Of a DNA stretch of 64,000 nt, positions 1-64,000 are shown in pieces; within the stretch, counting starts at the first letter, position 1, and each line of letters begins with the position of its first letter. This DNA comes from Daejeonella sp. (lineage in GTDB: Bacteria; Bacteroidota; Bacteroidia; Sphingobacteriales; Sphingobacteriaceae). The DNA is taken from positions 1-64,000 of the forward strand of contig NZ_JAUXXZ010000050.1 of NCBI RefSeq assembly GCF_030684675.1. Reading direction: 5' to 3'. Position numbers and translations under genes: made by a program. The notes below the pieces were generated by a model that was not told where the DNA came from, made no database searches, and saw only the letters and a list, made by a program, of their open reading frames with translations.

Positions 1-487
1 TAGCCTTTTTTGCCTTGCATGCATTAAGATATTAATAATCAATGACATAGATAAATTTATTTTTAAATATCTCAGTTGTGCAACAGCCACTTTAGCTCCG
101 GGTGAAAATCAGGTTTTCAGACCGGGCTTCAGCCCAAAACCCAAGCGACCAGAACGGAGCCAATACCGGTGCTTCAGCGCCGAAATGCTTATAAATAGGC
201 CACATCTGCCAATATCCCAGGTATTTTGTTTTTAATAATGAAAATTATTAAACCATTTGAAAGATTTCCATTTAAGTATAAAATTCCAATGAACCGGCAT
301 TATGCGCAGGGGCAGAAAAATCGGTGCTTGCCCCGTATTACAAATCGAGATATTCTGAATAATATTCACTTTAATCGGACAACAATGATTCTAATTCCTG
401 TATTCAACATTTTAAATTATTATCGCCTATTTTTGAGATGCAGCTTTCATGCAATTCAAAATTAAATCATAGTTTTGCTTATACCTT
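1..487. other. Non-coding leader of the first operon
   Basis: No convincing gene. An open frame at 226-465 has no recognisable motif, no clear ribosome site and a composition like the flanking non-coding DNA, so I do not call it. The stretch holds two small stem-loops with TTCA loops (about 124-135 and 168-181), of a type common between Bacteroidota genes, followed by AT-rich sequence with promoter-like motifs just before the first gene. Confidence 0.5.
428..477 (+). promoter_or_regulatory. Candidate Bacteroidota promoter motifs
   Basis: Two matches to the Bacteroidota -7 consensus TAnnTTTG are present: TATTTTTG at 428-435 and TAGTTTTG at 470-477. The second would start transcription almost at the ATG at 488. 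No clear -33 TTG box is seen at the usual spacing upstream of either, so both are tentative. Confidence 0.3.
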
Positions 488-1183
488 ATGAGTTCAGAAA
501 CAGGATTCTTCCGCAGATACAAGTTTATTGTTGACCGATTCCCAGCTGAATGGAAGAACTATGATATTCTGACTACCTTTTACCGTTTATCTTTCTTTTA
601 CTTCCGCGGAATAATTCAGCGTCTGTTTTTTAAACGTTCGAGCGGATGGGTATTGGTTGGTAAAGGAGCCTCAATACGTTATGCCCGTCACCTGAGTGTT
701 GGAAGAGATTTTATAGTTGAGGATTATGCTGAGGTTAATTGCATGACCTATCGCGGGATAGTTGCAGGAGATCGGGTAACAATAGGAAAACACGCAATCA
801 TCAGGCCAACCAATATTTATGGATCTGCAATTGGCGAAGGTCTCAAAATTGGCAATAATTCCAGTATCGGACCCTATTCATATATAGGATGCTCAGGTTT
901 TATTGAAATAGGAGACAACGTGATGATGTCACCAAGAGTCAGTATATACGCCGAAAATCATTTATTTGACCACCCTGAACTCAGTATAAAAGAGCAGGGA
1001 GTAAAACGGGAATTTGTCAAAATAGAAGATGATTGCTGGATTGCTGCCAATACAATAATTCTGGCAGGAGTAACCATTGGGCGCGGATCAGTAATTGCAG
1101 CAGGAAGTGTTGTGACCAAAGATGTTCCGCCATACAGTGTTGTAGGTGGAGTTCCGGCAAAAGTCATAAAAAGCCGTAAATAG
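488..1183 (+). CDS. Hexapeptide-repeat acyltransferase (WcaF/maltose O-acetyltransferase-like)
   Basis: This is a left-handed beta-helix acyltransferase that probably O-acetylates a sugar of the polysaccharide in the cytoplasm. Hexapeptide repeats run from about residue 60 to the end, with the AENH motif (His158) that usually carries the catalytic base and the family-typical C-terminus [16 protein letters not shown]. The first 50 residues are aromatic-rich and precede the helix. At 231 residues it is a little longer than WcaF-type enzymes (about 180-190). It opens the plus-strand operon, 35 bases before the AsnB-type gene. The acceptor and acyl donor cannot be told from sequence; acetyl-CoA is the family norm. 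Confidence 0.85.
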
Positions 1184-1218
1184 ATCACTGATTTTGATCG
1201 AAAAAGAATAGTCTTATT

Positions 1219-3129
1219 ATGTGTGGTATCATTGGTGTAATCTCAAAAAAGGAAGTAAAAAACTTTCGTACAGATTATTTTGACCCCCTTAGCCATGCCC
1301 TTGATAAGATGGAATACCGTGGTCCGGATAACAAAGGAATATGGATGGAAGATGGCATTTGCCTGGGCCATCGCCGCTTATCTATTATCGACCTTTCTGC
1401 TGATGGTAACCAGCCATTTCAATCTTCCTCTGAACGGTATGTGATTGTCTTCAATGGTGAAATATACAACTATCAGGAATTAAGATCAGATCTGAAAAAA
1501 CTCGGCCATATCTTCAGAACTGAAAGTGATACAGAGGTTATAATAGCGGCATATATTCAATATGGTGAAGACTTTTGTAAAGTTCTGAGGGGAATGTTCG
1601 CCCTGGTTATTTATGACCGGGAGGAGAAGCAGGTAGTTTTCGCTCGTGACAGATTAGGTAAAAAACCTCTCTTTCTATTTGAAAATGAGGAACTTATAAT
1701 ATTTTCTTCAGAAATAAAATTCTTTCATGCCTTCAAAAACATAGCACTTGAAATAAACGAGGAAAGCCTGTTGAATTTTCTCTCTTTGCAATACATTCCA
1801 GGTCCTGCCACCATTTATAAAAATATAAAACAGATTAGTCCGGCTAAGGTTTACCGGCATGATTTGAGCAAAAACCAAGGAGAAACAATTACTTACTGGA
1901 ATATGTTCGACCATGTTGGCGAGCGAAAAGAGATACCTGAGATCGAAAAGATAGACAGCCTGCTCGAAGAGAGTATAAAGTACCGACTGGTTGCCAATGT
2001 TGATATAGGATTGTTGCTTAGCGGAGGAATCGACTCTTCCCTGCTTGCCTGCTATATGCATAAACTGGCCGGAAAAAAAGTAAAAGCCTTTAATGTTAGT
2101 TTCGCAGATAAATCTATTGATGAATCTGTATTTGCACAAAAGGTCGCTGCATCCCTCGACCTGGATCTCATAAGCCTCAGGCTGGAAGATATTACAGTTG
2201 AAAATTTCTCCAATTCTATCTATCATGCAGATCAGCCACTTGGCGATTCGGCCATAATTCCTACCTACCTGATTTCTAAATCAATTGCACAGCATGTTAA
2301 AGTAGTCTTATCTGGTGAAGGTGCCGACGAACTCTTTCACGGCTACGATCATTATCGCTATGAGAAATATTTTTACCAATTAGGAAAATTGCCCTTTGAA
2401 GGTGCCCGTGCTCTGATGGAACTTATTTCGGGTGTTGGAATTCATAAATTTGACAGAATCAGGAACAAACTCCGGAGTATTGAATCATTCAAAAACGATA
2501 CAGGCGTATCCAGGTGGACTTCCATTCTTAGTCCGGAATTAAGCCAAAGCTATCTGAAGAATGTTCCACATAATACCGGAAACTACGAAATTCAATTTCA
2601 TAGTTTTCTTCAAGGCTTTGGAAAAAAATCAGGGAAACTGGAATCAAGTCTTATGCTGGATCTGCTAACCTGGCTACCCGATGACCTGCTGGTAAAAACA
2701 GACCGCATGATGATGGCCTGTAGTGTGGAAGCCCGTACTCCATTTTTGGATCATCATCTGGTTGAAGAGGTGTTAAGATCATCTTCTCATTTCAATCAAC
2801 CATTATTTCAATCAAAAAATTATCTGAGGCAATTATTAAAAAAGAAATTACCGGCTTCAGTATCTGAGCTCATATCAAGCCGGCCAAAACAAGGTTTTGA
2901 AACTCCGAATCTCCAATGGCTCAATTCCAGCCTGTATGAACTTTCTTCCTTTTTATTTTCGGACGAAAACCTAAAAAATAACCCATATCTGAATGCCGGA
3001 ATGGTTAACACGCTGTGGCAGGACGCCAAAAAACAAAAATCGGGAACAAATAACCGCTTAGTCTGGAATATTTTTTGTTTTTTGGAGTGGTACAGACAAC
3101 ATGACTCTAAATTCGGATTTGCGAAATGA
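1219..3129 (+). CDS. asnB: Asparagine synthase (glutamine-hydrolysing) family protein
   Basis: The N-terminal class II glutaminase begins MCGIIGV, so Cys2 would become the catalytic N-terminal nucleophile, and has the usual EYRGPDN and NGEIYNY motifs. The C-terminal synthetase domain has the ATP pyrophosphatase loop LSGGIDSS near residue 268. The length of 636 residues is typical. AsnB homologues inside polysaccharide loci often amidate a uronic acid or another sugar carboxylate instead of making asparagine; WbpS of Pseudomonas is the known model. That role is inferred from context. Its stop codon overlaps the next gene by four bases (ATGA), so the two are translationally coupled. Confidence 0.9.
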   Translation: MCGIIGVISKKEVKNFRTDYFDPLSHALDKMEYRGPDNKGIWMEDGICLGHRRLSIIDLSADGNQPFQSSSERYVIVFNGEIYNYQELRSDLKKLGHIFRTESDTEVIIAAYIQYGEDFCKVLRGMFALVIYDREEKQVVFARDRLGKKPLFLFENEELIIFSSEIKFFHAFKNIALEINEESLLNFLSLQYIPGPATIYKNIKQISPAKVYRHDLSKNQGETITYWNMFDHVGERKEIPEIEKIDSLLEESIKYRLVANVDIGLLLSGGIDSSLLACYMHKLAGKKVKAFNVSFADKSIDESVFAQKVAASLDLDLISLRLEDITVENFSNSIYHADQPLGDSAIIPTYLISKSIAQHVKVVLSGEGADELFHGYDHYRYEKYFYQLGKLPFEGARALMELISGVGIHKFDRIRNKLRSIESFKNDTGVSRWTSILSPELSQSYLKNVPHNTGNYEIQFHSFLQGFGKKSGKLESSLMLDLLTWLPDDLLVKTDRMMMACSVEARTPFLDHHLVEEVLRSSSHFNQPLFQSKNYLRQLLKKKLPASVSELISSRPKQGFETPNLQWLNSSLYELSSFLFSDENLKNNPYLNAGMVNTLWQDAKKQKSGTNNRLVWNIFCFLEWYRQHDSKFGFAK

Positions 3130-4289
3130 AGGAAAATATCCTGTTAGTAGGGCATAGTGGCGATATGTATGGCGCAAGTCGCTCATTGATTAAGCTGGTT
3201 CGGATCCTGAATGAGGAGTACAAGGTGTATGTTCTGTTACCTGAAACAGGTAGTTTGAATGCCGAATTAAGCATGATCCTACCTGCTGACAGAATCTTAT
3301 TGAATGAGAGCCTTTATATTTTCACGCGCAATTCATTCAAAATAAGATATATCGGCTCAACTTTTGCCCGGTTTATAGGCAACCTGATCACAATCAGGAA
3401 AATTATTCGCAAATATGATATCAAGATAATTCATACAAATTCAGGAGTAGTTCCGGCTCCTGCACTTGCTGCAAAAATCTCAGGGCGAAAGCACATCTGG
3501 CATATCCGGGAATGGTTTGGTGATTTTAAAAAATTCTGGCCAATCTACTCGGCTTATATGACCAGATTTTCGGACAGGGTGGTATGTGTTTCGAAAACCA
3601 TGGCTACCCAATTTCAGGATCATAAAAAAGTAATGACCATTTATAACGGTTTTGAAATTCCTAAGATCAAAACAGAAATTTCAATCCCGGAAGAACTTGT
3701 GCAAAACCTGAATCAGGCGGACCTGGTTTTGGGTTGTACCTCGAGGATCAGACTGATAAGAAAAGGTCAGGAATATTTGATTGAAGCAATTGGAATTATG
3801 ACTCAAAAAACCGGGAAAAATATTCAGGCAGTATTAATTGGTGATTATGTTCCGGGCTATGAATGGCAAAAAGAAACTATTTCAGCGCTAATCAAAAAAT
3901 ACCACCTTGAAGACCGGATACATTTTCTGGGGCATTTAGCAAATCCTCTCCCATTTTACAAATTATTTGATGTATTCGTATTGCCTTCGGGCGAGCCAGA
4001 ACCATTTGGAGGTGTTATCATGGAAGCCATGAGTTTAGCACTGCCGGTAATTGGGTCAAATGCAGGAGGAACAACAGAACAAATTGCGAATGCACAGAAT
4101 GGCTATTTGTTTGAAAATAAAAATGCAGAAGACCTTGCCGATAAGATCGGACTTTTTCTGAATGACCCTTCAAGCATAAAATTATTTGGAAAATGTTCAA
4201 AGGAAAGAGTAGAAAAATACTTTAGTCTGAATCTGCATAAAGAAAATATCCTGATACTCTATAAGAATATTATCCTGAATGAAAAGTAG
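3126..4289 (+). CDS. Glycosyltransferase family 4 (GT-B)
   Basis: This is a retaining GT-B glycosyltransferase predicted to add one sugar to the lipid-linked repeat unit on the inner face of the membrane. The N-terminal half has the VGHSGDMYGASRSLIKL donor-proximal loop. The C-terminal half has the group 1 domain with the E-x7-E motif (EPFGGVIME, near residue 290) followed by the conserved ALPVIGSNAGG. The length of 387 residues is normal. Donor and acceptor are unknown. It is coupled to the upstream asnB gene by a four-base overlap and followed by a 170-base gap with a long hairpin. Confidence 0.88.
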   Translation: MKENILLVGHSGDMYGASRSLIKLVRILNEEYKVYVLLPETGSLNAELSMILPADRILLNESLYIFTRNSFKIRYIGSTFARFIGNLITIRKIIRKYDIKIIHTNSGVVPAPALAAKISGRKHIWHIREWFGDFKKFWPIYSAYMTRFSDRVVCVSKTMATQFQDHKKVMTIYNGFEIPKIKTEISIPEELVQNLNQADLVLGCTSRIRLIRKGQEYLIEAIGIMTQKTGKNIQAVLIGDYVPGYEWQKETISALIKKYHLEDRIHFLGHLANPLPFYKLFDVFVLPSGEPEPFGGVIMEAMSLALPVIGSNAGGTTEQIANAQNGYLFENKNAEDLADKIGLFLNDPSSIKLFGKCSKERVEKYFSLNLHKENILILYKNIILNEK

Positions 4290-4301
4290 CAACTTAGGCT
4301 A

Positions 4302-4374
4302 GCGCACGAGTGTCGCGTGTGCTTCTTCAATATTTATATATTTTTCTGCAATGGCACACGCGGCACCCATGCGC
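4302..4374. repeat. Long imperfect inverted repeat (possible terminator or attenuator)
   Basis: The arms at 4302-4322 and 4354-4374 are complementary at 18 of 21 positions, GC-rich, and separated by a 31-base AT-rich loop. The element starts 13 bases after the stop codon of the upstream GT4 gene. No T-run follows the right arm, so this is not a textbook intrinsic terminator. Confidence 0.55.
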
Positions 4375-4423
4375 CAGCAATATTGAATCCTCCATTAAAT
4401 TCCCTTATTTACGATTAATTAAA

Positions 4424-4431
4424 TACTTTTG
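4424..4431 (+). promoter_or_regulatory. Candidate -7 promoter element
   Basis: TACTTTTG matches TAnnTTTG and lies about 95 bases upstream of the ATG at 4526, after the hairpin. It could restart transcription for the second half of the operon. No strong -33 TTG is visible at the expected distance. Confidence 0.3.
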
Positions 4432-4525
4432 TCGGAGGCTTAAAAACGAAATTTAGGGATTGATCAGAATTACATCTCTAAAGAAATACATACCGGATTG
4501 CCCGGAAAACGATATAAATGATTGG

Positions 4526-5641
4526 ATGAAAGTAGCCATTATCGGTACCAGGGGATATCCCTATGTTTATGGCGGTTTCGAAACCTTTGTTAAAGAACTT
4601 GGCGAGAGGTTAGTAAAAAAGGATGTGGAGGTACACGTTTACTGCCAGGCAAATTTATTTAAAGAAAAGCCTGCAATTGTTAATGGTATTAAACTTCATT
4701 ATATCCCTACCGTAGAAACAAAATCACTAAATCAGATTATACATTCCTTCCTGTCTATTATCCATGCTACTTTTAGCCGCTGCGATATCATTCTTGTAGT
4801 CAATCTGGCTGCCGGTCCGATGGGCTGGATACCAAAGATTACCGGGAAAAAAACAATGATCAATGTGGATGGTTTGGAATGGCTAAGGCCCAAATGGAAG
4901 GGTCTTGGCGCTGCTTATTTTAGGTTTGCGGCCAGACTTGCCACAAAACTATACGATCTTATCATTACTGATGCAGATGCAATGCGGGAGGTTTATCTTA
5001 CAGAATTTAAACAGGACTCCATTGTTATTGCTTATGGGGCCCCTCCTTTCAAGAAAGCAAATCCATTCCTTCTGAATCGGTTTAATATCATTCCTGACGA
5101 ATATTACCTGATTGTCGGACGATTAATTCCCGATAACAATGCAGATCTGATTATCAAAGCATATCTGGATTCTGCATGTGAAAAAAAACTAGTAGTTGTT
5201 GGTGATGTCCCATACCGGGATAAATATGCCGAAGATCTCAAAAAACTTGCAGGTGAAAAAGTACACTTTATAGGCTATGTTCGCGATAGTGATGAACTTA
5301 TGGCCTTGTATCAAAACTGCTTTTGTTATATTCATGGTCATAAATATGGTGGTACAAACCCCGCTATGTTAAAAGCCATGTCCAATAATTGTGCTATACT
5401 TGCCTTAAATACAAGTTTTAATCGTGAAATGTTGACAAATGGTAAATTTGGCTTATTATTTGAAGAGAATATCGGATCTATACAAGAAAATATGAAGAAT
5501 CTTGAGAAAGATGAATTATTAACTAAACAATTAAGATCAAAAGTGAGTTCAGGATTAACAGACAAGTACAACTGGGATTGTGTGACGGCGGCGTATCAAA
5601 AGGCGATGATAGAGTTGGACAATTCAAAATCAAAAAAATAA
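4526..5641 (+). CDS. Glycosyltransferase with DUF1972 N-terminus (rhamnosyltransferase-like)
   Basis: The protein starts MKVAIIGTRGYP and continues YGGFETFVKELGERL, the hallmark of the DUF1972/GT4 subfamily that includes exopolysaccharide rhamnosyl- and galactosyltransferases. The C-terminal domain has HGHKYGGTNPAMLKAMS, where the second Glu of the usual E-x7-E is Lys, as in part of this subfamily. An in-frame TTG at 4460 would add 22 residues, but the ATG at 4526 places the conserved Rossmann strand at the N-terminus, so I use it. The stop is five bases before the next ATG. The sugar transferred is not predictable. Confidence 0.87.
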   Translation: MKVAIIGTRGYPYVYGGFETFVKELGERLVKKDVEVHVYCQANLFKEKPAIVNGIKLHYIPTVETKSLNQIIHSFLSIIHATFSRCDIILVVNLAAGPMGWIPKITGKKTMINVDGLEWLRPKWKGLGAAYFRFAARLATKLYDLIITDADAMREVYLTEFKQDSIVIAYGAPPFKKANPFLLNRFNIIPDEYYLIVGRLIPDNNADLIIKAYLDSACEKKLVVVGDVPYRDKYAEDLKKLAGEKVHFIGYVRDSDELMALYQNCFCYIHGHKYGGTNPAMLKAMSNNCAILALNTSFNREMLTNGKFGLLFEENIGSIQENMKNLEKDELLTKQLRSKVSSGLTDKYNWDCVTAAYQKAMIELDNSKSKK

Positions 5642-5646
5642 TTCTC

Positions 5647-7050
5647 ATGACGAGACCTTATTTTTTATATAACGGATTCAGATATTTAATCGATACCCCA
5701 CTGCTAATCCTGTCCTTTTGGATAGCAGATTATTTAACCGCAGGTCAGATCCACTCCGGGCAGGAGTCTTTCGTTTATATTTTTCTACTGCTTTCGATTA
5801 TTGCATGGTACAGCGCAGCACAGATTTCCGGATTATCCAGAGATTTACGTTCGAATAAATTCGCTGAGGAAATTATTTATGTACTGGTTACACTTATAAT
5901 TTTTGCTATAACATTAACATCCTGCTTATTCTTCTTTCGAAATAAAATTGAATTAAGCAATAAATTCCTGCTCCTCTATTTCCCAATACTGTTTACATCA
6001 GTCCTTTCCTTTAAGTATTTGTTCAGGAAATACCTGCATAGCATTTTTTATAGCGGGAGACTTCAGGAACAAATCATTCTGGTAGGTTCAACACCAGCAG
6101 CAAAAGATTTTTATGATACAATCAATCTGCACACCTATTATGGTTATAAATGTATTGGATTCCTCGATGATGAAAATACAAAACTGAATGGATGCAAATA
6201 CCTTGGAAAGATCAGTGATATCAATAAAATACTGGCAGAATCGCCTGTTGATGAAGTAATTATTGCCTTACCTAATGCTCAACACCAACATATAAGTACC
6301 TGTATTGAAGCGTGTGACTTTCATGCAAAACGGGTTCGGATGATCCCTGATCTTTATTTATATGCTGCCAGTAATATCAGTATCAATACTATCGGACTTT
6401 TACCTGTCATTAATTTTCGGTCACTCCCACAGGACAGGCTGCCCAATAAATTATTAAAAAGGTCTTTTGATGTTTTATTCTCCACACTATTTTTTATCCT
6501 GATTGGTTGGTGGTTCATGCCTATCATAGCATTACTCATAAAACTTACATCTAAAGGACCTGTATTCTTTAAACAAGAAAGGTGGGGTTTGAATAACAAA
6601 AAAATAATATGCTATAAATTCAGAACTATGTATTCTGGAAGTCCTGAAACTGATACAAACGGCAATTTTCTGCAGGCCACAAAAAATGACCAGAGAGTAA
6701 CTCCATTAGGTAAAATCTTAAGGGCATGGAATATTGATGAATTACCGCAGTTCTGGAATGTATTCAAAGGCAATATGTCTGTTGTTGGCCCACGACCGCA
6801 TGTTACTCCTCTCAATATATCTTCCATTCAAAATGTAGATCGTTACATGCTCAGACACCTTGTTAAGCCCGGGATTACAGGATACGCACAGGTAAATGGC
6901 TGCAGGGGCGAGACCTCTGCACCTGGTTCAATGCAGCGAAGAGTCAATTATGATCTTTACTATATTCATAGCTGGACTTTTTGGATGGATTGTCAGATTG
7001 TATTACAGACAATAATTCTTACCATTAAAGGAGATCAGAATGCTTATTAA
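5647..7050 (+). CDS. WcaJ-type undecaprenyl-phosphate hexose-1-phosphate transferase
   Basis: This membrane enzyme starts repeat-unit synthesis by moving a hexose-1-phosphate from a nucleotide sugar to undecaprenyl phosphate. About four N-terminal membrane helices (residues 15-130) precede a Rossmann-like domain (ILVGSTPAAKDF, GFLDDEN). The catalytic C-terminal part has the family signature KRSFDVLFS, the KFRTM motif, NIDELPQFWNVFKGNMSVVGPRP and a GITGYAQVNG segment. A length near 470 residues matches WcaJ and EpsE relatives. The ATG at 5647 directly follows the upstream stop codon; a TTG at 5578 inside the previous gene is unlikely. It defines the plus-strand genes as an assembly line of their own. 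Confidence 0.92.
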   Translation: MTRPYFLYNGFRYLIDTPLLILSFWIADYLTAGQIHSGQESFVYIFLLLSIIAWYSAAQISGLSRDLRSNKFAEEIIYVLVTLIIFAITLTSCLFFFRNKIELSNKFLLLYFPILFTSVLSFKYLFRKYLHSIFYSGRLQEQIILVGSTPAAKDFYDTINLHTYYGYKCIGFLDDENTKLNGCKYLGKISDINKILAESPVDEVIIALPNAQHQHISTCIEACDFHAKRVRMIPDLYLYAASNISINTIGLLPVINFRSLPQDRLPNKLLKRSFDVLFSTLFFILIGWWFMPIIALLIKLTSKGPVFFKQERWGLNNKKIICYKFRTMYSGSPETDTNGNFLQATKNDQRVTPLGKILRAWNIDELPQFWNVFKGNMSVVGPRPHVTPLNISSIQNVDRYMLRHLVKPGITGYAQVNGCRGETSAPGSMQRRVNYDLYYIHSWTFWMDCQIVLQTIILTIKGDQNAY

Positions 7051-8707
7051 TAAACGGAAACAGGTGTTTCGGTTCTCTATCATTTTGTTGTGCATTAACC
7101 AGTTGACACTAAGTAATGTACAGGCACAAATAGTTTGGGAGAATCCGAGACTTCCAATTAACAGTTTCCTCTCAAGGCAGGCGCAAAAAGGAAACATCAA
7201 TATTACAGACTTCATTCTTCCAATGAGCAGAAAGGAAATTGCTTTCAATCTTTCTGCGCTTAAAGATTCAGTCCACAAATTGTCAGCCATCGAAAAACAG
7301 GAACTGAGCTTTTACCTGCAGGAATATACAGAATTCAATACTAACAGGATTGATAGTACTTTATTTTTTAAAAAAGATCCATACGGACGTTGGAGGGCTT
7401 TCTCGGCTGATGAGAATGATTTTCTGGTAAGAATTGATCCCGCTGTGGGTCTGGAAACGATTCGGGGTGGAGGTAAAAGTATAATGAAGATGAGCGGCGG
7501 ATTGCAGCTCTGGGGTCATATGGGGAAAAATATTTCTTTTCAGGCATTTTTCACAGATATTACCGAATATGGAAACCGAATTGACACGATCAGGCAGTTT
7601 AGCAATGAAACAGGCATAGTAAGATTCGAAAATGTTAAAAAAGACTCCAAATTACTTAGCTACAGTAATTTAAGAGGTAGTGTGAGCTATGAATTCAAGA
7701 ATGGATCAGTCAGTTTAGGCAATGACCAGTTATTGTGGGGTTATGGCGAAAACGGCAGGCTGGTTATGTCTGATAAAGCCCCTGCTTATCCTTTTATCCG
7801 GCTGGATTATCAACCCCTGAAATGGGTTAAATTCCATTACGCTCATACCTGGCTTCAATCTACTATTATTGATTCTGCCCGAAGCTATCCAAAAGGAAAC
7901 ACTATATATGGAAACGACCGCGAATTGTATGTGTCGAAATTTATGGCAACTCATAGCCTCAATTTCTTTCCAGTAAAGGGATTATCGCTCAGTATTGGTG
8001 AATCCATAATTTACAGCGACAAAATGGACGCAGGATACCTCATACCCGTTATGTTCTTTAAAGCTTATGACCAGATCACCAGCAGATATAAAATAAATAC
8101 AGGCTCTAACGGACAATTTTTCTTACAGGCCAGTTCAAGGAATCATATAAAAGGGTTGCATCTTTATTCCACACTTTTTATAGATGAGATCAGAGCTTCT
8201 GAGGTATTTAACAGAAATAAAAGCCGAAATCAGATTGGATTTAATGCCGGAGCCTCAATCACTGATCTTTTTTTACCCTACCTAACAATAGGAATGGAGT
8301 ATACAAGAATTAATCCCTTTGTTTACCAAAATTTAATACCAGCTCAAACTTATACTAGTCAAAACTATTTAATGGGCGACTGGATTGGTCAGAATGCCGA
8401 CAGGACTACTGCATGGTTAAAATATAATCCACTGCCTCGCTTATCAACAAAAATCCGACTGGATTATATCCGTAAGGGTGAAGATGGAACCCTAGAGGAT
8501 CAATATTATGCAGAGCCTCAACCTGGATTTTTAAGTTCAAAGGTGGTCGAGATTCAAAAACAATTACTCATAGAAGCCAGTTATGAACTAATTAACAACC
8601 TCAATATCAAAGGTTCATATTTTAAACAGGGTGGTATTATTCGGCCTAATCTACAGACCTCAGCAGTACCGAATGAGGTTCGCTTTGGGGTTAGTTATGG
8701 GTTTTAG
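7040..8707 (+). CDS. Wzi-family capsule assembly outer-membrane barrel
   Basis: A signal peptide (residues 1-29, ending VQAQ) is followed by a protein rich in alternating aromatic and polar strands that ends in a C-terminal beta-strand VRFGVSYGF, typical of outer-membrane barrels. The segment NDQLLWGYGENGRLVMSDKAPAYPF fits the Wzi/capsule assembly family of Bacteroidota. E. coli Wzi binds and anchors capsule; a similar role at the cell surface is inferred. The ATG lies inside the end of the WcaJ-type gene (11-base overlap) and is preceded by AAAGGAG, so the two genes are coupled. Two other Wzi-type genes lie at 18.8-23.4 kb. Confidence 0.8.
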   Translation: MLINKRKQVFRFSIILLCINQLTLSNVQAQIVWENPRLPINSFLSRQAQKGNINITDFILPMSRKEIAFNLSALKDSVHKLSAIEKQELSFYLQEYTEFNTNRIDSTLFFKKDPYGRWRAFSADENDFLVRIDPAVGLETIRGGGKSIMKMSGGLQLWGHMGKNISFQAFFTDITEYGNRIDTIRQFSNETGIVRFENVKKDSKLLSYSNLRGSVSYEFKNGSVSLGNDQLLWGYGENGRLVMSDKAPAYPFIRLDYQPLKWVKFHYAHTWLQSTIIDSARSYPKGNTIYGNDRELYVSKFMATHSLNFFPVKGLSLSIGESIIYSDKMDAGYLIPVMFFKAYDQITSRYKINTGSNGQFFLQASSRNHIKGLHLYSTLFIDEIRASEVFNRNKSRNQIGFNAGASITDLFLPYLTIGMEYTRINPFVYQNLIPAQTYTSQNYLMGDWIGQNADRTTAWLKYNPLPRLSTKIRLDYIRKGEDGTLEDQYYAEPQPGFLSSKVVEIQKQLLIEASYELINNLNIKGSYFKQGGIIRPNLQTSAVPNEVRFGVSYGF

Positions 8708-9200
8708 GAGCCTCAGCCCAGCTCCCCTCCAAAGGAGAGAGAGGAACGAAGTGTCTTGTCCTGAAATAGGTTTACAAAAAAAACTCCTCCCCCCCTTTGA
8801 TTCCCTAAAGCGGGGGATACTGGACGCCTATAAATCGTGCTAAAAGAAAATATTTTCTTCTTTACTCAAATTCCTTAGGCACTATGCTATCCCCCTCAAG
8901 AGGGGGCGCGTCAGGCTCTGTGCGCAGGCAGGGGGAGGCTTCCGAATATAAAACATTCCTCCTCCCCCTTTAATTCCCTCTCAAGCGGGGGATACTGGAC
9001 GCCTAGGTATACTGCTATAAGAAAACATCCCTTCTTGAATTAAATTCCTTAGGCACCATACTGTCCTCAAGAGGGGGCGGGTTAGGCTCTGCGCACCCAA
9101 TGTCATCTTCTAAAATCAACTACTCCCTTTTCTATGTACTAATTATAACAGGAACGCTTATTGCATTAAATATTTATATTTGCAAAATCTAATTAAAATC
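8708..9200. repeat. Repeat-filled intergenic region with two direct copies of a ~150-base element
   Basis: No gene. Two related copies of one element lie head to tail at about 8784-8943 and 8959-9098. Each has a C-rich start, GGGGGATACTGGACGCCTA, an AT-rich centre, AAATTCCTTAGGCACCATA-like sequence, a CCTCAAGAGGGGG palindrome and a GTTAGGCTCTG-like end. A third, inverted copy is at 14049-14210. A smaller CTCC-AAA-GGAG hairpin sits just after the Wzi stop codon. The last 60 bases are AT-rich leader for the export gene. Confidence 0.75.
9175..9182 (+). promoter_or_regulatory. Candidate -7 promoter element of the export genes
   Basis: TATATTTG matches TAnnTTTG, 18 bases before the ATG at 9201, which would leave a short leader. 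A well-spaced -33 element is not visible. Confidence 0.35.
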
Positions 9201-11537
9201 ATGCGTATTAAATTTCTTATATATATTCTAATTGCCGGACTGGTTTTTACCTTCCAGCAAAGCCAGGCGCAGAGTATATCCCTTGATAAACTTCAGAACA
9301 TTAAAGTAAACCAGCTCTCCGATGCACAGATATCCGAAGCATGGAAGAAAATACAGGATTTGGGTCTTGCTGAACAGGATGCTTATAAATTGATGGAAGA
9401 GAAAGGTATGGATCCAATTGAAGTTAACCTTTTCAAACAAAGAATAAGCTTACTTGGTCTCAATAAGAGCGGAACTAAAATTTCTGAAATCAATAAGAAA
9501 GACGATATTGATTTCAGCAGAGATACCGCAAATCTTGTCAAAAAACCTGTTTCGATTGAAGCAATAAAGCCCTTCACTAACTCTGAATTAAGCATTTACG
9601 GAACCGAATTCTTTAATCAGACTTCAATTAAATTTGATCCCGATTTTAATATTGCAACCCCAAAAGGCTATGTGCTGGGTCCGGGAGATGAACTGATTAT
9701 ACTCCTAACAGGTCTTAATGAAAGCAGTGTACGCTCCAAAATAAGCCCGGAAGGCAATCTCCAGATTCCATATGCCGGGATTGTTTATGTGAGCGGTTTC
9801 ACAATTGAACAAGCTACGGGTTTGATCAGAAATAAAATGGCAAAGGCATATCCTGCACTAAATAGCGGTCAAAGTCAATTGAATGTAAACCTGGGCAGTA
9901 CCAGAACCATTAAGATTACTTTGGTTGGAGAAGTACAAACACCGGGATCTTACACCATTTCATCACTTTCCACACTATTTAATGCTTTATATCTTTCTGG
10001 AGGTCCTTCATTAAATGGCTCTTTAAGAAGCATTGAACTAATTCGCAATAATAAAATTTATAAAACAGTCGATTTTTACACTTTCCTGCAGCAAGGCCTG
10101 ATGGATGGGAATATCCGTCTCGAAGATCAGGATGTAATCAATTTTCCGGTTTATCGAAAAAGAGTAAGTATCTATGGAGAAGTTAAAAGACCAGCGATAT
10201 ATGAACTCAAGCCGGAGGAACAACTGGATGACCTGATCAGATATGCAGGCGGTTATACAGATATTGCCTATCGCTCTATTGCAAAAATTGACCAAATCAC
10301 TGAACTGGAGCGGGAAGTAAAGGATGTCCCGGCAAGTCTGTTCAGCGATTTCGTTCCGCGCAATGGTGATAGAGTTGAAATCGGATCTATTCAAAATAAA
10401 TATGCAAACCGTGTAATTCTAGAAGGTGCTGTGAACCGCCCCGGAGTTTATGAGCTAAGTTCAGGATTGAGTCTTTCACAGCTTCTTAAGAAAGCTGATG
10501 GATTGAAACCTGAAGCCTATTTAGAACGCGCTTATATTAAACGTACCCTCCCAAATCTGGAAAAAGAGTTTATATCATTTGATCCTAAAACCATAATCAA
10601 CGGTAAATCAGATATTCCCCTTCTAAGGGAAGACTCTATTATGATTCAGAACCGCTCAGAATTTATTACCGACCAGTATATCACCATTAACGGCAATATT
10701 AAAAACCCGGGCAACTTTCTTTACCGAAAAGGTCTGAAACTGACTGATGTGATCGCAATGTCAGGTGGTTTAAATGAGCAGGCCGCCGGACATAATATTG
10801 AAATTTCAAGGATTATTAAAAATAAGTCCGACAGTGTCGCCAACCAATTAGTAGAAACCTTTACTGTTAATCTGGATAATGCCGGACAAAGCTCTCAGGA
10901 TATCGAACTCCAGCCACTCGATTATATCAATGTGCCAAGGCTTGTTAATTTCAGACCATTGGGAAATATTTCTGTGAATGGAGAAGTCTTATTCCCCGGC
11001 GAATATGCGGTTCAGAAAAGAGATGAAACCGCACTCGACTTTATTCAAAGAGCTGGAGGATTAAGCCCATACGGATCATTGGAAAGTGCCCAGATTTACC
11101 GGAACAGAATCAGGGTCGACCTCGATCTTACTCAAAGTACAATAGATCCGATAAGCAGAAAGAGTATGATTCTGCTTCCTGGCGACAGCATTTACATCCC
11201 CCGCATAATTTCTTTTGTTCAGGTTTCGGGTGCAGTAAGTAATCCTCAATATGTCAGCTATCAGGGCCGAAGATTTAAGTATTATATCAATTCTGCAGGA
11301 GGTGTTCTTGAAGATGCGCGAATAAAAGGCGCCTATGTACAATATCCAAATGGTTTAAATAAACCCGTACGCAACTTCCTGTTTTTCAGGAACTACCCTT
11401 CGGTAAAGCCGGGAAGCACCATTACTGTTCCAAAGAAGAATCCTGACAGCAGGTTCAGATTAGGATTTGCAGAAATATCAGGAATTACTTCTGCCGTTAC
11501 AGCACTCATTGGCCTGGTTGCAATTTTATGGCGATAA
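9201..11537 (+). CDS. Wza-like polysaccharide export protein with six SLBB repeats
   Basis: This is the predicted outer-membrane export channel for the polysaccharide. An N-terminal signal segment (about residues 1-23, ending SQAQ) precedes the poly-export domain (GYVLGPGDELIILLTG) and six SLBB-type repeats, each with a G-(E/A/N)-V-x-x-P-G-like turn and an AGG-like end. A single C-terminal hydrophobic segment (ITSAVTALIGLVAILW) follows. At about 778 residues it is twice the size of E. coli Wza, as is usual for Bacteroidota. I use the ATG at 9201; a TTG at 9180 adds only seven residues. The stop is one base from the next ATG, giving a tight two-gene export unit. Confidence 0.9.
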   Translation: MRIKFLIYILIAGLVFTFQQSQAQSISLDKLQNIKVNQLSDAQISEAWKKIQDLGLAEQDAYKLMEEKGMDPIEVNLFKQRISLLGLNKSGTKISEINKKDDIDFSRDTANLVKKPVSIEAIKPFTNSELSIYGTEFFNQTSIKFDPDFNIATPKGYVLGPGDELIILLTGLNESSVRSKISPEGNLQIPYAGIVYVSGFTIEQATGLIRNKMAKAYPALNSGQSQLNVNLGSTRTIKITLVGEVQTPGSYTISSLSTLFNALYLSGGPSLNGSLRSIELIRNNKIYKTVDFYTFLQQGLMDGNIRLEDQDVINFPVYRKRVSIYGEVKRPAIYELKPEEQLDDLIRYAGGYTDIAYRSIAKIDQITELEREVKDVPASLFSDFVPRNGDRVEIGSIQNKYANRVILEGAVNRPGVYELSSGLSLSQLLKKADGLKPEAYLERAYIKRTLPNLEKEFISFDPKTIINGKSDIPLLREDSIMIQNRSEFITDQYITINGNIKNPGNFLYRKGLKLTDVIAMSGGLNEQAAGHNIEISRIIKNKSDSVANQLVETFTVNLDNAGQSSQDIELQPLDYINVPRLVNFRPLGNISVNGEVLFPGEYAVQKRDETALDFIQRAGGLSPYGSLESAQIYRNRIRVDLDLTQSTIDPISRKSMILLPGDSIYIPRIISFVQVSGAVSNPQYVSYQGRRFKYYINSAGGVLEDARIKGAYVQYPNGLNKPVRNFLFFRNYPSVKPGSTITVPKKNPDSRFRLGFAEISGITSAVTALIGLVAILWR

Positions 11538-11538
11538 T

Positions 11539-12606
11539 ATGAAACAGGACAACTATCCATTTGAACCGGAATTCTCATTCAAACAAACCATTGAAAACCA
11601 ATGGGAAAACGTCCTTTATTTATGGAGTAAAAAAGGGAAGCTCATTGCCTTCGGGATTATCGGAGCAATCTTTGGAATTGTCTATGCATGGCTGAAGCCA
11701 ATAACATACACTTCCAGGTTGACTTTTGTCGTTGAAGAATCCAAAGCAGGAGGGGGCTCCCTTCTTTCTGGCCTGGCAGGACAATTGGGCTTTGATCTGG
11801 GAGGTTTATCCGGAACAGGTGGAGTTCTGGCTGGCGATAATGTACAGCAATTATTGCGTAGTCAGAAAATGATCAAAAACACACTTTTAACTCCTTTTGG
11901 TGATTCAAGTACAGTTTCAATTGCAGATGAATATGCAAGAAGCTCTAAGCTGAGTGAAGCCTGGGGCAAAAAATATAATGATGGAAAGCCTATTCGTTTC
12001 CTATTAAATTCTGGAACTTATACCCGGCTACAGGATAGTTTGTTACAGCTAATCATCAAACGAATAAGTGATAAAGAACTTGCAGTAGGAAAGCCGGACA
12101 AAAAATTAAGCTTTTTCGAAGCCACGGTAACCATGCATAATGAAGCACTTGCACAGGTCTTTACTATCCGGCTGATAGATCAGGCAACCCGCTTTTACAT
12201 TGATACTAAAACCAAAAGACAGCGTAATAATGTAAACAGACTACAGGCAAGAGCAGATAGTATCGGATTGCTCCTGAACAGGAAAACTTATTCTGCATCA
12301 GAAGCAAACAGTGTGATGCTTGATGTAAATCCCGCATACCCTACCGCAAATGTCGGGCTTGAGTTAAAACAAAGAGATAAACTGGTCCTGCAAACAATTT
12401 ATGCAGAAATCGTAAAAAACCTTGAGATCAGCAGAACAATGTTAATCCAGGAAACTCCAACTTTCCAAATCGTTGATGAGCCGGAATTACCCCTCAAAAA
12501 GAACCGGACAGGTTATCTGATTTCTATAATTTATGGCGGACTGATTACAGGAATTGCAGGAGCACTTTTTCTGCTGCTTAGCAGGAAACAAGTGAAGAAT
12601 AGTTGA
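11539..12606 (+). CDS. Wzz/GNVR-type polysaccharide co-polymerase
   Basis: An inner-membrane chain-length regulator is predicted. Two membrane helices (about residues 30-50 and 325-348) flank a large periplasmic domain, and the second is preceded by the proline-rich QIVDEPELPLKKNR that marks this family. No tyrosine-kinase domain or Walker motif is present and no separate kinase is encoded in the window, so it resembles LPS-type Wzz rather than Wzc. The ATG at 11539 directly follows the export gene's stop codon; an upstream TTG at 11467 would lie inside that gene. It pairs functionally with the SLBB protein. Confidence 0.85.
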   Translation: MKQDNYPFEPEFSFKQTIENQWENVLYLWSKKGKLIAFGIIGAIFGIVYAWLKPITYTSRLTFVVEESKAGGGSLLSGLAGQLGFDLGGLSGTGGVLAGDNVQQLLRSQKMIKNTLLTPFGDSSTVSIADEYARSSKLSEAWGKKYNDGKPIRFLLNSGTYTRLQDSLLQLIIKRISDKELAVGKPDKKLSFFEATVTMHNEALAQVFTIRLIDQATRFYIDTKTKRQRNNVNRLQARADSIGLLLNRKTYSASEANSVMLDVNPAYPTANVGLELKQRDKLVLQTIYAEIVKNLEISRTMLIQETPTFQIVDEPELPLKKNRTGYLISIIYGGLITGIAGALFLLLSRKQVKNS

Positions 12607-12931
12607 GAATGGAGAGTTGAGAATTGAGAGTGAGAAATTAAATACCCAAGATTTTGACTATGCCATTTAAGTTGAAATCCTATTTGCTAATTTTCAAATT
12701 TGCTAATTTGCTAATTCTCTCCCCATTGGCAAATAGTCAAATCGTCTCATCGACAAATTCCAATGGAAGAGGTGACTGACGAAATCTACTTTCCGATCGC
12801 CTGTTAAGACTTACGAATTTACCTAGGCATCATATCGGTTAAATTCGTAAGTCACCAGGCTGGATGTGACTTACGAAATCGACTTTCCAATCGCCTATGT
12901 GATTTCGTAAGTCTTTACCCCCACCCAATAG
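12607..12931. repeat. Intergenic hairpin repeats (A and B type) and 'gctaatt' repeats
   Basis: No gene. After low-complexity copies of TTTGCTAATT, a hairpin of type B is formed by arms at 12808-12823 and 12837-12853 (GACTTACGAATTTACC and its near complement). A perfect type A hairpin follows: GACTTACGAAATC at 12868-12880 and GATTTCGTAAGTC at 12901-12913. A lone left arm of type A is at 12774-12786. An ATAGCTATCGGG motif, shared with sites near 21510 and 27735, abuts the stop codon of the minus-strand GT2 gene. Confidence 0.8.
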
Positions 12932-13876
12932 CTATCGGGTTGCTAATTCTTTCTTCCACTTCCACCTAAAAAACATTCTTAAAGCAATTTTCTTTTGTAA
13001 CCAGGATTTGCCTTTTAAATCTATGAATCGAACAAACAATTTCTTTTGTTCAGGGCTTAACTTGTTCTGAAAGGTATTATAGAAATCAGAAGTAAAACTA
13101 ATCTGATCTTCAAACAAATCATTCTTTTTAAAGGAATGAATAATTTCAGAAAAGAGCCTTTTTAACCTTCCTTTCCTTTTGAAACCTCCAACTTCTGTTG
13201 CATTGTTTGCGTGACTACGGTAATACACCTGTGGCTCAGGCACAATGTCCGCCTTTCCAAAAGTATAAGCTATCATTGATATCCAGGTATCATGATTCAA
13301 GATTCCTTGATCAGGTATAGTTGAAAAATAAGAACGCATTGCCGGGTTCATCAAGATGGTACATCCATTGACAAAACAGCCAAAAAACAAAGTCTCAAGA
13401 CAATAAATATATCCCCCCTGCCCCAATTCATTCCTGAAGGAGGAATTAATCAGATTTTTATCCTGATCAATCAAAATAAGATCTGAATAAACTATAGCAG
13501 GAGAATCAGCTTCGTCGATATTTTCCATGTACTTTGCCGCCAGACTTAATTTAGACGGAAGCCAGATATCATCCTGATCAGATAATGCGATGTAATTTCC
13601 GGGATTACAAAGTGAAACCGCTTTCTTAAAGTTTCCGATAAAGCCGAGTCGTTGGTCATTTATATAATAATTCAGAAGGCCCTTATTGTGGTAATATTCA
13701 AGAATTTCAGGTGTATTATCGGTAGATTGGTCATCACAAACAATGATTTCCGCAGGTCTGAGGGTTTGAGAAAGTATGGAATCCAGCTGTTCTGCAAGAT
13801 ATTTGCCACCATTATAGGTAGCCATGGCAACTGATATTGAAGGGTATTCAGAAATTCTCTGTTCAGTTTTAATCAT
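12932..13876 (-). CDS. Glycosyltransferase family 2 (GT-A)
   Basis: This is an inverting GT-A transferase. It begins SISVAMATYNGGKYLAEQL with the usual first Rossmann strand, followed by IIVCDDQSTDNT and YIALSDQDDIWLPSKL, whose DQDD carries the metal-binding Asp pair. The length of 314 residues is typical. It has no transmembrane segment and so acts on a lipid-linked acceptor at the inner face of the membrane. It is the only minus-strand gene between 0.5 and 16.8 kb and is bounded on both sides by repeats, so it may have been inserted or inverted. Sugar specificity is unknown. Confidence 0.87.
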   Translation of the reverse strand: MIKTEQRISEYPSISVAMATYNGGKYLAEQLDSILSQTLRPAEIIVCDDQSTDNTPEILEYYHNKGLLNYYINDQRLGFIGNFKKAVSLCNPGNYIALSDQDDIWLPSKLSLAAKYMENIDEADSPAIVYSDLILIDQDKNLINSSFRNELGQGGYIYCLETLFFGCFVNGCTILMNPAMRSYFSTIPDQGILNHDTWISMIAYTFGKADIVPEPQVYYRSHANNATEVGGFKRKGRLKRLFSEIIHSFKKNDLFEDQISFTSDFYNTFQNKLSPEQKKLFVRFIDLKGKSWLQKKIALRMFFRWKWKKELATR

Positions 13877-14444
13877 TCTTCCGAAATAAGCCGGTATGTG
13901 GTACAGGCATTAAGCCTTCTAAATTAAGAAATTAAATTATTGCTTACGCAGGCCAAGAAAATGAGCGATCCGATAATATCGGATCCCGAGAAGACGGGAA
14001 CCTCCTCATATATCCATTCCGATTTGAGAGGAATGTTTTTTTATTCCCGGAAGCCTCCCCCCTGTCTGCGCACAGAGCCTAACCCAACCCCCTCTTGAGG
14101 GGGACAGTATGGCGCCTAAGGAATTTGAGTAAAAAGGAAAATATTTTCTTTTAACACGATTTATAGGCGTCCAGTATCCCCCTCTTGAGGGGGAATTAAA
14201 GGGGGAGGAAGTTCTGGCCTTCGTCAGGATTGTAACCCTTAAATAATGACATTGAGCGCAGTCTGATTGTGCTGTTGTCTGAACTATGATTCAGGTGATT
14301 TATTTGATTATTATGAACCATTACAATCAGGCTAATTAATCTAATCAAAAAAATCACAGTTCAGACAAAATACAAACCTTTAAATCATTAATTTTAAAAC
14401 CAACCGACAGGCAGATATTAAATAATAAACACCTGCCATCCTTC
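13877..14444. repeat. Intergenic region with inverted copy of the 160-base element and a palindromic element
   Basis: No gene. 14049-14210 is the reverse complement of the element found at 8784-8943 and is nearly identical to it over most of its length. 14275-14370 is a separate palindromic element: its ends TTGTCTGAACT (14275-14285) and AGTTCAGACAA (14358-14368) are perfect complements, and pairing continues inwards through TGATT/AATCA and ATTTGATTA/TAATCAAA-like segments. The rest is AT-rich leader for the following GT gene. Confidence 0.8.
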
Positions 14445-15605
14445 ATGAAACAAAAACCCACATTTCATACCATATTTACAGATACAGAGAACTTCCACCT
14501 GGTTAAGGATGTTGGACAGCTCCCATACTTCATGTACAAAACAGAAGGCTATGATGCGGAATTAATCAGCTACAGGAATAATGAAGAATATCCATACCTA
14601 AGCAAAGAAGTTAAGGGATTGAAACTAACTTTCATCCCTGATAAGGGCAGATTTTTCTATTTTGAACTTGGAATATTGTCCTACCTATGGTCCTTCTCAA
14701 AATCAATCGATGTTTTAAACCTGTTCCATTTCAAAAAAGATCATTTACTTTATCTTCTTCTTTATAAAATCCTGAATCCAAAAGGAAAGGCTTATATAAA
14801 ACTGGATATGGATCTCCTTTTTTTTAAAGATTATAATGCTTTTCTGTACTCTAAGTATTTGCTCAAGAACTACCTTTTGAAAGGAATAACAAAATGGATA
14901 TTTAAATTAACTGATGTTTTTTCTGTTGAAACTGAAGAAGCCAGATCTTATCTAATAAAAGTTTATCCTGAATTAAAGCAAAAATTAATTTGCATACCTA
15001 ATGGAGTGGACAATCTCTATCTCGACGAAGAAATTAAATTAAGATCCTGGGAAGAAAAAGAGAATATCATCATCACAGTAGGTAGAATAGGAACCCTTCA
15101 AAAAAACACTGAACTATTCCTGGAAGCATTAAAAGAAGTAGAATTAAACAATTGGAAAGTCTATATCCTGGGACCTGTTGAGGAAGGTTTTCAGAATTTC
15201 ATTAAGCAATATTTTCTGGAACACCCTCAATTAAAAAACCGCATCATATTCACTGGAAACATTAGCGACAGGAAAGAGCTTTTTGAATGGTATAACCGGG
15301 CTAAAATATTCTGTTTAACATCAAGGTTCGAAGGATTCCCTATTACTTTCCCTGAGGCACTTTATTTTGGGAACTACATCATCAGCAGTCCTGTTTCCAG
15401 TGCTTTAGAAATCACAAATAATAGTAAGTTAGGCAAGCTAGCAAAAGCGGAAGCTCCGAATTTTGCCGCAGCAGTTCAAGAGTGCATAACAGAAGGGTTT
15501 TTGACTTCCAAACGATTTGAGGATACCCTCAAATTCTCAAGAAACAATTTTACCTGGCCCGGTATAGTTAAAAAACTGTCAGATAAACTGAAGGAAGATG
15601 CGTAA
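14445..15605 (+). CDS. Glycosyltransferase family 4 (GT-B)
   Basis: A 386-residue GT-B transferase. The C-terminal group 1 domain starts near residue 195 (IITVGRIGTLQKNTELFLEA) and has a clean E-x7-E motif, EGFPITFPE, followed by the loop SSPVSSALEI. The N-terminal half is divergent and rich in aromatic residues, with KLDMD and a hydrophobic stretch, as in GTs that dock on membrane lipids. Its last eight bases overlap the start of the flippase gene, so both probably serve the same glycan. Donor sugar is unknown. Confidence 0.85.
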   Translation: MKQKPTFHTIFTDTENFHLVKDVGQLPYFMYKTEGYDAELISYRNNEEYPYLSKEVKGLKLTFIPDKGRFFYFELGILSYLWSFSKSIDVLNLFHFKKDHLLYLLLYKILNPKGKAYIKLDMDLLFFKDYNAFLYSKYLLKNYLLKGITKWIFKLTDVFSVETEEARSYLIKVYPELKQKLICIPNGVDNLYLDEEIKLRSWEEKENIIITVGRIGTLQKNTELFLEALKEVELNNWKVYILGPVEEGFQNFIKQYFLEHPQLKNRIIFTGNISDRKELFEWYNRAKIFCLTSRFEGFPITFPEALYFGNYIISSPVSSALEITNNSKLGKLAKAEAPNFAAAVQECITEGFLTSKRFEDTLKFSRNNFTWPGIVKKLSDKLKEDA

Positions 15606-16824
15606 ACAATTACTGAAAGATTCAGCTACGTATCTGGGTGGCAGCATTATTGTCCAGATCCTGAGTTTTATCGGGATGATATTTTTAATGCGCTTTCTTC
15701 CGGTTTCAGAATATGGAAAGTATACCTATATCATTGAATTCATCTCTATTTTTGCCTTCTTCTCTGATGGGGGATTTACGCAACATATCATTAAGGAAAG
15801 CAGCCAAAATCCGGGATCAGTAGAAAAAATATACGCCAAAGCACAATCAGCCCAGTTGCTGATCAGCGGATTGATGCTGGCTCTTATTCTGTGTATCAGC
15901 TATCCCACAAATTCGATACAGGACTTCTATTATCTTTCTGTATTCGGCCTGAGTGTTGTAATCAACGCATATTTCGCACCAATGTTGGCTATATTGATTG
16001 CATCAGGCAGAAAAGATCTGATCTTTTTTAAAGATGTTGTTTTAAGTATTGCAAGAATCTTGTTTATCCTCCTGGGAATCTACCTGAAAGCCCCCTTTGC
16101 TTATTTTATATACCTTGGTTTTATTAATTGTATTGTTCTATTCCTGCTTTTCCTTTATACACGTTATCAGGAGGACTATAAGTACATTTTAAACTATGAA
16201 ATAAACATAGCCGGTAGTCTTGCCTTTATCAGGAATGGCTTCCTGTATACTATCCTGATGGCTGCAAATGTGATCTATAACAAAATAGACATCATTATGC
16301 TTGAAAAAATGATCGGGAGTACAGAAGTAGGCTATTATTCGGGAGCCACAAGGTTTATCTATCCCTTTATGTTCATTTCAGGCGCATTTATGACCGCGAT
16401 CTTTCCTAAACTGGCAAAGTATTCTGAAGAAAAGGATAAATTCAAGATCATCCAAAATCTTGCCCTGTATTATCTTGGAGGAATCGGAATAGTACTTAGC
16501 ACCTCCCTTTACTTAGGGGCTGATCTGATCTTTCAATTATTTTTTGTAGATAAATACGATGACTCCATACCCGTGTTTAAAATACTGGTCTGGTATCTGG
16601 CCATTGTTTTCATTTACGGACCAATCAGTAATAGCCTTGTGGCTAAAAACAAGGTTACATTTTTGGTCTACCTGAACCTGATTATGATTGTACTGAATGT
16701 TATATTGAATTTCTTTCTTATCCCAATTTATGGCGCAAAAGGTGCGGCAATTGCCACTATTATTTGCGAAATATTGATTCTGATTTCTGCGGTAATATAT
16801 TGGAGGGAAATTGAGACCCGATAG
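15598..16824 (+). CDS. wzx: Wzx-type oligosaccharide flippase (MATE/MVF superfamily)
   Basis: A polytopic membrane protein of 408 residues with about twelve hydrophobic helices. The N-terminus (LLKDSATYLGGSIIVQILSFIGMIFLMRFLPVSEYGKYTY) and the central NKIDIIMLEKMIGSTEVGYYSGA are typical of RfbX/Wzx proteins. It would move the undecaprenyl-linked repeat across the inner membrane, most simply for the WcaJ-initiated glycan encoded on the same strand. It is translationally coupled to the preceding GT4 and is the last gene of the plus-strand set. No Wzy-type polymerase is recognised in this half of the window. Confidence 0.88.
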   Translation: MRKQLLKDSATYLGGSIIVQILSFIGMIFLMRFLPVSEYGKYTYIIEFISIFAFFSDGGFTQHIIKESSQNPGSVEKIYAKAQSAQLLISGLMLALILCISYPTNSIQDFYYLSVFGLSVVINAYFAPMLAILIASGRKDLIFFKDVVLSIARILFILLGIYLKAPFAYFIYLGFINCIVLFLLFLYTRYQEDYKYILNYEINIAGSLAFIRNGFLYTILMAANVIYNKIDIIMLEKMIGSTEVGYYSGATRFIYPFMFISGAFMTAIFPKLAKYSEEKDKFKIIQNLALYYLGGIGIVLSTSLYLGADLIFQLFFVDKYDDSIPVFKILVWYLAIVFIYGPISNSLVAKNKVTFLVYLNLIMIVLNVILNFFLIPIYGAKGAAIATIICEILILISAVIYWREIETR

Positions 16825-17332
16825 CTGTCAGGTGGATAGTTATGAGGTGGATAAATATCGGTAGAATCGATTTTATCGGTTTACAAGCGCCGTTTGAGGC
16901 TGAGAAGGTTCTCGCTTCTACAAGAAGATATTATCGAATGACAAGCATTGTTGGGGAGGTGAGGACAATACAACCTTCGCTGACAAGAGATCTTCGGGTT
17001 GAGGAGGTTCCTGCTTTCGCAGGAATGACATAGGTTGGTGGGGAATAGGAGAATACAGCCTCCGCTGGAATCGAAATGCGGAACCGTATGATAAATGATT
17101 CCAATGTGTTCGTCGACGTATTTATGAAGACATTGGTACGGTCGCTCCATAGACTCCAGATTTAGCTGGGGTTGATGAGTTTGTTCGTTTATGGGCCAGT
17201 CCGAAAACCGAATCATTTCCCAGAGCTAAAGCAGGGGCTATTCTGCGATTCGGCTATCCCAGCGCTCAGTATTTTTTATTCAATCATCAACAAATAGACA
17301 AATTAACTCATTGACAAATTATCCCCCATTTG
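16825..17332. repeat. Repeat-rich intergenic region between convergent genes
   Basis: No gene that I can support; the open frames on both strands translate repeat DNA, including the well-known non-coding signature VPAFAGMT on the plus strand and its complement CHSCESRNLL. Two related units beginning TTGTTGGGGAGGTGAGGACAA and TTGGTGGGGAATAGGAGAA lie in tandem at about 16945-17066. 17294-17323 is a 30-base sequence repeated exactly at 18711-18740, on the other side of the ATPase gene. Confidence 0.65.
17294..17323. repeat. 30-base direct repeat, left copy
   Basis: This sequence starts ATAGACAAATTAACTCATTG and is identical over 30 bases to 18711-18740. The two copies bracket the ATPase gene, 1417 bases apart start to start. 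Confidence 0.85.
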
Positions 17333-18538
17333 CTATTTTATCCATTCATTACAAGGTATAACATCCACAACAAGTCCTTTCCTTTCTAAACGGTCATTTT
17401 GATTCAAAGTAACAATTGTCCCTCGTTTTAGTTTAAAAAACTCCATCGCCTCAATCATTCCATTCAGCTCACGATCAAGATTGTCCTGATCTAAATGATA
17501 GCATACCTGTACGGCCTGAGTTATTGCTCCTTTATTGAATACAATAAAATCACATTCTCCTTTCTCTGAGAAATAATAGATTTCTTTATAATTCCGTCTT
17601 AAATGTAAATAAATCAGATTTTCAAATTTGCGTCCTTTATCATCAGTAAAAGAACCTGAATTTACACTTATCATACCCGTATCAATGGCATATATTTTTC
17701 GGGGATTAACCAATTGTTTTCTGATGGAATAGCTGAACTTAGGTACAAACTGTATTAAATAAGCATATTCTAAATGGGATAAATATTCCATTATTGTACT
17801 GGTAGAGGCTATGTCAAACATACTTTTCAACCGGTTACCGGTAATCAGCTTTGCTACATTAGATACCAGATACAGTCCCAGTCTTTGAAGATTCTTTACA
17901 TCTCTTATTCCATACCTTAGGGCAATGTCTCTTATGAGGATATCCTCAAATAAATGCTGAAGGATCTCATCCTTCTCGTGCTTCACATATTCGGGAAAGC
18001 CTCCGGTATCCAGATACTTTAATATAGAATCTTCATCCGATTTTAGTTTTTTAAATAAATTGAATTCCTGGTAGGAAAAGGGAAATAACTCTTTAGTAAT
18101 ATGCCTTCCGGTTAATTTAGTTCCTAACTCCCGACTCAATAAAGAAGCATTCGACCCTGTCACAACTAATTTATACCCCTCATCCAACTTCTGACGTACA
18201 TACTTTTCCCATTCGGGTATAATCTGGATTTCATCAAAAAGCAATACTTTAGTTCCTGAATCTTTTATCACCTCATCCAGGCGCGAAAAATCATTAGGCT
18301 CAAACTCATATAATCTCGGATCTTCAAAGTTCAGATATAAAGCATCCTGGTATTTATCTTTCAATAACTGGAAAAGCAAGGTACTTTTTCCGCATCTGCG
18401 TATTCCTGAAACAATCAAGACATGTGAAGACAGATCGGGAAGTGATTTTAATGCCTCCCGTTGCAAGCCTGTCTCCTGAATGGAAAAGTTTGCTTTTTGA
18501 GCCTCTATAATCCGGTATATAGTTGATTTAAGCAACAT
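17333..18538 (-). CDS. AAA-family ATPase with DUF4143 domain
   Basis: The N-terminal AAA_14 domain has Walker A GIRRCGKSTLL, Walker B VLLFDEIQ and the sensor segment KLVVTGSNASLLSREL. A winged-helix-like middle part (NRLKSMFDIASTSTIMEYLSHLE) leads to the C-terminal DUF4143 region. In that nuclease-like fold the usual E-x-K is replaced by QVC (AVQVCYHL), so nuclease activity is doubtful. The biological role of this family is unknown. The ATG at 18538 is preferred over a TTG at 18559. It is bounded by an exact 30-base direct repeat and preceded by a palindrome. It has no evident link to polysaccharide synthesis. Confidence 0.85.
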   Translation of the reverse strand: MLLKSTIYRIIEAQKANFSIQETGLQREALKSLPDLSSHVLIVSGIRRCGKSTLLFQLLKDKYQDALYLNFEDPRLYEFEPNDFSRLDEVIKDSGTKVLLFDEIQIIPEWEKYVRQKLDEGYKLVVTGSNASLLSRELGTKLTGRHITKELFPFSYQEFNLFKKLKSDEDSILKYLDTGGFPEYVKHEKDEILQHLFEDILIRDIALRYGIRDVKNLQRLGLYLVSNVAKLITGNRLKSMFDIASTSTIMEYLSHLEYAYLIQFVPKFSYSIRKQLVNPRKIYAIDTGMISVNSGSFTDDKGRKFENLIYLHLRRNYKEIYYFSEKGECDFIVFNKGAITQAVQVCYHLDQDNLDRELNGMIEAMEFFKLKRGTIVTLNQNDRLERKGLVVDVIPCNEWIK

Positions 18539-18540
18539 TG

Positions 18541-18603
18541 CAAAATTGTTTGATACCAATATACACTTTTATACTTTAATATCGAACAAAATTGTTTGAT
18601 ATT
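18541..18603 (-). promoter_or_regulatory. Repeated, partly palindromic operator-like sites upstream of the ATPase gene
   Basis: CAAAATTGTTTGATA occurs at 18541-18555 and again, with one base fewer matching at its edge, at 18589-18603. The upstream copy lies inside a 26-base imperfect palindrome at 18578-18603 (AATATC...GATATT). The proximal copy is only two bases from the ATG at 18538. The spacing of 48 bases places the sites around the expected promoter, which suggests autoregulation. Confidence 0.5.
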
Positions 18604-18710
18604 AAAAAACAAGTATGCATTGCCATCAGTTAATTGTTGTCTGTGCCGAATAGGCGGTTAGTGATGATTTGGTTAGAAAAAGCCTGCTGAATCTCCTGCG
18701 TGTTCATTTC

Positions 18711-18740
18711 ATAGACAAATTAACTCATTGACAAATTATC
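18711..18740. repeat. 30-base direct repeat, right copy
   Basis: Identical to 17294-17323. It continues directly into a type A hairpin element at 18754-18795. Confidence 0.85.
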
Positions 18741-18753
18741 ACTCATTCGCGAA

Positions 18754-18795
18754 GACGAAATCTCCCTTCCGCTCCCCCATGTGATTTCGTAAGTC
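18754..18795. repeat. Type A hairpin repeat after a Wzi-type gene
   Basis: GACGAAATC (18754-18762) pairs with GATTTCGTAAGTC (18783-18795) around a loop CTTCCGCTCCCCCATGT shared with other copies. It lies 38 bases beyond the stop codon of the minus-strand gene that ends at 18834. Related copies follow three other minus-strand genes. Confidence 0.75.
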
Positions 18796-18833
18796 TTCCC
18801 ATTCTCCACTCTCAACTCTCCCCTCTCAATTAC

Positions 18834-20498
18834 CTAAAACCTATACATCACCCCCACTTTAACCTGATAATTAATCCTGTCCCAGCCTATATGAAAATAA
18901 TCAGGTGGGCGGTTATAGAGCACATACTGATAATTAAGTGAACGGATCATAGCACCCTTAGCACTAAATACAAGGTTTTTATAATCCCAGTCGGCAGAAA
19001 CCGCAGCGCTCATGTCCACATAATGTTTATTGAAAACAGGTGGATCAATGTACATCTGATAATAGAAATCGTTATTATGAAGATATCGTTCAAACTGAAG
19101 CCCTATTCTTTTTAATCCCTTAAACCAACTGATATCCAGCGATTGAAGATTACTACCCGGACCTATTCCCGCTCCTAATACCTGCCCCATATGAGTATAG
19201 CCCTGCCTGACAATAGAACTTGTATACCAGCCACCCTTTTCAGGAACAGAAGTTTGCTGTAACTCGGTAAATTCTAATGAAAACTGAACATATTCACCCG
19301 GACGCTTATTCAAAGGCAGAATTTTTCTCAATCCAAGCAAATAGGCTGCTGACTTGTCGGGTTCTCTTAAAAACGCGGTTATACTATGTTTACCCTGATG
19401 TCCGTATTCCCCGTAGATCTCTGCTTTCGCTTCCTGCATAACCCAACGAAAGAACAAGCTGGAATACCTGTCTCTGATTGATGCGGCCTCCTTACTTTCA
19501 AAGGGCAGTAACAAAGGAAGAAAATCTGAAGGCCTGTTCCCCGCATCCTGCTGATACATCTGGGATACCTGGCTTGCACCGATAAAGAGTCCCGGAGCCC
19601 CTTTCGGATTATACGTTAAAACAAATCCCGAAAGAAAACGCCAATCATTCCTTTTGGGCACATAAAGCGATTTGCCTTCATAGACTCGATTCTCCTGAGG
19701 TGGCAGAATACCGGAATTATCCAGTCGTCCGGCAATTAGCTGGGCTTCAAAAGAACCAATTGGTGTTTGAACAGGCCGGCTGGTATTCAGGGTGATATGT
19801 TTAAAACCAGGTGCATTATTACTCATCAGCAGGGAACTCCTTCTGCCCGGCCCCCACCAAAGATTCTCATTCGAAATACCAATAGAAATCGGATCGAAAG
19901 TTAAACGGACACTACTTTGTCCCCATAATAATTTTGAATAGGGATCTTCTCCATAACGCTCTGTGATATCAGAGACATTAAAATAATTATTATAATATTT
20001 GGCCCAAACCACATCATATTGTTCCGATGGAAAGCCCTCAAACTCTGCATTCTCAGCATAAACATATTCCGGCTTTAATTGAATACTCAAAGGCCCATAT
20101 TTGAAGAAAGCTCCAAAACTCAAAGAGGTCTGATTCCCTTTTGCCGGAATCATGGTTCCGTCATTCCAATCATATGGCAAAATCGAATTGTACTGATGTT
20201 GCAAACTTATTGGTAGTAGCTGAATAATACCCTTATTACCAGGCACGTTTAATCGGTTATTAAACTTAAAAAGTCGCTTATCAGCAGAAATTGTATCAAT
20301 CCCTGAATTCAATTGATCCCCGGCATAGATTGGTCTGATTGTAAAAGAAATGAGTGAATCCTTATTACCCAACAATTGCTCTCTGCGATAGGAATCCTCG
20401 AGAACAGGCATACCTACAGGCAGTGTCTGTGCAAAGCTTATTCCTGAAATAACAAGTAATTGCATGAGGATAAATAATATGGATTTTTTACGCTTCAT
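18834..20498 (-). CDS. Wzi-family outer-membrane barrel (paralogue 1)
   Basis: A signal peptide (MKRKKSILFILMQLLVISGISFAQ) precedes TLPVGMPVLEDSYRREQLLG and a long beta-rich region ending in an aromatic strand (VKVGMVYRF-like). The central segment ENLWWGPGRRSSLLMSNNAPGF and LNTSRPVQTPIGSFEAQLIAGRL identify the Bacteroidota capsule-assembly Wzi family. It is clearly paralogous to the gene at 21801-23405, less so to the one at 7040. The ATG at 20498 is used; a TTG at 20513 lies in the upstream gene. It starts one base after the lipoprotein gene's stop codon, so they are co-transcribed. A role in surface retention or secretion of the glycan is inferred. Confidence 0.8.
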   Translation of the reverse strand: MKRKKSILFILMQLLVISGISFAQTLPVGMPVLEDSYRREQLLGNKDSLISFTIRPIYAGDQLNSGIDTISADKRLFKFNNRLNVPGNKGIIQLLPISLQHQYNSILPYDWNDGTMIPAKGNQTSLSFGAFFKYGPLSIQLKPEYVYAENAEFEGFPSEQYDVVWAKYYNNYFNVSDITERYGEDPYSKLLWGQSSVRLTFDPISIGISNENLWWGPGRRSSLLMSNNAPGFKHITLNTSRPVQTPIGSFEAQLIAGRLDNSGILPPQENRVYEGKSLYVPKRNDWRFLSGFVLTYNPKGAPGLFIGASQVSQMYQQDAGNRPSDFLPLLLPFESKEAASIRDRYSSLFFRWVMQEAKAEIYGEYGHQGKHSITAFLREPDKSAAYLLGLRKILPLNKRPGEYVQFSLEFTELQQTSVPEKGGWYTSSIVRQGYTHMGQVLGAGIGPGSNLQSLDISWFKGLKRIGLQFERYLHNNDFYYQMYIDPPVFNKHYVDMSAAVSADWDYKNLVFSAKGAMIRSLNYQYVLYNRPPDYFHIGWDRINYQVKVGVMYRF

Positions 20499-20499
20499 A

Positions 20500-21165
20500 T
20501 CATCTGAATTCAATTACCTTAACCATCATATTATCGACCGACCAGCTTTCATTACAATTTTTATTGGCTGCATCCGGATCCTCCAATTGTGCAAAGCATC
20601 CTATATCCAGAGTGCTTTGGGTATGTTCAATAGTACGTAGTATCCGGTACTTCGAAGTGCCCCCCTTAGAATCCTTTAATTTACAGGCTCCGGGCAGATC
20701 AGTTTTAATCGCATTACTATTGGGCTTATTATTAAAGAAAACAAATCCACCATTAACCTGCGATGGTTGCAATACCGGAAAAGCCTGAGAGCAGTTCGTA
20801 CACAAACCATTCGCAAAGGTTGAATAAATTGCACTCCAGCCATCAATATTCATGATCCAGATATCCGGACCCTCAGGCTTTACCGCATTTCCATCCCATG
20901 TATCATGTATATAAAGGTCAAAGCTGATTTGAACCATATTATGTTTTGGTAAGCTATCTAATTTTAAGAGAAACCCATTTTGAGAATATCTGCCTATAAC
21001 CTTTGAACCATTGTAATCTTCAATTTTACCATCAATGATCCCCGACAAATTACTGCCTTCAAAATCATCCCTGTAAATTATGGTCTCTTTTTGCAAGCCT
21101 TTGCAGGATGCAATAGAGATTATGATGAGGAAACTTACAAGTATATGTTGAAATCTATTGTGCAT
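20500..21165 (-). CDS. Predicted lipoprotein of unknown function
   Basis: With the ATG at 21165 the protein has a compact lipoprotein signal peptide, LVSFLIIISIASC, with the acylated Cys at residue 21; the ATG at 21204 would add 13 residues and give an unusually long n-region. The mature part of about 200 residues is beta-rich (IIYRDDFEGSNLSG, ISFDLYIHDTWDGNAVKPEGPDIWI) with four Cys residues that could form disulphides. It resembles concanavalin-like carbohydrate-binding folds by eye only. Its place between two Wzi-type genes, and its tight coupling to one of them, suggests an envelope partner in glycan handling. I do not recognise a family. Confidence 0.65.
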   Translation of the reverse strand: MHNRFQHILVSFLIIISIASCKGLQKETIIYRDDFEGSNLSGIIDGKIEDYNGSKVIGRYSQNGFLLKLDSLPKHNMVQISFDLYIHDTWDGNAVKPEGPDIWIMNIDGWSAIYSTFANGLCTNCSQAFPVLQPSQVNGGFVFFNNKPNSNAIKTDLPGACKLKDSKGGTSKYRILRTIEHTQSTLDIGCFAQLEDPDAANKNCNESWSVDNMMVKVIEFR

Positions 21166-21800
21166 TAGAAGAGTATTGAGTATTGAGATTAAATTCTGCT
21201 TCATTTAAAAACATCTGTCATTAGTACTGTCATCCAGGAGGAACCTATTAACTATTTACAATTATTTGCTATTAATCAATATTTTATGTCATCCCGACGC
21301 AGGAGGGACCTAAAAATTATTACCATTGAGCACAATCCCCAGGCGCCTCGCTTGTCCCCCTCAGGAGGGGGTAGGGGGAGGATTTGCATTCGAAACCTCC
21401 CCCAATTGCTCTTGCCTTACGCGCCCCCCTCCAAAGGGGGACATGAATTCTGCTTCAATTAATACCTTCTATCCATTCAACAATCTCATTCGCTCTTAGT
21501 ATGACGGAACCACCCGATAGCTATCGGGTTGCTAATTAGCTCATTCTCTAATTTGCTAATTTCCTGCCCCTCATTTAACCCGGAACATGTAACTGACGAA
21601 ATCCCCTTTCCGCTCCCCCCATGTGATTTCGTAAGTTGAAAAGTTCAGACTTACGAATTTACCTAGCCGATATGTCGGTTAAATTCGTAAGTCACTTTTC
21701 TAGTATTCTAGTATGCGACTGACGAAATCGACTTTCCGCTCCCCCATGTGATTTCGTAAGTCTTTATCACAATTTGCTGATTTGCTAATTTTCAAATTCA
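21166..21800. repeat. Dense block of intergenic repeats
   Basis: No gene. In order: GTCATCC...GGAGGAACCT and GTCATCCCGACGCAGGAGGGACC (21226-21312); C-rich hairpins related to the element at 8784 (about 21350-21445); ATAGCTATCGGGTTGCTAATT (about 21513-21533); then three hairpins. These are type A at 21593-21603/21625-21637, type B at 21648-21663/21677-21693 and type A at 21717-21729/21750-21762. The last ends 39 bases from the stop codon of the next minus-strand gene. Confidence 0.8.
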
Positions 21801-23405
21801 CTAAAACCTATACATCACCCCCACCTCCCCATTCACATGAAAAGCATTTTTATTCGCTGAGCCAAAAGGTCCCGACAGCCATTGATAATTAACCGACTCT
21901 ATCGCCTGCAATTTTGCATTGAAGATAAATTTTTTATAATCCCAGTTACCTACTGCTGCGGCGCTGAAATCTATCCATGGACCATAGCCAGAAGCACTTG
22001 CAAGATCTCCATTGTGTTCATAGCGCTCAAATTGCAGCCCTATTTGCTTCAACCCTTTTACCCAACTAATATTCACAGACTGGAAATTCCCACCGGGGCC
22101 AATTCCTGCACCCAGAACCTCCCCTCGATTTGTGTAACCATGTAATACCTGGCTATGCGTATACCATTCACCAGCGTCCCTTAGGATACGATCAATTGAT
22201 TGCTCCATATGAGTTAATTCTATACCCAAGTGGATGTATTCATCCTTCCTGCCTTTATAAGGAATAAGTTTACTTATTCCCAATGTATAAGCCCTCGAAT
22301 GTTCAGGGCTCATCAGAAAGTCACGGGTATTGTAGGAATGATCGTTCAGACCATATTCGAAATAGACTTCGGCCCGGGATTTAGTTAAAAGCCAGCGGGC
22401 AAACACAGCAGTGAGCTGATCCCTTCTCTTAGCATCTTCCTTCGTATTTATTTTCTGAAATGCCTGAAAGAATGGCAAATAATCTCCAAAACTATCATCC
22501 ATATCCTCGCTATAGGTCTGAAAACTTCTGGTCAGGCCCAGAAACAGGCCGGGAACCCAGCGGGGTTGATAGCTTAACACTAGTCCTGATAAGTACCTCC
22601 AGTCATCAGATAAGCCATCAGTATAGCCTGAACCTTCCAATCGTCCTGCAATAATCTGCGCTTCTATGGATCCGATTGGAGTTCTGACTGGTCGGCTGGT
22701 ATTGAGGGTGAGATGTTTAAATCCAGGAGCAGTATTACTCATTAGGATCGAATTCTGTTTCCCAGGGCCCCACCAAAGATTTTCATTGGATAGACCGATT
22801 GAAACCGGGTCAAAATTCAAACGTACACTGCTTTGCCCCCAGGATAGCCTGGAGTAGGGATCCTTACCAAAACGTACCGGAAGATCCGCGGAACCTAAAT
22901 GTGATCTGTATTCCCTGAATGTTCCATTTCCTGCAAAGACATATTCAGGTCTGATTTGAACGCTTATCGGACCTGCTTTCGCAAAGAAACCCACACTGAC
23001 AAGGCTCTGATATCCTTTAGCCGGGATCATCGCTCCGTCATTCCGGCTATAAGAAGGATGCCCATTATATCGTTGCTGCCATGAAAAAGGAAGGATAAGA
23101 ATTTTGCTTTTGCCAGAAGCTGAGCCATAGATTTGTTTCCCAGAATCCAATAAAGTATCTACTGCTCTGCGGTTCTTCGTTTCAATTAAAAAAGGAAAAC
23201 TAGGGCGAACTGTAAAAGAAATTGTAGAGTCCAGTTCCCCATTTAACTGCTTTCTAAGGTAATAATCTTCTAAAACAACTGAACCAAGAGGAAGGCTTTG
23301 TGCGAAAACAAATTCAAGATTCATTATTAAGAAAAACAGAATAATAAAATACCGTCCTGTGATTTTCCTTTTTAATCGTGAAAGTTCTGAATACGCTCTG
23401 ATCAC
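21801..23405 (-). CDS. Wzi-family outer-membrane barrel (paralogue 2)
   Basis: A positively charged N-terminus and hydrophobic segment ending VFAQ form the signal peptide, followed by SLPLGSVVLEDYYLRKQLNG. The signature ENLWWGPGKQNSILMSNTAPGF and LNTSRPVRTPIGSIEAQIIAGRL match the paralogue at 18834-20498 almost word for word, and the C-terminus again ends VGVMYRF, an outer-membrane barrel end. It is about 20 residues shorter than that paralogue. The start is a GTG at 23405; no nearby ATG fits the signal peptide. It lies 28 bases after the WbpM-type gene on the same strand and is probably co-transcribed with it. Confidence 0.8.
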   Translation of the reverse strand: MIRAYSELSRLKRKITGRYFIILFFLIMNLEFVFAQSLPLGSVVLEDYYLRKQLNGELDSTISFTVRPSFPFLIETKNRRAVDTLLDSGKQIYGSASGKSKILILPFSWQQRYNGHPSYSRNDGAMIPAKGYQSLVSVGFFAKAGPISVQIRPEYVFAGNGTFREYRSHLGSADLPVRFGKDPYSRLSWGQSSVRLNFDPVSIGLSNENLWWGPGKQNSILMSNTAPGFKHLTLNTSRPVRTPIGSIEAQIIAGRLEGSGYTDGLSDDWRYLSGLVLSYQPRWVPGLFLGLTRSFQTYSEDMDDSFGDYLPFFQAFQKINTKEDAKRRDQLTAVFARWLLTKSRAEVYFEYGLNDHSYNTRDFLMSPEHSRAYTLGISKLIPYKGRKDEYIHLGIELTHMEQSIDRILRDAGEWYTHSQVLHGYTNRGEVLGAGIGPGGNFQSVNISWVKGLKQIGLQFERYEHNGDLASASGYGPWIDFSAAAVGNWDYKKFIFNAKLQAIESVNYQWLSGPFGSANKNAFHVNGEVGVMYRF

Positions 23406-23433
23406 AAATTCAATATTTATCTTCAGCTACTAA

Positions 23434-25401
23434 TTAAAGATCAGATATAGATTTGTCAGGTATCTCAACCGGGCTATCAAGCTCTTCGTAAATAGAATTA
23501 TTACTTTTAAATTCAGGTACAATTTCCTTCATCTTCACTACTACCTGCCTGTCCTTATATTCACAGCTCAATTTGATCAGCTCAGAAATGTGTTTACTGA
23601 TTGTTTGAAAATGATACTCCCTTACCTGTGCAACCATGATCTTTTCATGATGGGTAGGCATGGTATTCTCCAGATCATTTAATAATTCTTCGTAAAGTTT
23701 TTCACCGGGACGAAGGCCCGAAAATTCAATCGCAATATCCTGATGAGGCACAAGGCCTGAAAGTCGAATCATCTTCTTCGCTAATTCGATAATCTTAACC
23801 GATTTACCCATATCGAAGATAAAGATCTCACCACCTTCACCCATTGACCCCGCTTCCAATACCAGACGGCATGCTTCAGGTATGGTCATAAAATACCGGG
23901 TAATATCCGGGTGTGTCACCGTAATTGGTCCCCCTTTTTGGATCTGTGCCTTAAAACGCGGGATTACAGATCCATTTGATCCGAGAACATTCCCGAAACG
24001 GGTAGTAATGAAGAGTGTGTTTACATTTGAACGATCCTCATTCAGATGACTCAGTCCGTTAGTATAAATAGTTGGCTCCTTATACTTGAAGGAATTAAAT
24101 AAGGATTGTACATAGATCTCAGCGATTCGTTTAGACGCTCCCATTACATTTGTAGGGTTAACCGCCTTATCTGTGGAAATCATTACAAATTTATGAACTC
24201 CATATTTTAAAGAAAGATCAGCCAAGGTTTTAGTCCCCATCACATTCGTTCTAACAGCTTCGCCTGGATTATGTTCCATCATTGGAACATGTTTATACGC
24301 AGCCGCATGGTAGACATAATGGGGCTTAAAAGTCTGGAACAGTAGCTCCATGCGGAAACGATCCCTCACATCCCCGATGAAACAATGAAAATTGTTCTGT
24401 AGATTATTTTCCTGTAACTCGAGATGCAGCTCATGGAGGGGGGTTTCACTCTGATCATTTAGTATGATCATCTGAGGTCCAAACTGAGAAATTTGACGGA
24501 CGATCTCTGAACCGATAGAACCTGCAGCGCCTGTTACCAATACCCTCTTCCCTCTCAGTTGTTCAGAAATGATCTCATTATGGATTTCTATAGGTTCCCG
24601 TTCTAAAAGATCCTCAATTTTAATATTTTGCAATTGCTTGCTCGACAACTGTCCGTTAATCCAGGAACGTACAGGCGGCAAAGTCAATACCTTAATATCA
24701 TTCTCGAGGCAAAGATCCACAATCCTATTCTTTCTATCTGGAAGGATGTTTTGAGAGGCTATAATCAGATCATCAATCTTATCCTGTTTGATCAAATTCA
24801 AAAACTCCCTTGTATGATAGATTTTTATACCGTCTATAGCTTTGCCTGTTTTACGCTCATCATCATCAATAAAGGCTGTTAAAAGCATATTCACCTTATT
24901 ATCATGATCCAATGTCCGCTTAGCAGCAATTCCCGCTTCCCCTGCCCCATAAATAATAACCCTGCGTTTATCCATCCTGAAATTCTTTACATACATAAAG
25001 AAGTATTTCACCATCACCCGGTAAGTAATCAACAGTAAAAACCCGGTCAAGCCATTAATCACCAGGATCACATTGGAGATATAAGGTGCATTATGAAAGC
25101 TGACCAAGACTAAATTAACAAGAACAAATAAGCCATTGCTGATCAGGACAGAAAATAATATACGGAACGAGTCTTGTGCGCTAGTATAGCGAATAATACC
25201 TGCATAGGTCTTGATAATCAGGAAAACAAAACTATTTAATATGCTGAATACCAGTATATTACGACTAAGTTCATTGGCATTAATTTCCTCTATATTGAAA
25301 TTATATTTCAGGAAATAGGCAAAGCAAAGTGAAAATGCGCAAACAAAGAGATCCAAAGAAAAAATGATCCAGCGCGGTACTATATTGATATGGTTAAACA
25401 A
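23434..25401 (-). CDS. Membrane-bound nucleotide-sugar 4,6-dehydratase (WbpM/FlaA1/CapD family)
   Basis: Four N-terminal membrane helices (about residues 10-130) are followed by a first nucleotide-binding motif YGAGEAG and a second, catalytic SDR domain with GAAGSIGSEIVRQ. The active site reads STDKAVNPTNVMGASKR, with Met in place of the SDR Tyr, as in WbpM and PglF. These enzymes turn UDP-GlcNAc into UDP-4-keto-6-deoxy-GlcNAc, the precursor of QuiNAc, FucNAc and bacillosamine. The length of 655 residues is typical. The start codon appears to be TTG at 25401; no ATG is in reach. It could feed the WbpV- and WbpL-like enzymes encoded at 27.8-29.8 kb. Confidence 0.9.
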   Translation of the reverse strand: MFNHINIVPRWIIFSLDLFVCAFSLCFAYFLKYNFNIEEINANELSRNILVFSILNSFVFLIIKTYAGIIRYTSAQDSFRILFSVLISNGLFVLVNLVLVSFHNAPYISNVILVINGLTGFLLLITYRVMVKYFFMYVKNFRMDKRRVIIYGAGEAGIAAKRTLDHDNKVNMLLTAFIDDDERKTGKAIDGIKIYHTREFLNLIKQDKIDDLIIASQNILPDRKNRIVDLCLENDIKVLTLPPVRSWINGQLSSKQLQNIKIEDLLEREPIEIHNEIISEQLRGKRVLVTGAAGSIGSEIVRQISQFGPQMIILNDQSETPLHELHLELQENNLQNNFHCFIGDVRDRFRMELLFQTFKPHYVYHAAAYKHVPMMEHNPGEAVRTNVMGTKTLADLSLKYGVHKFVMISTDKAVNPTNVMGASKRIAEIYVQSLFNSFKYKEPTIYTNGLSHLNEDRSNVNTLFITTRFGNVLGSNGSVIPRFKAQIQKGGPITVTHPDITRYFMTIPEACRLVLEAGSMGEGGEIFIFDMGKSVKIIELAKKMIRLSGLVPHQDIAIEFSGLRPGEKLYEELLNDLENTMPTHHEKIMVAQVREYHFQTISKHISELIKLSCEYKDRQVVVKMKEIVPEFKSNNSIYEELDSPVEIPDKSISDL

Positions 25402-26051
25402 GGTTGTCGTCTTAGTTTATTAACAAATATAGTATAATTACTAATTCAAAGTATTTCTTTAGAAAATTGAGCCCTTATAGCTATCATGTGGAGTTGAGGT
25501 TCCTCCTGCGTGATGACACAGAGAAGATAATTTGAATTGAGCTACAATTGTTCCTAAAGGACAAATCGTTTCATTGGCAGATCATTTTCCAGTTGATAAT
25601 TGAGCAAATTGAGTTCTTTGCTATTCATTTGAAATTAAGAAGATGTCATCCCGATCCGCTCTTCGCGGGAGGGAACTTAGGGAGCAGGACATCCCTTAGA
25701 TATTTCTAAGATATAAGACAAAAAATATCCCAAAAGGTTCCCTGGTTCAGAGCTGGGAGGAAAAGGACGACAGGGGGAGTTTGGAAATTATAATGTTTGA
25801 TCGATGTTTAGGAGGGCCTCACCCTATCAACAGATCTACTTAGGCTTGGTTTAGAGCCTCCCTCTCCAAAAGAGAGGGGAATAATGGGTCCCTGGTATTA
25901 ATCAAAGTCTGCATATTGATCAATTGAGGAATTTAATTTCCTGAAAGTGCTGTACAAAAGGAGATCAAAACTGATAGAATGGATGATCCTTTCTGTTCTG
26001 ATCTTATATTTAACCAGTCTGTGAGCCACAGACCAGGGAATATAATCATAC
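25402..26051. repeat. Repeat-rich intergenic region
   Basis: No gene that I can support. It holds several of the dispersed motifs (GTTCCTCCTGCGTGATGAC near 25500, GTCATCCCGATCCGCTCTTCGCGGGAGGGAAC near 25646, a CTTAGA-TATT-TCTAAG stem near 25696, and CTCTCCAAAAGAGAGGGG near 25862). The last 150 bases are AT-rich and may contain the degraded end of another gene, but the open frame is short and carries no recognisable motif. Confidence 0.55.
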
Positions 26052-27197
26052 CTAAATCAGCTCCATTGAAGTATATGGTATTACCTGAATATGATTACTT
26101 CTTCTCTGAATACTGCTTCCTCCATAAATAACAGTACCCCCTTCTTGTTGGCTTATTTTATTCCAAAACTTAATGCCTTTAAAATAATCATTGGTAACTG
26201 TTTGTCCTGATTTAATTTCAACAGGGCAAAGCTCAGAAACTTTGTCTATCAGCAAATCAATTTCGTTTCCTACATTATCCCTCCAAAAAAAAAGATTGCT
26301 GACCTGTGCTATATTAAACCTGCGTTTCAGAAAATCAACGATAACCATATTTTCAAACAGCGAACCTTTAAAAGGATGCAAGTCTAATTGTTGCGCATTT
26401 TGAATACCTAATAATGCTGTTGCTAATCCTGTATCACAGAAATAGAGTTTAGGCATTTTCACAATTCGCTTATTAAAGTTTTTATGGTAAGGTTGCAATC
26501 TAAATACTACGAAGCTGCTTTCTAACACACTAATCCAGGAACCAATGGTTTTTGTATCCACGCCAACTTCTATGGCTAAACTATGCATATTCAAAAGCTG
26601 TCCGATCCTGCCGGCGCAAAGCCTTAAAAAGCGCTCAAAGGTTATTAAATTTGCAATATTTTTTATTAAGCGAACATCCCGTTCAATATAAGTTCTAATA
26701 TAATTTATGTGCCATAATGCTGGATCAATGTTCTCTTTGTACAAAGAAGGATAGCACCCTTTAAATAATCTTTGTTCTATGGTACTTTCCGTGTCGTTTA
26801 TTTCATTTAAAGTAAGCGGCAATAAATTTAGATAGCCAACCCTGCCTGCCAAACTTTGTGAAATAGTTTCCTGCAATAAGAAGTTGTTGGAACCCGTTAT
26901 GATAAACATGCCATTGATTTCTGACTCATCCAGAATTTGTTGCAAATAAGAAAAAGTTTCAGGTACTCTTTGCGCTTCATCAAAAATAGCTCCATTAGGA
27001 TAATTGGCTAAAAAACCTCGTGGGTCATCTGTAGCAAATAAACGGGTGTCTGGGTTTTCAAAATTCACATAAACTTTATCCTTAAATATCATTTTAACCA
27101 AAGTAGTCTTACCCGACTGCCTCGGACCAACCACCGCTACCGCCTTAAATTGTTCAGCCAATAGTTTTATTTGTTGTTCAGCTTCTCTTTTAATCAT
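26052..27197 (-). CDS. AAA-family ATPase with DUF4143 domain (second copy)
   Basis: A 381-residue member of the same broad family as the gene at 17333, but from another subgroup. Walker A is VGPRQSGKTTLVK, Walker B GAIFDEAQ, and the sensor segment is GMFIITGSNNFLLQETI. A winged-helix-like region (LLNMHSLAIEVGVDTKTIGSWISVLE) precedes the C-terminal DUF4143 domain, here with an intact nuclease-type core NEIDLLID and PVEIKSG. Cellular role unknown. It sits between repeats and transposase remnants and interrupts the likely link between the WbpM-type gene and the minus-strand operon. A 33-base palindrome overlaps its predicted promoter. Confidence 0.85.
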   Translation of the reverse strand: MIKREAEQQIKLLAEQFKAVAVVGPRQSGKTTLVKMIFKDKVYVNFENPDTRLFATDDPRGFLANYPNGAIFDEAQRVPETFSYLQQILDESEINGMFIITGSNNFLLQETISQSLAGRVGYLNLLPLTLNEINDTESTIEQRLFKGCYPSLYKENIDPALWHINYIRTYIERDVRLIKNIANLITFERFLRLCAGRIGQLLNMHSLAIEVGVDTKTIGSWISVLESSFVVFRLQPYHKNFNKRIVKMPKLYFCDTGLATALLGIQNAQQLDLHPFKGSLFENMVIVDFLKRRFNIAQVSNLFFWRDNVGNEIDLLIDKVSELCPVEIKSGQTVTNDYFKGIKFWNKISQQEGGTVIYGGSSIQRRSNHIQVIPYTSMELI

Positions 27198-27201
27198 AAA
27201 G

Positions 27202-27239
27202 CAAATTTACAATAATGGAATTAAATTCCAGTATTGTAA
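27202..27239 (-). promoter_or_regulatory. Palindromic operator overlapping a candidate promoter
   Basis: 27207-27239 is a 33-base palindrome with one mismatch (arms TTACAATAATGGAATT and AATTCCAGTATTGTAA). On the minus strand TAAATTTG (27202-27209), a match to TAnnTTTG, lies four bases before the ATG at 27197 and overlaps the palindrome. The transcript would be nearly leaderless, and a protein bound to the palindrome would block the promoter. Confidence 0.55.
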
Positions 27240-27320
27240 TATTTATATTTTATATTATCATTATAGAAAGCCTTCGGTTCGGGCAGTGCTCCACTCCCCA
27301 AAAGAGAGGGAATTAAAGTA

Positions 27321-27524
27321 ATTACCGTCCAATTAAGTTTTTTACAGTCCGGTCTGAAAGAACAATTATCGAATAAACATCCCTTGTATATTTTAGCCAA
27401 CCAGATTAACTGGCAATTATTTGAAGATAGTTTCAGGAAGCATTACCGGGAAGATTTTGGCCGTCCGGCTAAACCCATCCGGTTGATGGTGGCATTAATC
27501 CTGTTAAAGCATATTCGTAACGTG
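27321..27524 (+). pseudogene. N-terminal remnant of an IS5-like (DUF772) transposase
   Basis: Reading from 27321, the frame gives ITVQLSFLQSGLKEQLSNK, then NQINWQLFEDSFRKHY and GRPAKPIRLMVALILLKHIRN, the conserved N-terminal domain of IS5-group transposases. The expected ATG is replaced by ATT, and the homology stops abruptly at about 27524, before any catalytic residue. It continues in the same frame into the tail of a different transposase. Confidence 0.75.
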
Positions 27525-27731
27525 AGACTTCAGGGCAGAACGGAAAAACAGAAAAATCCATACAGCACAAAAGACCTCAAGAGATATGCGTGGGTACTGG
27601 CAAGACTGGGTGGCTGGAAAGGGTATGAAAGCAAACGCACTCCAGGAATAACAACTTTATGGATTTGACTCAAATACTTTAAAGCCGCAAAAGAAGGATG
27701 GGATACACACAGAAATGTGTCCACACGATAG
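27525..27731 (+). pseudogene. C-terminal remnant of an IS4-like transposase
   Basis: The frame reads KNPYSTKDLKRYAWVLARLG, then GWKGYESKRTPGITTLWI, a TGA at 27666-27668, and on in the same frame LKYFKAAKEGWDTHRN to a stop at 27729-27731. This is the typical C-terminal end of IS4-family transposases; the TGA replaces the Gly codon expected after LWI. Only the tail remains, without the DDE residues. Confidence 0.7.
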
Positions 27732-27774
27732 GATAGCTATCGGGTCGCTCATTGACAAATTGTTCCTCATTCGC

Positions 27775-27816
27775 GACTGACGAAATCAAATTACACTCGC
27801 CCATGTGATTTAAGTC
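27775..27816. repeat. Type A hairpin repeat abutting the WecA/WbpL-type gene
   Basis: GACTGACGAAATC (27775-27787) and a degraded right arm GATTTAAGTC (27807-27816) enclose a loop that retains CTCGCCCATGT. Upstream, TCATTGACAAATT...CTCATTCGCGA matches the sequence before the copy at 18754. The element ends at the base before the stop codon of the next minus-strand gene. Confidence 0.7.
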
Positions 27817-28782
27817 TTAATTTGCCAATCTTCGTCCCATCAAATGCTCCCTCCCCTCAACAGCAAACCTTAACCCCACAAAAATAATCCCCGAAACCAC
27901 AATAAAAATCAAAAAAGACGCTGAACTCCAATTAAAAGATAAAATCAACACATTAACCATTAATTGCACCAGCACAAACATTGCGGATACTCCTAAATGC
28001 GGCCAGCCTTTCACATTAGCCAGGTACTGATAGAAATGACTGCGATGGGCTTCAAAGATATTCTCCTTCCGGATTAGCCTGAAAACAATAGTGCTAACCG
28101 CATCCAAACCATAGAATAATAATAGACCGATATATTTCAAATCTCCACTCTTAATAATAAGAAGCAGAAGGAAAAAGATAATGATAAAAGCCATACTCAC
28201 ACTTCCGACATCCCCAGCAAAGCATTTAGCTTTCCTTCTGAAATTAAAGAAAATGAATACAAGTAAAGATAGAGCGGCGACAATCAGCCATTCACTTAAA
28301 GCGAATGAAATATGAAATTCATTAATAAAAAATAAGCTTAGTACGGTAATAAGGCTATAAGCACCTGTTATTCCATTTATACCGTCCATAAAATTATAGG
28401 CATTGATAGTACCGATAACCAAAATATAAACTGGTATAATAATCCAGACAGAATGAGACATTAAATCTGCCTGCATAAAGAGTAATGGTACAGCAATCAA
28501 ATGAACCAGAAGCCGTATCTTATTGGATAAAGGTCGCATATCGTCATAAAAGCTGACAATGCCAATAAGTAAAAGACCAGAAGTAAAAAGGGGATATTGA
28601 AAGCCACTGAACAGGGCTTGAAGTAAGATAGCTATTGGAAAAATAATACCACCCCCCCGAATCGTTATCCTGGAATGTGAGCTTCGGTGATTCGGCTTGT
28701 CAATTATTTTAAACTGAACCGACAACTTGAAATAAATCAAGAGCAGAAAAGTTAATACAGGCAGATATAAAAGATACAGCAT
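27817..28782 (-). CDS. WecA/WbpL-type polyprenyl-phosphate HexNAc-1-phosphate transferase
   Basis: An integral membrane protein (about ten helices, 321 residues) of the MraY/WecA family that loads a HexNAc-1-phosphate onto undecaprenyl phosphate. Motifs are in order: DKPNHRSSHSR near residue 28, the Asp pair D80-D81 (FYDDMRPL), NAYNFMDGINGI with D133, FAGDVGSVSMAF with D191, and the cytoplasmic loop AHRSHFYQYL. The last three match WbpL-like enzymes that use QuiNAc or FucNAc donors at least as well as WecA. It ends the long minus-strand series, 62 bases after the epimerase/reductase gene, and defines a second initiation system in the window. Confidence 0.9.
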   Translation of the reverse strand: MLYLLYLPVLTFLLLIYFKLSVQFKIIDKPNHRSSHSRITIRGGGIIFPIAILLQALFSGFQYPLFTSGLLLIGIVSFYDDMRPLSNKIRLLVHLIAVPLLFMQADLMSHSVWIIIPVYILVIGTINAYNFMDGINGITGAYSLITVLSLFFINEFHISFALSEWLIVAALSLLVFIFFNFRRKAKCFAGDVGSVSMAFIIIFFLLLLIIKSGDLKYIGLLLFYGLDAVSTIVFRLIRKENIFEAHRSHFYQYLANVKGWPHLGVSAMFVLVQLMVNVLILSFNWSSASFLIFIVVSGIIFVGLRFAVEGREHLMGRRLAN

Positions 28783-28844
28783 AGCTGCAAAGGTTATTTA
28801 ATTCGGGGAATTAAACAAGATGTATTCAGGATATTATATAAATT

Positions 28845-29774
28845 TTAAATAGCTTTTCGAAAGGATTTTATTGTTTTTATGATACCATCTTTAGCAAGAA
28901 CAGTAAATTCTTTCCCCAAGGCATTTTTGATTTTAGAGTTATCAACTATGTAACTCTCCGTTAGTTTATTTAAGCGTTCTGTAGTTAAAGGAAGTTTAAA
29001 TATATCACCCAGCTTTGCTAGAGATCTAATCAATATCGGACTAATTTTCCATAGTTTGGGCTTTATGTTTTCTGCAATAGAAATTAGCTTAATTAACTCA
29101 TTGGTAGAAAGAGGTTCATCATCAGAAACATGATATACTCCAGAAGGAATATCGTCTCGACTAAGTAGTTCACTAATCACAAAACATAGATTCTCAATAC
29201 TCAAAAATGAACGCTTATTATGAAAAGCCGCAAGCGGATATGGTATTCCTTTTGAAACCAATTTATAAAGTAAATTAAGATTCCCTTTGCTTCCAGGCCC
29301 ATGAATCATACATGGGCGAAGGATATAAAATGACTTACCGGTGGGTAATGGCTGGCTCTGGATATACTCCTCTGCCAATAACTTAGATTTACCATAATCT
29401 GTTTGAGGATTAGGAACATCAGTTTCGGTCAGTGATTTGTCGACAAAATCTGCACTAGCTTTTACAGAACTAATAAATATAAATTTTGATGCTTCTGATT
29501 TAATAAACAGGTCAAAAAGCATTTTGGTAAGTTCATAATTAGCAATGTAATACGACAAGGGATCCTCAACATTTTTCAGATCATGTGCTTTACCAGCTAA
29601 ATGAACAATACTAGATATGTTTTTCTCCTTGAGAAGGTTAGTTGTTAAACTATCAAATCTAAGTCCAGATTGCCTAGAAACATGAATAATATTAAAGTCC
29701 TTTCTATCCAAGTAAGAGCTAAGGTTTAATCCCACAAAGCCGGTAGCTCCGGTTAATATAAGATTACGAATCAT
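28845..29774 (-). CDS. SDR-family nucleotide-sugar reductase/epimerase (WbpV/WreQ-like)
   Basis: An extended SDR with the NAD(P) motif LTGATGFVGLNL, active-site FISSVKASA and YGKSK (Tyr-x3-Lys). The divergent substrate region and the sequence SIVHLAGKAHDL match the group that reduces or epimerises UDP-4-keto-6-deoxy-GlcNAc to UDP-QuiNAc or UDP-FucNAc (WbpV, WbpK, WreQ). Its neighbour is the WbpL-type transferase, and a WbpM-type dehydratase lies 4 kb further on, the trio known from Pseudomonas and Rhizobium O-antigen loci. The stop codon lies 62 bases before that transferase. Stereochemistry of the product is not predictable. Confidence 0.78.
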   Translation of the reverse strand: MIRNLILTGATGFVGLNLSSYLDRKDFNIIHVSRQSGLRFDSLTTNLLKEKNISSIVHLAGKAHDLKNVEDPLSYYIANYELTKMLFDLFIKSEASKFIFISSVKASADFVDKSLTETDVPNPQTDYGKSKLLAEEYIQSQPLPTGKSFYILRPCMIHGPGSKGNLNLLYKLVSKGIPYPLAAFHNKRSFLSIENLCFVISELLSRDDIPSGVYHVSDDEPLSTNELIKLISIAENIKPKLWKISPILIRSLAKLGDIFKLPLTTERLNKLTESYIVDNSKIKNALGKEFTVLAKDGIIKTIKSFRKAI

Positions 29775-29777
29775 TAC

Positions 29778-30920
29778 TCAAATATTGCGGTATAAAGTCT
29801 TGAGATTCTGAAATATAACTACATCAGAGAATTTATCAATAGCTAGTTGACGACTGTAACTACCCATACCATTTAGTAAATGCGGATTATTAAGTATATT
29901 TTTTACTGATAATACAATAGCAGAATCAGAACGAGGTTCAACAAGAAATCCATTTTTACTTTCCTCAACTGTAAGATTGCACCCTGGAGTGTCCGCCACG
30001 ATTAATGGAAGACTCATTGAAAGTGCTTCCAGAAGGCCTCTGGGTATACCTTCTCGATAATAACTTGGATATATAAAAACATCAGAAGCCGCCAATAACT
30101 CTCTCACATCACTTCGTTCGCCCAGAAAACAAACATTCTTATTTCCCTCATTTTCAGCAATGTACTTGAGAGTAACATGTCTGGGATTGTTAAGATCTGG
30201 ACCGCCAACGATAAATAACTTAACATTTTCAAACTCCTTGCCAATAGTTGTGAATGCGTTGACTAACTCAACTATACCTTTTTCCCATATTAAACGGGAG
30301 ACACAAATAAAGAGTAAATCAGTTGGGCCTATTTTAAATTTATCTCTTAATTCATCTCGGTTAAAGGTGTCAATATTATAAACCAAGGTGTCAACACCAC
30401 TGCCCTCCACCAACTTAATCTTGGCTTTCAAAAAATTAAAAAATGTCAAGTCCTTCATGTCAGAGGGATTCTGAACAATTGTGGTTTTGGAAAAACAAAT
30501 CAAAAAAAAGTATATTAAATCACTAATCAATCGGTAGGTCCTGAATTTTAGGCTCCTGTTCGAATATGCAATCCCAAGACCTGTAACATGTATTATTGTT
30601 TTTCTTCCCGAAAATAAATTAGCCACAACATTCATCAGATTGGGGAAAAAACGAAAAGAATGGATTATATCGACTTCAGTTTCATGAAAGATTTTTTTAA
30701 ATACACGCAGAACTTGCCAGAATTGTTTGAGCCAGTTTGTATTACGCTTAAGATCATACGTATAAACAATCAAATCAACACCCCGTATGTGATCAGCATA
30801 ACCATCATTTGGAATTAAGATAGAAACTTTAAATCCATCATCAATTAATGACCTTGCATATTTAAGTCGAGATTTGTAAAAATCTAAGCCTGAATTTTCT
30901 ACTAACAGTACCGATTGCAT
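29778..30920 (-). CDS. Glycosyltransferase family 4 (GT-B)
   Basis: A 380-residue GT-B transferase: N-terminal QSVLLVENSGLDFYKSRLKY, a central VTGLGIAYSNRSLKF, and a C-terminal group 1 domain with CVSRLIWEKGIVELVNAF and E-x7-E in REGIPRGLLEAL. This combination resembles the PglA/WbnK/CapM group, which often adds the second sugar onto a HexNAc-type primer. That fits its position three genes from the initiating transferase but is inference. I use the ATG at 30920 rather than the TTG three codons upstream. It ends three bases before the SDR gene. Confidence 0.87.
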   Translation of the reverse strand: MQSVLLVENSGLDFYKSRLKYARSLIDDGFKVSILIPNDGYADHIRGVDLIVYTYDLKRNTNWLKQFWQVLRVFKKIFHETEVDIIHSFRFFPNLMNVVANLFSGRKTIIHVTGLGIAYSNRSLKFRTYRLISDLIYFFLICFSKTTIVQNPSDMKDLTFFNFLKAKIKLVEGSGVDTLVYNIDTFNRDELRDKFKIGPTDLLFICVSRLIWEKGIVELVNAFTTIGKEFENVKLFIVGGPDLNNPRHVTLKYIAENEGNKNVCFLGERSDVRELLAASDVFIYPSYYREGIPRGLLEALSMSLPLIVADTPGCNLTVEESKNGFLVEPRSDSAIVLSVKNILNNPHLLNGMGSYSRQLAIDKFSDVVIFQNLKTLYRNI

Positions 30921-30965
30921 CACTTCCAAATTAACTTAATTCATAAGATCTAAATAAAATTAGGA

Positions 30966-32102
30966 TTAGCTTGAAGTATCTAAGTATAAGTTTCTAAACC
31001 TTTTCATCACATCCACAAACTCATATCTTTGATTAATCCTTTTACGAAGTTTTTCTGAAAAAACAGCCTTTTCCTCATTGGTAAAATTAAGTATTTGTAT
31101 GGAAGCATCTGCCATTTCTCTGTTTTGGCCAGGATTGTAGATTTTACAAATCCCATCAAGAATTATTGGAATCTCACCGACATTTGTTGTAACAACCGGT
31201 AGCCCATAACACATAGCTTCTGCCAAAACATTAGGAAACGCCTCCCCCCTGGATGTTACTAAAAGCAAATCGAGTCCGCACATAACATTCTTCATATCTG
31301 AACGCTGACCAAGCAAGAGGTATTTTTCACTACTCAACTTTGTTTCTATCTGACCTACGAGCTCATGATTTGATTTGTCGCATCCAGAGCCTATAAAAAC
31401 GAAAAGACAATTTTCGTAAACCGCACTAATATAGCTAGATACATCGATGAAGTTATCAAAACCTTTCTGAACGTCATAACGGCCAATAATACCTACAAGC
31501 TTTATTCTAGGTGTGCAATTTATTTCAGAGCGCAGCGCTACCCTCGCAGAATCTGAAAACATCAACTCTTTTGTATTGTAACCATTGGGAATAACTTTTA
31601 TCTTCAATTTATTATAAAAGGCAAACTTCACATGGTTCATCATAGCTACATTTGAACATGAAATTATTTTATGAGGAATATGACTTGACAACAAACCACA
31701 TAATCTAATAAATAGGAAAGTATGAAGTTTATTCTGAGAGATACTTATATTTGACTGTCTTATACTCCAAAATATTCTGGAAACTTTCTCAAAAGAGGCT
31801 GCAGTACCACCAATAAGATCTGAAATATAAAGCCAAGTATGAACAACCTCAGGTTCTATTTCTTGTATCTTTGCTCTAAGTAACCTAAACTGCTTTAAGA
31901 AACCGAACGGATTCCATGTAAAGTTCAAACAATGAACTTTACATCCACTTTCCTTAAATTTATCTAACATTTCGCCTCCGGGAAATAGAAATATTATATG
32001 ACAATCGAACTCCTGGGACATATACTTGCCAAGATTTAGAAGAAAAATTTCGGCTCCCCCTACGGATGGCTTATTGATTATGAAACAAACAGGATTTCCC
32101 AA
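30966..32102 (-). CDS. Glycosyltransferase family 4 (GT-B)
   Basis: A 378-residue GT-B transferase with the donor-loop FIINKPSVGGAEIFLLNLG near the N-terminus, GIIGRYDVQKGFDNFIDV at the start of the C-terminal domain, and E-x7-E as RGEAFPNVLAEAM. The start codon seems to be TTG at 32102, since an in-frame stop lies just upstream and the next Met is at residue 28, beyond the conserved glycine loop. It is 13 bases after the epimerase gene and 45 bases before the next GT4. Sugar specificity is unknown. Confidence 0.86.
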   Translation of the reverse strand: MGNPVCFIINKPSVGGAEIFLLNLGKYMSQEFDCHIIFLFPGGEMLDKFKESGCKVHCLNFTWNPFGFLKQFRLLRAKIQEIEPEVVHTWLYISDLIGGTAASFEKVSRIFWSIRQSNISISQNKLHTFLFIRLCGLLSSHIPHKIISCSNVAMMNHVKFAFYNKLKIKVIPNGYNTKELMFSDSARVALRSEINCTPRIKLVGIIGRYDVQKGFDNFIDVSSYISAVYENCLFVFIGSGCDKSNHELVGQIETKLSSEKYLLLGQRSDMKNVMCGLDLLLVTSRGEAFPNVLAEAMCYGLPVVTTNVGEIPIILDGICKIYNPGQNREMADASIQILNFTNEEKAVFSEKLRKRINQRYEFVDVMKRFRNLYLDTSS

Positions 32103-32115
32103 ACGATTACTTTAA

Positions 32116-33165
32116 TTATTTGTAATAAGACAGATACCATTCAACAAATTTTGCTAGTCCTTCTTCAATACTAACTTGGGGTAAAAAACCAAGATCATCC
32201 TCAATTGCTGAAACATCAGCAAAAGTTGAAACGACGTCTCCAGGTTGTATTGGCAACATATTAATCTTGGCTTTTATCCCAATTTTATTCTCAAGAATTT
32301 TGATAAAGTCAACCAACTTAATTGGATTACTATTCCCAATATTATATATTTTATATGGGGCAGATGAACTCGAAGGTTCTGGATCCAACCCGTTCCAAAG
32401 AACATTTGAAGAAGCAGGATGATTTATTACCTTGGCCACACCCTCAACTATATCGTCTACATATGTAAAATCACGCATCATTTCTCCATAGTTGAACACA
32501 TCAATCGGTTTACCCGCAATTATAGCCTTCGTAAAAAGATATGTAGCCATATCAGGACGACCCCAAGGTCCGTAAACCGTGAAAAATCTCAAACCAGTGG
32601 CTTTCAAGCCAAAAAGATGGCTATAAACGTGCGCCATTAGTTCATTTGACTTTTTACTGGCAGCATATAATGATATTGGATGATTTACTTGATCTGACGC
32701 AGAAAAAGGTATTCGTTGATTTAATCCATAAACACTTGAACTACTTGCGAAAACTAAATTGCGTACATTATATATCCTGCAAGCCTCCAAGATATTTCCG
32801 AAGCCCACAATATTACTATCTATATATGCTTCAGGATTTGTTAAACTATATCTAACCCCAGCTTGTGCCGCGAGATTTACAACGCAATCAAATTTATTAT
32901 CTTTGATCAGATTAAAAAGAAGTTCTTTGTCTACAATATCCCCACAAAGAAATGTTAACAACCCATGTTTATTACTTTTAATGGGCTTTTCAACATCTTG
33001 CTTAAACCATTGAATACCGAGCTCTGACAGCCTATCTATTTTGAGGCTTACATCATAGTATTCGTTAAGATTATCAAAACCATAAACCTCGTTCCCAAGT
33101 TGAATCAGCTTTTTTGTAAGATGAAAACCTATAAAACCTGCAGCACCAGTTATCAATATTTTCAT
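32116..33165 (-). CDS. UDP-glucuronate 4-epimerase-like SDR
   Basis: An extended SDR of 349 residues with MKILITGAAGFIGFHL, the active-site segment FASSSSVYG and YAASKK, and the diagnostic FFTVYGPWGRPDMA of UDP-glucuronate 4-epimerases (LpsL, Cap1J). It would interconvert UDP-GlcA and UDP-GalA in the cytoplasm. No UDP-glucose 6-dehydrogenase is visible in the window other than the WbpO-like enzyme at 62.5 kb, so UDP-GlcA may come from elsewhere. The ATG at 33165 puts the NAD motif at the N-terminus; the open frame extends 19 codons further without a good start. Confidence 0.85.
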   Translation of the reverse strand: MKILITGAAGFIGFHLTKKLIQLGNEVYGFDNLNEYYDVSLKIDRLSELGIQWFKQDVEKPIKSNKHGLLTFLCGDIVDKELLFNLIKDNKFDCVVNLAAQAGVRYSLTNPEAYIDSNIVGFGNILEACRIYNVRNLVFASSSSVYGLNQRIPFSASDQVNHPISLYAASKKSNELMAHVYSHLFGLKATGLRFFTVYGPWGRPDMATYLFTKAIIAGKPIDVFNYGEMMRDFTYVDDIVEGVAKVINHPASSNVLWNGLDPEPSSSSAPYKIYNIGNSNPIKLVDFIKILENKIGIKAKINMLPIQPGDVVSTFADVSAIEDDLGFLPQVSIEEGLAKFVEWYLSYYK

Positions 33166-33270
33166 TAAATGCTTATTTATTGTTTTGATTGCAATAATTG
33201 TTATTATGTTAAGTATGAGCAATAGAATTGCATGATCGTACTTAAGCTCTTATAGCTAGAATGAGCACAG

Positions 33271-34971
33271 TTATATCTCAAAAATCTTTGTAGCTGAACT
33301 GTCAAACTCATTACTATGAGTAATTATGATAACAGTATAACCCAATTCATGATTTAACTCATGTAATAGTTTATGGATTAAAGAAGCATTTTTGGAATCC
33401 AATGCACTTGTCGGTTCATCTAGAAATAAAATTTCCGGCTCTCTGTAAAGAGCTCTAGCAATTCCAATCCTTTGAGCCTGTCCACCTGAAATTGAACCAC
33501 CCTCTTGCGAAAGTGTATTTGAACCGACTTGTTCTTTAATTTCGATCAATTGAGCATTTTTTATTACTAATTCTAGTAGTTCCTGATCCACTTCTGAAGG
33601 TAAAACACCCAGACAAATATTTTCTTCAAGTGAACCCTCTATAATAACTGCTTTCTGGGGCACATAACCCAATTTTGAATGCCAAAATCGTTGATCCATT
33701 TCTCTAAGATCTTTCCCGTCGACAAGAACACGACCACTATCGGGATTGATTAGGCCCATGATTATTTTAACAATAGTCGATTTGCCCTTTCCACTCTTCC
33801 CTTTCAGTAAGACAAAATCTCCCCTTTTTACAGACAAATTATAATTTGAAAATAATTTATGTGAGCCTTTGTAACCGAAACTCACATTCTCTAATTTAAC
33901 CTCCTCTTTAAACAAAGTGTTTGTTATTTTTCTTACTTTGTTAGTTATAGGCTGGCTAACTGATGAAACTTGAAAGACATCATAAAGGACATTGATTTGT
34001 TCCACACTAAATTTCAACTGGGTCAAGGCACTTGATATTCTGGTAAATGATGGTGCAATTCGAAAGATTGATGTCACAACAATGCCTATTGTTGGAATAA
34101 AATTGTCGTTACTTTTTGAATTGATTATTAATATTAAAATCACCACCACAGCGGCGATCTCAATAATCCCCTTAGGAATATTTGCAATCAAATTATTCTT
34201 CACCTGTGCATTTGTGAAAATTTCAGACTGATCTCTTACTCTATTTAAGAAATAACCTCTGATATTATAAAGTTTGATCTCCACATATAGGCTATAAATA
34301 TTTTGCACTTCGGTTATAGTCCGGGAGATAGATTCGAATCGAATCTTGCCAAGGTAAATTATTTGCTTCTTGAAAATATAAAATGGTAATAAGCCGAATA
34401 GGAATACAGAAATAATCAGAATGGTAGATGATACAGGCAGAGTAACAAATATTAACCCAAGAAGTACAAAAACGACTACTGTCTCAGACACAATTGTTAA
34501 AATGGAAAGAAGAGACCCGTATGAAATCTGGCCAACCTGCTCGGCAGTATTTCGTATGAGCTCGGCGCTTTTAACGTTGGTAAAATCCAAAAAGTTAAGG
34601 TTGGTATATTTAAACAATAATTCATTTCTTAACCAGACATCATTTTTAAATATTGCCACATACTGAAAATAGTTAAGAATGGTGATCAAAATGTGCTTAG
34701 CTACCATAAATAAAACTACCAAAGTAGCAATATCCCTTAAAGAAGTTATGTGAAAATTTTTGAGTAGTGTGAAAATCAAATCAATTCCAGTTGTCTTCGA
34801 CTGTCTAGCTCCGCCCCCCGAGATAAGATCATTTGCTAAAAGCGGCATCAAAAGTGCCACTGAGAGCATTTCAAGTAATCCTATAAATAGGATACTCCCC
34901 AAAACGAACGGTAAAAGTCGCTTTGTATGAGGCGAAAGAAGTGTAAACAACTTTCGAATTGGTTGGATCAT
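33271..34971 (-). CDS. ABC transporter, fused permease and ATPase (PglK/MsbA-like flippase)
   Basis: A half-transporter of 566 residues. Six membrane helices occupy roughly residues 15-310. The nucleotide-binding domain has Walker A GKSGKGKSTIVKI, signature SGGQAQRIGIARAL and Walker B EILFLDEPTSALD, with a D-loop and the switch His (ITHS). Relatives export lipid-linked oligosaccharides (PglK, WlaB) or lipid A. As no Wzx-type protein is encoded in the minus-strand series, this is the best candidate to flip its product. It is preceded by a 125-base gap containing a perfect 16-bp hairpin and followed by a 105-base gap, so its expression may differ from the genes upstream. Confidence 0.87.
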   Translation of the reverse strand: MIQPIRKLFTLLSPHTKRLLPFVLGSILFIGLLEMLSVALLMPLLANDLISGGGARQSKTTGIDLIFTLLKNFHITSLRDIATLVVLFMVAKHILITILNYFQYVAIFKNDVWLRNELLFKYTNLNFLDFTNVKSAELIRNTAEQVGQISYGSLLSILTIVSETVVVFVLLGLIFVTLPVSSTILIISVFLFGLLPFYIFKKQIIYLGKIRFESISRTITEVQNIYSLYVEIKLYNIRGYFLNRVRDQSEIFTNAQVKNNLIANIPKGIIEIAAVVVILILIINSKSNDNFIPTIGIVVTSIFRIAPSFTRISSALTQLKFSVEQINVLYDVFQVSSVSQPITNKVRKITNTLFKEEVKLENVSFGYKGSHKLFSNYNLSVKRGDFVLLKGKSGKGKSTIVKIIMGLINPDSGRVLVDGKDLREMDQRFWHSKLGYVPQKAVIIEGSLEENICLGVLPSEVDQELLELVIKNAQLIEIKEQVGSNTLSQEGGSISGGQAQRIGIARALYREPEILFLDEPTSALDSKNASLIHKLLHELNHELGYTVIIITHSNEFDSSATKIFEI

Positions 34972-35035
34972 CTAATTTTTGCTTAATAAAAGAATACTAC
35001 TCTCAGAGAATTTGGGAAATCAGATAGATATTTTT

Positions 35036-35078
35036 GTAAAGGCAGTTAGTTCCAATATTTAAAACTAACTGCCTTTAC
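35036..35078 (-). terminator. Perfect 16-bp hairpin inside the operon (attenuator or processing site)
   Basis: GTAAAGGCAGTTAGTT (35036-35051) and AACTAACTGCCTTTAC (35063-35078) are exact complements around an 11-base AT-rich loop. It lies 18 bases after the stop codon of the aminotransferase gene and 65 bases before the ABC transporter start. On the minus strand it is followed by A residues, not a T-run, so it is not a classic intrinsic terminator. Confidence 0.6.
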
Positions 35079-35096
35079 AGGATACAACCAGATTTT

Positions 35097-36263
35097 CTAT
35101 AGCAAACTAATTGCTGTCGAGATTGATGCTGTAATCTTTTCCAGATCTTTCTCAGACCAATTAACCATTACCGGCAAGGATACTGAACGTGAAAGAAGAG
35201 AGTCAGAAACGGACCATTGGTTTTCATAGTTTTTATAATAACTGGTGTTATTCCATACCTGACTAAAATATTTAGCAAAATGCCACCTCATTGCGTCTGG
35301 AACATTTTTCGTACCTAAACCTTGGGCAGCCAAATTACCAATCAGCTTTTCAGCCAATTTCGGTGACTCAAGATTGAAAATAATTGTATCTGCCAGCTCA
35401 TTTTCATCGGTAATTCTTCGGAATTTAATTTTATCTGTAAAATTGCTTAGCTCGTTTTTTATTATCTTCTTATGATTTCTATTGCTTTCAACAATGTGGG
35501 TAAGTCGTTCGACTTGAATTAAGCCGACAGCAGCCTGTAATTCACTCATACGATAATTGAATCCATAAAAAGACGCTGTGTCTTTCCCTCTCGGCAGAGT
35601 CATATCACAATCATGACCGTGGTCAATGAATTTCATACAGGTAGTTATTAAGTTCTCATTGTTAGATATGATCATTCCACCTTCACCTGTTGTAATTGTT
35701 TTTCCAAAGTCCAAGCTAAATATACCTATATCAGACAATAACCCGGTTGAAACCCCTTTGTAAGTTGCCCCCAAGGCTTCACATGCATCCTCAAGTACCG
35801 GAATGTTATGTTTTTTAGCAATTGCATTAATAGCATCCATTTCTGCCGGATTACCAAGCATATGAACAGGTACTATCAACTTAGTTTTGTCCGTAATAGC
35901 TTCTTCTAAACTTCGTGGAGACATATTATATGTTTCATCAATATCGACCAGTACAGGCTTGGCTCCACATGCAAGAATGGCTTCGACAGTAGCGATAAAT
36001 GTAAAAGCCTGGGTAATAACCTCGTCACCAGCTTTAATACCCAAACATTTCATTGCAATATATTGAGCTGAAGTACCGGAGGTACATGCTGCGGCCTTTC
36101 TGCCACCAAGAGCTTTCGCAAATTTTATTTCAAAATCTCTTACACGGAATATATTGTTTCTGCGGACATCAAAGCCGTGAGCAAATAATACACCGTTACT
36201 TTTGTCGAATACTTCCAAAACTGAATTACGTTCCAGTTGGTCAATTAATTCAAAACCTGGCAT
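35097..36263 (-). CDS. kdnA: PLP aminotransferase, KdnA-like (8-amino-3,8-dideoxy-Kdo family)
   Basis: A DegT/DnrJ/EryC1 aminotransferase of 388 residues. It starts MPGFELIDQLE and continues GVLFAHGFDVRRNNIFRVRDFE, which follows my memory of Shewanella KdnA closely, as do AFTFIATVEAI, VHMLGNPAEMDAI and EDACEALGATYKG. The PLP lysine is in SLDFGKTITTGEGG. KdnA aminates the C8 aldehyde that KdnB makes from Kdo. The next gene upstream encodes an iron-alcohol-dehydrogenase relative, the expected partner. Here the pair sits beside a nonulosonate pathway, so the substrate could be Kdo, a nonulosonate or another ulosonate. Family assignment is firm; substrate is inferred. Confidence 0.75.
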   Translation of the reverse strand: MPGFELIDQLERNSVLEVFDKSNGVLFAHGFDVRRNNIFRVRDFEIKFAKALGGRKAAACTSGTSAQYIAMKCLGIKAGDEVITQAFTFIATVEAILACGAKPVLVDIDETYNMSPRSLEEAITDKTKLIVPVHMLGNPAEMDAINAIAKKHNIPVLEDACEALGATYKGVSTGLLSDIGIFSLDFGKTITTGEGGMIISNNENLITTCMKFIDHGHDCDMTLPRGKDTASFYGFNYRMSELQAAVGLIQVERLTHIVESNRNHKKIIKNELSNFTDKIKFRRITDENELADTIIFNLESPKLAEKLIGNLAAQGLGTKNVPDAMRWHFAKYFSQVWNNTSYYKNYENQWSVSDSLLSRSVSLPVMVNWSEKDLEKITASISTAISLL

Positions 36264-36286
36264 TTTTTTTCTTTTTAGTGTGAATA

Positions 36287-37444
36287 TTAAAAAATCTTAT
36301 TTAAAATAGTTTTACCGTCCAATGGAGTAAAGTTAACTGGATTCTGATCAAATGCACCCTGTAAAAGATCAATATATTCTGACAAAGCCGAATTATTTGT
36401 TTTTATGTCGTACTTTTTCGCAAAAGCCCAAACGTCTAACCTATCAAACAAATCGAATAAATAGGCAACTAGTTTCTCACACTTTTCCCGATCATTTTCA
36501 CCTTGGATAGCCAGTTCATCAGCAATTTCAAAATAACCATAATAGCCATTCTTTACATTGAATTCGAGCAAATAAGGCAGTATAAACCCTCCAGCAATCC
36601 CATGTGGCACTTTGCAAACTACCCCTAATGGATAGGATAAAGCACCGGCTGGTCCAGAGCCGGCATTATAGAGTGAAATTCCAGCTAGATAAGCTCCAAA
36701 CTGCATTTTCTCTCGAGCCTGATCGTTTTCAACATCTTTAAGAGCATGTTCAATATTATTTATTAAATATACTATTCCCTGTTTTGCAAATAGCCTGGTG
36801 TAATAATTGCTTTTTTTGCAGGCAAAGCTTTCAAAACCATGAACCAAGGCGTCCAGTCCAGAAGAAAGGGCAATTGCATATGGACAGTTTCTGGTCATAT
36901 TACTATCCAGAATAGCAAGAACTGGAAAGTTGTTATGAGTGTTAATACCCAATTTTCTGCCCAATTTTGAATCTGTAAATACTGCATTAAATGTTACTTC
37001 AGAAGCAGTTCCTGCCGTTGTTGGTACAGCAACTATCGGGATTGATGGATTTAAGTCTTTTGGGAAACCCTTGTATGTAGTTGCCGCACCATGATTATCA
37101 ATTAGTGTAGCTATCCCTTTTGCAAAGTCAATCACACTACCCCCACCAACTGCAACAATCACATCTACCAAAGACCTATTTGTATTCCGATCTTTAAACA
37201 GGTATTTAACATTATCTAAAGATTCATAATCGGGTTCAAAAGGAAGATCGTAATAATAGGTGACAGCATGCAATCCTTTCTCGTGTAACTCAGTAATCAA
37301 CTTTCCAACATCTTCATTTAATCTAAATGCCTGGTCAACAATAAAGCCGTATTTCTTATATCCATTCTCAGATAAAAAATCAGGAATATTCTGCAATCCA
37401 CCCTTACCAATAATTGTTCTAGTTTTAATTATTACATCAATCAT
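36287..37444 (-). CDS. Iron-containing alcohol dehydrogenase family protein, KdnB-like
   Basis: A 385-residue member of the Fe-ADH superfamily with the NAD motif VAVGGGSVIDFAKG and the PTTAGTASEVT loop. Metal ligands Asp and His are seen in SGLDALVHGFES and another His in VPHGIAGG. The third usual His, expected ten plus four residues before that PHG His, is Gly (segment AGALSYPLG), so the metal site may be incomplete. In Kdo8N synthesis KdnB oxidises the C8 hydroxyl for KdnA; its place just upstream of the KdnA-like gene (23 bases) supports that model. The ATG at 37444 is used; a TTG lies two codons upstream. It directly follows the nucleotidyltransferase gene. Confidence 0.72.
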   Translation of the reverse strand: MIDVIIKTRTIIGKGGLQNIPDFLSENGYKKYGFIVDQAFRLNEDVGKLITELHEKGLHAVTYYYDLPFEPDYESLDNVKYLFKDRNTNRSLVDVIVAVGGGSVIDFAKGIATLIDNHGAATTYKGFPKDLNPSIPIVAVPTTAGTASEVTFNAVFTDSKLGRKLGINTHNNFPVLAILDSNMTRNCPYAIALSSGLDALVHGFESFACKKSNYYTRLFAKQGIVYLINNIEHALKDVENDQAREKMQFGAYLAGISLYNAGSGPAGALSYPLGVVCKVPHGIAGGFILPYLLEFNVKNGYYGYFEIADELAIQGENDREKCEKLVAYLFDLFDRLDVWAFAKKYDIKTNNSALSEYIDLLQGAFDQNPVNFTPLDGKTILNKIF

Positions 37445-37446
37445 GT

Positions 37447-38490
37447 TCAAAATTTAATATGTTCATATTCTATCTGTGCTTTTTTAAACTCTTCATGACT
37501 ACCAATATCTAGCCAATAACCCAACAATGGGTAAGTAATCACTTTTGCACCTTCCTTAATCAGTTTCTCCATAAGGTCTGTAGCATTATACATAGTATTT
37601 TGAGGAATGCTTTTCAACAATTCCTTTTTTATAAGGTAAATGCCCCCATTTGAATAATATGTAAACGTGGGTTTTTCTTTAAAACTTATAACGCTATTTT
37701 CATTTGTCTCTAGGACTGCATATGGAACATTTACATTGTATGGAATTGAAACCACAGAAAAATCGGCATCTTGCTTGATAAAATCTAAGAAAAAATCTTC
37801 ATAATCGATATTAGTGAGCAAGTCAGAATTAGTTATCAAAATATTACTATGATTGAATTTTTCAATTTGGGAAACGGCACCGATCGTTCCAAGTGGCATG
37901 TTCTCATATAAATATTTTATACTTATGTTAAGTTCTGAACCATCTTTGAAATAATCTTCAATTTGTTCACCCAAGTAATTCACTGAAATGAACAATGTTT
38001 TAATACCATAAAGCGATAATCGTCCAATATTATGTTCTATGATTGGTTTATCACCAACCATAAGAAGCGGTTTAGGGGTATTTTCAGTAAGGGGCCTCAA
38101 TCTCATCCCTTTACCTCCTGCCATAATAACTGCATCTAAGGGTAGGTATGATCGATTTCTACCAAAATTAACAATATCAACAATGCGTCCGAACTCGTCT
38201 AATACCGGTACAATTTTCAACATGTCATTACGGTAACCAATTACTTTTTGGATGTCGTTATCTCCCTTTTTCAGATATTTTGGCTGCTTTTGGCTGATTG
38301 AATCTATTTCCTCATCTATGGATGATCCCTTAATTAATCCTCTTCTGATATCGCCGTCAGTAAGGGAAGCAATCAATTTATTATCTTTATCAACTACGAA
38401 AAGAATTGCATCCTTTCCAAGATTATCTAAAAGAAATAATGCGGATTTTATAGAACTTCCTGATAGAATTAAATGTTTTTTATACTGCAT
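37447..38490 (-). CDS. CBS-domain nucleotidyltransferase (PtmE-like)
   Basis: Residues 1-115 form a pair of CBS domains (LFVVDKDNKLIASLTDGDIRRG, then a second copy ending VDIVNFGRN). From about residue 118 a sugar-nucleotidyltransferase domain follows with VIMAGGKGMRLRPLTENTPKPLL. This architecture is that of PtmE, the glucosamine-1-phosphate guanylyltransferase that starts legionaminic acid synthesis with GDP-linked intermediates in Campylobacter. Its position between the Kdn-like pair and the NeuC-like gene supports a GDP-sugar route. The nucleotide specificity is inferred from family and context. CBS domains imply control by adenine nucleotides. Confidence 0.83.
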   Translation of the reverse strand: MQYKKHLILSGSSIKSALFLLDNLGKDAILFVVDKDNKLIASLTDGDIRRGLIKGSSIDEEIDSISQKQPKYLKKGDNDIQKVIGYRNDMLKIVPVLDEFGRIVDIVNFGRNRSYLPLDAVIMAGGKGMRLRPLTENTPKPLLMVGDKPIIEHNIGRLSLYGIKTLFISVNYLGEQIEDYFKDGSELNISIKYLYENMPLGTIGAVSQIEKFNHSNILITNSDLLTNIDYEDFFLDFIKQDADFSVVSIPYNVNVPYAVLETNENSVISFKEKPTFTYYSNGGIYLIKKELLKSIPQNTMYNATDLMEKLIKEGAKVITYPLLGYWLDIGSHEEFKKAQIEYEHIKF

Positions 38491-38533
38491 TAGCTATTAT
38501 ATGAAAAATTAATTGGTAAAGGAGTTATCAAAG

Positions 38534-39712
38534 TTATCTTAATCCTTTACACTTAAAATTAATGTCCCTGAAAGACTTTATCAAAATTGAATTCAAATTA
38601 ACAGTCTTTAACACGGAAATAATTTTACCAGATGAGTTATACTTACCATATGGGTTCCTACTGTTTTTGATTTTTTCCCTGAAAGAATCAGAGTATGCAA
38701 CATTAATTGCTTCAATAATGGATGAAGTATTTGGGGTACAATCGATGACGCTGTCTGCACGAATTCTACCCTTCTGCCTATCCCCAATATTTACTGTGGG
38801 TATATTAAAGGATGGAACCTCAATTAAACCGCTAGATGAATTACCAATCACCATGTCAACATATTTCAATGATGACAAATATCTTATTTGCCCAAGTGAA
38901 ACGAATGATACACAACGTTTTTGATTTTGTGATACATATTTATCGATAAGGTTGGCGATTATTCTACCATCTGTATCAGCGTTTGGTTTTGTAAAGATAA
39001 TTCCAATATCTTGGAAATGATCCATTGCACTTAACAAACTGACAAATTGCTCTTCTGAAGTGGCATTCTCAAGGGTAACAGGATGAAAAGTTACCATAAC
39101 AACCTTTTCGGGCAATGAAAAACCAATGGATTCTTCAAATTGGTATCGGGTGAGTAATTCTAACCTATTTATGTTTTCAATACCTAGGGCACCAACATTA
39201 TACACATAATCAGGAGTTTCACCTAATTGCATGACACGTTTAGCGTATTCTACAGTTGATGTAAAATGAAGATGTGACATCTTAGTAATACTATGCCTTA
39301 TAGCTTCGTCAATTACCCCCTCCGTTACCTCACCTCCATGGCAATGAGCAATTGGAATTTTAGCCACCATTGCTGCGATTGCGACAGAAAATATTTCAAA
39401 TCGATCACCTAAAATAAACAAAATATCAGGCTTCAAACGATCAAGTGCTTCAGACATACTAATTACTCCCAATCCTATACTTTTTGAAATCCCTATTGAA
39501 GTATCAGATGACAAAAGCATTTCTACTTTTTCATCAATAAGAAAACCAGCGGCTTCAATTTCTTTGTAAGTAAGACCGAAATCAGGTGACAAATGCATCC
39601 CTGTCACGCAAATCTGCAGTTTGATATCTGGATCTTCTTGTAAGCCCCTCATAACCCAATACATCAGACCAAATTCAGCTCTCGAACCAGTTACAACGCA
39701 AATTTTCCTCAT
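38534..39712 (-). CDS. neuC: Hydrolysing nucleotide-HexNAc 2-epimerase (NeuC/LegG)
   Basis: A 392-residue enzyme that releases the nucleotide and epimerises C2 to give free ManNAc or its 2,4-diacetamido analogue. The N-terminal VVTGSRAEFGLMYWVMRGL, HCHGGEVTEGVIDEAIRHSITK and the conserved C-terminal NSSSGLIEVPSF are diagnostic. The ATG overlaps the preceding NeuB gene by four bases, the standard order for nonulosonate operons. In the legionaminate route the substrate is GDP-2,4-diacetamido-bacillosamine; in the sialic route UDP-GlcNAc. The presence of LegC- and PtmE-like genes favours the first. Confidence 0.92.
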   Translation of the reverse strand: MRKICVVTGSRAEFGLMYWVMRGLQEDPDIKLQICVTGMHLSPDFGLTYKEIEAAGFLIDEKVEMLLSSDTSIGISKSIGLGVISMSEALDRLKPDILFILGDRFEIFSVAIAAMVAKIPIAHCHGGEVTEGVIDEAIRHSITKMSHLHFTSTVEYAKRVMQLGETPDYVYNVGALGIENINRLELLTRYQFEESIGFSLPEKVVMVTFHPVTLENATSEEQFVSLLSAMDHFQDIGIIFTKPNADTDGRIIANLIDKYVSQNQKRCVSFVSLGQIRYLSSLKYVDMVIGNSSSGLIEVPSFNIPTVNIGDRQKGRIRADSVIDCTPNTSSIIEAINVAYSDSFREKIKNSRNPYGKYNSSGKIISVLKTVNLNSILIKSFRDINFKCKGLR

Positions 39713-40734
39713 TCCAATTGATTAAATTGAACAAAATCATTTTTTAGGACATCAACTGTAAGGATCCTACCAACAATATTGTCAGATTCCATCGGACTCA
39801 AACCAGTTCCAGGTCTAAGAGAAATTAAGTCATCCTGCCCAACTATATGACCAGCTTTTAATGAATGTTTGAAAAACAAACTTTTTCTGGCAATAGCTAT
39901 ATTTTTAGCCTCCGAAACACTTAATTCCTTATTTCCTGAGCCACTAATAGCTGCTTCAATATTCCTAATAGCCGTAACCATTTTCTTAAGTTCGGAAGGG
40001 TCTAGAGAAGCTAAATGATCTGGCCCTGCCATGCTTTTGTCTAAAGTAAAGTGCTTTTCAATAATCGATGCTCCTAAAGCCACCGCAGCAATAGGAACTT
40101 CAATACCAAGGGTGTGATCGGAATAGCCTACCTCAAAACCAAGCTGGGCCTTTATCGAATTCATTGCCAGCAGGTTTACTTCTAACATTGGTGTTGGATA
40201 TTCAGTTGTGCAATGAAGTATCGTAATTGAATCTCGGTCTGCTCCTTCTTTTATTAGTACTTCGATCGCCTGTTTAATTTCACTTAAATCAGACATTCCC
40301 GTTGATAGAATTATCGGCTTTTTCTTTTGGGCAATCTTTTTAAGATAAGGTTTATTCGTAATTTCCCCAGAGGGAATTTTAAGAATAGTAATTCCAAGTT
40401 GATCAAGAAAGTCAATACTATCATTGTCAAATGCAGTTGACAGAAACTGGATCCCTTTACTCTTGGCATATTCTATTAGAAACTGATGCCAATCATCAGG
40501 CATTTCTAACTTCTTAAGCATGTTATATTGGGAATTATCTCCATCCTTAGTATTACGAACCTGATATTCAGCCTTCTGCGCGTTTTGAGTTACAATTTTA
40601 TCTGCCTTAAATGTTTGAAATTTTACGAAATCAACTCCTGCAGCTGCAGCTGCGTCTATCAGTTTCTTCGCAATAGTTAAATCTCCATTGTGATTTACAC
40701 CTGCTTCAGCGATAATAATTACCTTTTTATTCAT
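39709..40734 (-). CDS. neuB: Nonulosonic acid synthase (NeuB/LegI)
   Basis: A 341-residue PEP-condensing enzyme. The TIM barrel (about residues 1-270) carries IIAEAGVNHNGD, STAFDNDSIDFL, KIPSGEI, the signature HCTTEYPTP and VGYSDHTLG, and a C-terminal SAF (antifreeze-like) domain spans about 285-340. It joins a six-carbon 2-acetamido sugar with PEP to form a nine-carbon ulosonic acid. The start and stop overlap both neighbours by four bases (ATGA), indicating translational coupling through NeuD-NeuB-NeuC. Whether it makes Neu5Ac, legionaminic acid or an isomer cannot be read directly; the neighbours favour a legionaminate-type product. Confidence 0.94.
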   Translation of the reverse strand: MNKKVIIIAEAGVNHNGDLTIAKKLIDAAAAAGVDFVKFQTFKADKIVTQNAQKAEYQVRNTKDGDNSQYNMLKKLEMPDDWHQFLIEYAKSKGIQFLSTAFDNDSIDFLDQLGITILKIPSGEITNKPYLKKIAQKKKPIILSTGMSDLSEIKQAIEVLIKEGADRDSITILHCTTEYPTPMLEVNLLAMNSIKAQLGFEVGYSDHTLGIEVPIAAVALGASIIEKHFTLDKSMAGPDHLASLDPSELKKMVTAIRNIEAAISGSGNKELSVSEAKNIAIARKSLFFKHSLKAGHIVGQDDLISLRPGTGLSPMESDNIVGRILTVDVLKNDFVQFNQLE

Positions 40735-41372
40735 TTTATAGTTTTTGCTGGATTTCCTACAACTATAGCATTGTCTGGTATATTATTTAAGACTACTGCA
40801 CCTGCACCAACTACCACATTAGCCCCGATAGATATCCCTTGTTTTATTACTGCATTTGCCCCGATAAAAGACATATTTCCAACATTAACATTTCCTGCTA
40901 GAACAGCTCCTGGCCCAATGTGTACTGATGTTCCAATGTGACATTCGTGCTCTATTATAGAACCGGTATTTATGATAGCATAATCATTTATGATAGATAA
41001 TGGGTTAATAGTGGCGTTACCCGAAATAAATACACCATTACCAACCGAAACTTTATATGCAATGTTAGCAGATGGATGAATGATTGAAGTCAATTGTTCC
41101 CCAATTGACAAAAGTCGCTGAGCAATATTCATTCTGACAACATTATCACCGATTCCTATCATAAAGAGATATTTTTTTCCATATCCCGGGAAGTTGCTAT
41201 TCCCATCGAAGCCTAAGTATTCCAATTGGAAAGGATTATTATTTTTACGTGTAGTTTCTGAATAATATTTCAAGTTGATACCAGATTTAATAGCCGCATC
41301 AGCAAGCACGAAAGCATGACCTGAATATCCTATTATTACTGCTATTTTTCTATCTGGCACTACTAGGGACAT
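40731..41372 (-). CDS. NeuD/PglD-like sugar acetyltransferase (LegH candidate)
   Basis: A 213-residue protein with the PglD-type architecture: an N-terminal Rossmann-like domain (IAVIIGYSGHAFVLADAA) and a C-terminal left-handed beta-helix from about residue 95, with the catalytic His in IIEHECHIG and an end IPDNAIVVGNPAK. In the legionaminate pathway the homologue acetylates the 4-amino group of the sugar made by LegC. It overlaps the LegC-like gene by 23 bases and the NeuB gene by four. An O-acetylating NeuD role is the alternative. Confidence 0.87.
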   Translation of the reverse strand: MSLVVPDRKIAVIIGYSGHAFVLADAAIKSGINLKYYSETTRKNNNPFQLEYLGFDGNSNFPGYGKKYLFMIGIGDNVVRMNIAQRLLSIGEQLTSIIHPSANIAYKVSVGNGVFISGNATINPLSIINDYAIINTGSIIEHECHIGTSVHIGPGAVLAGNVNVGNMSFIGANAVIKQGISIGANVVVGAGAVVLNNIPDNAIVVGNPAKTIK

Positions 41373-42498
41373 TTACAATTCTATCTTCTAAGAAAGTTGC
41401 ATTTTTTTGATCATCTTTCTGACAAGAAGAATACATTGTCGACCTTGTTAGTAATTGCCATATTGGTCTTGTCATAACACCCGCGCTATTACTAGATGAT
41501 AAAAAGAGGTCACGTTCTTTACGGGTTTCCAATTCGATGCACATTAGCCAATAATTTGCGGTGGTTCCTGGAAGCTCTGTTCTAAAGTGAATACCGCTTT
41601 TACTGAAATACTGATGATATTCAGAGGCTAACTCTCGTTTCGATTTTAGAAATGTGTCCAACTGTTCCAATTGTGCACACAATAGTGCTGCATTGAGATT
41701 TGGCAGTCTATAATTAAATCCTATCTCATCATGAACATATTCATATAGATGAGGAATTTTTGCGGTCGTTGTTATATGTTTGGCTCTTGCAGCCATTACA
41801 TGATTGTTTGTTACAATTACTCCGCCGCCACCACTAGTGACAACTTTATTACCGTTGAAAGAAAATACGCCTAAAGTGCCAAAGCTACCTGTTGGTTTGG
41901 TTCCATATGTGCTACCTAAAGACTCTGCAGAATCTTCAACAATAGGTAAATTCCACTTTGTACAAACCAAAATAAGTTTATCTAAATGAACAGGAAATCC
42001 AAAAGTATGCATAGGCAGGCACGCTGCTATCCTTCTGTTTGTTCTCCTGTTATAAACACCATTCTCACGGATTTCTCCAAATTCTTCAAGAAAATTACTT
42101 ACAGCGTCTGGAGACAAACCCATTGTATCGACATCTACGTCTAAAAAAACAGGTACTGCTCCATTATGTTTGATGGCATTAGCAGTAGCAATAAATGTTA
42201 AGGCCTGAGTAATAACTTCCTCGCCTTCAGATACTCCCACCATTTTGAGTGCTATTTGAATCCCAGCTGTACCGTTTACAGTAGCAACCGCCTTTTCGGT
42301 TTGAGCGATTTGACTTAGCATCATTTCAACCTTATCAACATAAGCCCCTACTGATGATACAAATGTGGAATCGATAGCGTCGTTGAGATATTTCTTCTCG
42401 TTCCCTCTAAACCTAGGCTCATGTAATGGTATGAATGACTCTGGCTGCCCAAAAGCTTCTCGAATTTTATTTATTGTTTCCTGAAAACTTTCCGTCAT
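41350..42498 (-). CDS. LegC-like PLP aminotransferase
   Basis: A DegT-family enzyme of 382 residues belonging to the LegC group by its long N-terminal segment, PLHEPRFRGNEKKYLNDAID, AVATVNGTAGIQIALKM and the PLP-lysine segment SFNGNKVVTSGGGG. LegC aminates C4 of the 4-keto-6-deoxy-HexNAc nucleotide. It is followed, with overlap, by NeuD-, NeuB- and NeuC-like genes, so the order matches legionaminate clusters. The gene in the usual LegB place just upstream is an SDR of a different subgroup; see the gene at 57636 for a better LegB candidate. Confidence 0.88.
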   Translation of the reverse strand: MTESFQETINKIREAFGQPESFIPLHEPRFRGNEKKYLNDAIDSTFVSSVGAYVDKVEMMLSQIAQTEKAVATVNGTAGIQIALKMVGVSEGEEVITQALTFIATANAIKHNGAVPVFLDVDVDTMGLSPDAVSNFLEEFGEIRENGVYNRRTNRRIAACLPMHTFGFPVHLDKLILVCTKWNLPIVEDSAESLGSTYGTKPTGSFGTLGVFSFNGNKVVTSGGGGVIVTNNHVMAARAKHITTTAKIPHLYEYVHDEIGFNYRLPNLNAALLCAQLEQLDTFLKSKRELASEYHQYFSKSGIHFRTELPGTTANYWLMCIELETRKERDLFLSSSNSAGVMTRPIWQLLTRSTMYSSCQKDDQKNATFLEDRIVNVPSSAR

Positions 42499-42504
42499 AG
42501 TAAA

Positions 42505-43488
42505 TTAATTGACATTCCTGTATTTAGGATCATCAGGATTTATAATAAAACCCTCATTAACTGCTTTTACAATTTGATCCACACCGTCTGGAACTCTTTT
42601 GGTGATCTTGAACCCGAGTTGTGACTTAATTTTTTCAAAACTTACCCTGTAATCTCTTGGATCTTCATTTTTGGTTACATACTTGACCGACGCACCGGGA
42701 ATACGCTTCAAAATCACATCGATTATCATCTGTTTCTGATAGTTCTCTTCAGTATCCCCTACGTTAAATACATCAAAAGCTGTCTTACTAGAATCAGCCT
42801 CAAAGACACTAATTACAGACCTTGCTAAATCGACGACGTGGCAATAAGGGCGCCAAAATTGCTCACCAAATATAGTAAGCTCTTTCCCCAGTGCCAGATC
42901 TTTTGAAAATTCATTAACAGTCAGATCAAATCTAGGTCGCAACGACAGACCGTAAACAGTTGAAAAACGAAGGCAAGTTGGTGCGCAACTATTACTTTTA
43001 GGCTGTCCTAAAAGGTATTTTTCGATATGAACCTTAGTTTCTGCATATAGTGATACTGGTGCAAGTTCTGATTCTTCATTCACAAAAGAATCCGGGTCTT
43101 TCATTTTACCATAGTTGCTGCATGTAGAGGCAAAAACGAATTTCTTAACTCCGGCAAGTTCTGCCTGAGTATACAAGTTTACCGACCCATCGATATTGAT
43201 AGATTTCGTAAGATCCGGATCTACAGCACATGCAGGATCACCAACGATCGAAGCAAGATGGGCAAGAAAGGTAACTCCCTCTAAGGCTCGTGATACGATA
43301 GAGGCATCCCGTATATCGCCTTTAATAAATTCAAAATCATTTCTGTTTAGAAGATCAAGAATAGGTTCACCACCGAATGATAGATTATCTAATACTTTGA
43401 CATAATAACCTTTATCCAATAATAACCGGACTAATACCGAACCAATATAACCAGCACCGCCGGTAACTAATACTTTTGTTTTATTCAT
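42505..43488 (-). CDS. SDR-family NAD-dependent epimerase/dehydratase of unassigned specificity
   Basis: A 327-residue extended SDR: KVLVTGGAGYIGSVLV, HLASIVGDPACAVDP, FASTCSNYGKM and YAETK give a complete cofactor site and Tyr-x3-Lys. The distinctive FGEQFWRPYCHV and EDPRDYRVSFEKIKS mark a widespread but uncharacterised SDR group often seen next to sugar methyltransferases. It occupies the place where LegB would be expected (six bases before the LegC-like gene), yet lacks the LegB-type STSEVYGTA. The ATG at 43488 is used; the frame extends 33 codons upstream into the methyltransferase gene. Confidence 0.8.
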   Translation of the reverse strand: MNKTKVLVTGGAGYIGSVLVRLLLDKGYYVKVLDNLSFGGEPILDLLNRNDFEFIKGDIRDASIVSRALEGVTFLAHLASIVGDPACAVDPDLTKSINIDGSVNLYTQAELAGVKKFVFASTCSNYGKMKDPDSFVNEESELAPVSLYAETKVHIEKYLLGQPKSNSCAPTCLRFSTVYGLSLRPRFDLTVNEFSKDLALGKELTIFGEQFWRPYCHVVDLARSVISVFEADSSKTAFDVFNVGDTEENYQKQMIIDVILKRIPGASVKYVTKNEDPRDYRVSFEKIKSQLGFKITKRVPDGVDQIVKAVNEGFIINPDDPKYRNVN

Positions 43489-43492
43489 AAAG

Positions 43493-44359
43493 CTATGGGA
43501 TATAATTAGTGACATTAATATTTCCTCTCGTACAAAGCGCAAGAGAGGTGTAATGTGAATTTTGTTTTGTAGGCCAAGGAAGGGCACCTAATGGTCTTAT
43601 TTCGATATTACATCCCTCACCGATTAGTCGCTCAGTGGCAAGATAAGGCCCCGGTATAATCGAATTGTTAACCCAAATAGGTTTGTTATTAGGGAAATAG
43701 TCATGTAAAAGGATGATTCCATTTCTGTTAAGGAGCCTACATGCCAAAGGTAATTCCCTATAAACAAGTTCAGCTGAATGCCCTCCATCGAGAAATATTA
43801 AATCATATTTATCCTGACATTGAGCAAGGTACTCTACAGAAGGTTGACACCGAAAAGTCACTTTATCACTATAGTTAACTTTTGTAACTAAATCAAGGGG
43901 TGACATAGGTGCTTTATATGCAATCCATGGTTTTTCAGCGCTATTTACATCTCTAATATCGACAGTTACAATACCTGATACCCCATTAACTAATTTTAAT
44001 TCACGTTGTGCAACAGATAGGTGAACAGTTGAGCAACCTATATGAGTACCAATTTCAAGTATTTTGGATGGTTTGAAATGCCAAATCAAATAAGCTATTG
44101 CTCTTTGATCTCCTGTATTAACCCCCCCCGTATTATCAGGAAGATCTAATCCTTGCAATTCCTTGCTAACTGAATCCCATAGGCTTTTATACTTTTCGGA
44201 ATTAAAAATCAATTCAAACTCATCATCCGAATCTAACTTTTTAAGGTTCTCGACAGAGACGTTCGCCCGCTCAAGCTTTTTTAAATCTTTTCGATCTCTA
44301 AAGTTTCGGATAAAATTTTTTGCAGACTCTGGTATTAGATTAGAGAAACTAGTGTTCAT
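43493..44359 (-). CDS. Class I SAM-dependent methyltransferase
   Basis: A 288-residue protein with motif I ILEIGTHIGCSTVHL (about residues 100-114), an acidic end of strand 2 (VTVDIRD), and LIFLDGGHSAELVYREL followed by GIILLHDYFP, as in the Methyltransf_24 group. This group includes O-methyltransferases and some sugar-modifying enzymes. The first 70 residues are charged and lack homology I recognise. It lies four bases before the SDR gene and 41 after the AsnB-type gene. Substrate unknown; methylation of a sugar hydroxyl of the repeat unit is the likeliest role. Confidence 0.78.
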   Translation of the reverse strand: MNTSFSNLIPESAKNFIRNFRDRKDLKKLERANVSVENLKKLDSDDEFELIFNSEKYKSLWDSVSKELQGLDLPDNTGGVNTGDQRAIAYLIWHFKPSKILEIGTHIGCSTVHLSVAQRELKLVNGVSGIVTVDIRDVNSAEKPWIAYKAPMSPLDLVTKVNYSDKVTFRCQPSVEYLAQCQDKYDLIFLDGGHSAELVYRELPLACRLLNRNGIILLHDYFPNNKPIWVNNSIIPGPYLATERLIGEGCNIEIRPLGALPWPTKQNSHYTSLALCTRGNINVTNYIP

Positions 44360-44400
44360 TAGATTGTTAATATTTTATTGTTAGCCTCAACAAATATAAA

Positions 44401-46290
44401 CTATGTTAGCCATTTTTTCGACCATTTATATAACATTAATAGATTCCATATAAACTGAGGGTCTACTGTATTTTTACCCTCATAAAAACTATTTATAAGA
44501 TTCACCAAATAACTTTGATTAAATTTGAAAATCTGAAAGAACATTGTGTCAGATTTCAACTTGGCTATTTCATGAGCCAAATCGTTTAACAGCCAGTCTG
44601 CAACCGGAACAGAAAAGCCTGCTTTAGGGGCCTGAGTTATTGACTTAGGCAAATAATTTCCTAGAATATCACGAAGAATCGACTTAGTTTCTCCGTGTGC
44701 TAATTTCCATCTATCAGGAAGGGAAAGTCCAAGTGCTATCAGATTGTGGTCCAGCAGTGGCTCCCTGGCTTCTAACCCATATCGCATACTCGCTCGGTCA
44801 ACCTTGACTAAAAGATCATCAGGTAGGTAATAATTCACATCAAATAAACCTAGCTCATTTAATAGATAATCATTGCTTAACTCTTCTTTATTCATAGAAC
44901 GACGTGACAAACTTGAGGGATAAAGGAAACATTTGGAAAGATGTGTGTCTTCAATAAAATCAGATCCACTATCAAAAAAACTAAATACATCATTTGAAGA
45001 ACTTGCATTAATGAACTTTCGAACTTTAGTTCCTATATTTTTATATCTGCCACTTAGCAATATCTCGCATATCCTTGAGCTATTTTCAACCCCTAAATTC
45101 CTCATCATCGTCCCAAGGGTCTTGTAAAGTAAGGGATTAGTATTAAAAGATTTTGCAAATTTATACTTTACATAACCACCAAACACCTCGTCACCACCAT
45201 CACCACCGAGTGAGACCTTCACATACTCCCGGGTTTGACTCGAAAGAAAAAGTGTGGGTAGAGCACTAGCATCCCCAAAAGGCTCATCATATACACATGC
45301 TAGTTCGTCGAAAAGGTCAAGCAGAGTACTTTCATTACATTTAAATTCGTAATGTTCAGTTTTAAAAGTTGAAGCTATCTTTCGTGCAAGAAGTGCTTCA
45401 TTATATTTTGGATTATCAAACGCAATTGTAAACGTTTTCAAATTTATATTTAACTCAGAAGCGGCTATAGCTGTAACGAGGCTAGAATCAATTCCACCAC
45501 TCAAAAACACCCCAACAGGAACATCTGAAATTAACCTGTAATCAACACTTTTAATTAAGGCATTTTTAACCTCTTCTTTTGCTTGTTCGTAGTTTCCTTC
45601 GTAAGCGCCAAAGGTGGCCGTTGACGCATTCCAATAAACTTCGCTAATACAGTTCATCGATATGTCAAAAATTACAGCGGAGCCTGGTTTAACTTTTTCT
45701 ACTCTCTTAAATATGCACTGATCCCCTGATACATATCCCTTTCGTAAATAATCAGGCACAACACTATGATCAATTTCTAATTTAAAGTCTGGTATCGCAT
45801 GAACCGCCTTCAATTCGGAAAAAAAATATATCCCACCCTTATGTCTTGCATAATGTAATGGTTTAACACCAACCCTGTCTCTTGATAAAATGAAATGAGC
45901 ATTCTTATCATCCCAAAGAGCAAAGGCAAACATTCCGATAAATTTGTTTAAACAACTTAGTCCCCAGGCGTCATACGATTTTAAAATTACTTCAGTATCT
46001 GAGGACGTTTCAAATGAATAACCAATCTTTATTAGATCATTTCTTATCTCTCTGTAGTTGTAAATTTCTCCATTATAGCATATGATATAATACGACCATT
46101 TAAAAGGTTGATTAGCCGCATCTGAAAGATCCAAAATTGATAATCTAGCATGTCCAAGCACACCTTGAGGAAAAAAATCAACATGCTGATTATCAGGACC
46201 TCCATGCTTCATTAACTGAATCATGTCATCAACTACATCAAAATCAATTTTTGATGTCTTATGTTTAAAATAACCTGCAATCCTACACAT
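44401..46290 (-). CDS. asnB: Asparagine synthase (glutamine-hydrolysing) family protein
   Basis: A 629-residue homologue of AsnB. The N-terminus is MCRIAGY, retaining Cys2 but with Arg at the usually invariant Gly3, and HGGPDN instead of HRGPDN; NGEIYNY is intact. The synthetase domain has FLSGGIDSS and GGDGGDEVFGGY. In O-antigen loci such proteins (WbpS type) amidate uronic acids, for example to GalNAc-uronamide. With a WbpO/WbpP pair in the same operon that is an attractive model, though unproven. It is a different lineage from the copy at 1219-3129. Confidence 0.88.
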   Translation of the reverse strand: MCRIAGYFKHKTSKIDFDVVDDMIQLMKHGGPDNQHVDFFPQGVLGHARLSILDLSDAANQPFKWSYYIICYNGEIYNYREIRNDLIKIGYSFETSSDTEVILKSYDAWGLSCLNKFIGMFAFALWDDKNAHFILSRDRVGVKPLHYARHKGGIYFFSELKAVHAIPDFKLEIDHSVVPDYLRKGYVSGDQCIFKRVEKVKPGSAVIFDISMNCISEVYWNASTATFGAYEGNYEQAKEEVKNALIKSVDYRLISDVPVGVFLSGGIDSSLVTAIAASELNINLKTFTIAFDNPKYNEALLARKIASTFKTEHYEFKCNESTLLDLFDELACVYDEPFGDASALPTLFLSSQTREYVKVSLGGDGGDEVFGGYVKYKFAKSFNTNPLLYKTLGTMMRNLGVENSSRICEILLSGRYKNIGTKVRKFINASSSNDVFSFFDSGSDFIEDTHLSKCFLYPSSLSRRSMNKEELSNDYLLNELGLFDVNYYLPDDLLVKVDRASMRYGLEAREPLLDHNLIALGLSLPDRWKLAHGETKSILRDILGNYLPKSITQAPKAGFSVPVADWLLNDLAHEIAKLKSDTMFFQIFKFNQSYLVNLINSFYEGKNTVDPQFIWNLLMLYKWSKKWLT

Positions 46291-46303
46291 CTAATATATT
46301 AAT

Positions 46304-47389
46304 TTATCCCTGCTGAAGACTTGTTGTAGTTCTTGCTTTAAACAGACGTAATAAAAATTCAGTAATTAACTCACAATATAAAATTATGAACAGAAAAGGA
46401 CCAACCATTGCAAATTGTCTTGGTCCTACTGCATCAAGGTTTTGATTGCTGATGATGTAAGGAAATAATCCCACAAAGAACAATGCAAGAATAGTTTTCC
46501 ATTCTTTAATCAGGAAATAATAAAAATCTTTAAATATAAATGATACCAAAATAATCGAAAGCGTTAAAAAATACCATGCTGGATTATAACCACTATCCAC
46601 CCCATACATGTTCCATGGAAACGGACCGAAATAATATTTAAGTGAAAGAAATGCAATTTGCCCCAAATCAGGACGATAGGTACTTAGGAAGATCCAAGTG
46701 TAAGAAAAGATATTTTGTCCTGCTACTGAAATAGCAATAAATGGTGGTATTAAGAAAAATAAGTGCTTAACCCTAAACAACCTAAAATAAAAAAGATATA
46801 AACTAATAAAAACGAGGAATCCAGCCGGACGTGTTAATACCAGGAAATAAGTGAAAACTAGGAACAATGGAATTGCAATTAGCGCACCTAAACTACTTTT
46901 AACACTTGACAACCTCAGGAGTAAAATAATCATATAAACAATTAAGTCATCCCGTAAATAAGTCGCATCAGCAGCAAGAAATGGATGGTAGAAAGACAAA
47001 AACAATACACTTATTATTGCAGAAGTCTTCCGGTGTCCTTTATCTAACAGTAACCTATATAATGAATTCGCTGCAATAAAAAAGATGATTATTCTTACAA
47101 TAATGGCGTTTGTATATTGGGCACCAAATATATTATGAAATAAGCCAATCATATAGGGCCACCCGCCATTCATAAATGCATTATCCTGCATAAATGAGGC
47201 TTTGATCGCATCAAATCCAAGTCCATTTTCGTAAAAAAATAAACTAGAATTCTGCCAGCTAATCTCATCATATCCTATAACCTGGCTGCCAAAATCAAGA
47301 TTGTTTGTTGAGAAGGTTATAAAGGCCAATAGCAATTTAACTAAACTTAAAATTAAAGTTAAAAAATATACCTTCTTAAAAGTCACCAA
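46304..47389 (-). CDS. Polytopic membrane protein (candidate polymerase or GT-C transferase)
   Basis: A 361-residue protein with about nine to ten hydrophobic helices and no charged cytoplasmic domain. The first periplasmic loop has GYDEISWQNSSLFFYENG, which recalls the acidic loop of GT-C glycosyltransferases; a second loop region contains YLRDDLIVYM. It could equally be a Wzy-type polymerase, a class with little sequence conservation. No ATG is available: TTG at 47389 or GTG at 47386 must start it. It lies between the PhyH-like gene and the AsnB-type gene, with 8- and 13-base gaps. Confidence 0.65.
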   Translation of the reverse strand: MVTFKKVYFLTLILSLVKLLLAFITFSTNNLDFGSQVIGYDEISWQNSSLFFYENGLGFDAIKASFMQDNAFMNGGWPYMIGLFHNIFGAQYTNAIIVRIIIFFIAANSLYRLLLDKGHRKTSAIISVLFLSFYHPFLAADATYLRDDLIVYMIILLLRLSSVKSSLGALIAIPLFLVFTYFLVLTRPAGFLVFISLYLFYFRLFRVKHLFFLIPPFIAISVAGQNIFSYTWIFLSTYRPDLGQIAFLSLKYYFGPFPWNMYGVDSGYNPAWYFLTLSIILVSFIFKDFYYFLIKEWKTILALFFVGLFPYIISNQNLDAVGPRQFAMVGPFLFIILYCELITEFLLRLFKARTTTSLQQG

Positions 47390-47397
47390 AACAAAAT

Positions 47398-48123
47398 TTA
47401 TGCAAAATGCACCGAGTCCCCCGAATTCTTTAAATATTTTGCTGCAACAAGGGGGCTATCTGTTATGCTTTTATGGAATGAACACATTCTCATACCTACG
47501 TGGCCCCTCATCATCGACTTACGGATATCAGTGAACTCAAATTGAACAATTTCTCTGGGCACCTGGCTATATACTCCTTTGTGCAATAAGTTGGTATCAA
47601 AAATTATTAGGTCATTTTTCTTTCCTATCACTTTAATTATTTTACCAACCGCTTTCACATCCTCTAAAGCCATTTTACTATCACGATAATTAGAATACTT
47701 AATACGATGAGATGATGGAACGATTTCGGTATGTGTGGTATCGTCCTGATCTGTTATACACATGAATATCTTTATGCGATGTCCGACAGAATCATGATGC
47801 CATTCATCAGATTTTGATCCAGAAGAAAGAAAACGCCTACCGGATGCGTAATCAAGTACAGCTTTTGGACCAAGATAATCACGAACTATGCTAATAACTT
47901 TTGGGTCAAATAAAGGCTTTGAAAGGAAAGGGAATTTAAGAAGTATATCTTTTGATTCCTCACTACCGATCAAGCTCCTTGACACTTCAGGAAATAGCGC
48001 CAAATCATATTCATTAAAATAATTAGAGATAACACAATAACCTTGCTCTCCTAATGGCCCCTTCATAGATGCTCTTAAGTCACCGTACTTTACTATAATT
48101 CTTTGATATAGTTCTCCTAACAT
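47398..48123 (-). CDS. Phytanoyl-CoA dioxygenase-like Fe(II)/2-oxoglutarate oxygenase
   Basis: A 241-residue PhyH-family protein. The double-stranded beta-helix has the iron-binding H109-x-D111 in DEWHHDSVGHR and the distal H181 in FDTNLLHKG, followed nine residues later by R190, the expected 2-oxoglutarate anchor. All catalytic residues are therefore present. PhyH proteins hydroxylate small molecules and are occasionally found in glycan loci, but no defined sugar hydroxylation role is known to me. Its place between the CMP-sugar transferase candidate and a membrane protein suggests it modifies the glycan, its precursor or its lipid. Confidence 0.78.
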   Translation of the reverse strand: MLGELYQRIIVKYGDLRASMKGPLGEQGYCVISNYFNEYDLALFPEVSRSLIGSEESKDILLKFPFLSKPLFDPKVISIVRDYLGPKAVLDYASGRRFLSSGSKSDEWHHDSVGHRIKIFMCITDQDDTTHTEIVPSSHRIKYSNYRDSKMALEDVKAVGKIIKVIGKKNDLIIFDTNLLHKGVYSQVPREIVQFEFTDIRKSMMRGHVGMRMCSFHKSITDSPLVAAKYLKNSGDSVHFA

Positions 48124-48145
48124 AATAACTTTATTTTATATGAAT

Positions 48146-49339
48146 TTAACAATTAATTTCCATGACCAAGTCAGTAACAATAATTTTTATATCCGGACAT
48201 TCCGCAGAAACTTTTTCATGCGCATAATTAATATCCGACTCAGTAAATTTCTGTCTTATCCTATTATAATTATCCCCATTTAACACAAATCGCAATTTAT
48301 TTTTCAAATGCATCATCTTATGAATTGAAGATTTCCTTATGGATAGTGCAGACTTAAATGAGAGGTTTTCAAGTTTTTCAACAATCATATCAAATGCCCT
48401 ATTAGCTGAGTCAGCATTGGAGAGTAATCGGTGAAGTATCTCTTTCCTCTTTATATTAAGTTTGTCAGTTAAACTCTGATCCAGCTCAGTCAAGTCATCT
48501 GCGAAAAAATTAGCAAGCCTATAAGCCGGTTCTCTAGTGGGGATTTTCCAAGTGTATGCTCTTTTTCCTGAAATAAATGCTTCGAGACTTGTTGTGCATT
48601 TTGCGTTAATAATATACTCTGAAGCTATAATCCATGGAATAATATTATATCGGTCGTCGATCTGAATTGCATCATAAACATATGGTTGATCCGATGGATG
48701 AGGCCTTAGTACAAAGTTAAGTCCGGTATCTTTATTGTCCTGTAAGTAAGACTCCATCAATAATTTGAATTTATCATCCATTTCTTTCATTCCCTTAAGC
48801 GCATATTTATAAACTTCAGGATAGGGGTTGAAAGAACTGACAATCAAAACAAACGAGCCATACTTGTTTTTAATAAGATCAAACTCTTTTTTAAACCATG
48901 CTCTCCATTCAGGCAATAACATCGCGTATCTCGGATTTCCGGAGACAATATTCCTGGTATTGGGGTATGCAGAAAGTAGTATTTCATTAAGATTATTTCC
49001 AGTAACAAAATTTGCAGCTACAAAATTTTCTGCCCTCTTACTAAAACGATGGTTGTTGAAATACGAACAATTAGTAATCAGTCCTTCTTCATCTAGCACT
49101 GTATAGACAAATCCTTTTTGGTGTACAATTTCAAATCGTTTCGAATCAACAAATTGCGCACACTTATCGAAAATAACACCTGGTGGATATTTTCCTGAAA
49201 TGATATTCCACAATATTTGGTTCTTTTCTCCTACAACGACACTGTATCCTTTGTTAGCAAGTTTAGTTGCTAATAACATCCTCGAATCCAATTCTCGTTT
49301 TGCAACTTCGATAAGTATGTAGATATAAGACCTGTGCAT
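48146..49339 (-). CDS. Surface carbohydrate biosynthesis protein; candidate CMP-nonulosonate transferase
   Basis: A 397-residue soluble protein of the uncharacterised 'surface carbohydrate biosynthesis protein' type, starting YILIEVAKRELDSRMLLATKL. It shows, in order, D83-E84-E85-G86 (VLDEEGL), the HP motif H214-P215 (LRPHPSD) and T249-T250-S251 (KCTTSLEA), an arrangement like the D/E-D/E-G, HP and S/T motifs of bacterial sialyltransferases (GT38, GT52, GT80). The CMP-sugar synthetase gene is one base upstream. I infer that it transfers the CMP-activated nonulosonate or amino-ulosonate; the resemblance is by motif, not by alignment. Confidence 0.68.
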   Translation of the reverse strand: MHRSYIYILIEVAKRELDSRMLLATKLANKGYSVVVGEKNQILWNIISGKYPPGVIFDKCAQFVDSKRFEIVHQKGFVYTVLDEEGLITNCSYFNNHRFSKRAENFVAANFVTGNNLNEILLSAYPNTRNIVSGNPRYAMLLPEWRAWFKKEFDLIKNKYGSFVLIVSSFNPYPEVYKYALKGMKEMDDKFKLLMESYLQDNKDTGLNFVLRPHPSDQPYVYDAIQIDDRYNIIPWIIASEYIINAKCTTSLEAFISGKRAYTWKIPTREPAYRLANFFADDLTELDQSLTDKLNIKRKEILHRLLSNADSANRAFDMIVEKLENLSFKSALSIRKSSIHKMMHLKNKLRFVLNGDNYNRIRQKFTESDINYAHEKVSAECPDIKIIVTDLVMEINC

Positions 49340-49340
49340 A

Positions 49341-50045
49341 TTATTGCTCTCTGCTTTTCAAGATTGCTTCAGCAAGCAGAAGATCTTCAGGTTCATCAAT
49401 ATCGATTGCATTTTTGTCGTCTAAAATGAATGGTTTCGAAATAGACGGATGGATAAAGCAGCTATGCTCAAAAAGGAATTCCTTTTTGATTAGGTAGTAA
49501 GAGCCATCTATAAAAAAGAAATTTTCCTGATATGCTTGCCTTTGGTTGCCAGAAACTGGCTTTTGTAGATATTCCCAATTATCTTCATTCATTCGAATAC
49601 ATTCATTCGGATGTTGCCTTATCGGAATTACACTAAATGAAGAAGCCAATTCATCAATTCTAAATTGTTTAATCATACTCAGGATATGATTTAAAGATCG
49701 GATTGGCGAAGTCACTTGTAGAAGCAAGATTTCATCTGGATAAACTGATTTATTATCTTCTAGCCAATTTAAAGCATCCTTTAAACCATCTATGATTGTA
49801 GCCGTATCATCAGATAGGTAATCAGGGCGCTTGTAATCTGTTTGGAAACCTTGTTTACTACAGTAATCTAATATCTTTTCATCATCAGAAGATACGAAGA
49901 TCATCACTTCGTCTTCAAGTTCTTGTTCTAAGGCTTTCGCTATACTTAACGTATAATATAAAAGCGGCTTTCCATTCAAGTAGGAAAGATTTTTTAACGG
50001 AATTCCCTTAGAACCACCTCTCGCAGGAATATATATAAGAATCAT
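49341..50045 (-). CDS. CMP-nonulosonic acid synthetase (NeuA/LegF-like)
   Basis: A 234-residue cytidylyltransferase with IPARGGSKGIPLKNL at the N-terminus, LLLQVTSPIRS and DGSYYLIKKEFL, and the final Asp pair in AIDIDEPEDLLLAE. It activates a nine-carbon or Kdo-like acid with CTP. It overlaps the upstream methyltransferase gene by four bases and is one base from the transferase candidate. Kdo cytidylyltransferase (KdsB) is less likely from the motif spacing. It completes the nonulosonate pathway although it lies 7 kb from the NeuB group. Confidence 0.88.
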   Translation of the reverse strand: MILIYIPARGGSKGIPLKNLSYLNGKPLLYYTLSIAKALEQELEDEVMIFVSSDDEKILDYCSKQGFQTDYKRPDYLSDDTATIIDGLKDALNWLEDNKSVYPDEILLLQVTSPIRSLNHILSMIKQFRIDELASSFSVIPIRQHPNECIRMNEDNWEYLQKPVSGNQRQAYQENFFFIDGSYYLIKKEFLFEHSCFIHPSISKPFILDDKNAIDIDEPEDLLLAEAILKSREQ

Positions 50046-50656
50046 TTGCCGATTTTCTGAAATATATCTATCGCAATACGTTCATCTGACATGTAATAGT
50101 CTGATATATAGACTTTTTTGAAACCCGCACTTTCCATCTTTTCACGTAATGTTTCAATATTCAGAAATTGTTTAGTAAATGAATCGCCTTTTATGTTATA
50201 AGAGTACGCAAACAAGCCATTGGTTACAAGCATTGAGTTGATATGAGAAATTGTAATATCTATCTCAGGTGCACAATAATATAACGTTTTCAGGGCAGTC
50301 ACCAGATTTGCTTTAAGGTCCAGCGTAGATTCTATAATATTAAGTTGATGAAAGAATAAGTCAGGATAAGCTAATTTCGCTTTGAGAATTGCAGCTTCTG
50401 AAATGTCACACCCTATGTATTCCTCAGCTGCTAACTCTTGCTTAAATGCCTTACTGAGATGCCCTGGCCCGCACCCAATATCAACAATCCGACCACCCTG
50501 ATATAAATGCTTTAGTGCAGAAACTAACACTTTGAAGCTGGTATCTTCAAGGCCGCGCGCTTCTTGCCCCCAAGGATCCGCCACTTCCCTGTACATAGTT
50601 TCAAAGTCTCTAGTGAAGTCTTTATTATTCTTGATTATATAATCATTGCAATTCAT
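50042..50656 (-). CDS. Class I SAM-dependent methyltransferase
   Basis: A 204-residue protein with motif I RIVDIGCGPGHLSKAF (about residue 60), YIGCDISEAAI as the acidic strand 2 and a short C-terminal half. Such small proteins act on small molecules, sugars or nucleotides. I use the ATG at 50656; a TTG two codons upstream is the alternative. It overlaps the CMP-sugar synthetase gene by four bases, so it may methylate the nonulosonate or its glycan. Confidence 0.78.
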   Translation of the reverse strand: MNCNDYIIKNNKDFTRDFETMYREVADPWGQEARGLEDTSFKVLVSALKHLYQGGRIVDIGCGPGHLSKAFKQELAAEEYIGCDISEAAILKAKLAYPDLFFHQLNIIESTLDLKANLVTALKTLYYCAPEIDITISHINSMLVTNGLFAYSYNIKGDSFTKQFLNIETLREKMESAGFKKVYISDYYMSDERIAIDIFQKIGK

Positions 50657-50666
50657 ATACAATAGC

Positions 50667-51632
50667 TTAGCCTTTTTTATAAATAAATCTCATATGATTT
50701 GCTGCCCCGGCCTGATCAACGATCGCTTGAAGTTGCTCAAATAAATTAGCCATTTCTGTAGCAGCTTCTTTCTTACCAATATGATTATAATATGCATGTA
50801 TATCTGCAATGTCCATTCCTTTTGTTTCGAGGTGGACTAATTCCATACCTGTCAGGTGGGCCAATTTTTCAACACTTTGTTTGGTAAAATAAGTTAAATG
50901 TGCAGGAGGACATACCAATGAAGAATCCTGTTTTAATTGCTGTATGCCCAATGAATCAAAGTTTGGTGTGAACACAACGATGATTCCGCCAGGGTTTAAG
51001 AGAGCCTTAGATTCTTCGATTAACTTTAATGGATCCATTACATGTTCCAGCAAATCAAACATGGTTATTACATCGAAGCTTTCTTTTATCTCTGATAAAT
51101 GTTCACTAAATACAGGAATGCCTAATTTTTCTGACGTGAAACCAGCCAGCTCTTTTGATATCTCCTGACCATATATTTCGAAACCGGCACTTTTAGCTCC
51201 TTCCAGAAACCACCCAACACCGCATCCGATATCCAACAGCTTACCATTTTGAACATATTTTTGGATTAGTCGAATTCGCTCCATACCAAACCTCTTGATC
51301 CTATATTCTCTCATGCTATCATAAGACACAAGAGATTTATTGAAGTATGTTTCTTCATAAACATCTCCAGCGTAAACAGGAAATGGATCAACATAAGCCA
51401 AAGTGCAATCATTGCACTGATAAACGGATATCCCATTGTTTAAATCAACAAACAAATCCCTCCTATCAGAACCACAAATCAGACACATACTTTGAGGACG
51501 GTACCCGGATTTCGACTTCACCCGATCTACCCACTCTGATTTAGCCTGGTTCATTTTTGCTATGAAATCGACCGGTCTCATCGATGCGATGTCGATTCTT
51601 AGAAATTCGTTGATTGCTTTTGCGTAAGACAT
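50667..51632 (-). CDS. Class I SAM-dependent methyltransferase with N-terminal zinc motif
   Basis: Residues 50-76 contain a four-Cys zinc-binding motif (C50-x2-C53 and C73-x2-C76, around CLICG and CNDC). The catalytic domain begins near residue 128 with LLDIGCGVGWFLEGA and has VITMFDLLEHV and GGIIVVFTPN. The arrangement is that of sugar C- or O-methyltransferases of the Methyltransf_23/11 type that carry a small zinc ribbon, here without the long C-terminal domain of the TylC3 class. It precedes another methyltransferase gene by 10 bases. Substrate unknown. Confidence 0.82.
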   Translation of the reverse strand: MSYAKAINEFLRIDIASMRPVDFIAKMNQAKSEWVDRVKSKSGYRPQSMCLICGSDRRDLFVDLNNGISVYQCNDCTLAYVDPFPVYAGDVYEETYFNKSLVSYDSMREYRIKRFGMERIRLIQKYVQNGKLLDIGCGVGWFLEGAKSAGFEIYGQEISKELAGFTSEKLGIPVFSEHLSEIKESFDVITMFDLLEHVMDPLKLIEESKALLNPGGIIVVFTPNFDSLGIQQLKQDSSLVCPPAHLTYFTKQSVEKLAHLTGMELVHLETKGMDIADIHAYYNHIGKKEAATEMANLFEQLQAIVDQAGAANHMRFIYKKG

Positions 51633-51659
51633 ATAGTTTAGATTATTTTGCTAATTTAA

Positions 51660-53165
51660 TTAATGATACCTATAAACTGAAAAATGTTGATTTTCTGATA
51701 CCAAATCTAAGCCTACGATAGAAAATCCACTTTTTTCATAGGCTCGATGCAGGTATTCTTTTTCTACAAGGATGTGACTGACTTTATTCTCTTCTAAAAA
51801 TTGCTTATCCCATTTCAAAAACGGGTATTCTGAAAAATACATCTCATGTATTTCTTTTGAATGATTTCCATACTGATATTCAAAAGTTTTTTCTCCATAG
51901 CCAAGAGCTACCGCTAGAGTGGATGCCCGGTACGGCACACTATACCAAACAGCGTTTTTAAGGTCTTGAGGAACAACCTTAAGTAAGCTAATCAAATACT
52001 TATTCTTATTTTCAAATAAATCCTTAGAAATTAACACGGCTAGTACAATACTAGTTATTATCAAGAGTAGCACAAAAACAATCTTGGTCTTATAAGAGAC
52101 CGAAAGGTTAAAAATCAAAATAGGTAAATAAACCGACGAAGAAAAATAAGTAGCAAATGAAAAGTAGCGCCAGCATTCCCCCAAAAATGCAAACTTTCTA
52201 ATGCCAGTCATCATAAATATCACTGCCAACGCAAAGTAAACGGTAAAAAGTCTCTTGAATATAAAATACTCGTTGGAAGTAAAATCTGTTGCAGACCATA
52301 TAAAAAAGCCAGAGATAAATAAAACTAAAAATGAGGTGAAATATGGGTACGATTCAAAGACAGGCCTTGCTATGACATTCTTAATTAAATGGACAAAAAC
52401 ATTATTGGATGGCCTTGGCTTATAGTAATTTAAAAAATATTGAAAAGAATACTTTAACTGTGGAATGACACTTGGAAGAAATTCTTTAGGAAAAAGCACA
52501 ATTGAAATTAATATCGCTAAAGGTAAAGTCAAAAACAAGTACCCATCAAAGCTAACTAGGGAAACCAATAAAATTGAAAACAAAGAAGATTGTCTGCAAA
52601 ATATGGACGTATTGATGGAAACAATCAGCAAAAAACAAATCAAGGCGAAGGACTCTACTGTAATACCATAATGTATATAAGTCAGCCATAAAAATGAGTT
52701 CACAACTAATCCAAAGTATCTTGGTTGCAAAACGCTGTATTGAATTCTATGCTTATCTAATCCTATATTATCTGGTTGAACAAGGAATAGAAGTATAATT
52801 GAAACCAATACCTCTGTATTAACACTAATATTCAGGTAGAGAAAGCTGAGGAAACAAGCAACCGAAATGATATGTATAAATAAATTAGGCATCCAGGAAT
52901 TATTAAATAAAATTCTGTCACCTAAAAGCTTTCCTATTATTTTCATATAAAGTGAGGGGACCAAAACAGAATCTTTTGAAATTAGACATCGTGGATCAGA
53001 AAATCCGCATGAACTGGTTCTGAAAAATTGAATCAGGAAGAAATAGGTAGAAGCATCGCCGTATGGTCCATCTGAAAAATAATTCCAGATTTTCGTATTT
53101 AGTCTAAGAAATAAGTAACGAAAAAGTCCAAATAATATAGTAAGTGATATAAAAAACCAAATCAT
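51660..53165 (-). CDS. Polytopic membrane protein with C-terminal soluble domain (GT-C-like candidate)
   Basis: A 501-residue protein with about ten to eleven hydrophobic helices in its first 400 residues and a soluble tail of about 100 residues (from VPQDLKNAVW to the end), which would face the periplasm in a GT-C fold. The first loop has SDGPYGDASTYF with an Asp at the place of the GT-C catalytic acid. The soluble tail contains short hydrophobic strands (VSHILVEKEYL, FSIVGLDLV) as in O-mannosyl- or arabinosyltransferase-like proteins. A polymerase role is the alternative. I recognise no named family. Confidence 0.62.
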   Translation of the reverse strand: MIWFFISLTILFGLFRYLFLRLNTKIWNYFSDGPYGDASTYFFLIQFFRTSSCGFSDPRCLISKDSVLVPSLYMKIIGKLLGDRILFNNSWMPNLFIHIISVACFLSFLYLNISVNTEVLVSIILLFLVQPDNIGLDKHRIQYSVLQPRYFGLVVNSFLWLTYIHYGITVESFALICFLLIVSINTSIFCRQSSLFSILLVSLVSFDGYLFLTLPLAILISIVLFPKEFLPSVIPQLKYSFQYFLNYYKPRPSNNVFVHLIKNVIARPVFESYPYFTSFLVLFISGFFIWSATDFTSNEYFIFKRLFTVYFALAVIFMMTGIRKFAFLGECWRYFSFATYFSSSVYLPILIFNLSVSYKTKIVFVLLLIITSIVLAVLISKDLFENKNKYLISLLKVVPQDLKNAVWYSVPYRASTLAVALGYGEKTFEYQYGNHSKEIHEMYFSEYPFLKWDKQFLEENKVSHILVEKEYLHRAYEKSGFSIVGLDLVSENQHFSVYRYH

Positions 53166-53169
53166 ACAA

Positions 53170-53934
53170 TTATATTTTCAATGCCGCTTCTAACAAATTT
53201 CTATCAGGAAAATTCACCAATACGCCCATTCCCTTTTTCTGGTAAACTACCATGCTCCCCAACGCTACAGCCGATATATTTGTTTTAGATATTATTTCAT
53301 CGATATGATCTAATTTTCCTGCGCCTCCATTTGCAATTACCGGTATATTAACGGCGTCAGATATCTTCTTCAAAATATCGATATCATATCCGGTCCATGT
53401 ACCATCCCTATCCATTGACGTGACTAGCAATTCTCCGGCTCCGAAATCTTCCATCGTTTTCGCCAGGTCGACAGGATTATGGTTTTGCCTTTTAGTGCCA
53501 CAATGACTATAAACCTGATAATTCCCCCAAAGATTCCGTTTTATGTCTATTGATACGAGAACACTTTGATTACCCGAGTGATTTGCAATTTCGCTAACTA
53601 GAAAAGGATTTTCAATTGCCGCAGTGTTCAATATGATTTTTTCAAAACCTATAGAAAGGATTTTTTTGGCAGTCTCACTATCATCAACACCGCCACCATA
53701 TGATAATGGCATAAAGCATTCGTCGGCAATCTCTCTCAATATTTTAAAGTTGGGAGGGCGCTTTTCAAGTGTTGCCCTAATATCGAGAAAACACAGTTCA
53801 TCGACTTCCAATTCATTAAAAATCCTCACCGTATTGATTGGATCACCGATATACCCTGGGTCACCGAAACGGATAGTTTTAACTAAAGATTCTTCAACCA
53901 ATTGCAAACACGGAATAACACGAATTCTCAACAT
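53170..53934 (-). CDS. wbuZ: HisF-like amidation protein (WbuZ)
   Basis: A 254-residue TIM barrel homologous to the cyclase subunit of imidazole glycerol phosphate synthase. In histidine biosynthesis Asp11 and Asp130 catalyse; here residue 11 is Gln (VIPCLQL) while D130 is kept (VSIDIK). Loss of Asp11 is normal for the polysaccharide-associated WbuZ/HisF2 group, which serves to channel ammonia from the HisH partner to the WbpG-type enzyme. It overlaps wbuY by seven bases. The full triad wbuX-wbuY-wbuZ is present in order. Confidence 0.88.
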   Translation of the reverse strand: MLRIRVIPCLQLVEESLVKTIRFGDPGYIGDPINTVRIFNELEVDELCFLDIRATLEKRPPNFKILREIADECFMPLSYGGGVDDSETAKKILSIGFEKIILNTAAIENPFLVSEIANHSGNQSVLVSIDIKRNLWGNYQVYSHCGTKRQNHNPVDLAKTMEDFGAGELLVTSMDRDGTWTGYDIDILKKISDAVNIPVIANGGAGKLDHIDEIISKTNISAVALGSMVVYQKKGMGVLVNFPDRNLLEAALKI

Positions 53935-54545
53935 TTAATTTTTGCAAAGTTTTCAAACAATCTCATACCAAACTTGTGGCTCTTTTCCGGGTGGAACTGA
54001 GCGCCGTAAACATTGCCACTCGCCACCGCTGAGTCAAATTCTACACCATATTTGGTTCTCATAATTGAGTCCGAGGGATCTTTGGCACGAACAAAATATG
54101 AATGAACAAAATAATATCTTAGTTCCCCATTAAAATTTTCCGTAAGCCCATTTACCTTGGTAACTGTCGCGACGTTCCAACCCATATGTGGAACCTTGAG
54201 TTGGCTATCAATTCTCCCTTTAAAGTGATAAGCCATGCCCGGTATCCATCCCAAACCCGAAAGTTCACCCTCTTCGCTACCGTCCATCAATAACTGCATT
54301 CCCAAACAAATCCCTAAAATTGGAATTTTCTCAACTAACGCTTTATAGTCCAGAACTTCCTTAAGCCCGGAAGAATTGATACGCTGCATCGCAGAATCAA
54401 AAGACCCGACGCCCGGTAATAAGATTTTTGGCGAAGCCATAATAACGTCTGGATCAGACGTTATCTGCGCTAATACACCTACTTTTTTAAACATATTAGC
54501 AACCGAACCGAGATTGCCCATGCCGTAATCGACAATTGCGATCAT
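53928..54545 (-). CDS. wbuY: HisH-like glutamine amidotransferase (WbuY)
   Basis: A 205-residue class I glutaminase with the triad Cys80 (LGICLGMQL), His185 and Glu187 (QFHPEKSH), and the HisH-type oxyanion region PGVGSFDSAM. It releases ammonia from glutamine for the acceptor enzyme encoded by the adjacent genes. The context, with a WbpG-type gene two bases upstream and an Asp11-less HisF downstream, shows it belongs to glycan amidation, not histidine synthesis. Confidence 0.9.
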   Translation of the reverse strand: MIAIVDYGMGNLGSVANMFKKVGVLAQITSDPDVIMASPKILLPGVGSFDSAMQRINSSGLKEVLDYKALVEKIPILGICLGMQLLMDGSEEGELSGLGWIPGMAYHFKGRIDSQLKVPHMGWNVATVTKVNGLTENFNGELRYYFVHSYFVRAKDPSDSIMRTKYGVEFDSAVASGNVYGAQFHPEKSHKFGMRLFENFAKIKC

Positions 54546-54547
54546 AA

Positions 54548-55714
54548 CTATTTTACAGGTAAACAGTACTTCAGGTAAAAACTCATTGGAACCAAATTCC
54601 TTTTTGCTAAAAAATAAAATAATGGTCTAAGTAGCTCAAACCTCTTCTTATATGTCGGAAATTCAGTCCAAAATCTAGGTGGCTGACTCATAATATGATC
54701 GTATTCCTGATCTGTCAAACCCAATCTCTTTTTGAAATAATTAACAAGATCATCCGGAATATGGGGTTCTGTATTATATAATTCCCATGCCTCAGCTCTA
54801 GACATTTTTCCGTTCCTAACTAACGCTGCCAGAGTATTATTTCGAAAGTCCGCACCGAATTTACCAGGTGCATAAACACTATGTAGAAACGCAGTCATCC
54901 TATTTTCCAGATGATGACCACCATAATACTCCCAATCATATTCCTTCTCCAGAATTGCTCGAGCCTCCTCTTTATTATATTCCAAATACCAAAATGGCCT
55001 AATCTTTCTTATACGCTTAAAAAGTGTCCATTTCAGAAAATTATAAAAGGTCATCAACGGATAGGTTTTCATCGGCCGCGTTCCGTATTGCTTGTGGATT
55101 GACTTAATGTATTTTCCATCAAAATAGTTTTTCCCAACAGGTGTAATCCCCTCAGTAATAAAAGAATGGCCCTCAAAGACATATTTGACGCCCCATCTAT
55201 CAGCAGCACGATACATGGTTTCAGCCAGAGCAAGGTCTGTCGCTGCCTCAATTTCAGTAACCCCGGCCAGAAAAAAAGACTTGAAAATGTCATCAGATTC
55301 CTTGTTATCAGTCACGTGGGTGAAGAGATCGACTTTAAGTTTACTCAATACCTTTCTGATGTTTTCTGTCGCGATCGATGAGTTCCAGGTATTATCATAA
55401 TGTACAGCCAAAGGTCTCAGACCCCATTCGAGAGCTTTCATTATCATATAAGATGAATCTGTACCACCACTTACTCCAACTATGCAGTCGTATGTTTTAC
55501 CCTTGCCATCTCTTTTCACTTCCTCAATTATCTCCGAAAATATTTTTAAGCCCTTTTCAGTGCCAGTTCCATATTCTAAAGTAAGATCATCAACCTGTCT
55601 GCAATAATTGCAAACACCATTGACATCGAAAGTGATACTAGATACCCGTTCATCATATATACATCTTGTACATATTTGAACCGTTGCTTCAGAAATATCC
55701 TTTGATTGTAACAT
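54548..55714 (-). CDS. wbuX: N-acetyl sugar amidotransferase (WbpG/PseA/WbuX)
   Basis: A 388-residue enzyme with an N-terminal zinc-binding set (C15, C18, C35, C38, in CTRC and CNYC), the PP-loop ATP motif VSGGTDSSY (about residues 81-89) and a C-terminal region typical of WbpG and PseA. It uses ATP and ammonia from the HisH/HisF pair to change an N-acetyl group into an acetamidino group. In P. aeruginosa the substrate is a 2,3-diacetamido uronic acid; in Campylobacter it is pseudaminic acid. Here both a diacetamido-sugar route and a nonulosonate route are encoded, so either could be the target. Confidence 0.92.
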   Translation of the reverse strand: MLQSKDISEATVQICTRCIYDERVSSITFDVNGVCNYCRQVDDLTLEYGTGTEKGLKIFSEIIEEVKRDGKGKTYDCIVGVSGGTDSSYMIMKALEWGLRPLAVHYDNTWNSSIATENIRKVLSKLKVDLFTHVTDNKESDDIFKSFFLAGVTEIEAATDLALAETMYRAADRWGVKYVFEGHSFITEGITPVGKNYFDGKYIKSIHKQYGTRPMKTYPLMTFYNFLKWTLFKRIRKIRPFWYLEYNKEEARAILEKEYDWEYYGGHHLENRMTAFLHSVYAPGKFGADFRNNTLAALVRNGKMSRAEAWELYNTEPHIPDDLVNYFKKRLGLTDQEYDHIMSQPPRFWTEFPTYKKRFELLRPLFYFLAKRNLVPMSFYLKYCLPVK

Positions 55715-55725
55715 TTGTTTCTTAA

Positions 55726-56655
55726 TTAAGTATCTGAATTAAACCTAGCGTGTATGGATTTTATAATTTCATGGGATTTACCCTTTCTAGACCCGAGTTC
55801 AATGTCCATTAATAATAAGCATTTACTATCTCCACACACAACAAATACACCTTCATTATTTATTTCAGCGACCTGACCTGGCGTACCATAAAACTGCCTT
55901 TCATCAATTCGAGTCTCCCAAATAATAAGCTTTTCACGTTTATAAAAAGTATAAGCTCCCGGATAGGGTGATGCCTGAGCGCGGATGAAATTAAAAATGG
56001 CTAAGGCAGAATTATTCCAGTTTATGAGCCCATCTTCTGGTATCCGCTGTGCACAGTAAGATGCCAGTTCATGATTTTGCTCGTAGGGTACTATCCCTCT
56101 ATTCAGAAGCGCAACATAATTACTTTTTAAAACCTCGGCCGCGGCTTCTTCTAAATGGTCCAGTATAGTGGAAATATTTGAATTTGGATCAGGGTTATAT
56201 TTATATTGATGCCAAATCACTCCATCATCCATTCTTTCTGTAAATGAGAAGAGTGAAAAACCAACAGTTTCTTCTCCGTTAATGATATTCCATACCAAGG
56301 GCGACCCACCACGATATTTGGGTAAGAGTGAGTTGTGCAAGCCAATAAATCCAAATGGTACAGTTTCCAATATAGTTTTGGTGAATAGCCAATACCAACA
56401 AATTACCAAGCATAGTTCCGGATTCTCGTAAACAATTATCTGTTCCGAGTCCTTTCTATTCTTTGCAATTGATAATTTGATATTATTTTCCTTACAATAC
56501 GTGATATACTCTTGAAGAACACTTCGTGGATCCATAGAATCATCAATAGTTAACACGCCACTTATTGTATTTTCAGAAACGGTACGAATTGCCTTTAAGC
56601 AATTCAAGCCGAGCTTCTTACTCCCTATAAACAAAACCTTATTGATATTTCCCAC
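55726..56655 (-). CDS. Sugar N-formyltransferase (formyl-THF dependent)
   Basis: A 309-residue protein of the formyltransferase fold. The catalytic core is LHNSLLPKYRGGSPLVWNIING, with His107 and the later Asp143 in ERMDDGV. The Asn of the canonical N-x-H triad is Gly105 here (IGLH), a variant I know from some glycan-linked members. The C-terminal domain (about residues 200-309) resembles the Fmt/ArnA OB-like domain. It would formylate an amino sugar nucleotide. It starts with GTG and sits between the oxidoreductase and wbuX, with an aminotransferase and SDR two to three genes upstream. Confidence 0.83.
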   Translation of the reverse strand: MGNINKVLFIGSKKLGLNCLKAIRTVSENTISGVLTIDDSMDPRSVLQEYITYCKENNIKLSIAKNRKDSEQIIVYENPELCLVICWYWLFTKTILETVPFGFIGLHNSLLPKYRGGSPLVWNIINGEETVGFSLFSFTERMDDGVIWHQYKYNPDPNSNISTILDHLEEAAAEVLKSNYVALLNRGIVPYEQNHELASYCAQRIPEDGLINWNNSALAIFNFIRAQASPYPGAYTFYKREKLIIWETRIDERQFYGTPGQVAEINNEGVFVVCGDSKCLLLMDIELGSRKGKSHEIIKSIHARFNSDT

Positions 56656-56665
56656 TGATAACGAG

Positions 56666-57634
56666 TTAGGGATTAATCAACAGTGCATTTTCTAGCACAT
56701 ATAACGCTTCCCTTGGATTTATAAAAACTTTAGAAATGCCTTTAATCGCTTGAACAAAGTCAGTCAATTCCAGCAAGAGGGGCTCTTGCTTGTACATCGG
56801 GTACTTAATTATTTTCCCGGCAGTGACAAGTCCATAACCAAGAAAGGACTCATTTGTTAACGATGATCGATAATCAAAATCACTATTTTCATAGAATGTT
56901 ACTTCCTGATTAAAATAATCTCCAAGGAGCATTCCAGAATTACCAAATATTTCGATGGTCCGCTTGTAACGTGGGGATATCCAGCTAAATTCACTAGAAG
57001 CTTTAATTCCATTTTCCAGATCCATAATGGCCTTCACATAAATTTCCTGCTTGCCGGCCTTTATTACCTGTGAGTGTATATTATTTACTTTCCCCCCTAA
57101 ATAATTTATAATATCCAGATCATGGACCGCTAAATCAATTAATACCCCTTCTGTATTTCCCAAGAGGCGTTTAGGAAAAGGACCACATCTATAAGTATTA
57201 ATGATATAAATATTGTCAAGAAACTTGTTATCAAGAAACTCCTTAATTTTTGTTATCACCGGATTAAATCTCTCAACATGCCCGACTGTGAAAACAATTC
57301 CCTTACGTTCAGCAGCTAAAATCATCTCTTCAGCATCAGCCAAATTGTGGGCGATAGGCTTTTCAACAAGTACATTTATTCCTGCCTCTATTGCCGAAAG
57401 GGCTATCTTTCGGTGAGTGACAGGCGGAGTAGCTACAATTATACCATCAGGCCTTTGCTGAATTAATACCTCATAATCTTCGAATGCTTTGTCAATTCCA
57501 AATTTTTTTTTCGCATGATCTAAATTGGATTGGTTATTATCTGCGATAATGATTTCATCCACTTCAGGCATATTTCTTAAAACTCTAATGTGATTTTGTC
57601 CCATTGAGCCCGAACCAATAACACCTATTTTCAC
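56666..57634 (-). CDS. Gfo/Idh/MocA oxidoreductase (GnnA/WlbA-like UDP-HexNAc 3-dehydrogenase)
   Basis: A 322-residue NAD(P)-dependent oxidoreductase with IGVIGSGSMGQNHIRVL, the family signature VLVEKPIAHN and GHVERFNPV, then VHDLDIINYLGG. The GHVERFNP form is the one I associate with UDP-GlcNAc 3-dehydrogenases such as GnnA, which make the 3-keto sugar for a DegT aminotransferase; P. aeruginosa WbpB is more divergent. The start is GTG. It begins one base after the SDR gene and serves, by inference, the diacetamido-sugar branch with the WbpE- and WbpD-like enzymes upstream. Confidence 0.83.
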   Translation of the reverse strand: MKIGVIGSGSMGQNHIRVLRNMPEVDEIIIADNNQSNLDHAKKKFGIDKAFEDYEVLIQQRPDGIIVATPPVTHRKIALSAIEAGINVLVEKPIAHNLADAEEMILAAERKGIVFTVGHVERFNPVITKIKEFLDNKFLDNIYIINTYRCGPFPKRLLGNTEGVLIDLAVHDLDIINYLGGKVNNIHSQVIKAGKQEIYVKAIMDLENGIKASSEFSWISPRYKRTIEIFGNSGMLLGDYFNQEVTFYENSDFDYRSSLTNESFLGYGLVTAGKIIKYPMYKQEPLLLELTDFVQAIKGISKVFINPREALYVLENALLINP

Positions 57635-57635
57635 T

Positions 57636-58610
57636 TTATTTATTTTTAAATAATGTTTCTATGTACCATTTAATTGTAGGAATAATTGCCTGATCAAAGG
57701 TTGTGATATCTTTGAAATTCAACAGTCTTTCTGCCAGCTCTACATTTCCTTCAAGCACTCTGACGTCACCGATCCTAGTCGCTCGGCGCTCAATTTCACC
57801 TGAATATTTTAACTCTTTACATATTATTTCAATTACATCCTTAATCATAATCTGCTTCCCCGAAGCAAGATTGATTATTTGGCCATGAGCTTCTTCATTC
57901 TTGTAAATTTCAGCTGTCCAATACGCCGAATCTTTCACATAAAAGAAATCTCGGGTTTGAGTTCCATCATCAAATATCACAGGTTTCTCGCCCTCCATTA
58001 TTCTTCTGATTGTTAATGGAATCACTCCGGCATAGTTCTTCTCATTCTGACGCGGGCCGAAATTATTAAACGGTCTTACTATCGAAAAATCAATCCCAAA
58101 AGTTTTTCCGTAGGAATACACTAATAAATCTGAAGCGGACTTACTTGCTGCATATGGCGTATGACCCAACAAGGGATGATTTTCATCCATCGGTGTATAA
58201 ATAGCTGTGCCATATACCTCTGATGAAGAATATGCAATAATCGAAATTTGCCTTTTAGATAACCGTATGATCTCTAATAAATTTTGAGTCATTTTAATAT
58301 TCTGATCAAAACACCAGACAGGATTCTCTAATGATGCTTCGAGTGGAATTACAGCCAAATGGAAGATTACATCTATTTCATTGTCAGATATTATTTTTGC
58401 AATAGATTCATAATTGGTAACATCACAGTTTATAAAACGGAATTTTGAATTGACTTTTGCTTCCGACAAATTTTCTTCTTTCCCTAAATAAAGGTTATCT
58501 ACCGCAATTATTTTCACAACTGGCTCGGTAAGTAGATGGTCACATAAGTGACTGCCAATGAACCCGGCCCCACCTGTAACTAGAACATTTTTATTATTAA
58601 AATCAGCCAT
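57636..58610 (-). CDS. SDR-family dehydratase/epimerase (LegB-like candidate)
   Basis: A 324-residue extended SDR with VLVTGGAGFIGSHLCDHL, IAYSSSEVYGTAIYTPMDEN, PYAASKSASDLL (Tyr-x3-Lys) and IVRPFNNFGPRQ. The EVYGTA...PxDExHPL pattern and the PFNxxGPRQ segment recall LegB-type GDP-GlcNAc 4,6-dehydratases and, less closely, the ArnA decarboxylase. It overlaps the aminotransferase gene by eight bases. It could supply a 4-keto sugar for that aminotransferase and the formyltransferase, or stand in for the missing LegB of the nonulosonate route. Confidence 0.8.
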   Translation of the reverse strand: MADFNNKNVLVTGGAGFIGSHLCDHLLTEPVVKIIAVDNLYLGKEENLSEAKVNSKFRFINCDVTNYESIAKIISDNEIDVIFHLAVIPLEASLENPVWCFDQNIKMTQNLLEIIRLSKRQISIIAYSSSEVYGTAIYTPMDENHPLLGHTPYAASKSASDLLVYSYGKTFGIDFSIVRPFNNFGPRQNEKNYAGVIPLTIRRIMEGEKPVIFDDGTQTRDFFYVKDSAYWTAEIYKNEEAHGQIINLASGKQIMIKDVIEIICKELKYSGEIERRATRIGDVRVLEGNVELAERLLNFKDITTFDQAIIPTIKWYIETLFKNK

Positions 58611-59724
58611 TTTTTTGTTCTTTAATATGAGTATTTAAGCTGCTACAAACCGTAGCTATTTGCTCTTCAGTGAGTTCGAAATACAGCGGCAGTGCAAGTG
58701 TTTGATGGTATAATGTCAGTGAATTCGGACATTCGTCAGCACTATTGTAAACTGGTTGTATATGTGATGCGTAAGTACCAATCTGACATTGAATACTTTC
58801 CCGTTTTAAGGAAACGATCAAATCGTTCCTTCTAAGGCTTGAATCCAGGCAAACTACATAACTTTGGTAAACATGGTAGAAATTTGTTGGCTCCACGGGA
58901 GTAGTTAAAAATTCATTATCCCTTAAAAAATTATTATAGACTGCAACTAGCTCTCTTTTTCTTTCAAGAACTTTTGGATATCTTTTTAGTTGAACCAGAG
59001 CAATTGCAGAATTAATATCAGATAGTTTGTAATTATAACCCAATGTTTCAAAGCTAGGGATTGCAAACTCAGTCTGACGACTATATGCCGAACTCATACC
59101 GAAACACGAAAGAGATGCCATAATTTGAGCATATTCGTCGTTATTGGTTACATTCACTCCGCCTTCTCCTGAGGTCACATTTTTTCGGCCATGGAGTGAA
59201 AAACACGTTATGTCTCCAAATGAACCCACATTTTTACCGCTATACTTAGCGCCCATTGCACAGGCTGCATCCTCTATAATTTTCAACCCATATTCGTCTG
59301 CTATTGATTTTATCTGATCCATATCAGCCATTAATCCAAAAGCATGAACGACGATTATAGCTTTGGTCTTTGAATTAATTTTTGCCTTAATCTTATCCGG
59401 ATCGATGTTATAGGTATATAAATCAACATCAACGAATCTTGGTATAGCACCGCAGTAAAGTACCGCATGGCCGGTAGCAGGAAATGTAAAATCAGAAACA
59501 ATAACTTCATCACCTTCCTTAATTCCGATTGCCAGCAACGCCAAATGTAGCCCCGCAGTGCAGTTGTTCACGGGAATTGCATGTTTTACTGCGATGTCTT
59601 CTTTAATGTAGGAAGAAAGAGCTAGTCCTTGTGGGCCTTGCCCGGCTACCCAACCTGAATCGAAAGTTTCCTGAATTGCCTTTAATTCCTCGTCATTAAA
59701 AAACGGTTTAGATAAAAATATCAT
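58603..59724 (-). CDS. DegT/DnrJ/EryC1 PLP aminotransferase
   Basis: A 373-residue aminotransferase starting SKPFFNDEELKAIQETFDSG, with VNNCTAGLHLALLAIGI, the phosphate-site VSDFTFPATGHAV and the PLP lysine in SLHGRKNVTSGEGG. That general pattern fits C4 aminotransferases of the ArnB/PseC kind. It is coupled to the SDR gene by an eight-base overlap, so the two probably act in sequence on one sugar, with the formyltransferase as a later step. It is the second of two adjacent DegT genes and clearly not a recent duplicate of the first. Confidence 0.87.
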   Translation of the reverse strand: MIFLSKPFFNDEELKAIQETFDSGWVAGQGPQGLALSSYIKEDIAVKHAIPVNNCTAGLHLALLAIGIKEGDEVIVSDFTFPATGHAVLYCGAIPRFVDVDLYTYNIDPDKIKAKINSKTKAIIVVHAFGLMADMDQIKSIADEYGLKIIEDAACAMGAKYSGKNVGSFGDITCFSLHGRKNVTSGEGGVNVTNNDEYAQIMASLSCFGMSSAYSRQTEFAIPSFETLGYNYKLSDINSAIALVQLKRYPKVLERKRELVAVYNNFLRDNEFLTTPVEPTNFYHVYQSYVVCLDSSLRRNDLIVSLKRESIQCQIGTYASHIQPVYNSADECPNSLTLYHQTLALPLYFELTEEQIATVCSSLNTHIKEQKNG

Positions 59725-59732
59725 CAGGCTTT

Positions 59733-60836
59733 TTATTTAATAATATTAATGATTCGGTTCAAGTCTTCATTGGTAATCTGTGGGTGCACTGGAAGGCTAA
59801 GAACCTGTTGTGATATTTTCTCTGACACAGGGAAATCACCCTCTTTGTATCCAAACTTTTGAAAGACCGGATAGGTGTGAAGAGGCTTCGGATAAAATAT
59901 TCCAGGAAATACATTATTTCTCTGAAGGTCTTGAACAAGTTCATCTCTAGTTCTGCCGTATTTACCTACATCTACTTTTATTGTATATTGGTGATATACA
60001 TGCCCGTAATTGCTAGGCACGCTTGGAATAGTAATTCCCGAAATACCGGACAACCCCTTATTTAAAATTGCAGCATTTTCCAGTCGTTTCCGGTTGAAAT
60101 TTTCAGCCATTTTTAGTTGACTTAGTCCAATAGCAGCGTGAATATCCGTCATTCTGTAGTTGTACCCGAATCCAGTGTAATTATATTGAGTTACTAATGA
60201 CTGTCCATGATGTCTAAATGATTTTACGTTTTCAATAAAACTTTCATTATTAGAGGTTAATACACCTCCTTCTCCAGCCATAATATTTTTTGTGGCGTAC
60301 AAGCTAAACGCACTGACATCCCCAAATGATCCTGCTTTTTGGTCATTTAGCGTCGCCCCATGCGCCTGACAAGCATCTTCTAATATTGTAATTTTAGCGG
60401 CATTAGCCAATGTTTGTATCTGTGGCATATCAGACAACAAACCATAGAGATGGATCGGCATAATGACCTTCGTTTTCGCCGTTATCTTGTTCTGAATATT
60501 CTTCGGGTCTATGTTGAATGTATCTTCGTCTATATCAGCAAATACAGGCTTTGCGCCCATCATTAGAATTGAATTAGCGGATGCTACGAAGGTAAACGGA
60601 CTTGTTATAACTTCGTCATCTTTATCCACCCCAAGAGCAAAAAGTCCTGCATGTAGTGCTGCTGTCCCAGAATTAAGAGCAGCGCTATATTTTACGCCGC
60701 AATATTCTGCAAATTTTGCCTCTAACTCGGCAACCTTTACTCCTTGGGTGATCATCCCCGATCTCAAAACCTCCAAAACACTGTTACAAGTATCTTCGTC
60801 AATAAAAGGTTTGGCTGTAAAAATTTTTTCGTTCAT
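59733..60836 (-). CDS. DegT-family aminotransferase (WbpE/WlbC-like)
   Basis: A 367-residue PLP enzyme with AKPFIDEDTCNSVLEVL, LNSGTAALHAGLFALG, SPFTFVASANSI, VIMPIHLYGLLSDM and the lysine segment SLYATKNIMAGEGG. These features match WbpE, WlbC and GnnB, which aminate the 3-keto group of UDP-HexNAc derivatives. It directly adjoins the WbpD-like acetyltransferase gene, its expected next step, and the 3-dehydrogenase homologue is three genes downstream. Confidence 0.87.
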   Translation of the reverse strand: MNEKIFTAKPFIDEDTCNSVLEVLRSGMITQGVKVAELEAKFAEYCGVKYSAALNSGTAALHAGLFALGVDKDDEVITSPFTFVASANSILMMGAKPVFADIDEDTFNIDPKNIQNKITAKTKVIMPIHLYGLLSDMPQIQTLANAAKITILEDACQAHGATLNDQKAGSFGDVSAFSLYATKNIMAGEGGVLTSNNESFIENVKSFRHHGQSLVTQYNYTGFGYNYRMTDIHAAIGLSQLKMAENFNRKRLENAAILNKGLSGISGITIPSVPSNYGHVYHQYTIKVDVGKYGRTRDELVQDLQRNNVFPGIFYPKPLHTYPVFQKFGYKEGDFPVSEKISQQVLSLPVHPQITNEDLNRIINIIK

Positions 60837-61421
60837 CTAACTTCTTTTTAATATTATTAATTCATTACATCCTAAACAAGTCACTTCAAAAGGTTTTGTA
60901 ATGGTATTTGGTGCATCTAAACGCTTTCCACATTTACAGACATAACCGACTAACTTTGCTGGATTCCCTACCATTAAGCTATAGGGGGGTACGTTTTTAT
61001 TAACTACTGTTCCGGCACCAATTAAAGCAAATTCTCCAATCACTGAGCCACAAACGATGGTTGCGTTCGCGCCAATAGACGCTCCTTTTTTTATTATAGT
61101 CGGTGTTATTTTCCAATCATGGTTAAATGATCTCGGATAAAGATCGTTGGTAAATACCATATGCGGACCTAAAAAAACATCATCTTCAATGGTAACGCCC
61201 TTATAAACCGACACTCCGTTTTGAATTTTCACCCTGTTACCAATTGACACATCAAGATCTATGTAACAATCTTTACTAATAATACAATTTTCCCCAATAG
61301 TTACACCCTCCCGTATCTGAACATTCATCCATACATACGTACCTTCTCCTATTTTGCAGTTGTCGCTAACCCAGGACGAATCATGAATTTTCACTCCATT
61401 AACAATCTTAATTTTACTCAT
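60837..61421 (-). CDS. WbpD/WlbB-like sugar 3-N-acetyltransferase
   Basis: A 194-residue left-handed beta-helix acetyltransferase with VWMNVQIREGVTIGENC, VKIQNGVSVYKGVTIEDDVFLGP and MVFTNDLYPRS, close to the WbpD/WlbB pattern, and VPPYSLMVGNPAKLVG at the end of the helix. A small C-terminal zinc-ribbon-like tail follows (CKCGKRL, then CLGC). It would acetylate the 3-amino group made by the WbpE-like enzyme to give a 2,3-diacetamido sugar. It abuts that gene with no gap. Confidence 0.88.
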   Translation of the reverse strand: MSKIKIVNGVKIHDSSWVSDNCKIGEGTYVWMNVQIREGVTIGENCIISKDCYIDLDVSIGNRVKIQNGVSVYKGVTIEDDVFLGPHMVFTNDLYPRSFNHDWKITPTIIKKGASIGANATIVCGSVIGEFALIGAGTVVNKNVPPYSLMVGNPAKLVGYVCKCGKRLDAPNTITKPFEVTCLGCNELIILKRS

Positions 61422-61446
61422 CTATTACAAAATTTTAGATTTTATT

Positions 61447-62448
61447 TCAACTTTTAACCATCTGGCACGATTGTTTAAACCAATTATACGTAATCTGAAG
61501 GCCTGCTTTCACATCGAAGGAAGGTAAATAGTTAATCAATGTCTTAGCCTTCTCTATACTGGCGAGCGAATCTTTAACATCTCCAGCCCGTTCTGGATTA
61601 TAGATGACATTTAATGATACTCCTGCTATGTCGGATATGTAGGACCATAATTCTTTAAGAGACGTTCTTTCACCAAAAGCGACATTTATTACTTCATGCC
61701 CTGTAGTTCGCCTATTATAAAAAAATGATTTGATGTTGGCCTGTATCACATTTTCAATAAAAGTAAAATCTCTGGTATGTTCACCGTCTCCGTTAAAAAC
61801 CGGCGATTGATTCTCTAAAGCCGCTTTCATGAAAAGAGGAATAACAGCAGCATACGCTCCTGAGGGATCTTGCTTAGGGCCAAAGACATTAAAGTACCTA
61901 AGGCCAACAAGATCTAGATGATAAAGATTGGAAAATACACCCGCGTAAAGCTCATTTACATATTTGGTTATCGCATACGGCGAAAGCGGCTTGCCTATTA
62001 CATCTTCCACTTTGGGTAGTGCTTTACTATCACCATAGGTTGAAGAAGAAGCAGCGTAAACCAGTCGTTTGATGTTATTTTCTTTGGCTGCAACAAGCAT
62101 ATTGAGAAAGCCTGAAACATTTACATCGTTAGTTGTGATTGGGTCACCTATTGATCTTGGAACGGAACCCAGAGCCGCCTGATGGGAAATGTAATCAATT
62201 CCTTCGCATGCTTTTTTACACGTTTCAAGATTCCGGATATCTCCTTCAATGAATTCAAAAGTTGGATTTTCTATAAACTCTTCTATGTTCTTATAAAAAC
62301 CGTTAGATAAGTTATCTAATACCCTGACCTTACCTGCGTTGTACTTTAAAAGATATTCAACTAAATTGGAACCAATGAATCCTGCACCGCCTGTTATTAA
62401 AAAGGAATATTTCTCTAAGGAATCAGAATGATATAGTGTATCAAACAT
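61447..62448 (-). CDS. wbpP: UDP-HexNAc 4-epimerase (WbpP/TviC-like)
   Basis: A 333-residue extended SDR with SFLITGGAGFIGSNLVEYLL, RVLDNLSNGF, ISHQAALGSVPRSI, YAASSSTYGDS, PYAITKYVNELYA and YFNVFGPKQDP. HQAALGSVPRS and the Ser-x-Tyr-x3-Lys set are typical of UDP-GlcNAc/GlcNAcA C4 epimerases of the WbpP, TviC and Gne groups. Paired with the WbpO-like dehydrogenase just upstream it would make UDP-GalNAcA. The ATG at 62448 is used; the TTG at 62484 lies inside that gene. Confidence 0.9.
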   Translation of the reverse strand: MFDTLYHSDSLEKYSFLITGGAGFIGSNLVEYLLKYNAGKVRVLDNLSNGFYKNIEEFIENPTFEFIEGDIRNLETCKKACEGIDYISHQAALGSVPRSIGDPITTNDVNVSGFLNMLVAAKENNIKRLVYAASSSTYGDSKALPKVEDVIGKPLSPYAITKYVNELYAGVFSNLYHLDLVGLRYFNVFGPKQDPSGAYAAVIPLFMKAALENQSPVFNGDGEHTRDFTFIENVIQANIKSFFYNRRTTGHEVINVAFGERTSLKELWSYISDIAGVSLNVIYNPERAGDVKDSLASIEKAKTLINYLPSFDVKAGLQITYNWFKQSCQMVKS

Positions 62449-62467
62449 AATTATTGGGGGTATAGAT

Positions 62468-63757
62468 TTACAGTCGGGAGTCAATTAGTTCATTTGGAAA
62501 TATTCCCTTCACATCATAAATGACAGAGGTTTCTTTAATTAAATTTCTTATCGGGAGATCTGTGAATTCCTTGTGAGCTACAGCCGCTATAATAGCATCA
62601 AACTTTAAGTTCGATGGAGCTTTCTTACTACAATCGACATCATACTCGTTCTTCACCTCTATAGGATCTGCCCATGGATCATGTATAGCTACGTTTACTC
62701 CATACTCCCGAAGTTTCAACACAATATCTATAACTTTTGTATTTCGAACGTCAGGGCAGTTTTCTTTGAAGGTAAATCCGAGAATGAGGATATCGCTATT
62801 ATAAACCTGAATTCGCTTCCTAACCATAAGTTTGATAACCTCATCACCTATATATGATCCCATTCCATCATTAATCCGTCTACCCGCAAGAATTATCTCT
62901 GGATGATACCCAACTTCCTGCGCCTTTTGTGCCAGATAGTACGGATCTACACCAATACAATGCCCCCCAACCAAACCAGGAAAGAATTTGAGAAAGTTCC
63001 ATTTGGTTCCTGCGGCTTTTAAAACTTCATGGGTGTCTATGTTCAACCGGCCAAATATCTTAGATAGCTCATTTACAAAGGCAATATTAATATCACGTTG
63101 GGAATTCTCAATCACCTTAGCCGCCTCTGCAACGCGAATACTTGGAGCTTTATAGGTTCCGGCAATTATTATACTCTTGTATAGCTGATCTATTTCTTCA
63201 GCAACTTTGGGTGTAGAACCAGAGGTTACCTTTAGTATTTTACTTACCGAATGCTCTTTATCTCCTGGATTTATTCGCTCCGGAGAGTATCCCACGAAAA
63301 AGTCTTCATTAAATTTCAGTCCCGACACTTTTTCAAGAATTGGAACACACTCGTCTTCAGTGACACCGGGATATACCGTCGATTCATAGACAACAATATC
63401 ACCCCTTTTTAAGACCTTCGCAACGGATTCGCTCGCTTTGTATAAAGGCGTTAAAATAGGGCGATTATTCTTGTCAGTTGGTGTAGGAACCGTTACGATG
63501 AATACATTGCAGTCCTTAATGTCTTCGAGCTTGCTTGTACAAACTAAACAATTAATACGTTTGGCATTGGGATCAAACAGAACTTGCCTTAGCTGCTCCT
63601 GATTAATCTCCAGAGTACTATCTATTGCCATCTTTAGTTCATCGATTCGGCAGTTATTTATATCAAATCCAACACAAGAATACTTTTTGCCAAACTCTAC
63701 GGCTAATGGTAATCCAACATAACCTAATCCAATTATTCCTATTCTATATTCTATCAC
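62468..63757 (-). CDS. wbpO: UDP-HexNAc 6-dehydrogenase (WbpO/TviB-like)
   Basis: A 429-residue nucleotide-sugar dehydrogenase: [58 protein letters not shown] and the catalytic Cys267 in [13 protein letters not shown], followed by RNTKVIDIV. This form, with IGVDPYYL and IENSQRD, is that of WbpO, TviB and VipA, which oxidise C6 of UDP-GlcNAc or UDP-GalNAc to the uronic acid in two steps. The start is GTG, within the last 14 bases of the Wzz-type gene. It is the first complete gene of the minus-strand series in the window. Confidence 0.92.
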
Positions 63758-64000
63758 TTGAGATTATTCTATTTAAAATTAATCCTGTAGAAAAAAATAA
63801 CACTGTAATTCCCACAAATAAAAACACTCCAATTACAATAGCTTTTACTTTGCTAAGCCTGTCTTTTTCAAGTGGATAAACTGGGTAGTTTATTACCTGA
63901 ATTAAAGGTGTTTCCTGACGAAGGGACAATTTGGCTAACTCCAAGTTTTGAAGTAGCTGAGAAAGAATCACCTTATTTGCTTCTGCATTAAAACGTGACC
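63744..64000 (-). CDS. Wzz-type polysaccharide co-polymerase, 3' end only
   Basis: The frame is open to the right edge and reads [40 protein letters not shown], then a membrane helix ([20 protein letters not shown]) and a short tail. The proline-containing segment before the second helix is the Wzz signature. The start is outside the window. This is the second Wzz-like gene of the region; it probably belongs to the minus-strand O-antigen or capsule system, as the one at 11539 belongs to the plus-strand system. Confidence 0.8.

Follow-up and report, generated by a model that had tools for sequence, protein, structure and literature searches.

A probable pathway to a terminally aminated sialic-acid-like sugar in a lake-and-sediment bacterial group

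The window analysed here is a 64,000-nucleotide stretch of a Daejeonella sp. contig, from a lake-and-sediment bacterial group. Its genes probably direct the synthesis of a sialic-acid-like sugar that bears an additional, terminal amino group, and the aminotransferase family involved is a relative of, but not identical with, the one that aminates the lipopolysaccharide sugar Kdo. Gene linkage gives good support to the amination of a nonulosonate by a KdnA-like aminotransferase and its neighbouring dehydrogenase. We lean somewhat towards a variant legionaminic-type pathway in which this pair works ahead of CMP activation, oxidising C9 of a 5,7-diamino nonulosonate and then aminating it. The evidence comprises gene content, gene linkage, phylogeny and the replacement of LegB by another enzyme.

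The genes form one tight run on the minus strand in the order LegC, NeuD, NeuB, NeuC, PtmE-like, iron-type alcohol dehydrogenase (Fe-ADH) and KdnA-like, with neighbouring open reading frames overlapping by 4 to 23 bp or separated by 6 to 43 bp. The positions given in the initial annotation, and its grouping of PtmE, NeuC and NeuB in the same run, were confirmed. That annotation lacked a LegC-family C4 aminotransferase (41350..42498; TIGR04181, 511 bits, cut-off 420), a NeuD-family sugar N-acetyltransferase (40731..41372; TIGR03570, 191 bits, cut-off 161) and an SDR (42505..43494; the listed frame reaches 43587 with a GTG start), all three part of this run, and the overlooked SDR is the key gene. 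The NeuB/LegI nonulosonate synthase (39709..40734; TIGR03569, 471 bits, cut-off 400) and the NeuC/LegG hydrolysing 2-epimerase (38534..39712; TIGR03568, 487 bits, cut-off 236) were assigned by family models. The PtmE-like protein (37447..38490), a proposed GDP-GlcN(Ac)-forming enzyme, was identified by its domains only (NTP_transferase above and CBS below the cut-off) and named by analogy with the Campylobacter pathway tabulated in PMC3438082. With PtmE included on that basis, the legionaminic set of PtmE, LegC, NeuD/LegH, NeuC/LegG and NeuB/LegI is present in the run. Compared with the legionaminic acid pathway (PtmE-LegB-LegC-LegH-LegG-LegI-LegF), the cassette is the same apart from one gene, the SDR taking the place of LegB, and it has the Fe-ADH (36287..37450; TTG start, with an ATG two codons further in) and KdnA-like genes in addition. 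Also on the minus strand are a CMP-nonulosonate synthetase-like gene of the NeuA/PseF type (49341..50045; CTP_transf_3, 105 bits, below the PseF cut-off of 206) and a small SAM methyltransferase recognised by a profile match (50042..50662). At another locus, L034, the KdnA and Fe-ADH genes flank one whose product is weakly similar to this methyltransferase (54 bits). A protein at 47398-48123 that looked PhyH-like by eye was rejected, having no Pfam match and no convincing solved relative.

By sequence and fold, the aminotransferase (35097..36263) is genuinely related to KdnA, with a similarity that clearly exceeds chance. Its nearest match in both comparisons was Shewanella KdnA (5k8b), as the best of 56 PDB sequences (257 bits; next 197) and as Foldseek rank 1 (TM 0.94). 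The protein is a fold type I sugar aminotransferase of the DegT fold, with a PLP lysine (K188) kept in 76/76 alignment rows. The motifs MPGFEL, GVLFAHGFD and VHMLG, which had been read as KdnA-specific, are present but mark a wider KdnA-like family that includes members without Kdo genes nearby; they are no proof of Kdo use because they occur across that family. Unlike Shewanella KdnA, the window protein carries the signature T318-K319-N-x-P322-D-A324 (TKNxPDA) and is about 10 residues shorter near its C-terminus. KdnA would be expected in an operon with KdsB and KdnB, which is not the case in the window. A KdnA-like gene was found in only 1/19 other genomes of the genus, a pattern that fits a gene for a variable surface glycan better than one for core LPS, and a search of viral contigs found no relative.

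Relatives were collected with two window-like KdnA peptide patterns alone, so that the resulting 68 named loci are biased to close relatives; a 69th (L068) was dropped as it was the contig of G010, 97% identical. Neighbouring genes (NeuA, NeuB, PtmE and so on) were named after their top BLAST match among the proteins of the window or of the loci, in part checked with family models, and 21/68 loci were under 8 kb. The KdnA tree used full reading frames from 57/68 loci; eleven cut or broken ones (L090, L093, L096, L103, L112, L123, L129, L132, L133, L134 and L136) were left out and kept in the locus counts. In this tree, 31 NeuB-linked and 10 KdsB-linked rows were separated by a single change, compared with a minimum of 5 and a mean of 9.1 changes in 2000 label shuffles; the separating branch had UFBoot 82 and SH-aLRT 99, and the placement of the root is uncertain. 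A 26-row branch with a different segment at the position of TKNxPDA took in Shewanella KdnA and every one of the 10 KdsB-linked rows. The window protein fell outside it, on the NeuB side, among NeuA/NeuB/NeuC-linked relatives that share its signature.

The Fe-ADH belongs to the iron-type family (PF00465, PF25137) and had been described as KdnB-like. Sequence rank, tree and nearest folds all reject this identity. Shewanella KdnB (5k8c) scored 64 bits and ranked 32 of 39 solved sequences; the top scores, about 130-135 bits, went to dehydrogenases of methanol, 1,3-propanediol and other alcohols. The KdnB proteins of L038 and L072, run as controls, scored 476 and 334 bits. The nearest folds were methanol, lactaldehyde, ethanol and 1,3-propanediol dehydrogenases, which act on primary alcohols. 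Metal ligands D200, H204 and H283 are kept and the third metal histidine is replaced by glycine; this position is not histidine in 20/20 rows of the tree group that holds the window protein and is histidine in 21/21 other rows. Since a canonical ligand is lost, the chemistry may differ. Phylogeny splits the supposed KdnA/KdnB pair: the aminotransferase stays with KdnA, outside the Kdo-linked branch, and the dehydrogenase falls in another iron-ADH group.

These results bear on whether the pair makes 8-amino-Kdo (Kdo8N), as Shewanella oneidensis KdnA/KdnB does (5k8b, 5k8c), with the nonulosonate module merely adjacent. The two systems have the KdnA fold and sequence family in common. Both may oxidise an alcohol and then transaminate it, and in many relatives the aminotransferase gene lies next to one for a CMP-sugar synthetase. 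KdnA is the nearest characterised aminotransferase and the window genome does hold kdsB. That gene, however, lies on another contig (C29), and a search of the genome for a second Fe-ADH copy found none. The branch position, the TKNxPDA segment, a dehydrogenase that is not KdnB, the occurrence in one of 19 related genomes, and NeuA and NeuB neighbours that recur across many phyla make Kdo8N synthesis very improbable. The first option of the initial annotation, an amino-Kdo exported into the same glycan, is disfavoured by the NeuB side of the tree, the separate kdsB and the single-copy Fe-ADH. Its second, amination of a nonulosonate at C8 or C9, has the support of both linkage and phylogeny, and of the two positions the terminal C9 can be singled out.

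The choice of C9 depends on the SDR, which is proposed to be a GDP-GlcNAc C4-dehydrogenase without dehydration. Its nearest solved chain was 6vo6/6vo8, which we take to be Cj1427, a GDP-sugar C4-dehydrogenase. Its site reads STCSNYG where LegB has STSEVYG, and, like Cj1427, it lacks the dehydratase glutamate. Cj1427 is described in PMC10680097 as the GDP-heptose C4-dehydrogenase of Campylobacter jejuni; its substrate is a heptose, whereas the window SDR is expected to act on GDP-GlcNAc ahead of an aminotransferase. An enzyme of the Cj1427 type would be expected to oxidise C4 with alpha-ketoglutarate as the driver and with no loss of water. LegB itself (TIGR04180, cut-off 475 bits) was not found in the whole window genome, where the best match reached 190 bits. 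Among the 68 loci, those bearing LegC had the SDR in 9/9 cases and LegB in 0/9; the SDR directly adjoined LegC in 8/9 and lay within about 1 kb of it in L100. These nine genomes gave no LegB match at E <= 1e-90, an absence that weighs less in the 8/9 that are MAGs or single cells. Two loci, L183 and L214, are 81% identical in LegC, 86% in NeuD, 87% in NeuB, 85% in NeuC and 86% in PtmE, and one has the SDR where the other has LegB.

KdnA was present in the stretch read in 2/7 SDR-LegC loci and 0/13 LegB-LegC loci, an unselected comparison not significant alone (Fisher p = 0.11). Adding the KdnA-selected loci gave p of about 0.001, with rows that are related and L070 being the same locus as G183. 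A KdnA-like match (E <= 1e-75) occurred elsewhere in 9/27 LegB genomes of the phylum sample, eight of them in family f38, which has three rows in the tree, all on the window's side. Of 35 genomes in which the KdnA locus is linked to NeuB or NeuA, 3 had LegB (L072, L073 and L135). As LegB and KdnA co-occur in some genomes, the exclusion holds at the level of the locus, not the genome. In the L135 genome, LegB and the KdnA locus perhaps share a contig at a distance of some 30 kb, going by a deduced contig number. Among 395 Bacteroidota, 18 genomes had the SDR and 27 had LegB, with none in common, an outcome that by a rough estimate is compatible with chance.

With the SDR instead of LegB, the terminal hydroxyl (C9), the counterpart of Kdo C8, should stay. 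We consider it rather unlikely that the pair oxidises and aminates C8 instead. The group that KdnB oxidises is a primary alcohol at the chain end, which speaks against C8, and the pair's linkage to nonulosonate genes is compatible with that position. An 8-amino-3,5,7,8,9-pentadeoxy sugar does exist in a Bacteroidota O-polysaccharide, that of Flexibacter (Tenacibaculum) maritimus (PMC3210612), and resembles the proposed product in its extra side-chain amino group. It is, however, 9-deoxy with the amine at C8 and needs a 6-deoxy precursor, and it is disfavoured as a direct model because LegB is missing, both here and in the nine other KdnA-LegC genomes. No Tenacibaculum-named locus appeared among the 69 matches of the scan, made with window-like patterns only. 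Against the C9 reading, two other proteins of the window could be makers of 4-keto-6-deoxy sugars: a 655-aa Polysacc_synt_2 protein (23434-25401) and an SDR (57636-58610) whose site reads SSSEVYG.

Under the preferred C9 reading we infer each reaction, and the position itself, as follows. The PtmE-like enzyme would form GDP-GlcNAc, the SDR would oxidise C4 and retain the C6 hydroxyl, and LegC and NeuD would place an acetamido group on C4. NeuC would release the free 2-epimer, which NeuB would join with pyruvate to a 5,7-diacetamido-3,5,7-trideoxy nonulosonate with its C9 alcohol intact. The Fe-ADH, as proposed C9 alcohol dehydrogenase, would convert this alcohol to the aldehyde, and the KdnA-like enzyme would aminate that oxidised terminal carbon, parallel to KdnB/KdnA at C8 of Kdo. 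The predicted 5,7,9-triamino-3,5,7,9-tetradeoxy-nonulosonate would then be activated by the NeuA-type enzyme for a surface glycan.

The gene combination, which had been thought to be without a described counterpart, is not unique: the same gene set occurs elsewhere at low identity and in other order. The aminotransferase family is spread widely among bacteria and reaches at least one archaeon. NeuB was present in 33/68 loci, and NeuA lay directly downstream of KdnA in 29/68; KdsB took that place in 6/68, none with NeuB. The oxidising-type neighbour changes while KdnA stays: within 800 bp of KdnA there was an Fe-ADH in 20/68 loci (7 in the Kdo-side delta group), KdnB in 6/68, a PhyH-type protein in 7/68 and a GMC protein in 11/68, and no such partner was found at that distance in 24/68. 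Partner types were backed by trees, plus Pfam on representatives; the argument from these partners is weaker for the PhyH loci because PhyH enzymes as a rule hydroxylate rather than dehydrogenate, and the 24 loci with no partner nearby also count against it. Short cassettes were found in L071 and L072 (KdnB-KdnA-NeuA-NeuB-NeuC) and L081 (FeADH-KdnA-NeuA-NeuB-NeuC), with no dehydratase or second aminotransferase found inside these runs. In L072 a further DegT-type gene lies two genes upstream of KdnB, and NeuB (394.7 bits) is just under its family cut-off of 399.65. Related DegT enzymes mostly use nucleotide-linked keto sugars, and the pair might act on such a substrate or on another carbon (C4 or C7, for example) instead of the nonulosonate end. 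This is improbable, as LegC already covers C7, the short cassettes hold no nucleotide-sugar step except NeuC, and KdnA homology points to a free ulosonate, as does the NeuA gene next door, which matches the place of KdsB in the Kdo group. A search of a collection of open-access papers found no description of such a system; the aminotransferase YP_002103 of Leptospira, given no role in PMC3438082, may be of the same kind.

We tentatively propose a widespread, undescribed nonulosonic acid branch in which a sister family of KdnA aminates C9 and the oxidation falls to enzymes of three unrelated types: Fe-ADH (KdnB among them), GMC and PhyH. In legionaminic-type clusters of this branch, a C4-dehydrogenase that spares the C9 alcohol would stand in for LegB, and 5,7,9-triamino nonulosonates would result. 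TKNxPDA is a suggested motif for finding such aminotransferases, and STCSNYG in the SDR versus STSEVYG in LegB may serve as a sequence rule to tell 9-hydroxy from 9-deoxy diamino nonulosonates in genomes. If the proposal is true, KdnB/KdnA chemistry, known for one eight-carbon sugar, would extend to the sialic-acid class, and surface sugars with positively charged groups would be predicted in organisms as diverse as Chitinophagaceae, SAR11, Rhodobacterales and an archaeon of the genus Methanolobus.

The KdnA-like aminotransferase (35097-36263) closes a minus-strand run, from about 44.4 to 35.1 kb, that reads methyltransferase, SDR, LegC, NeuD, NeuB, NeuC, PtmE-like protein, Fe-ADH (iron-type alcohol dehydrogenase, 36287-37450) and KdnA-like protein. 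Its genes overlap or are separated by short gaps, and NeuC, NeuB, NeuD and LegC all scored above the NCBIfam cut-offs. A CMP-synthetase-like gene at 49341 belongs to the same large cluster. Also in this cluster is an acetamidino-forming trio (53170-55714, minus strand): an AglZ/HisF2-family acetamidino modification protein, HisH and a WbuX N-acetyl sugar amidotransferase, each above its cut-off. The 241-aa product of 47398-48123 (minus strand) resembles a gene of the KdnA cluster L097 and appeared PhyH-like by eye; a Pfam search gave no match and the solved structures no convincing relative.

The initial annotation had proposed a KdnA/KdnB-like pair inside a nonulosonic acid module. At family level the KdnA assignment is correct, because Shewanella KdnA (5k8b) ranked first both among PDB sequences (257 bits; runner-up 197) and in a Foldseek search with the AlphaFold model (pLDDT 95.6; TM 0.94, rmsd 2.0, 36% identity). 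A tree of 79 rows was built from 76 KdnA-like proteins and 3 outgroup sequences; because this outgroup is remote, the position of the root is uncertain. The 31 NeuB-linked and 10 KdsB-linked rows were separated by a single label change, where 2000 shuffles needed 5 to 10. Shewanella KdnA and all 10 KdsB-linked rows fell in one 26-row branch (UFBoot 82, SH-aLRT 99), and the window protein was placed on the opposite side, among 50 rows that formed one clade in a quick tree and were joined from inside by the outgroup in a careful one. Alignment columns split the groups in the same way: T318 occurred in 49 of these 50 rows and K319, P322, A324 and D292 in all 50, each of these residues being shared by no more than 3 of the 26 Kdo-side rows. 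N320 and D323 were present in 41 of the 50 window-side rows, and each of ten columns occupied on the Kdo side was a gap in at least 49 of them.

The window genome (4.25 Mb, 84 contigs) shares the gene with only one of 19 other same-genus genomes (G010, 97% identical), and 4 of 60 genomes overall carried it, the window's own included (E <= 1e-60 for both counts). The next named relative is in Sediminibacterium magnilacihabitans (Chitinophagaceae, 78%). Such patchiness is as expected for variable surface-sugar genes. Two KdnA peptide patterns, run once against the named genome collection, picked out 69 loci; L068, the contig of G010, was removed, which left 68. They came from Bacteroidota, Pseudomonadota (SAR11, Rhodobacterales), Verrucomicrobiota, Omnitrophota, Campylobacterota, Cyanobacteriota, a Methanolobus archaeon and others. 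NeuB was found in 33 of the 68 loci and NeuB together with NeuC in 26; the gene directly downstream of KdnA was NeuA in 29 and KdsB instead in 6. The window's gene set recurred in a different order and at low identity, for example in L034 (also numbered L070), with identities of 62% for KdnA, 57% for NeuB, 56% for Fe-ADH and 37% for NeuC.

The methanogenic archaeon Methanolobus psychrotolerans (L118) has a single run FeADH-KdnA-NeuA-NeuB-NeuC, with NeuC above and NeuB below the family cut-off. Rhodobacteraceae loci, including L094, L103 and L109, read KdnA-NeuA-GMC, mostly without NeuB nearby; in some a Kdo-transferase-like protein follows (PF04413 was tested on L094 only), and perhaps they make an aminated core sugar of LPS. 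Family f38, which we guess to be Chlorobiaceae, has a KdnA-like gene in 72 genomes, and loci L041, L045 and L047 belong here too. In the short f38 loci (n = 22 read) Fe-ADH adjoins the KdnA-like gene, and the three long ones have a NeuA-like gene. The six f38 genomes checked encode NeuB-family proteins (roughly 300-350 aa) at a distance from the KdnA-like gene.

The terminal carbon of Kdo is oxidised by KdnB and then aminated by KdnA. True KdnB was present in L038, with KdsB (476 bits to Shewanella KdnB), and in L072, adjoining NeuA, NeuB and NeuC (334 bits); the window Fe-ADH reached 64 bits only. A tree of 41 Fe-ADHs placed it within a 20-row group (SH-aLRT 97) in which the third metal histidine is absent from every row (G, A, S or N instead), L087 lacking further metal ligands too, whereas D, H, H, H are kept in all 21 rows outside. 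Its model (pLDDT 92.8) came nearest to methanol, lactaldehyde, ethanol and 1,3-propanediol dehydrogenases. Counting oxidising-type genes on the same strand within 800 bp of KdnA, we found Fe-ADH at 20 of the 68 loci (7 of them in the delta group on the Kdo side of the trees), GMC at 11, a PhyH-type protein at 7, KdnB at 6 and none at 24. Pfam placed GMC (3/3 tested) and PhyH-like (3/4) representatives above cut-off, with no match for the PhyH-like protein of L116. That one aminotransferase is accompanied by interchangeable, unrelated oxidising enzymes fits alcohol oxidation followed by transamination, although PhyH enzymes would usually hydroxylate. A KdnB homologue (300 bits) was also seen at L204:5729-6841 (minus strand), in a nonulosonate region adjoining a LegB cluster where no KdnA was called.

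The SDR (42505-43494, minus strand) occupies the position usual for LegB. Its top solved match was 6vo6/6vo8 (173 bits; next 111), which we take to be Cj1427. Cj1427 uses alpha-ketoglutarate to oxidise GDP-heptose at C4, and the sugar is not dehydrated (PMC10680097, PMC7949155). The catalytic stretch is STCSNYG, against STSEVYG in LegB, so that LegB's glutamate is absent. Among 395 Bacteroidota genomes the SDR was found in 18 (E <= 1e-50) and LegB-type matches in 27 (E <= 1e-120; 24 above cut-off), with no genome in common, which chance also allows. LegC was present in 13 of 19 LegB loci (20 regions), and the sequence read around these 13 contained no KdnA; a 169-bit match in L213 was judged by eye to be a different DegT enzyme. 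The SDR adjoins LegC in 7 of its 18 genomes (L181, L183, L184, L188, L189, G183 and the window), two of which have KdnA. Loci L183 and L214 share LegC, NeuD, NeuB, NeuC and PtmE at 81-87% identity, but L183 starts with the SDR and L214 with LegB: one gene is swapped in an orthologous cassette. In six other loci (L178, L179, L180, L182, L187, L194) the SDR lies beside an aminotransferase, with a PtmE-like gene in five and no NeuB match; these perhaps make GDP-4-amino sugars through C4 oxidation without dehydration.

All nine named KdnA loci with LegC (L069, L070, L076, L080, L097, L100, L120, L129, L131) contained the SDR, in L076 after 3 kb more sequence was read; it directly adjoins LegC in eight and lies within about 1 kb in L100. 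None of the nine genomes gave a LegB match at E <= 1e-90. At locus level, therefore, KdnA accompanies the variant expected to retain the hydroxyl on C6, which would become the C9 alcohol; since the SDR also occurs without KdnA, the dependence is one-way. Counting against a strict rule, LegB was found elsewhere in 3 of 35 KdnA genomes (L072, L073, L135), and a KdnA-like match (E <= 1e-75) elsewhere in 9 of 27 LegB genomes (the KdsB-linked G372 and eight of f38). It is the locus level, not the genome level, that carries the argument.

The nonulosonate carbon equivalent to the terminal carbon of Kdo is C9. The short cassettes L071, L072 and L081, whose runs contain no 4-aminotransferase, would yield a neuraminic-type backbone that carries an alcohol at C9, and the window cluster a 7-acetamido version of it. 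In the open-access literature searched, no description was found of a nonulosonate cluster containing a KdnA-like gene, nor of a 9-amino nonulosonate. Amination may instead take place at C8. The nearest known sugar is an 8-amino, 9-deoxy nonulosonate from Flexibacter maritimus (PMC3210612). We nevertheless favour amination at C9, a position that we infer, before CMP activation, because C9 would be available in the short-cassette and window products but is a methyl group in those of LegB.
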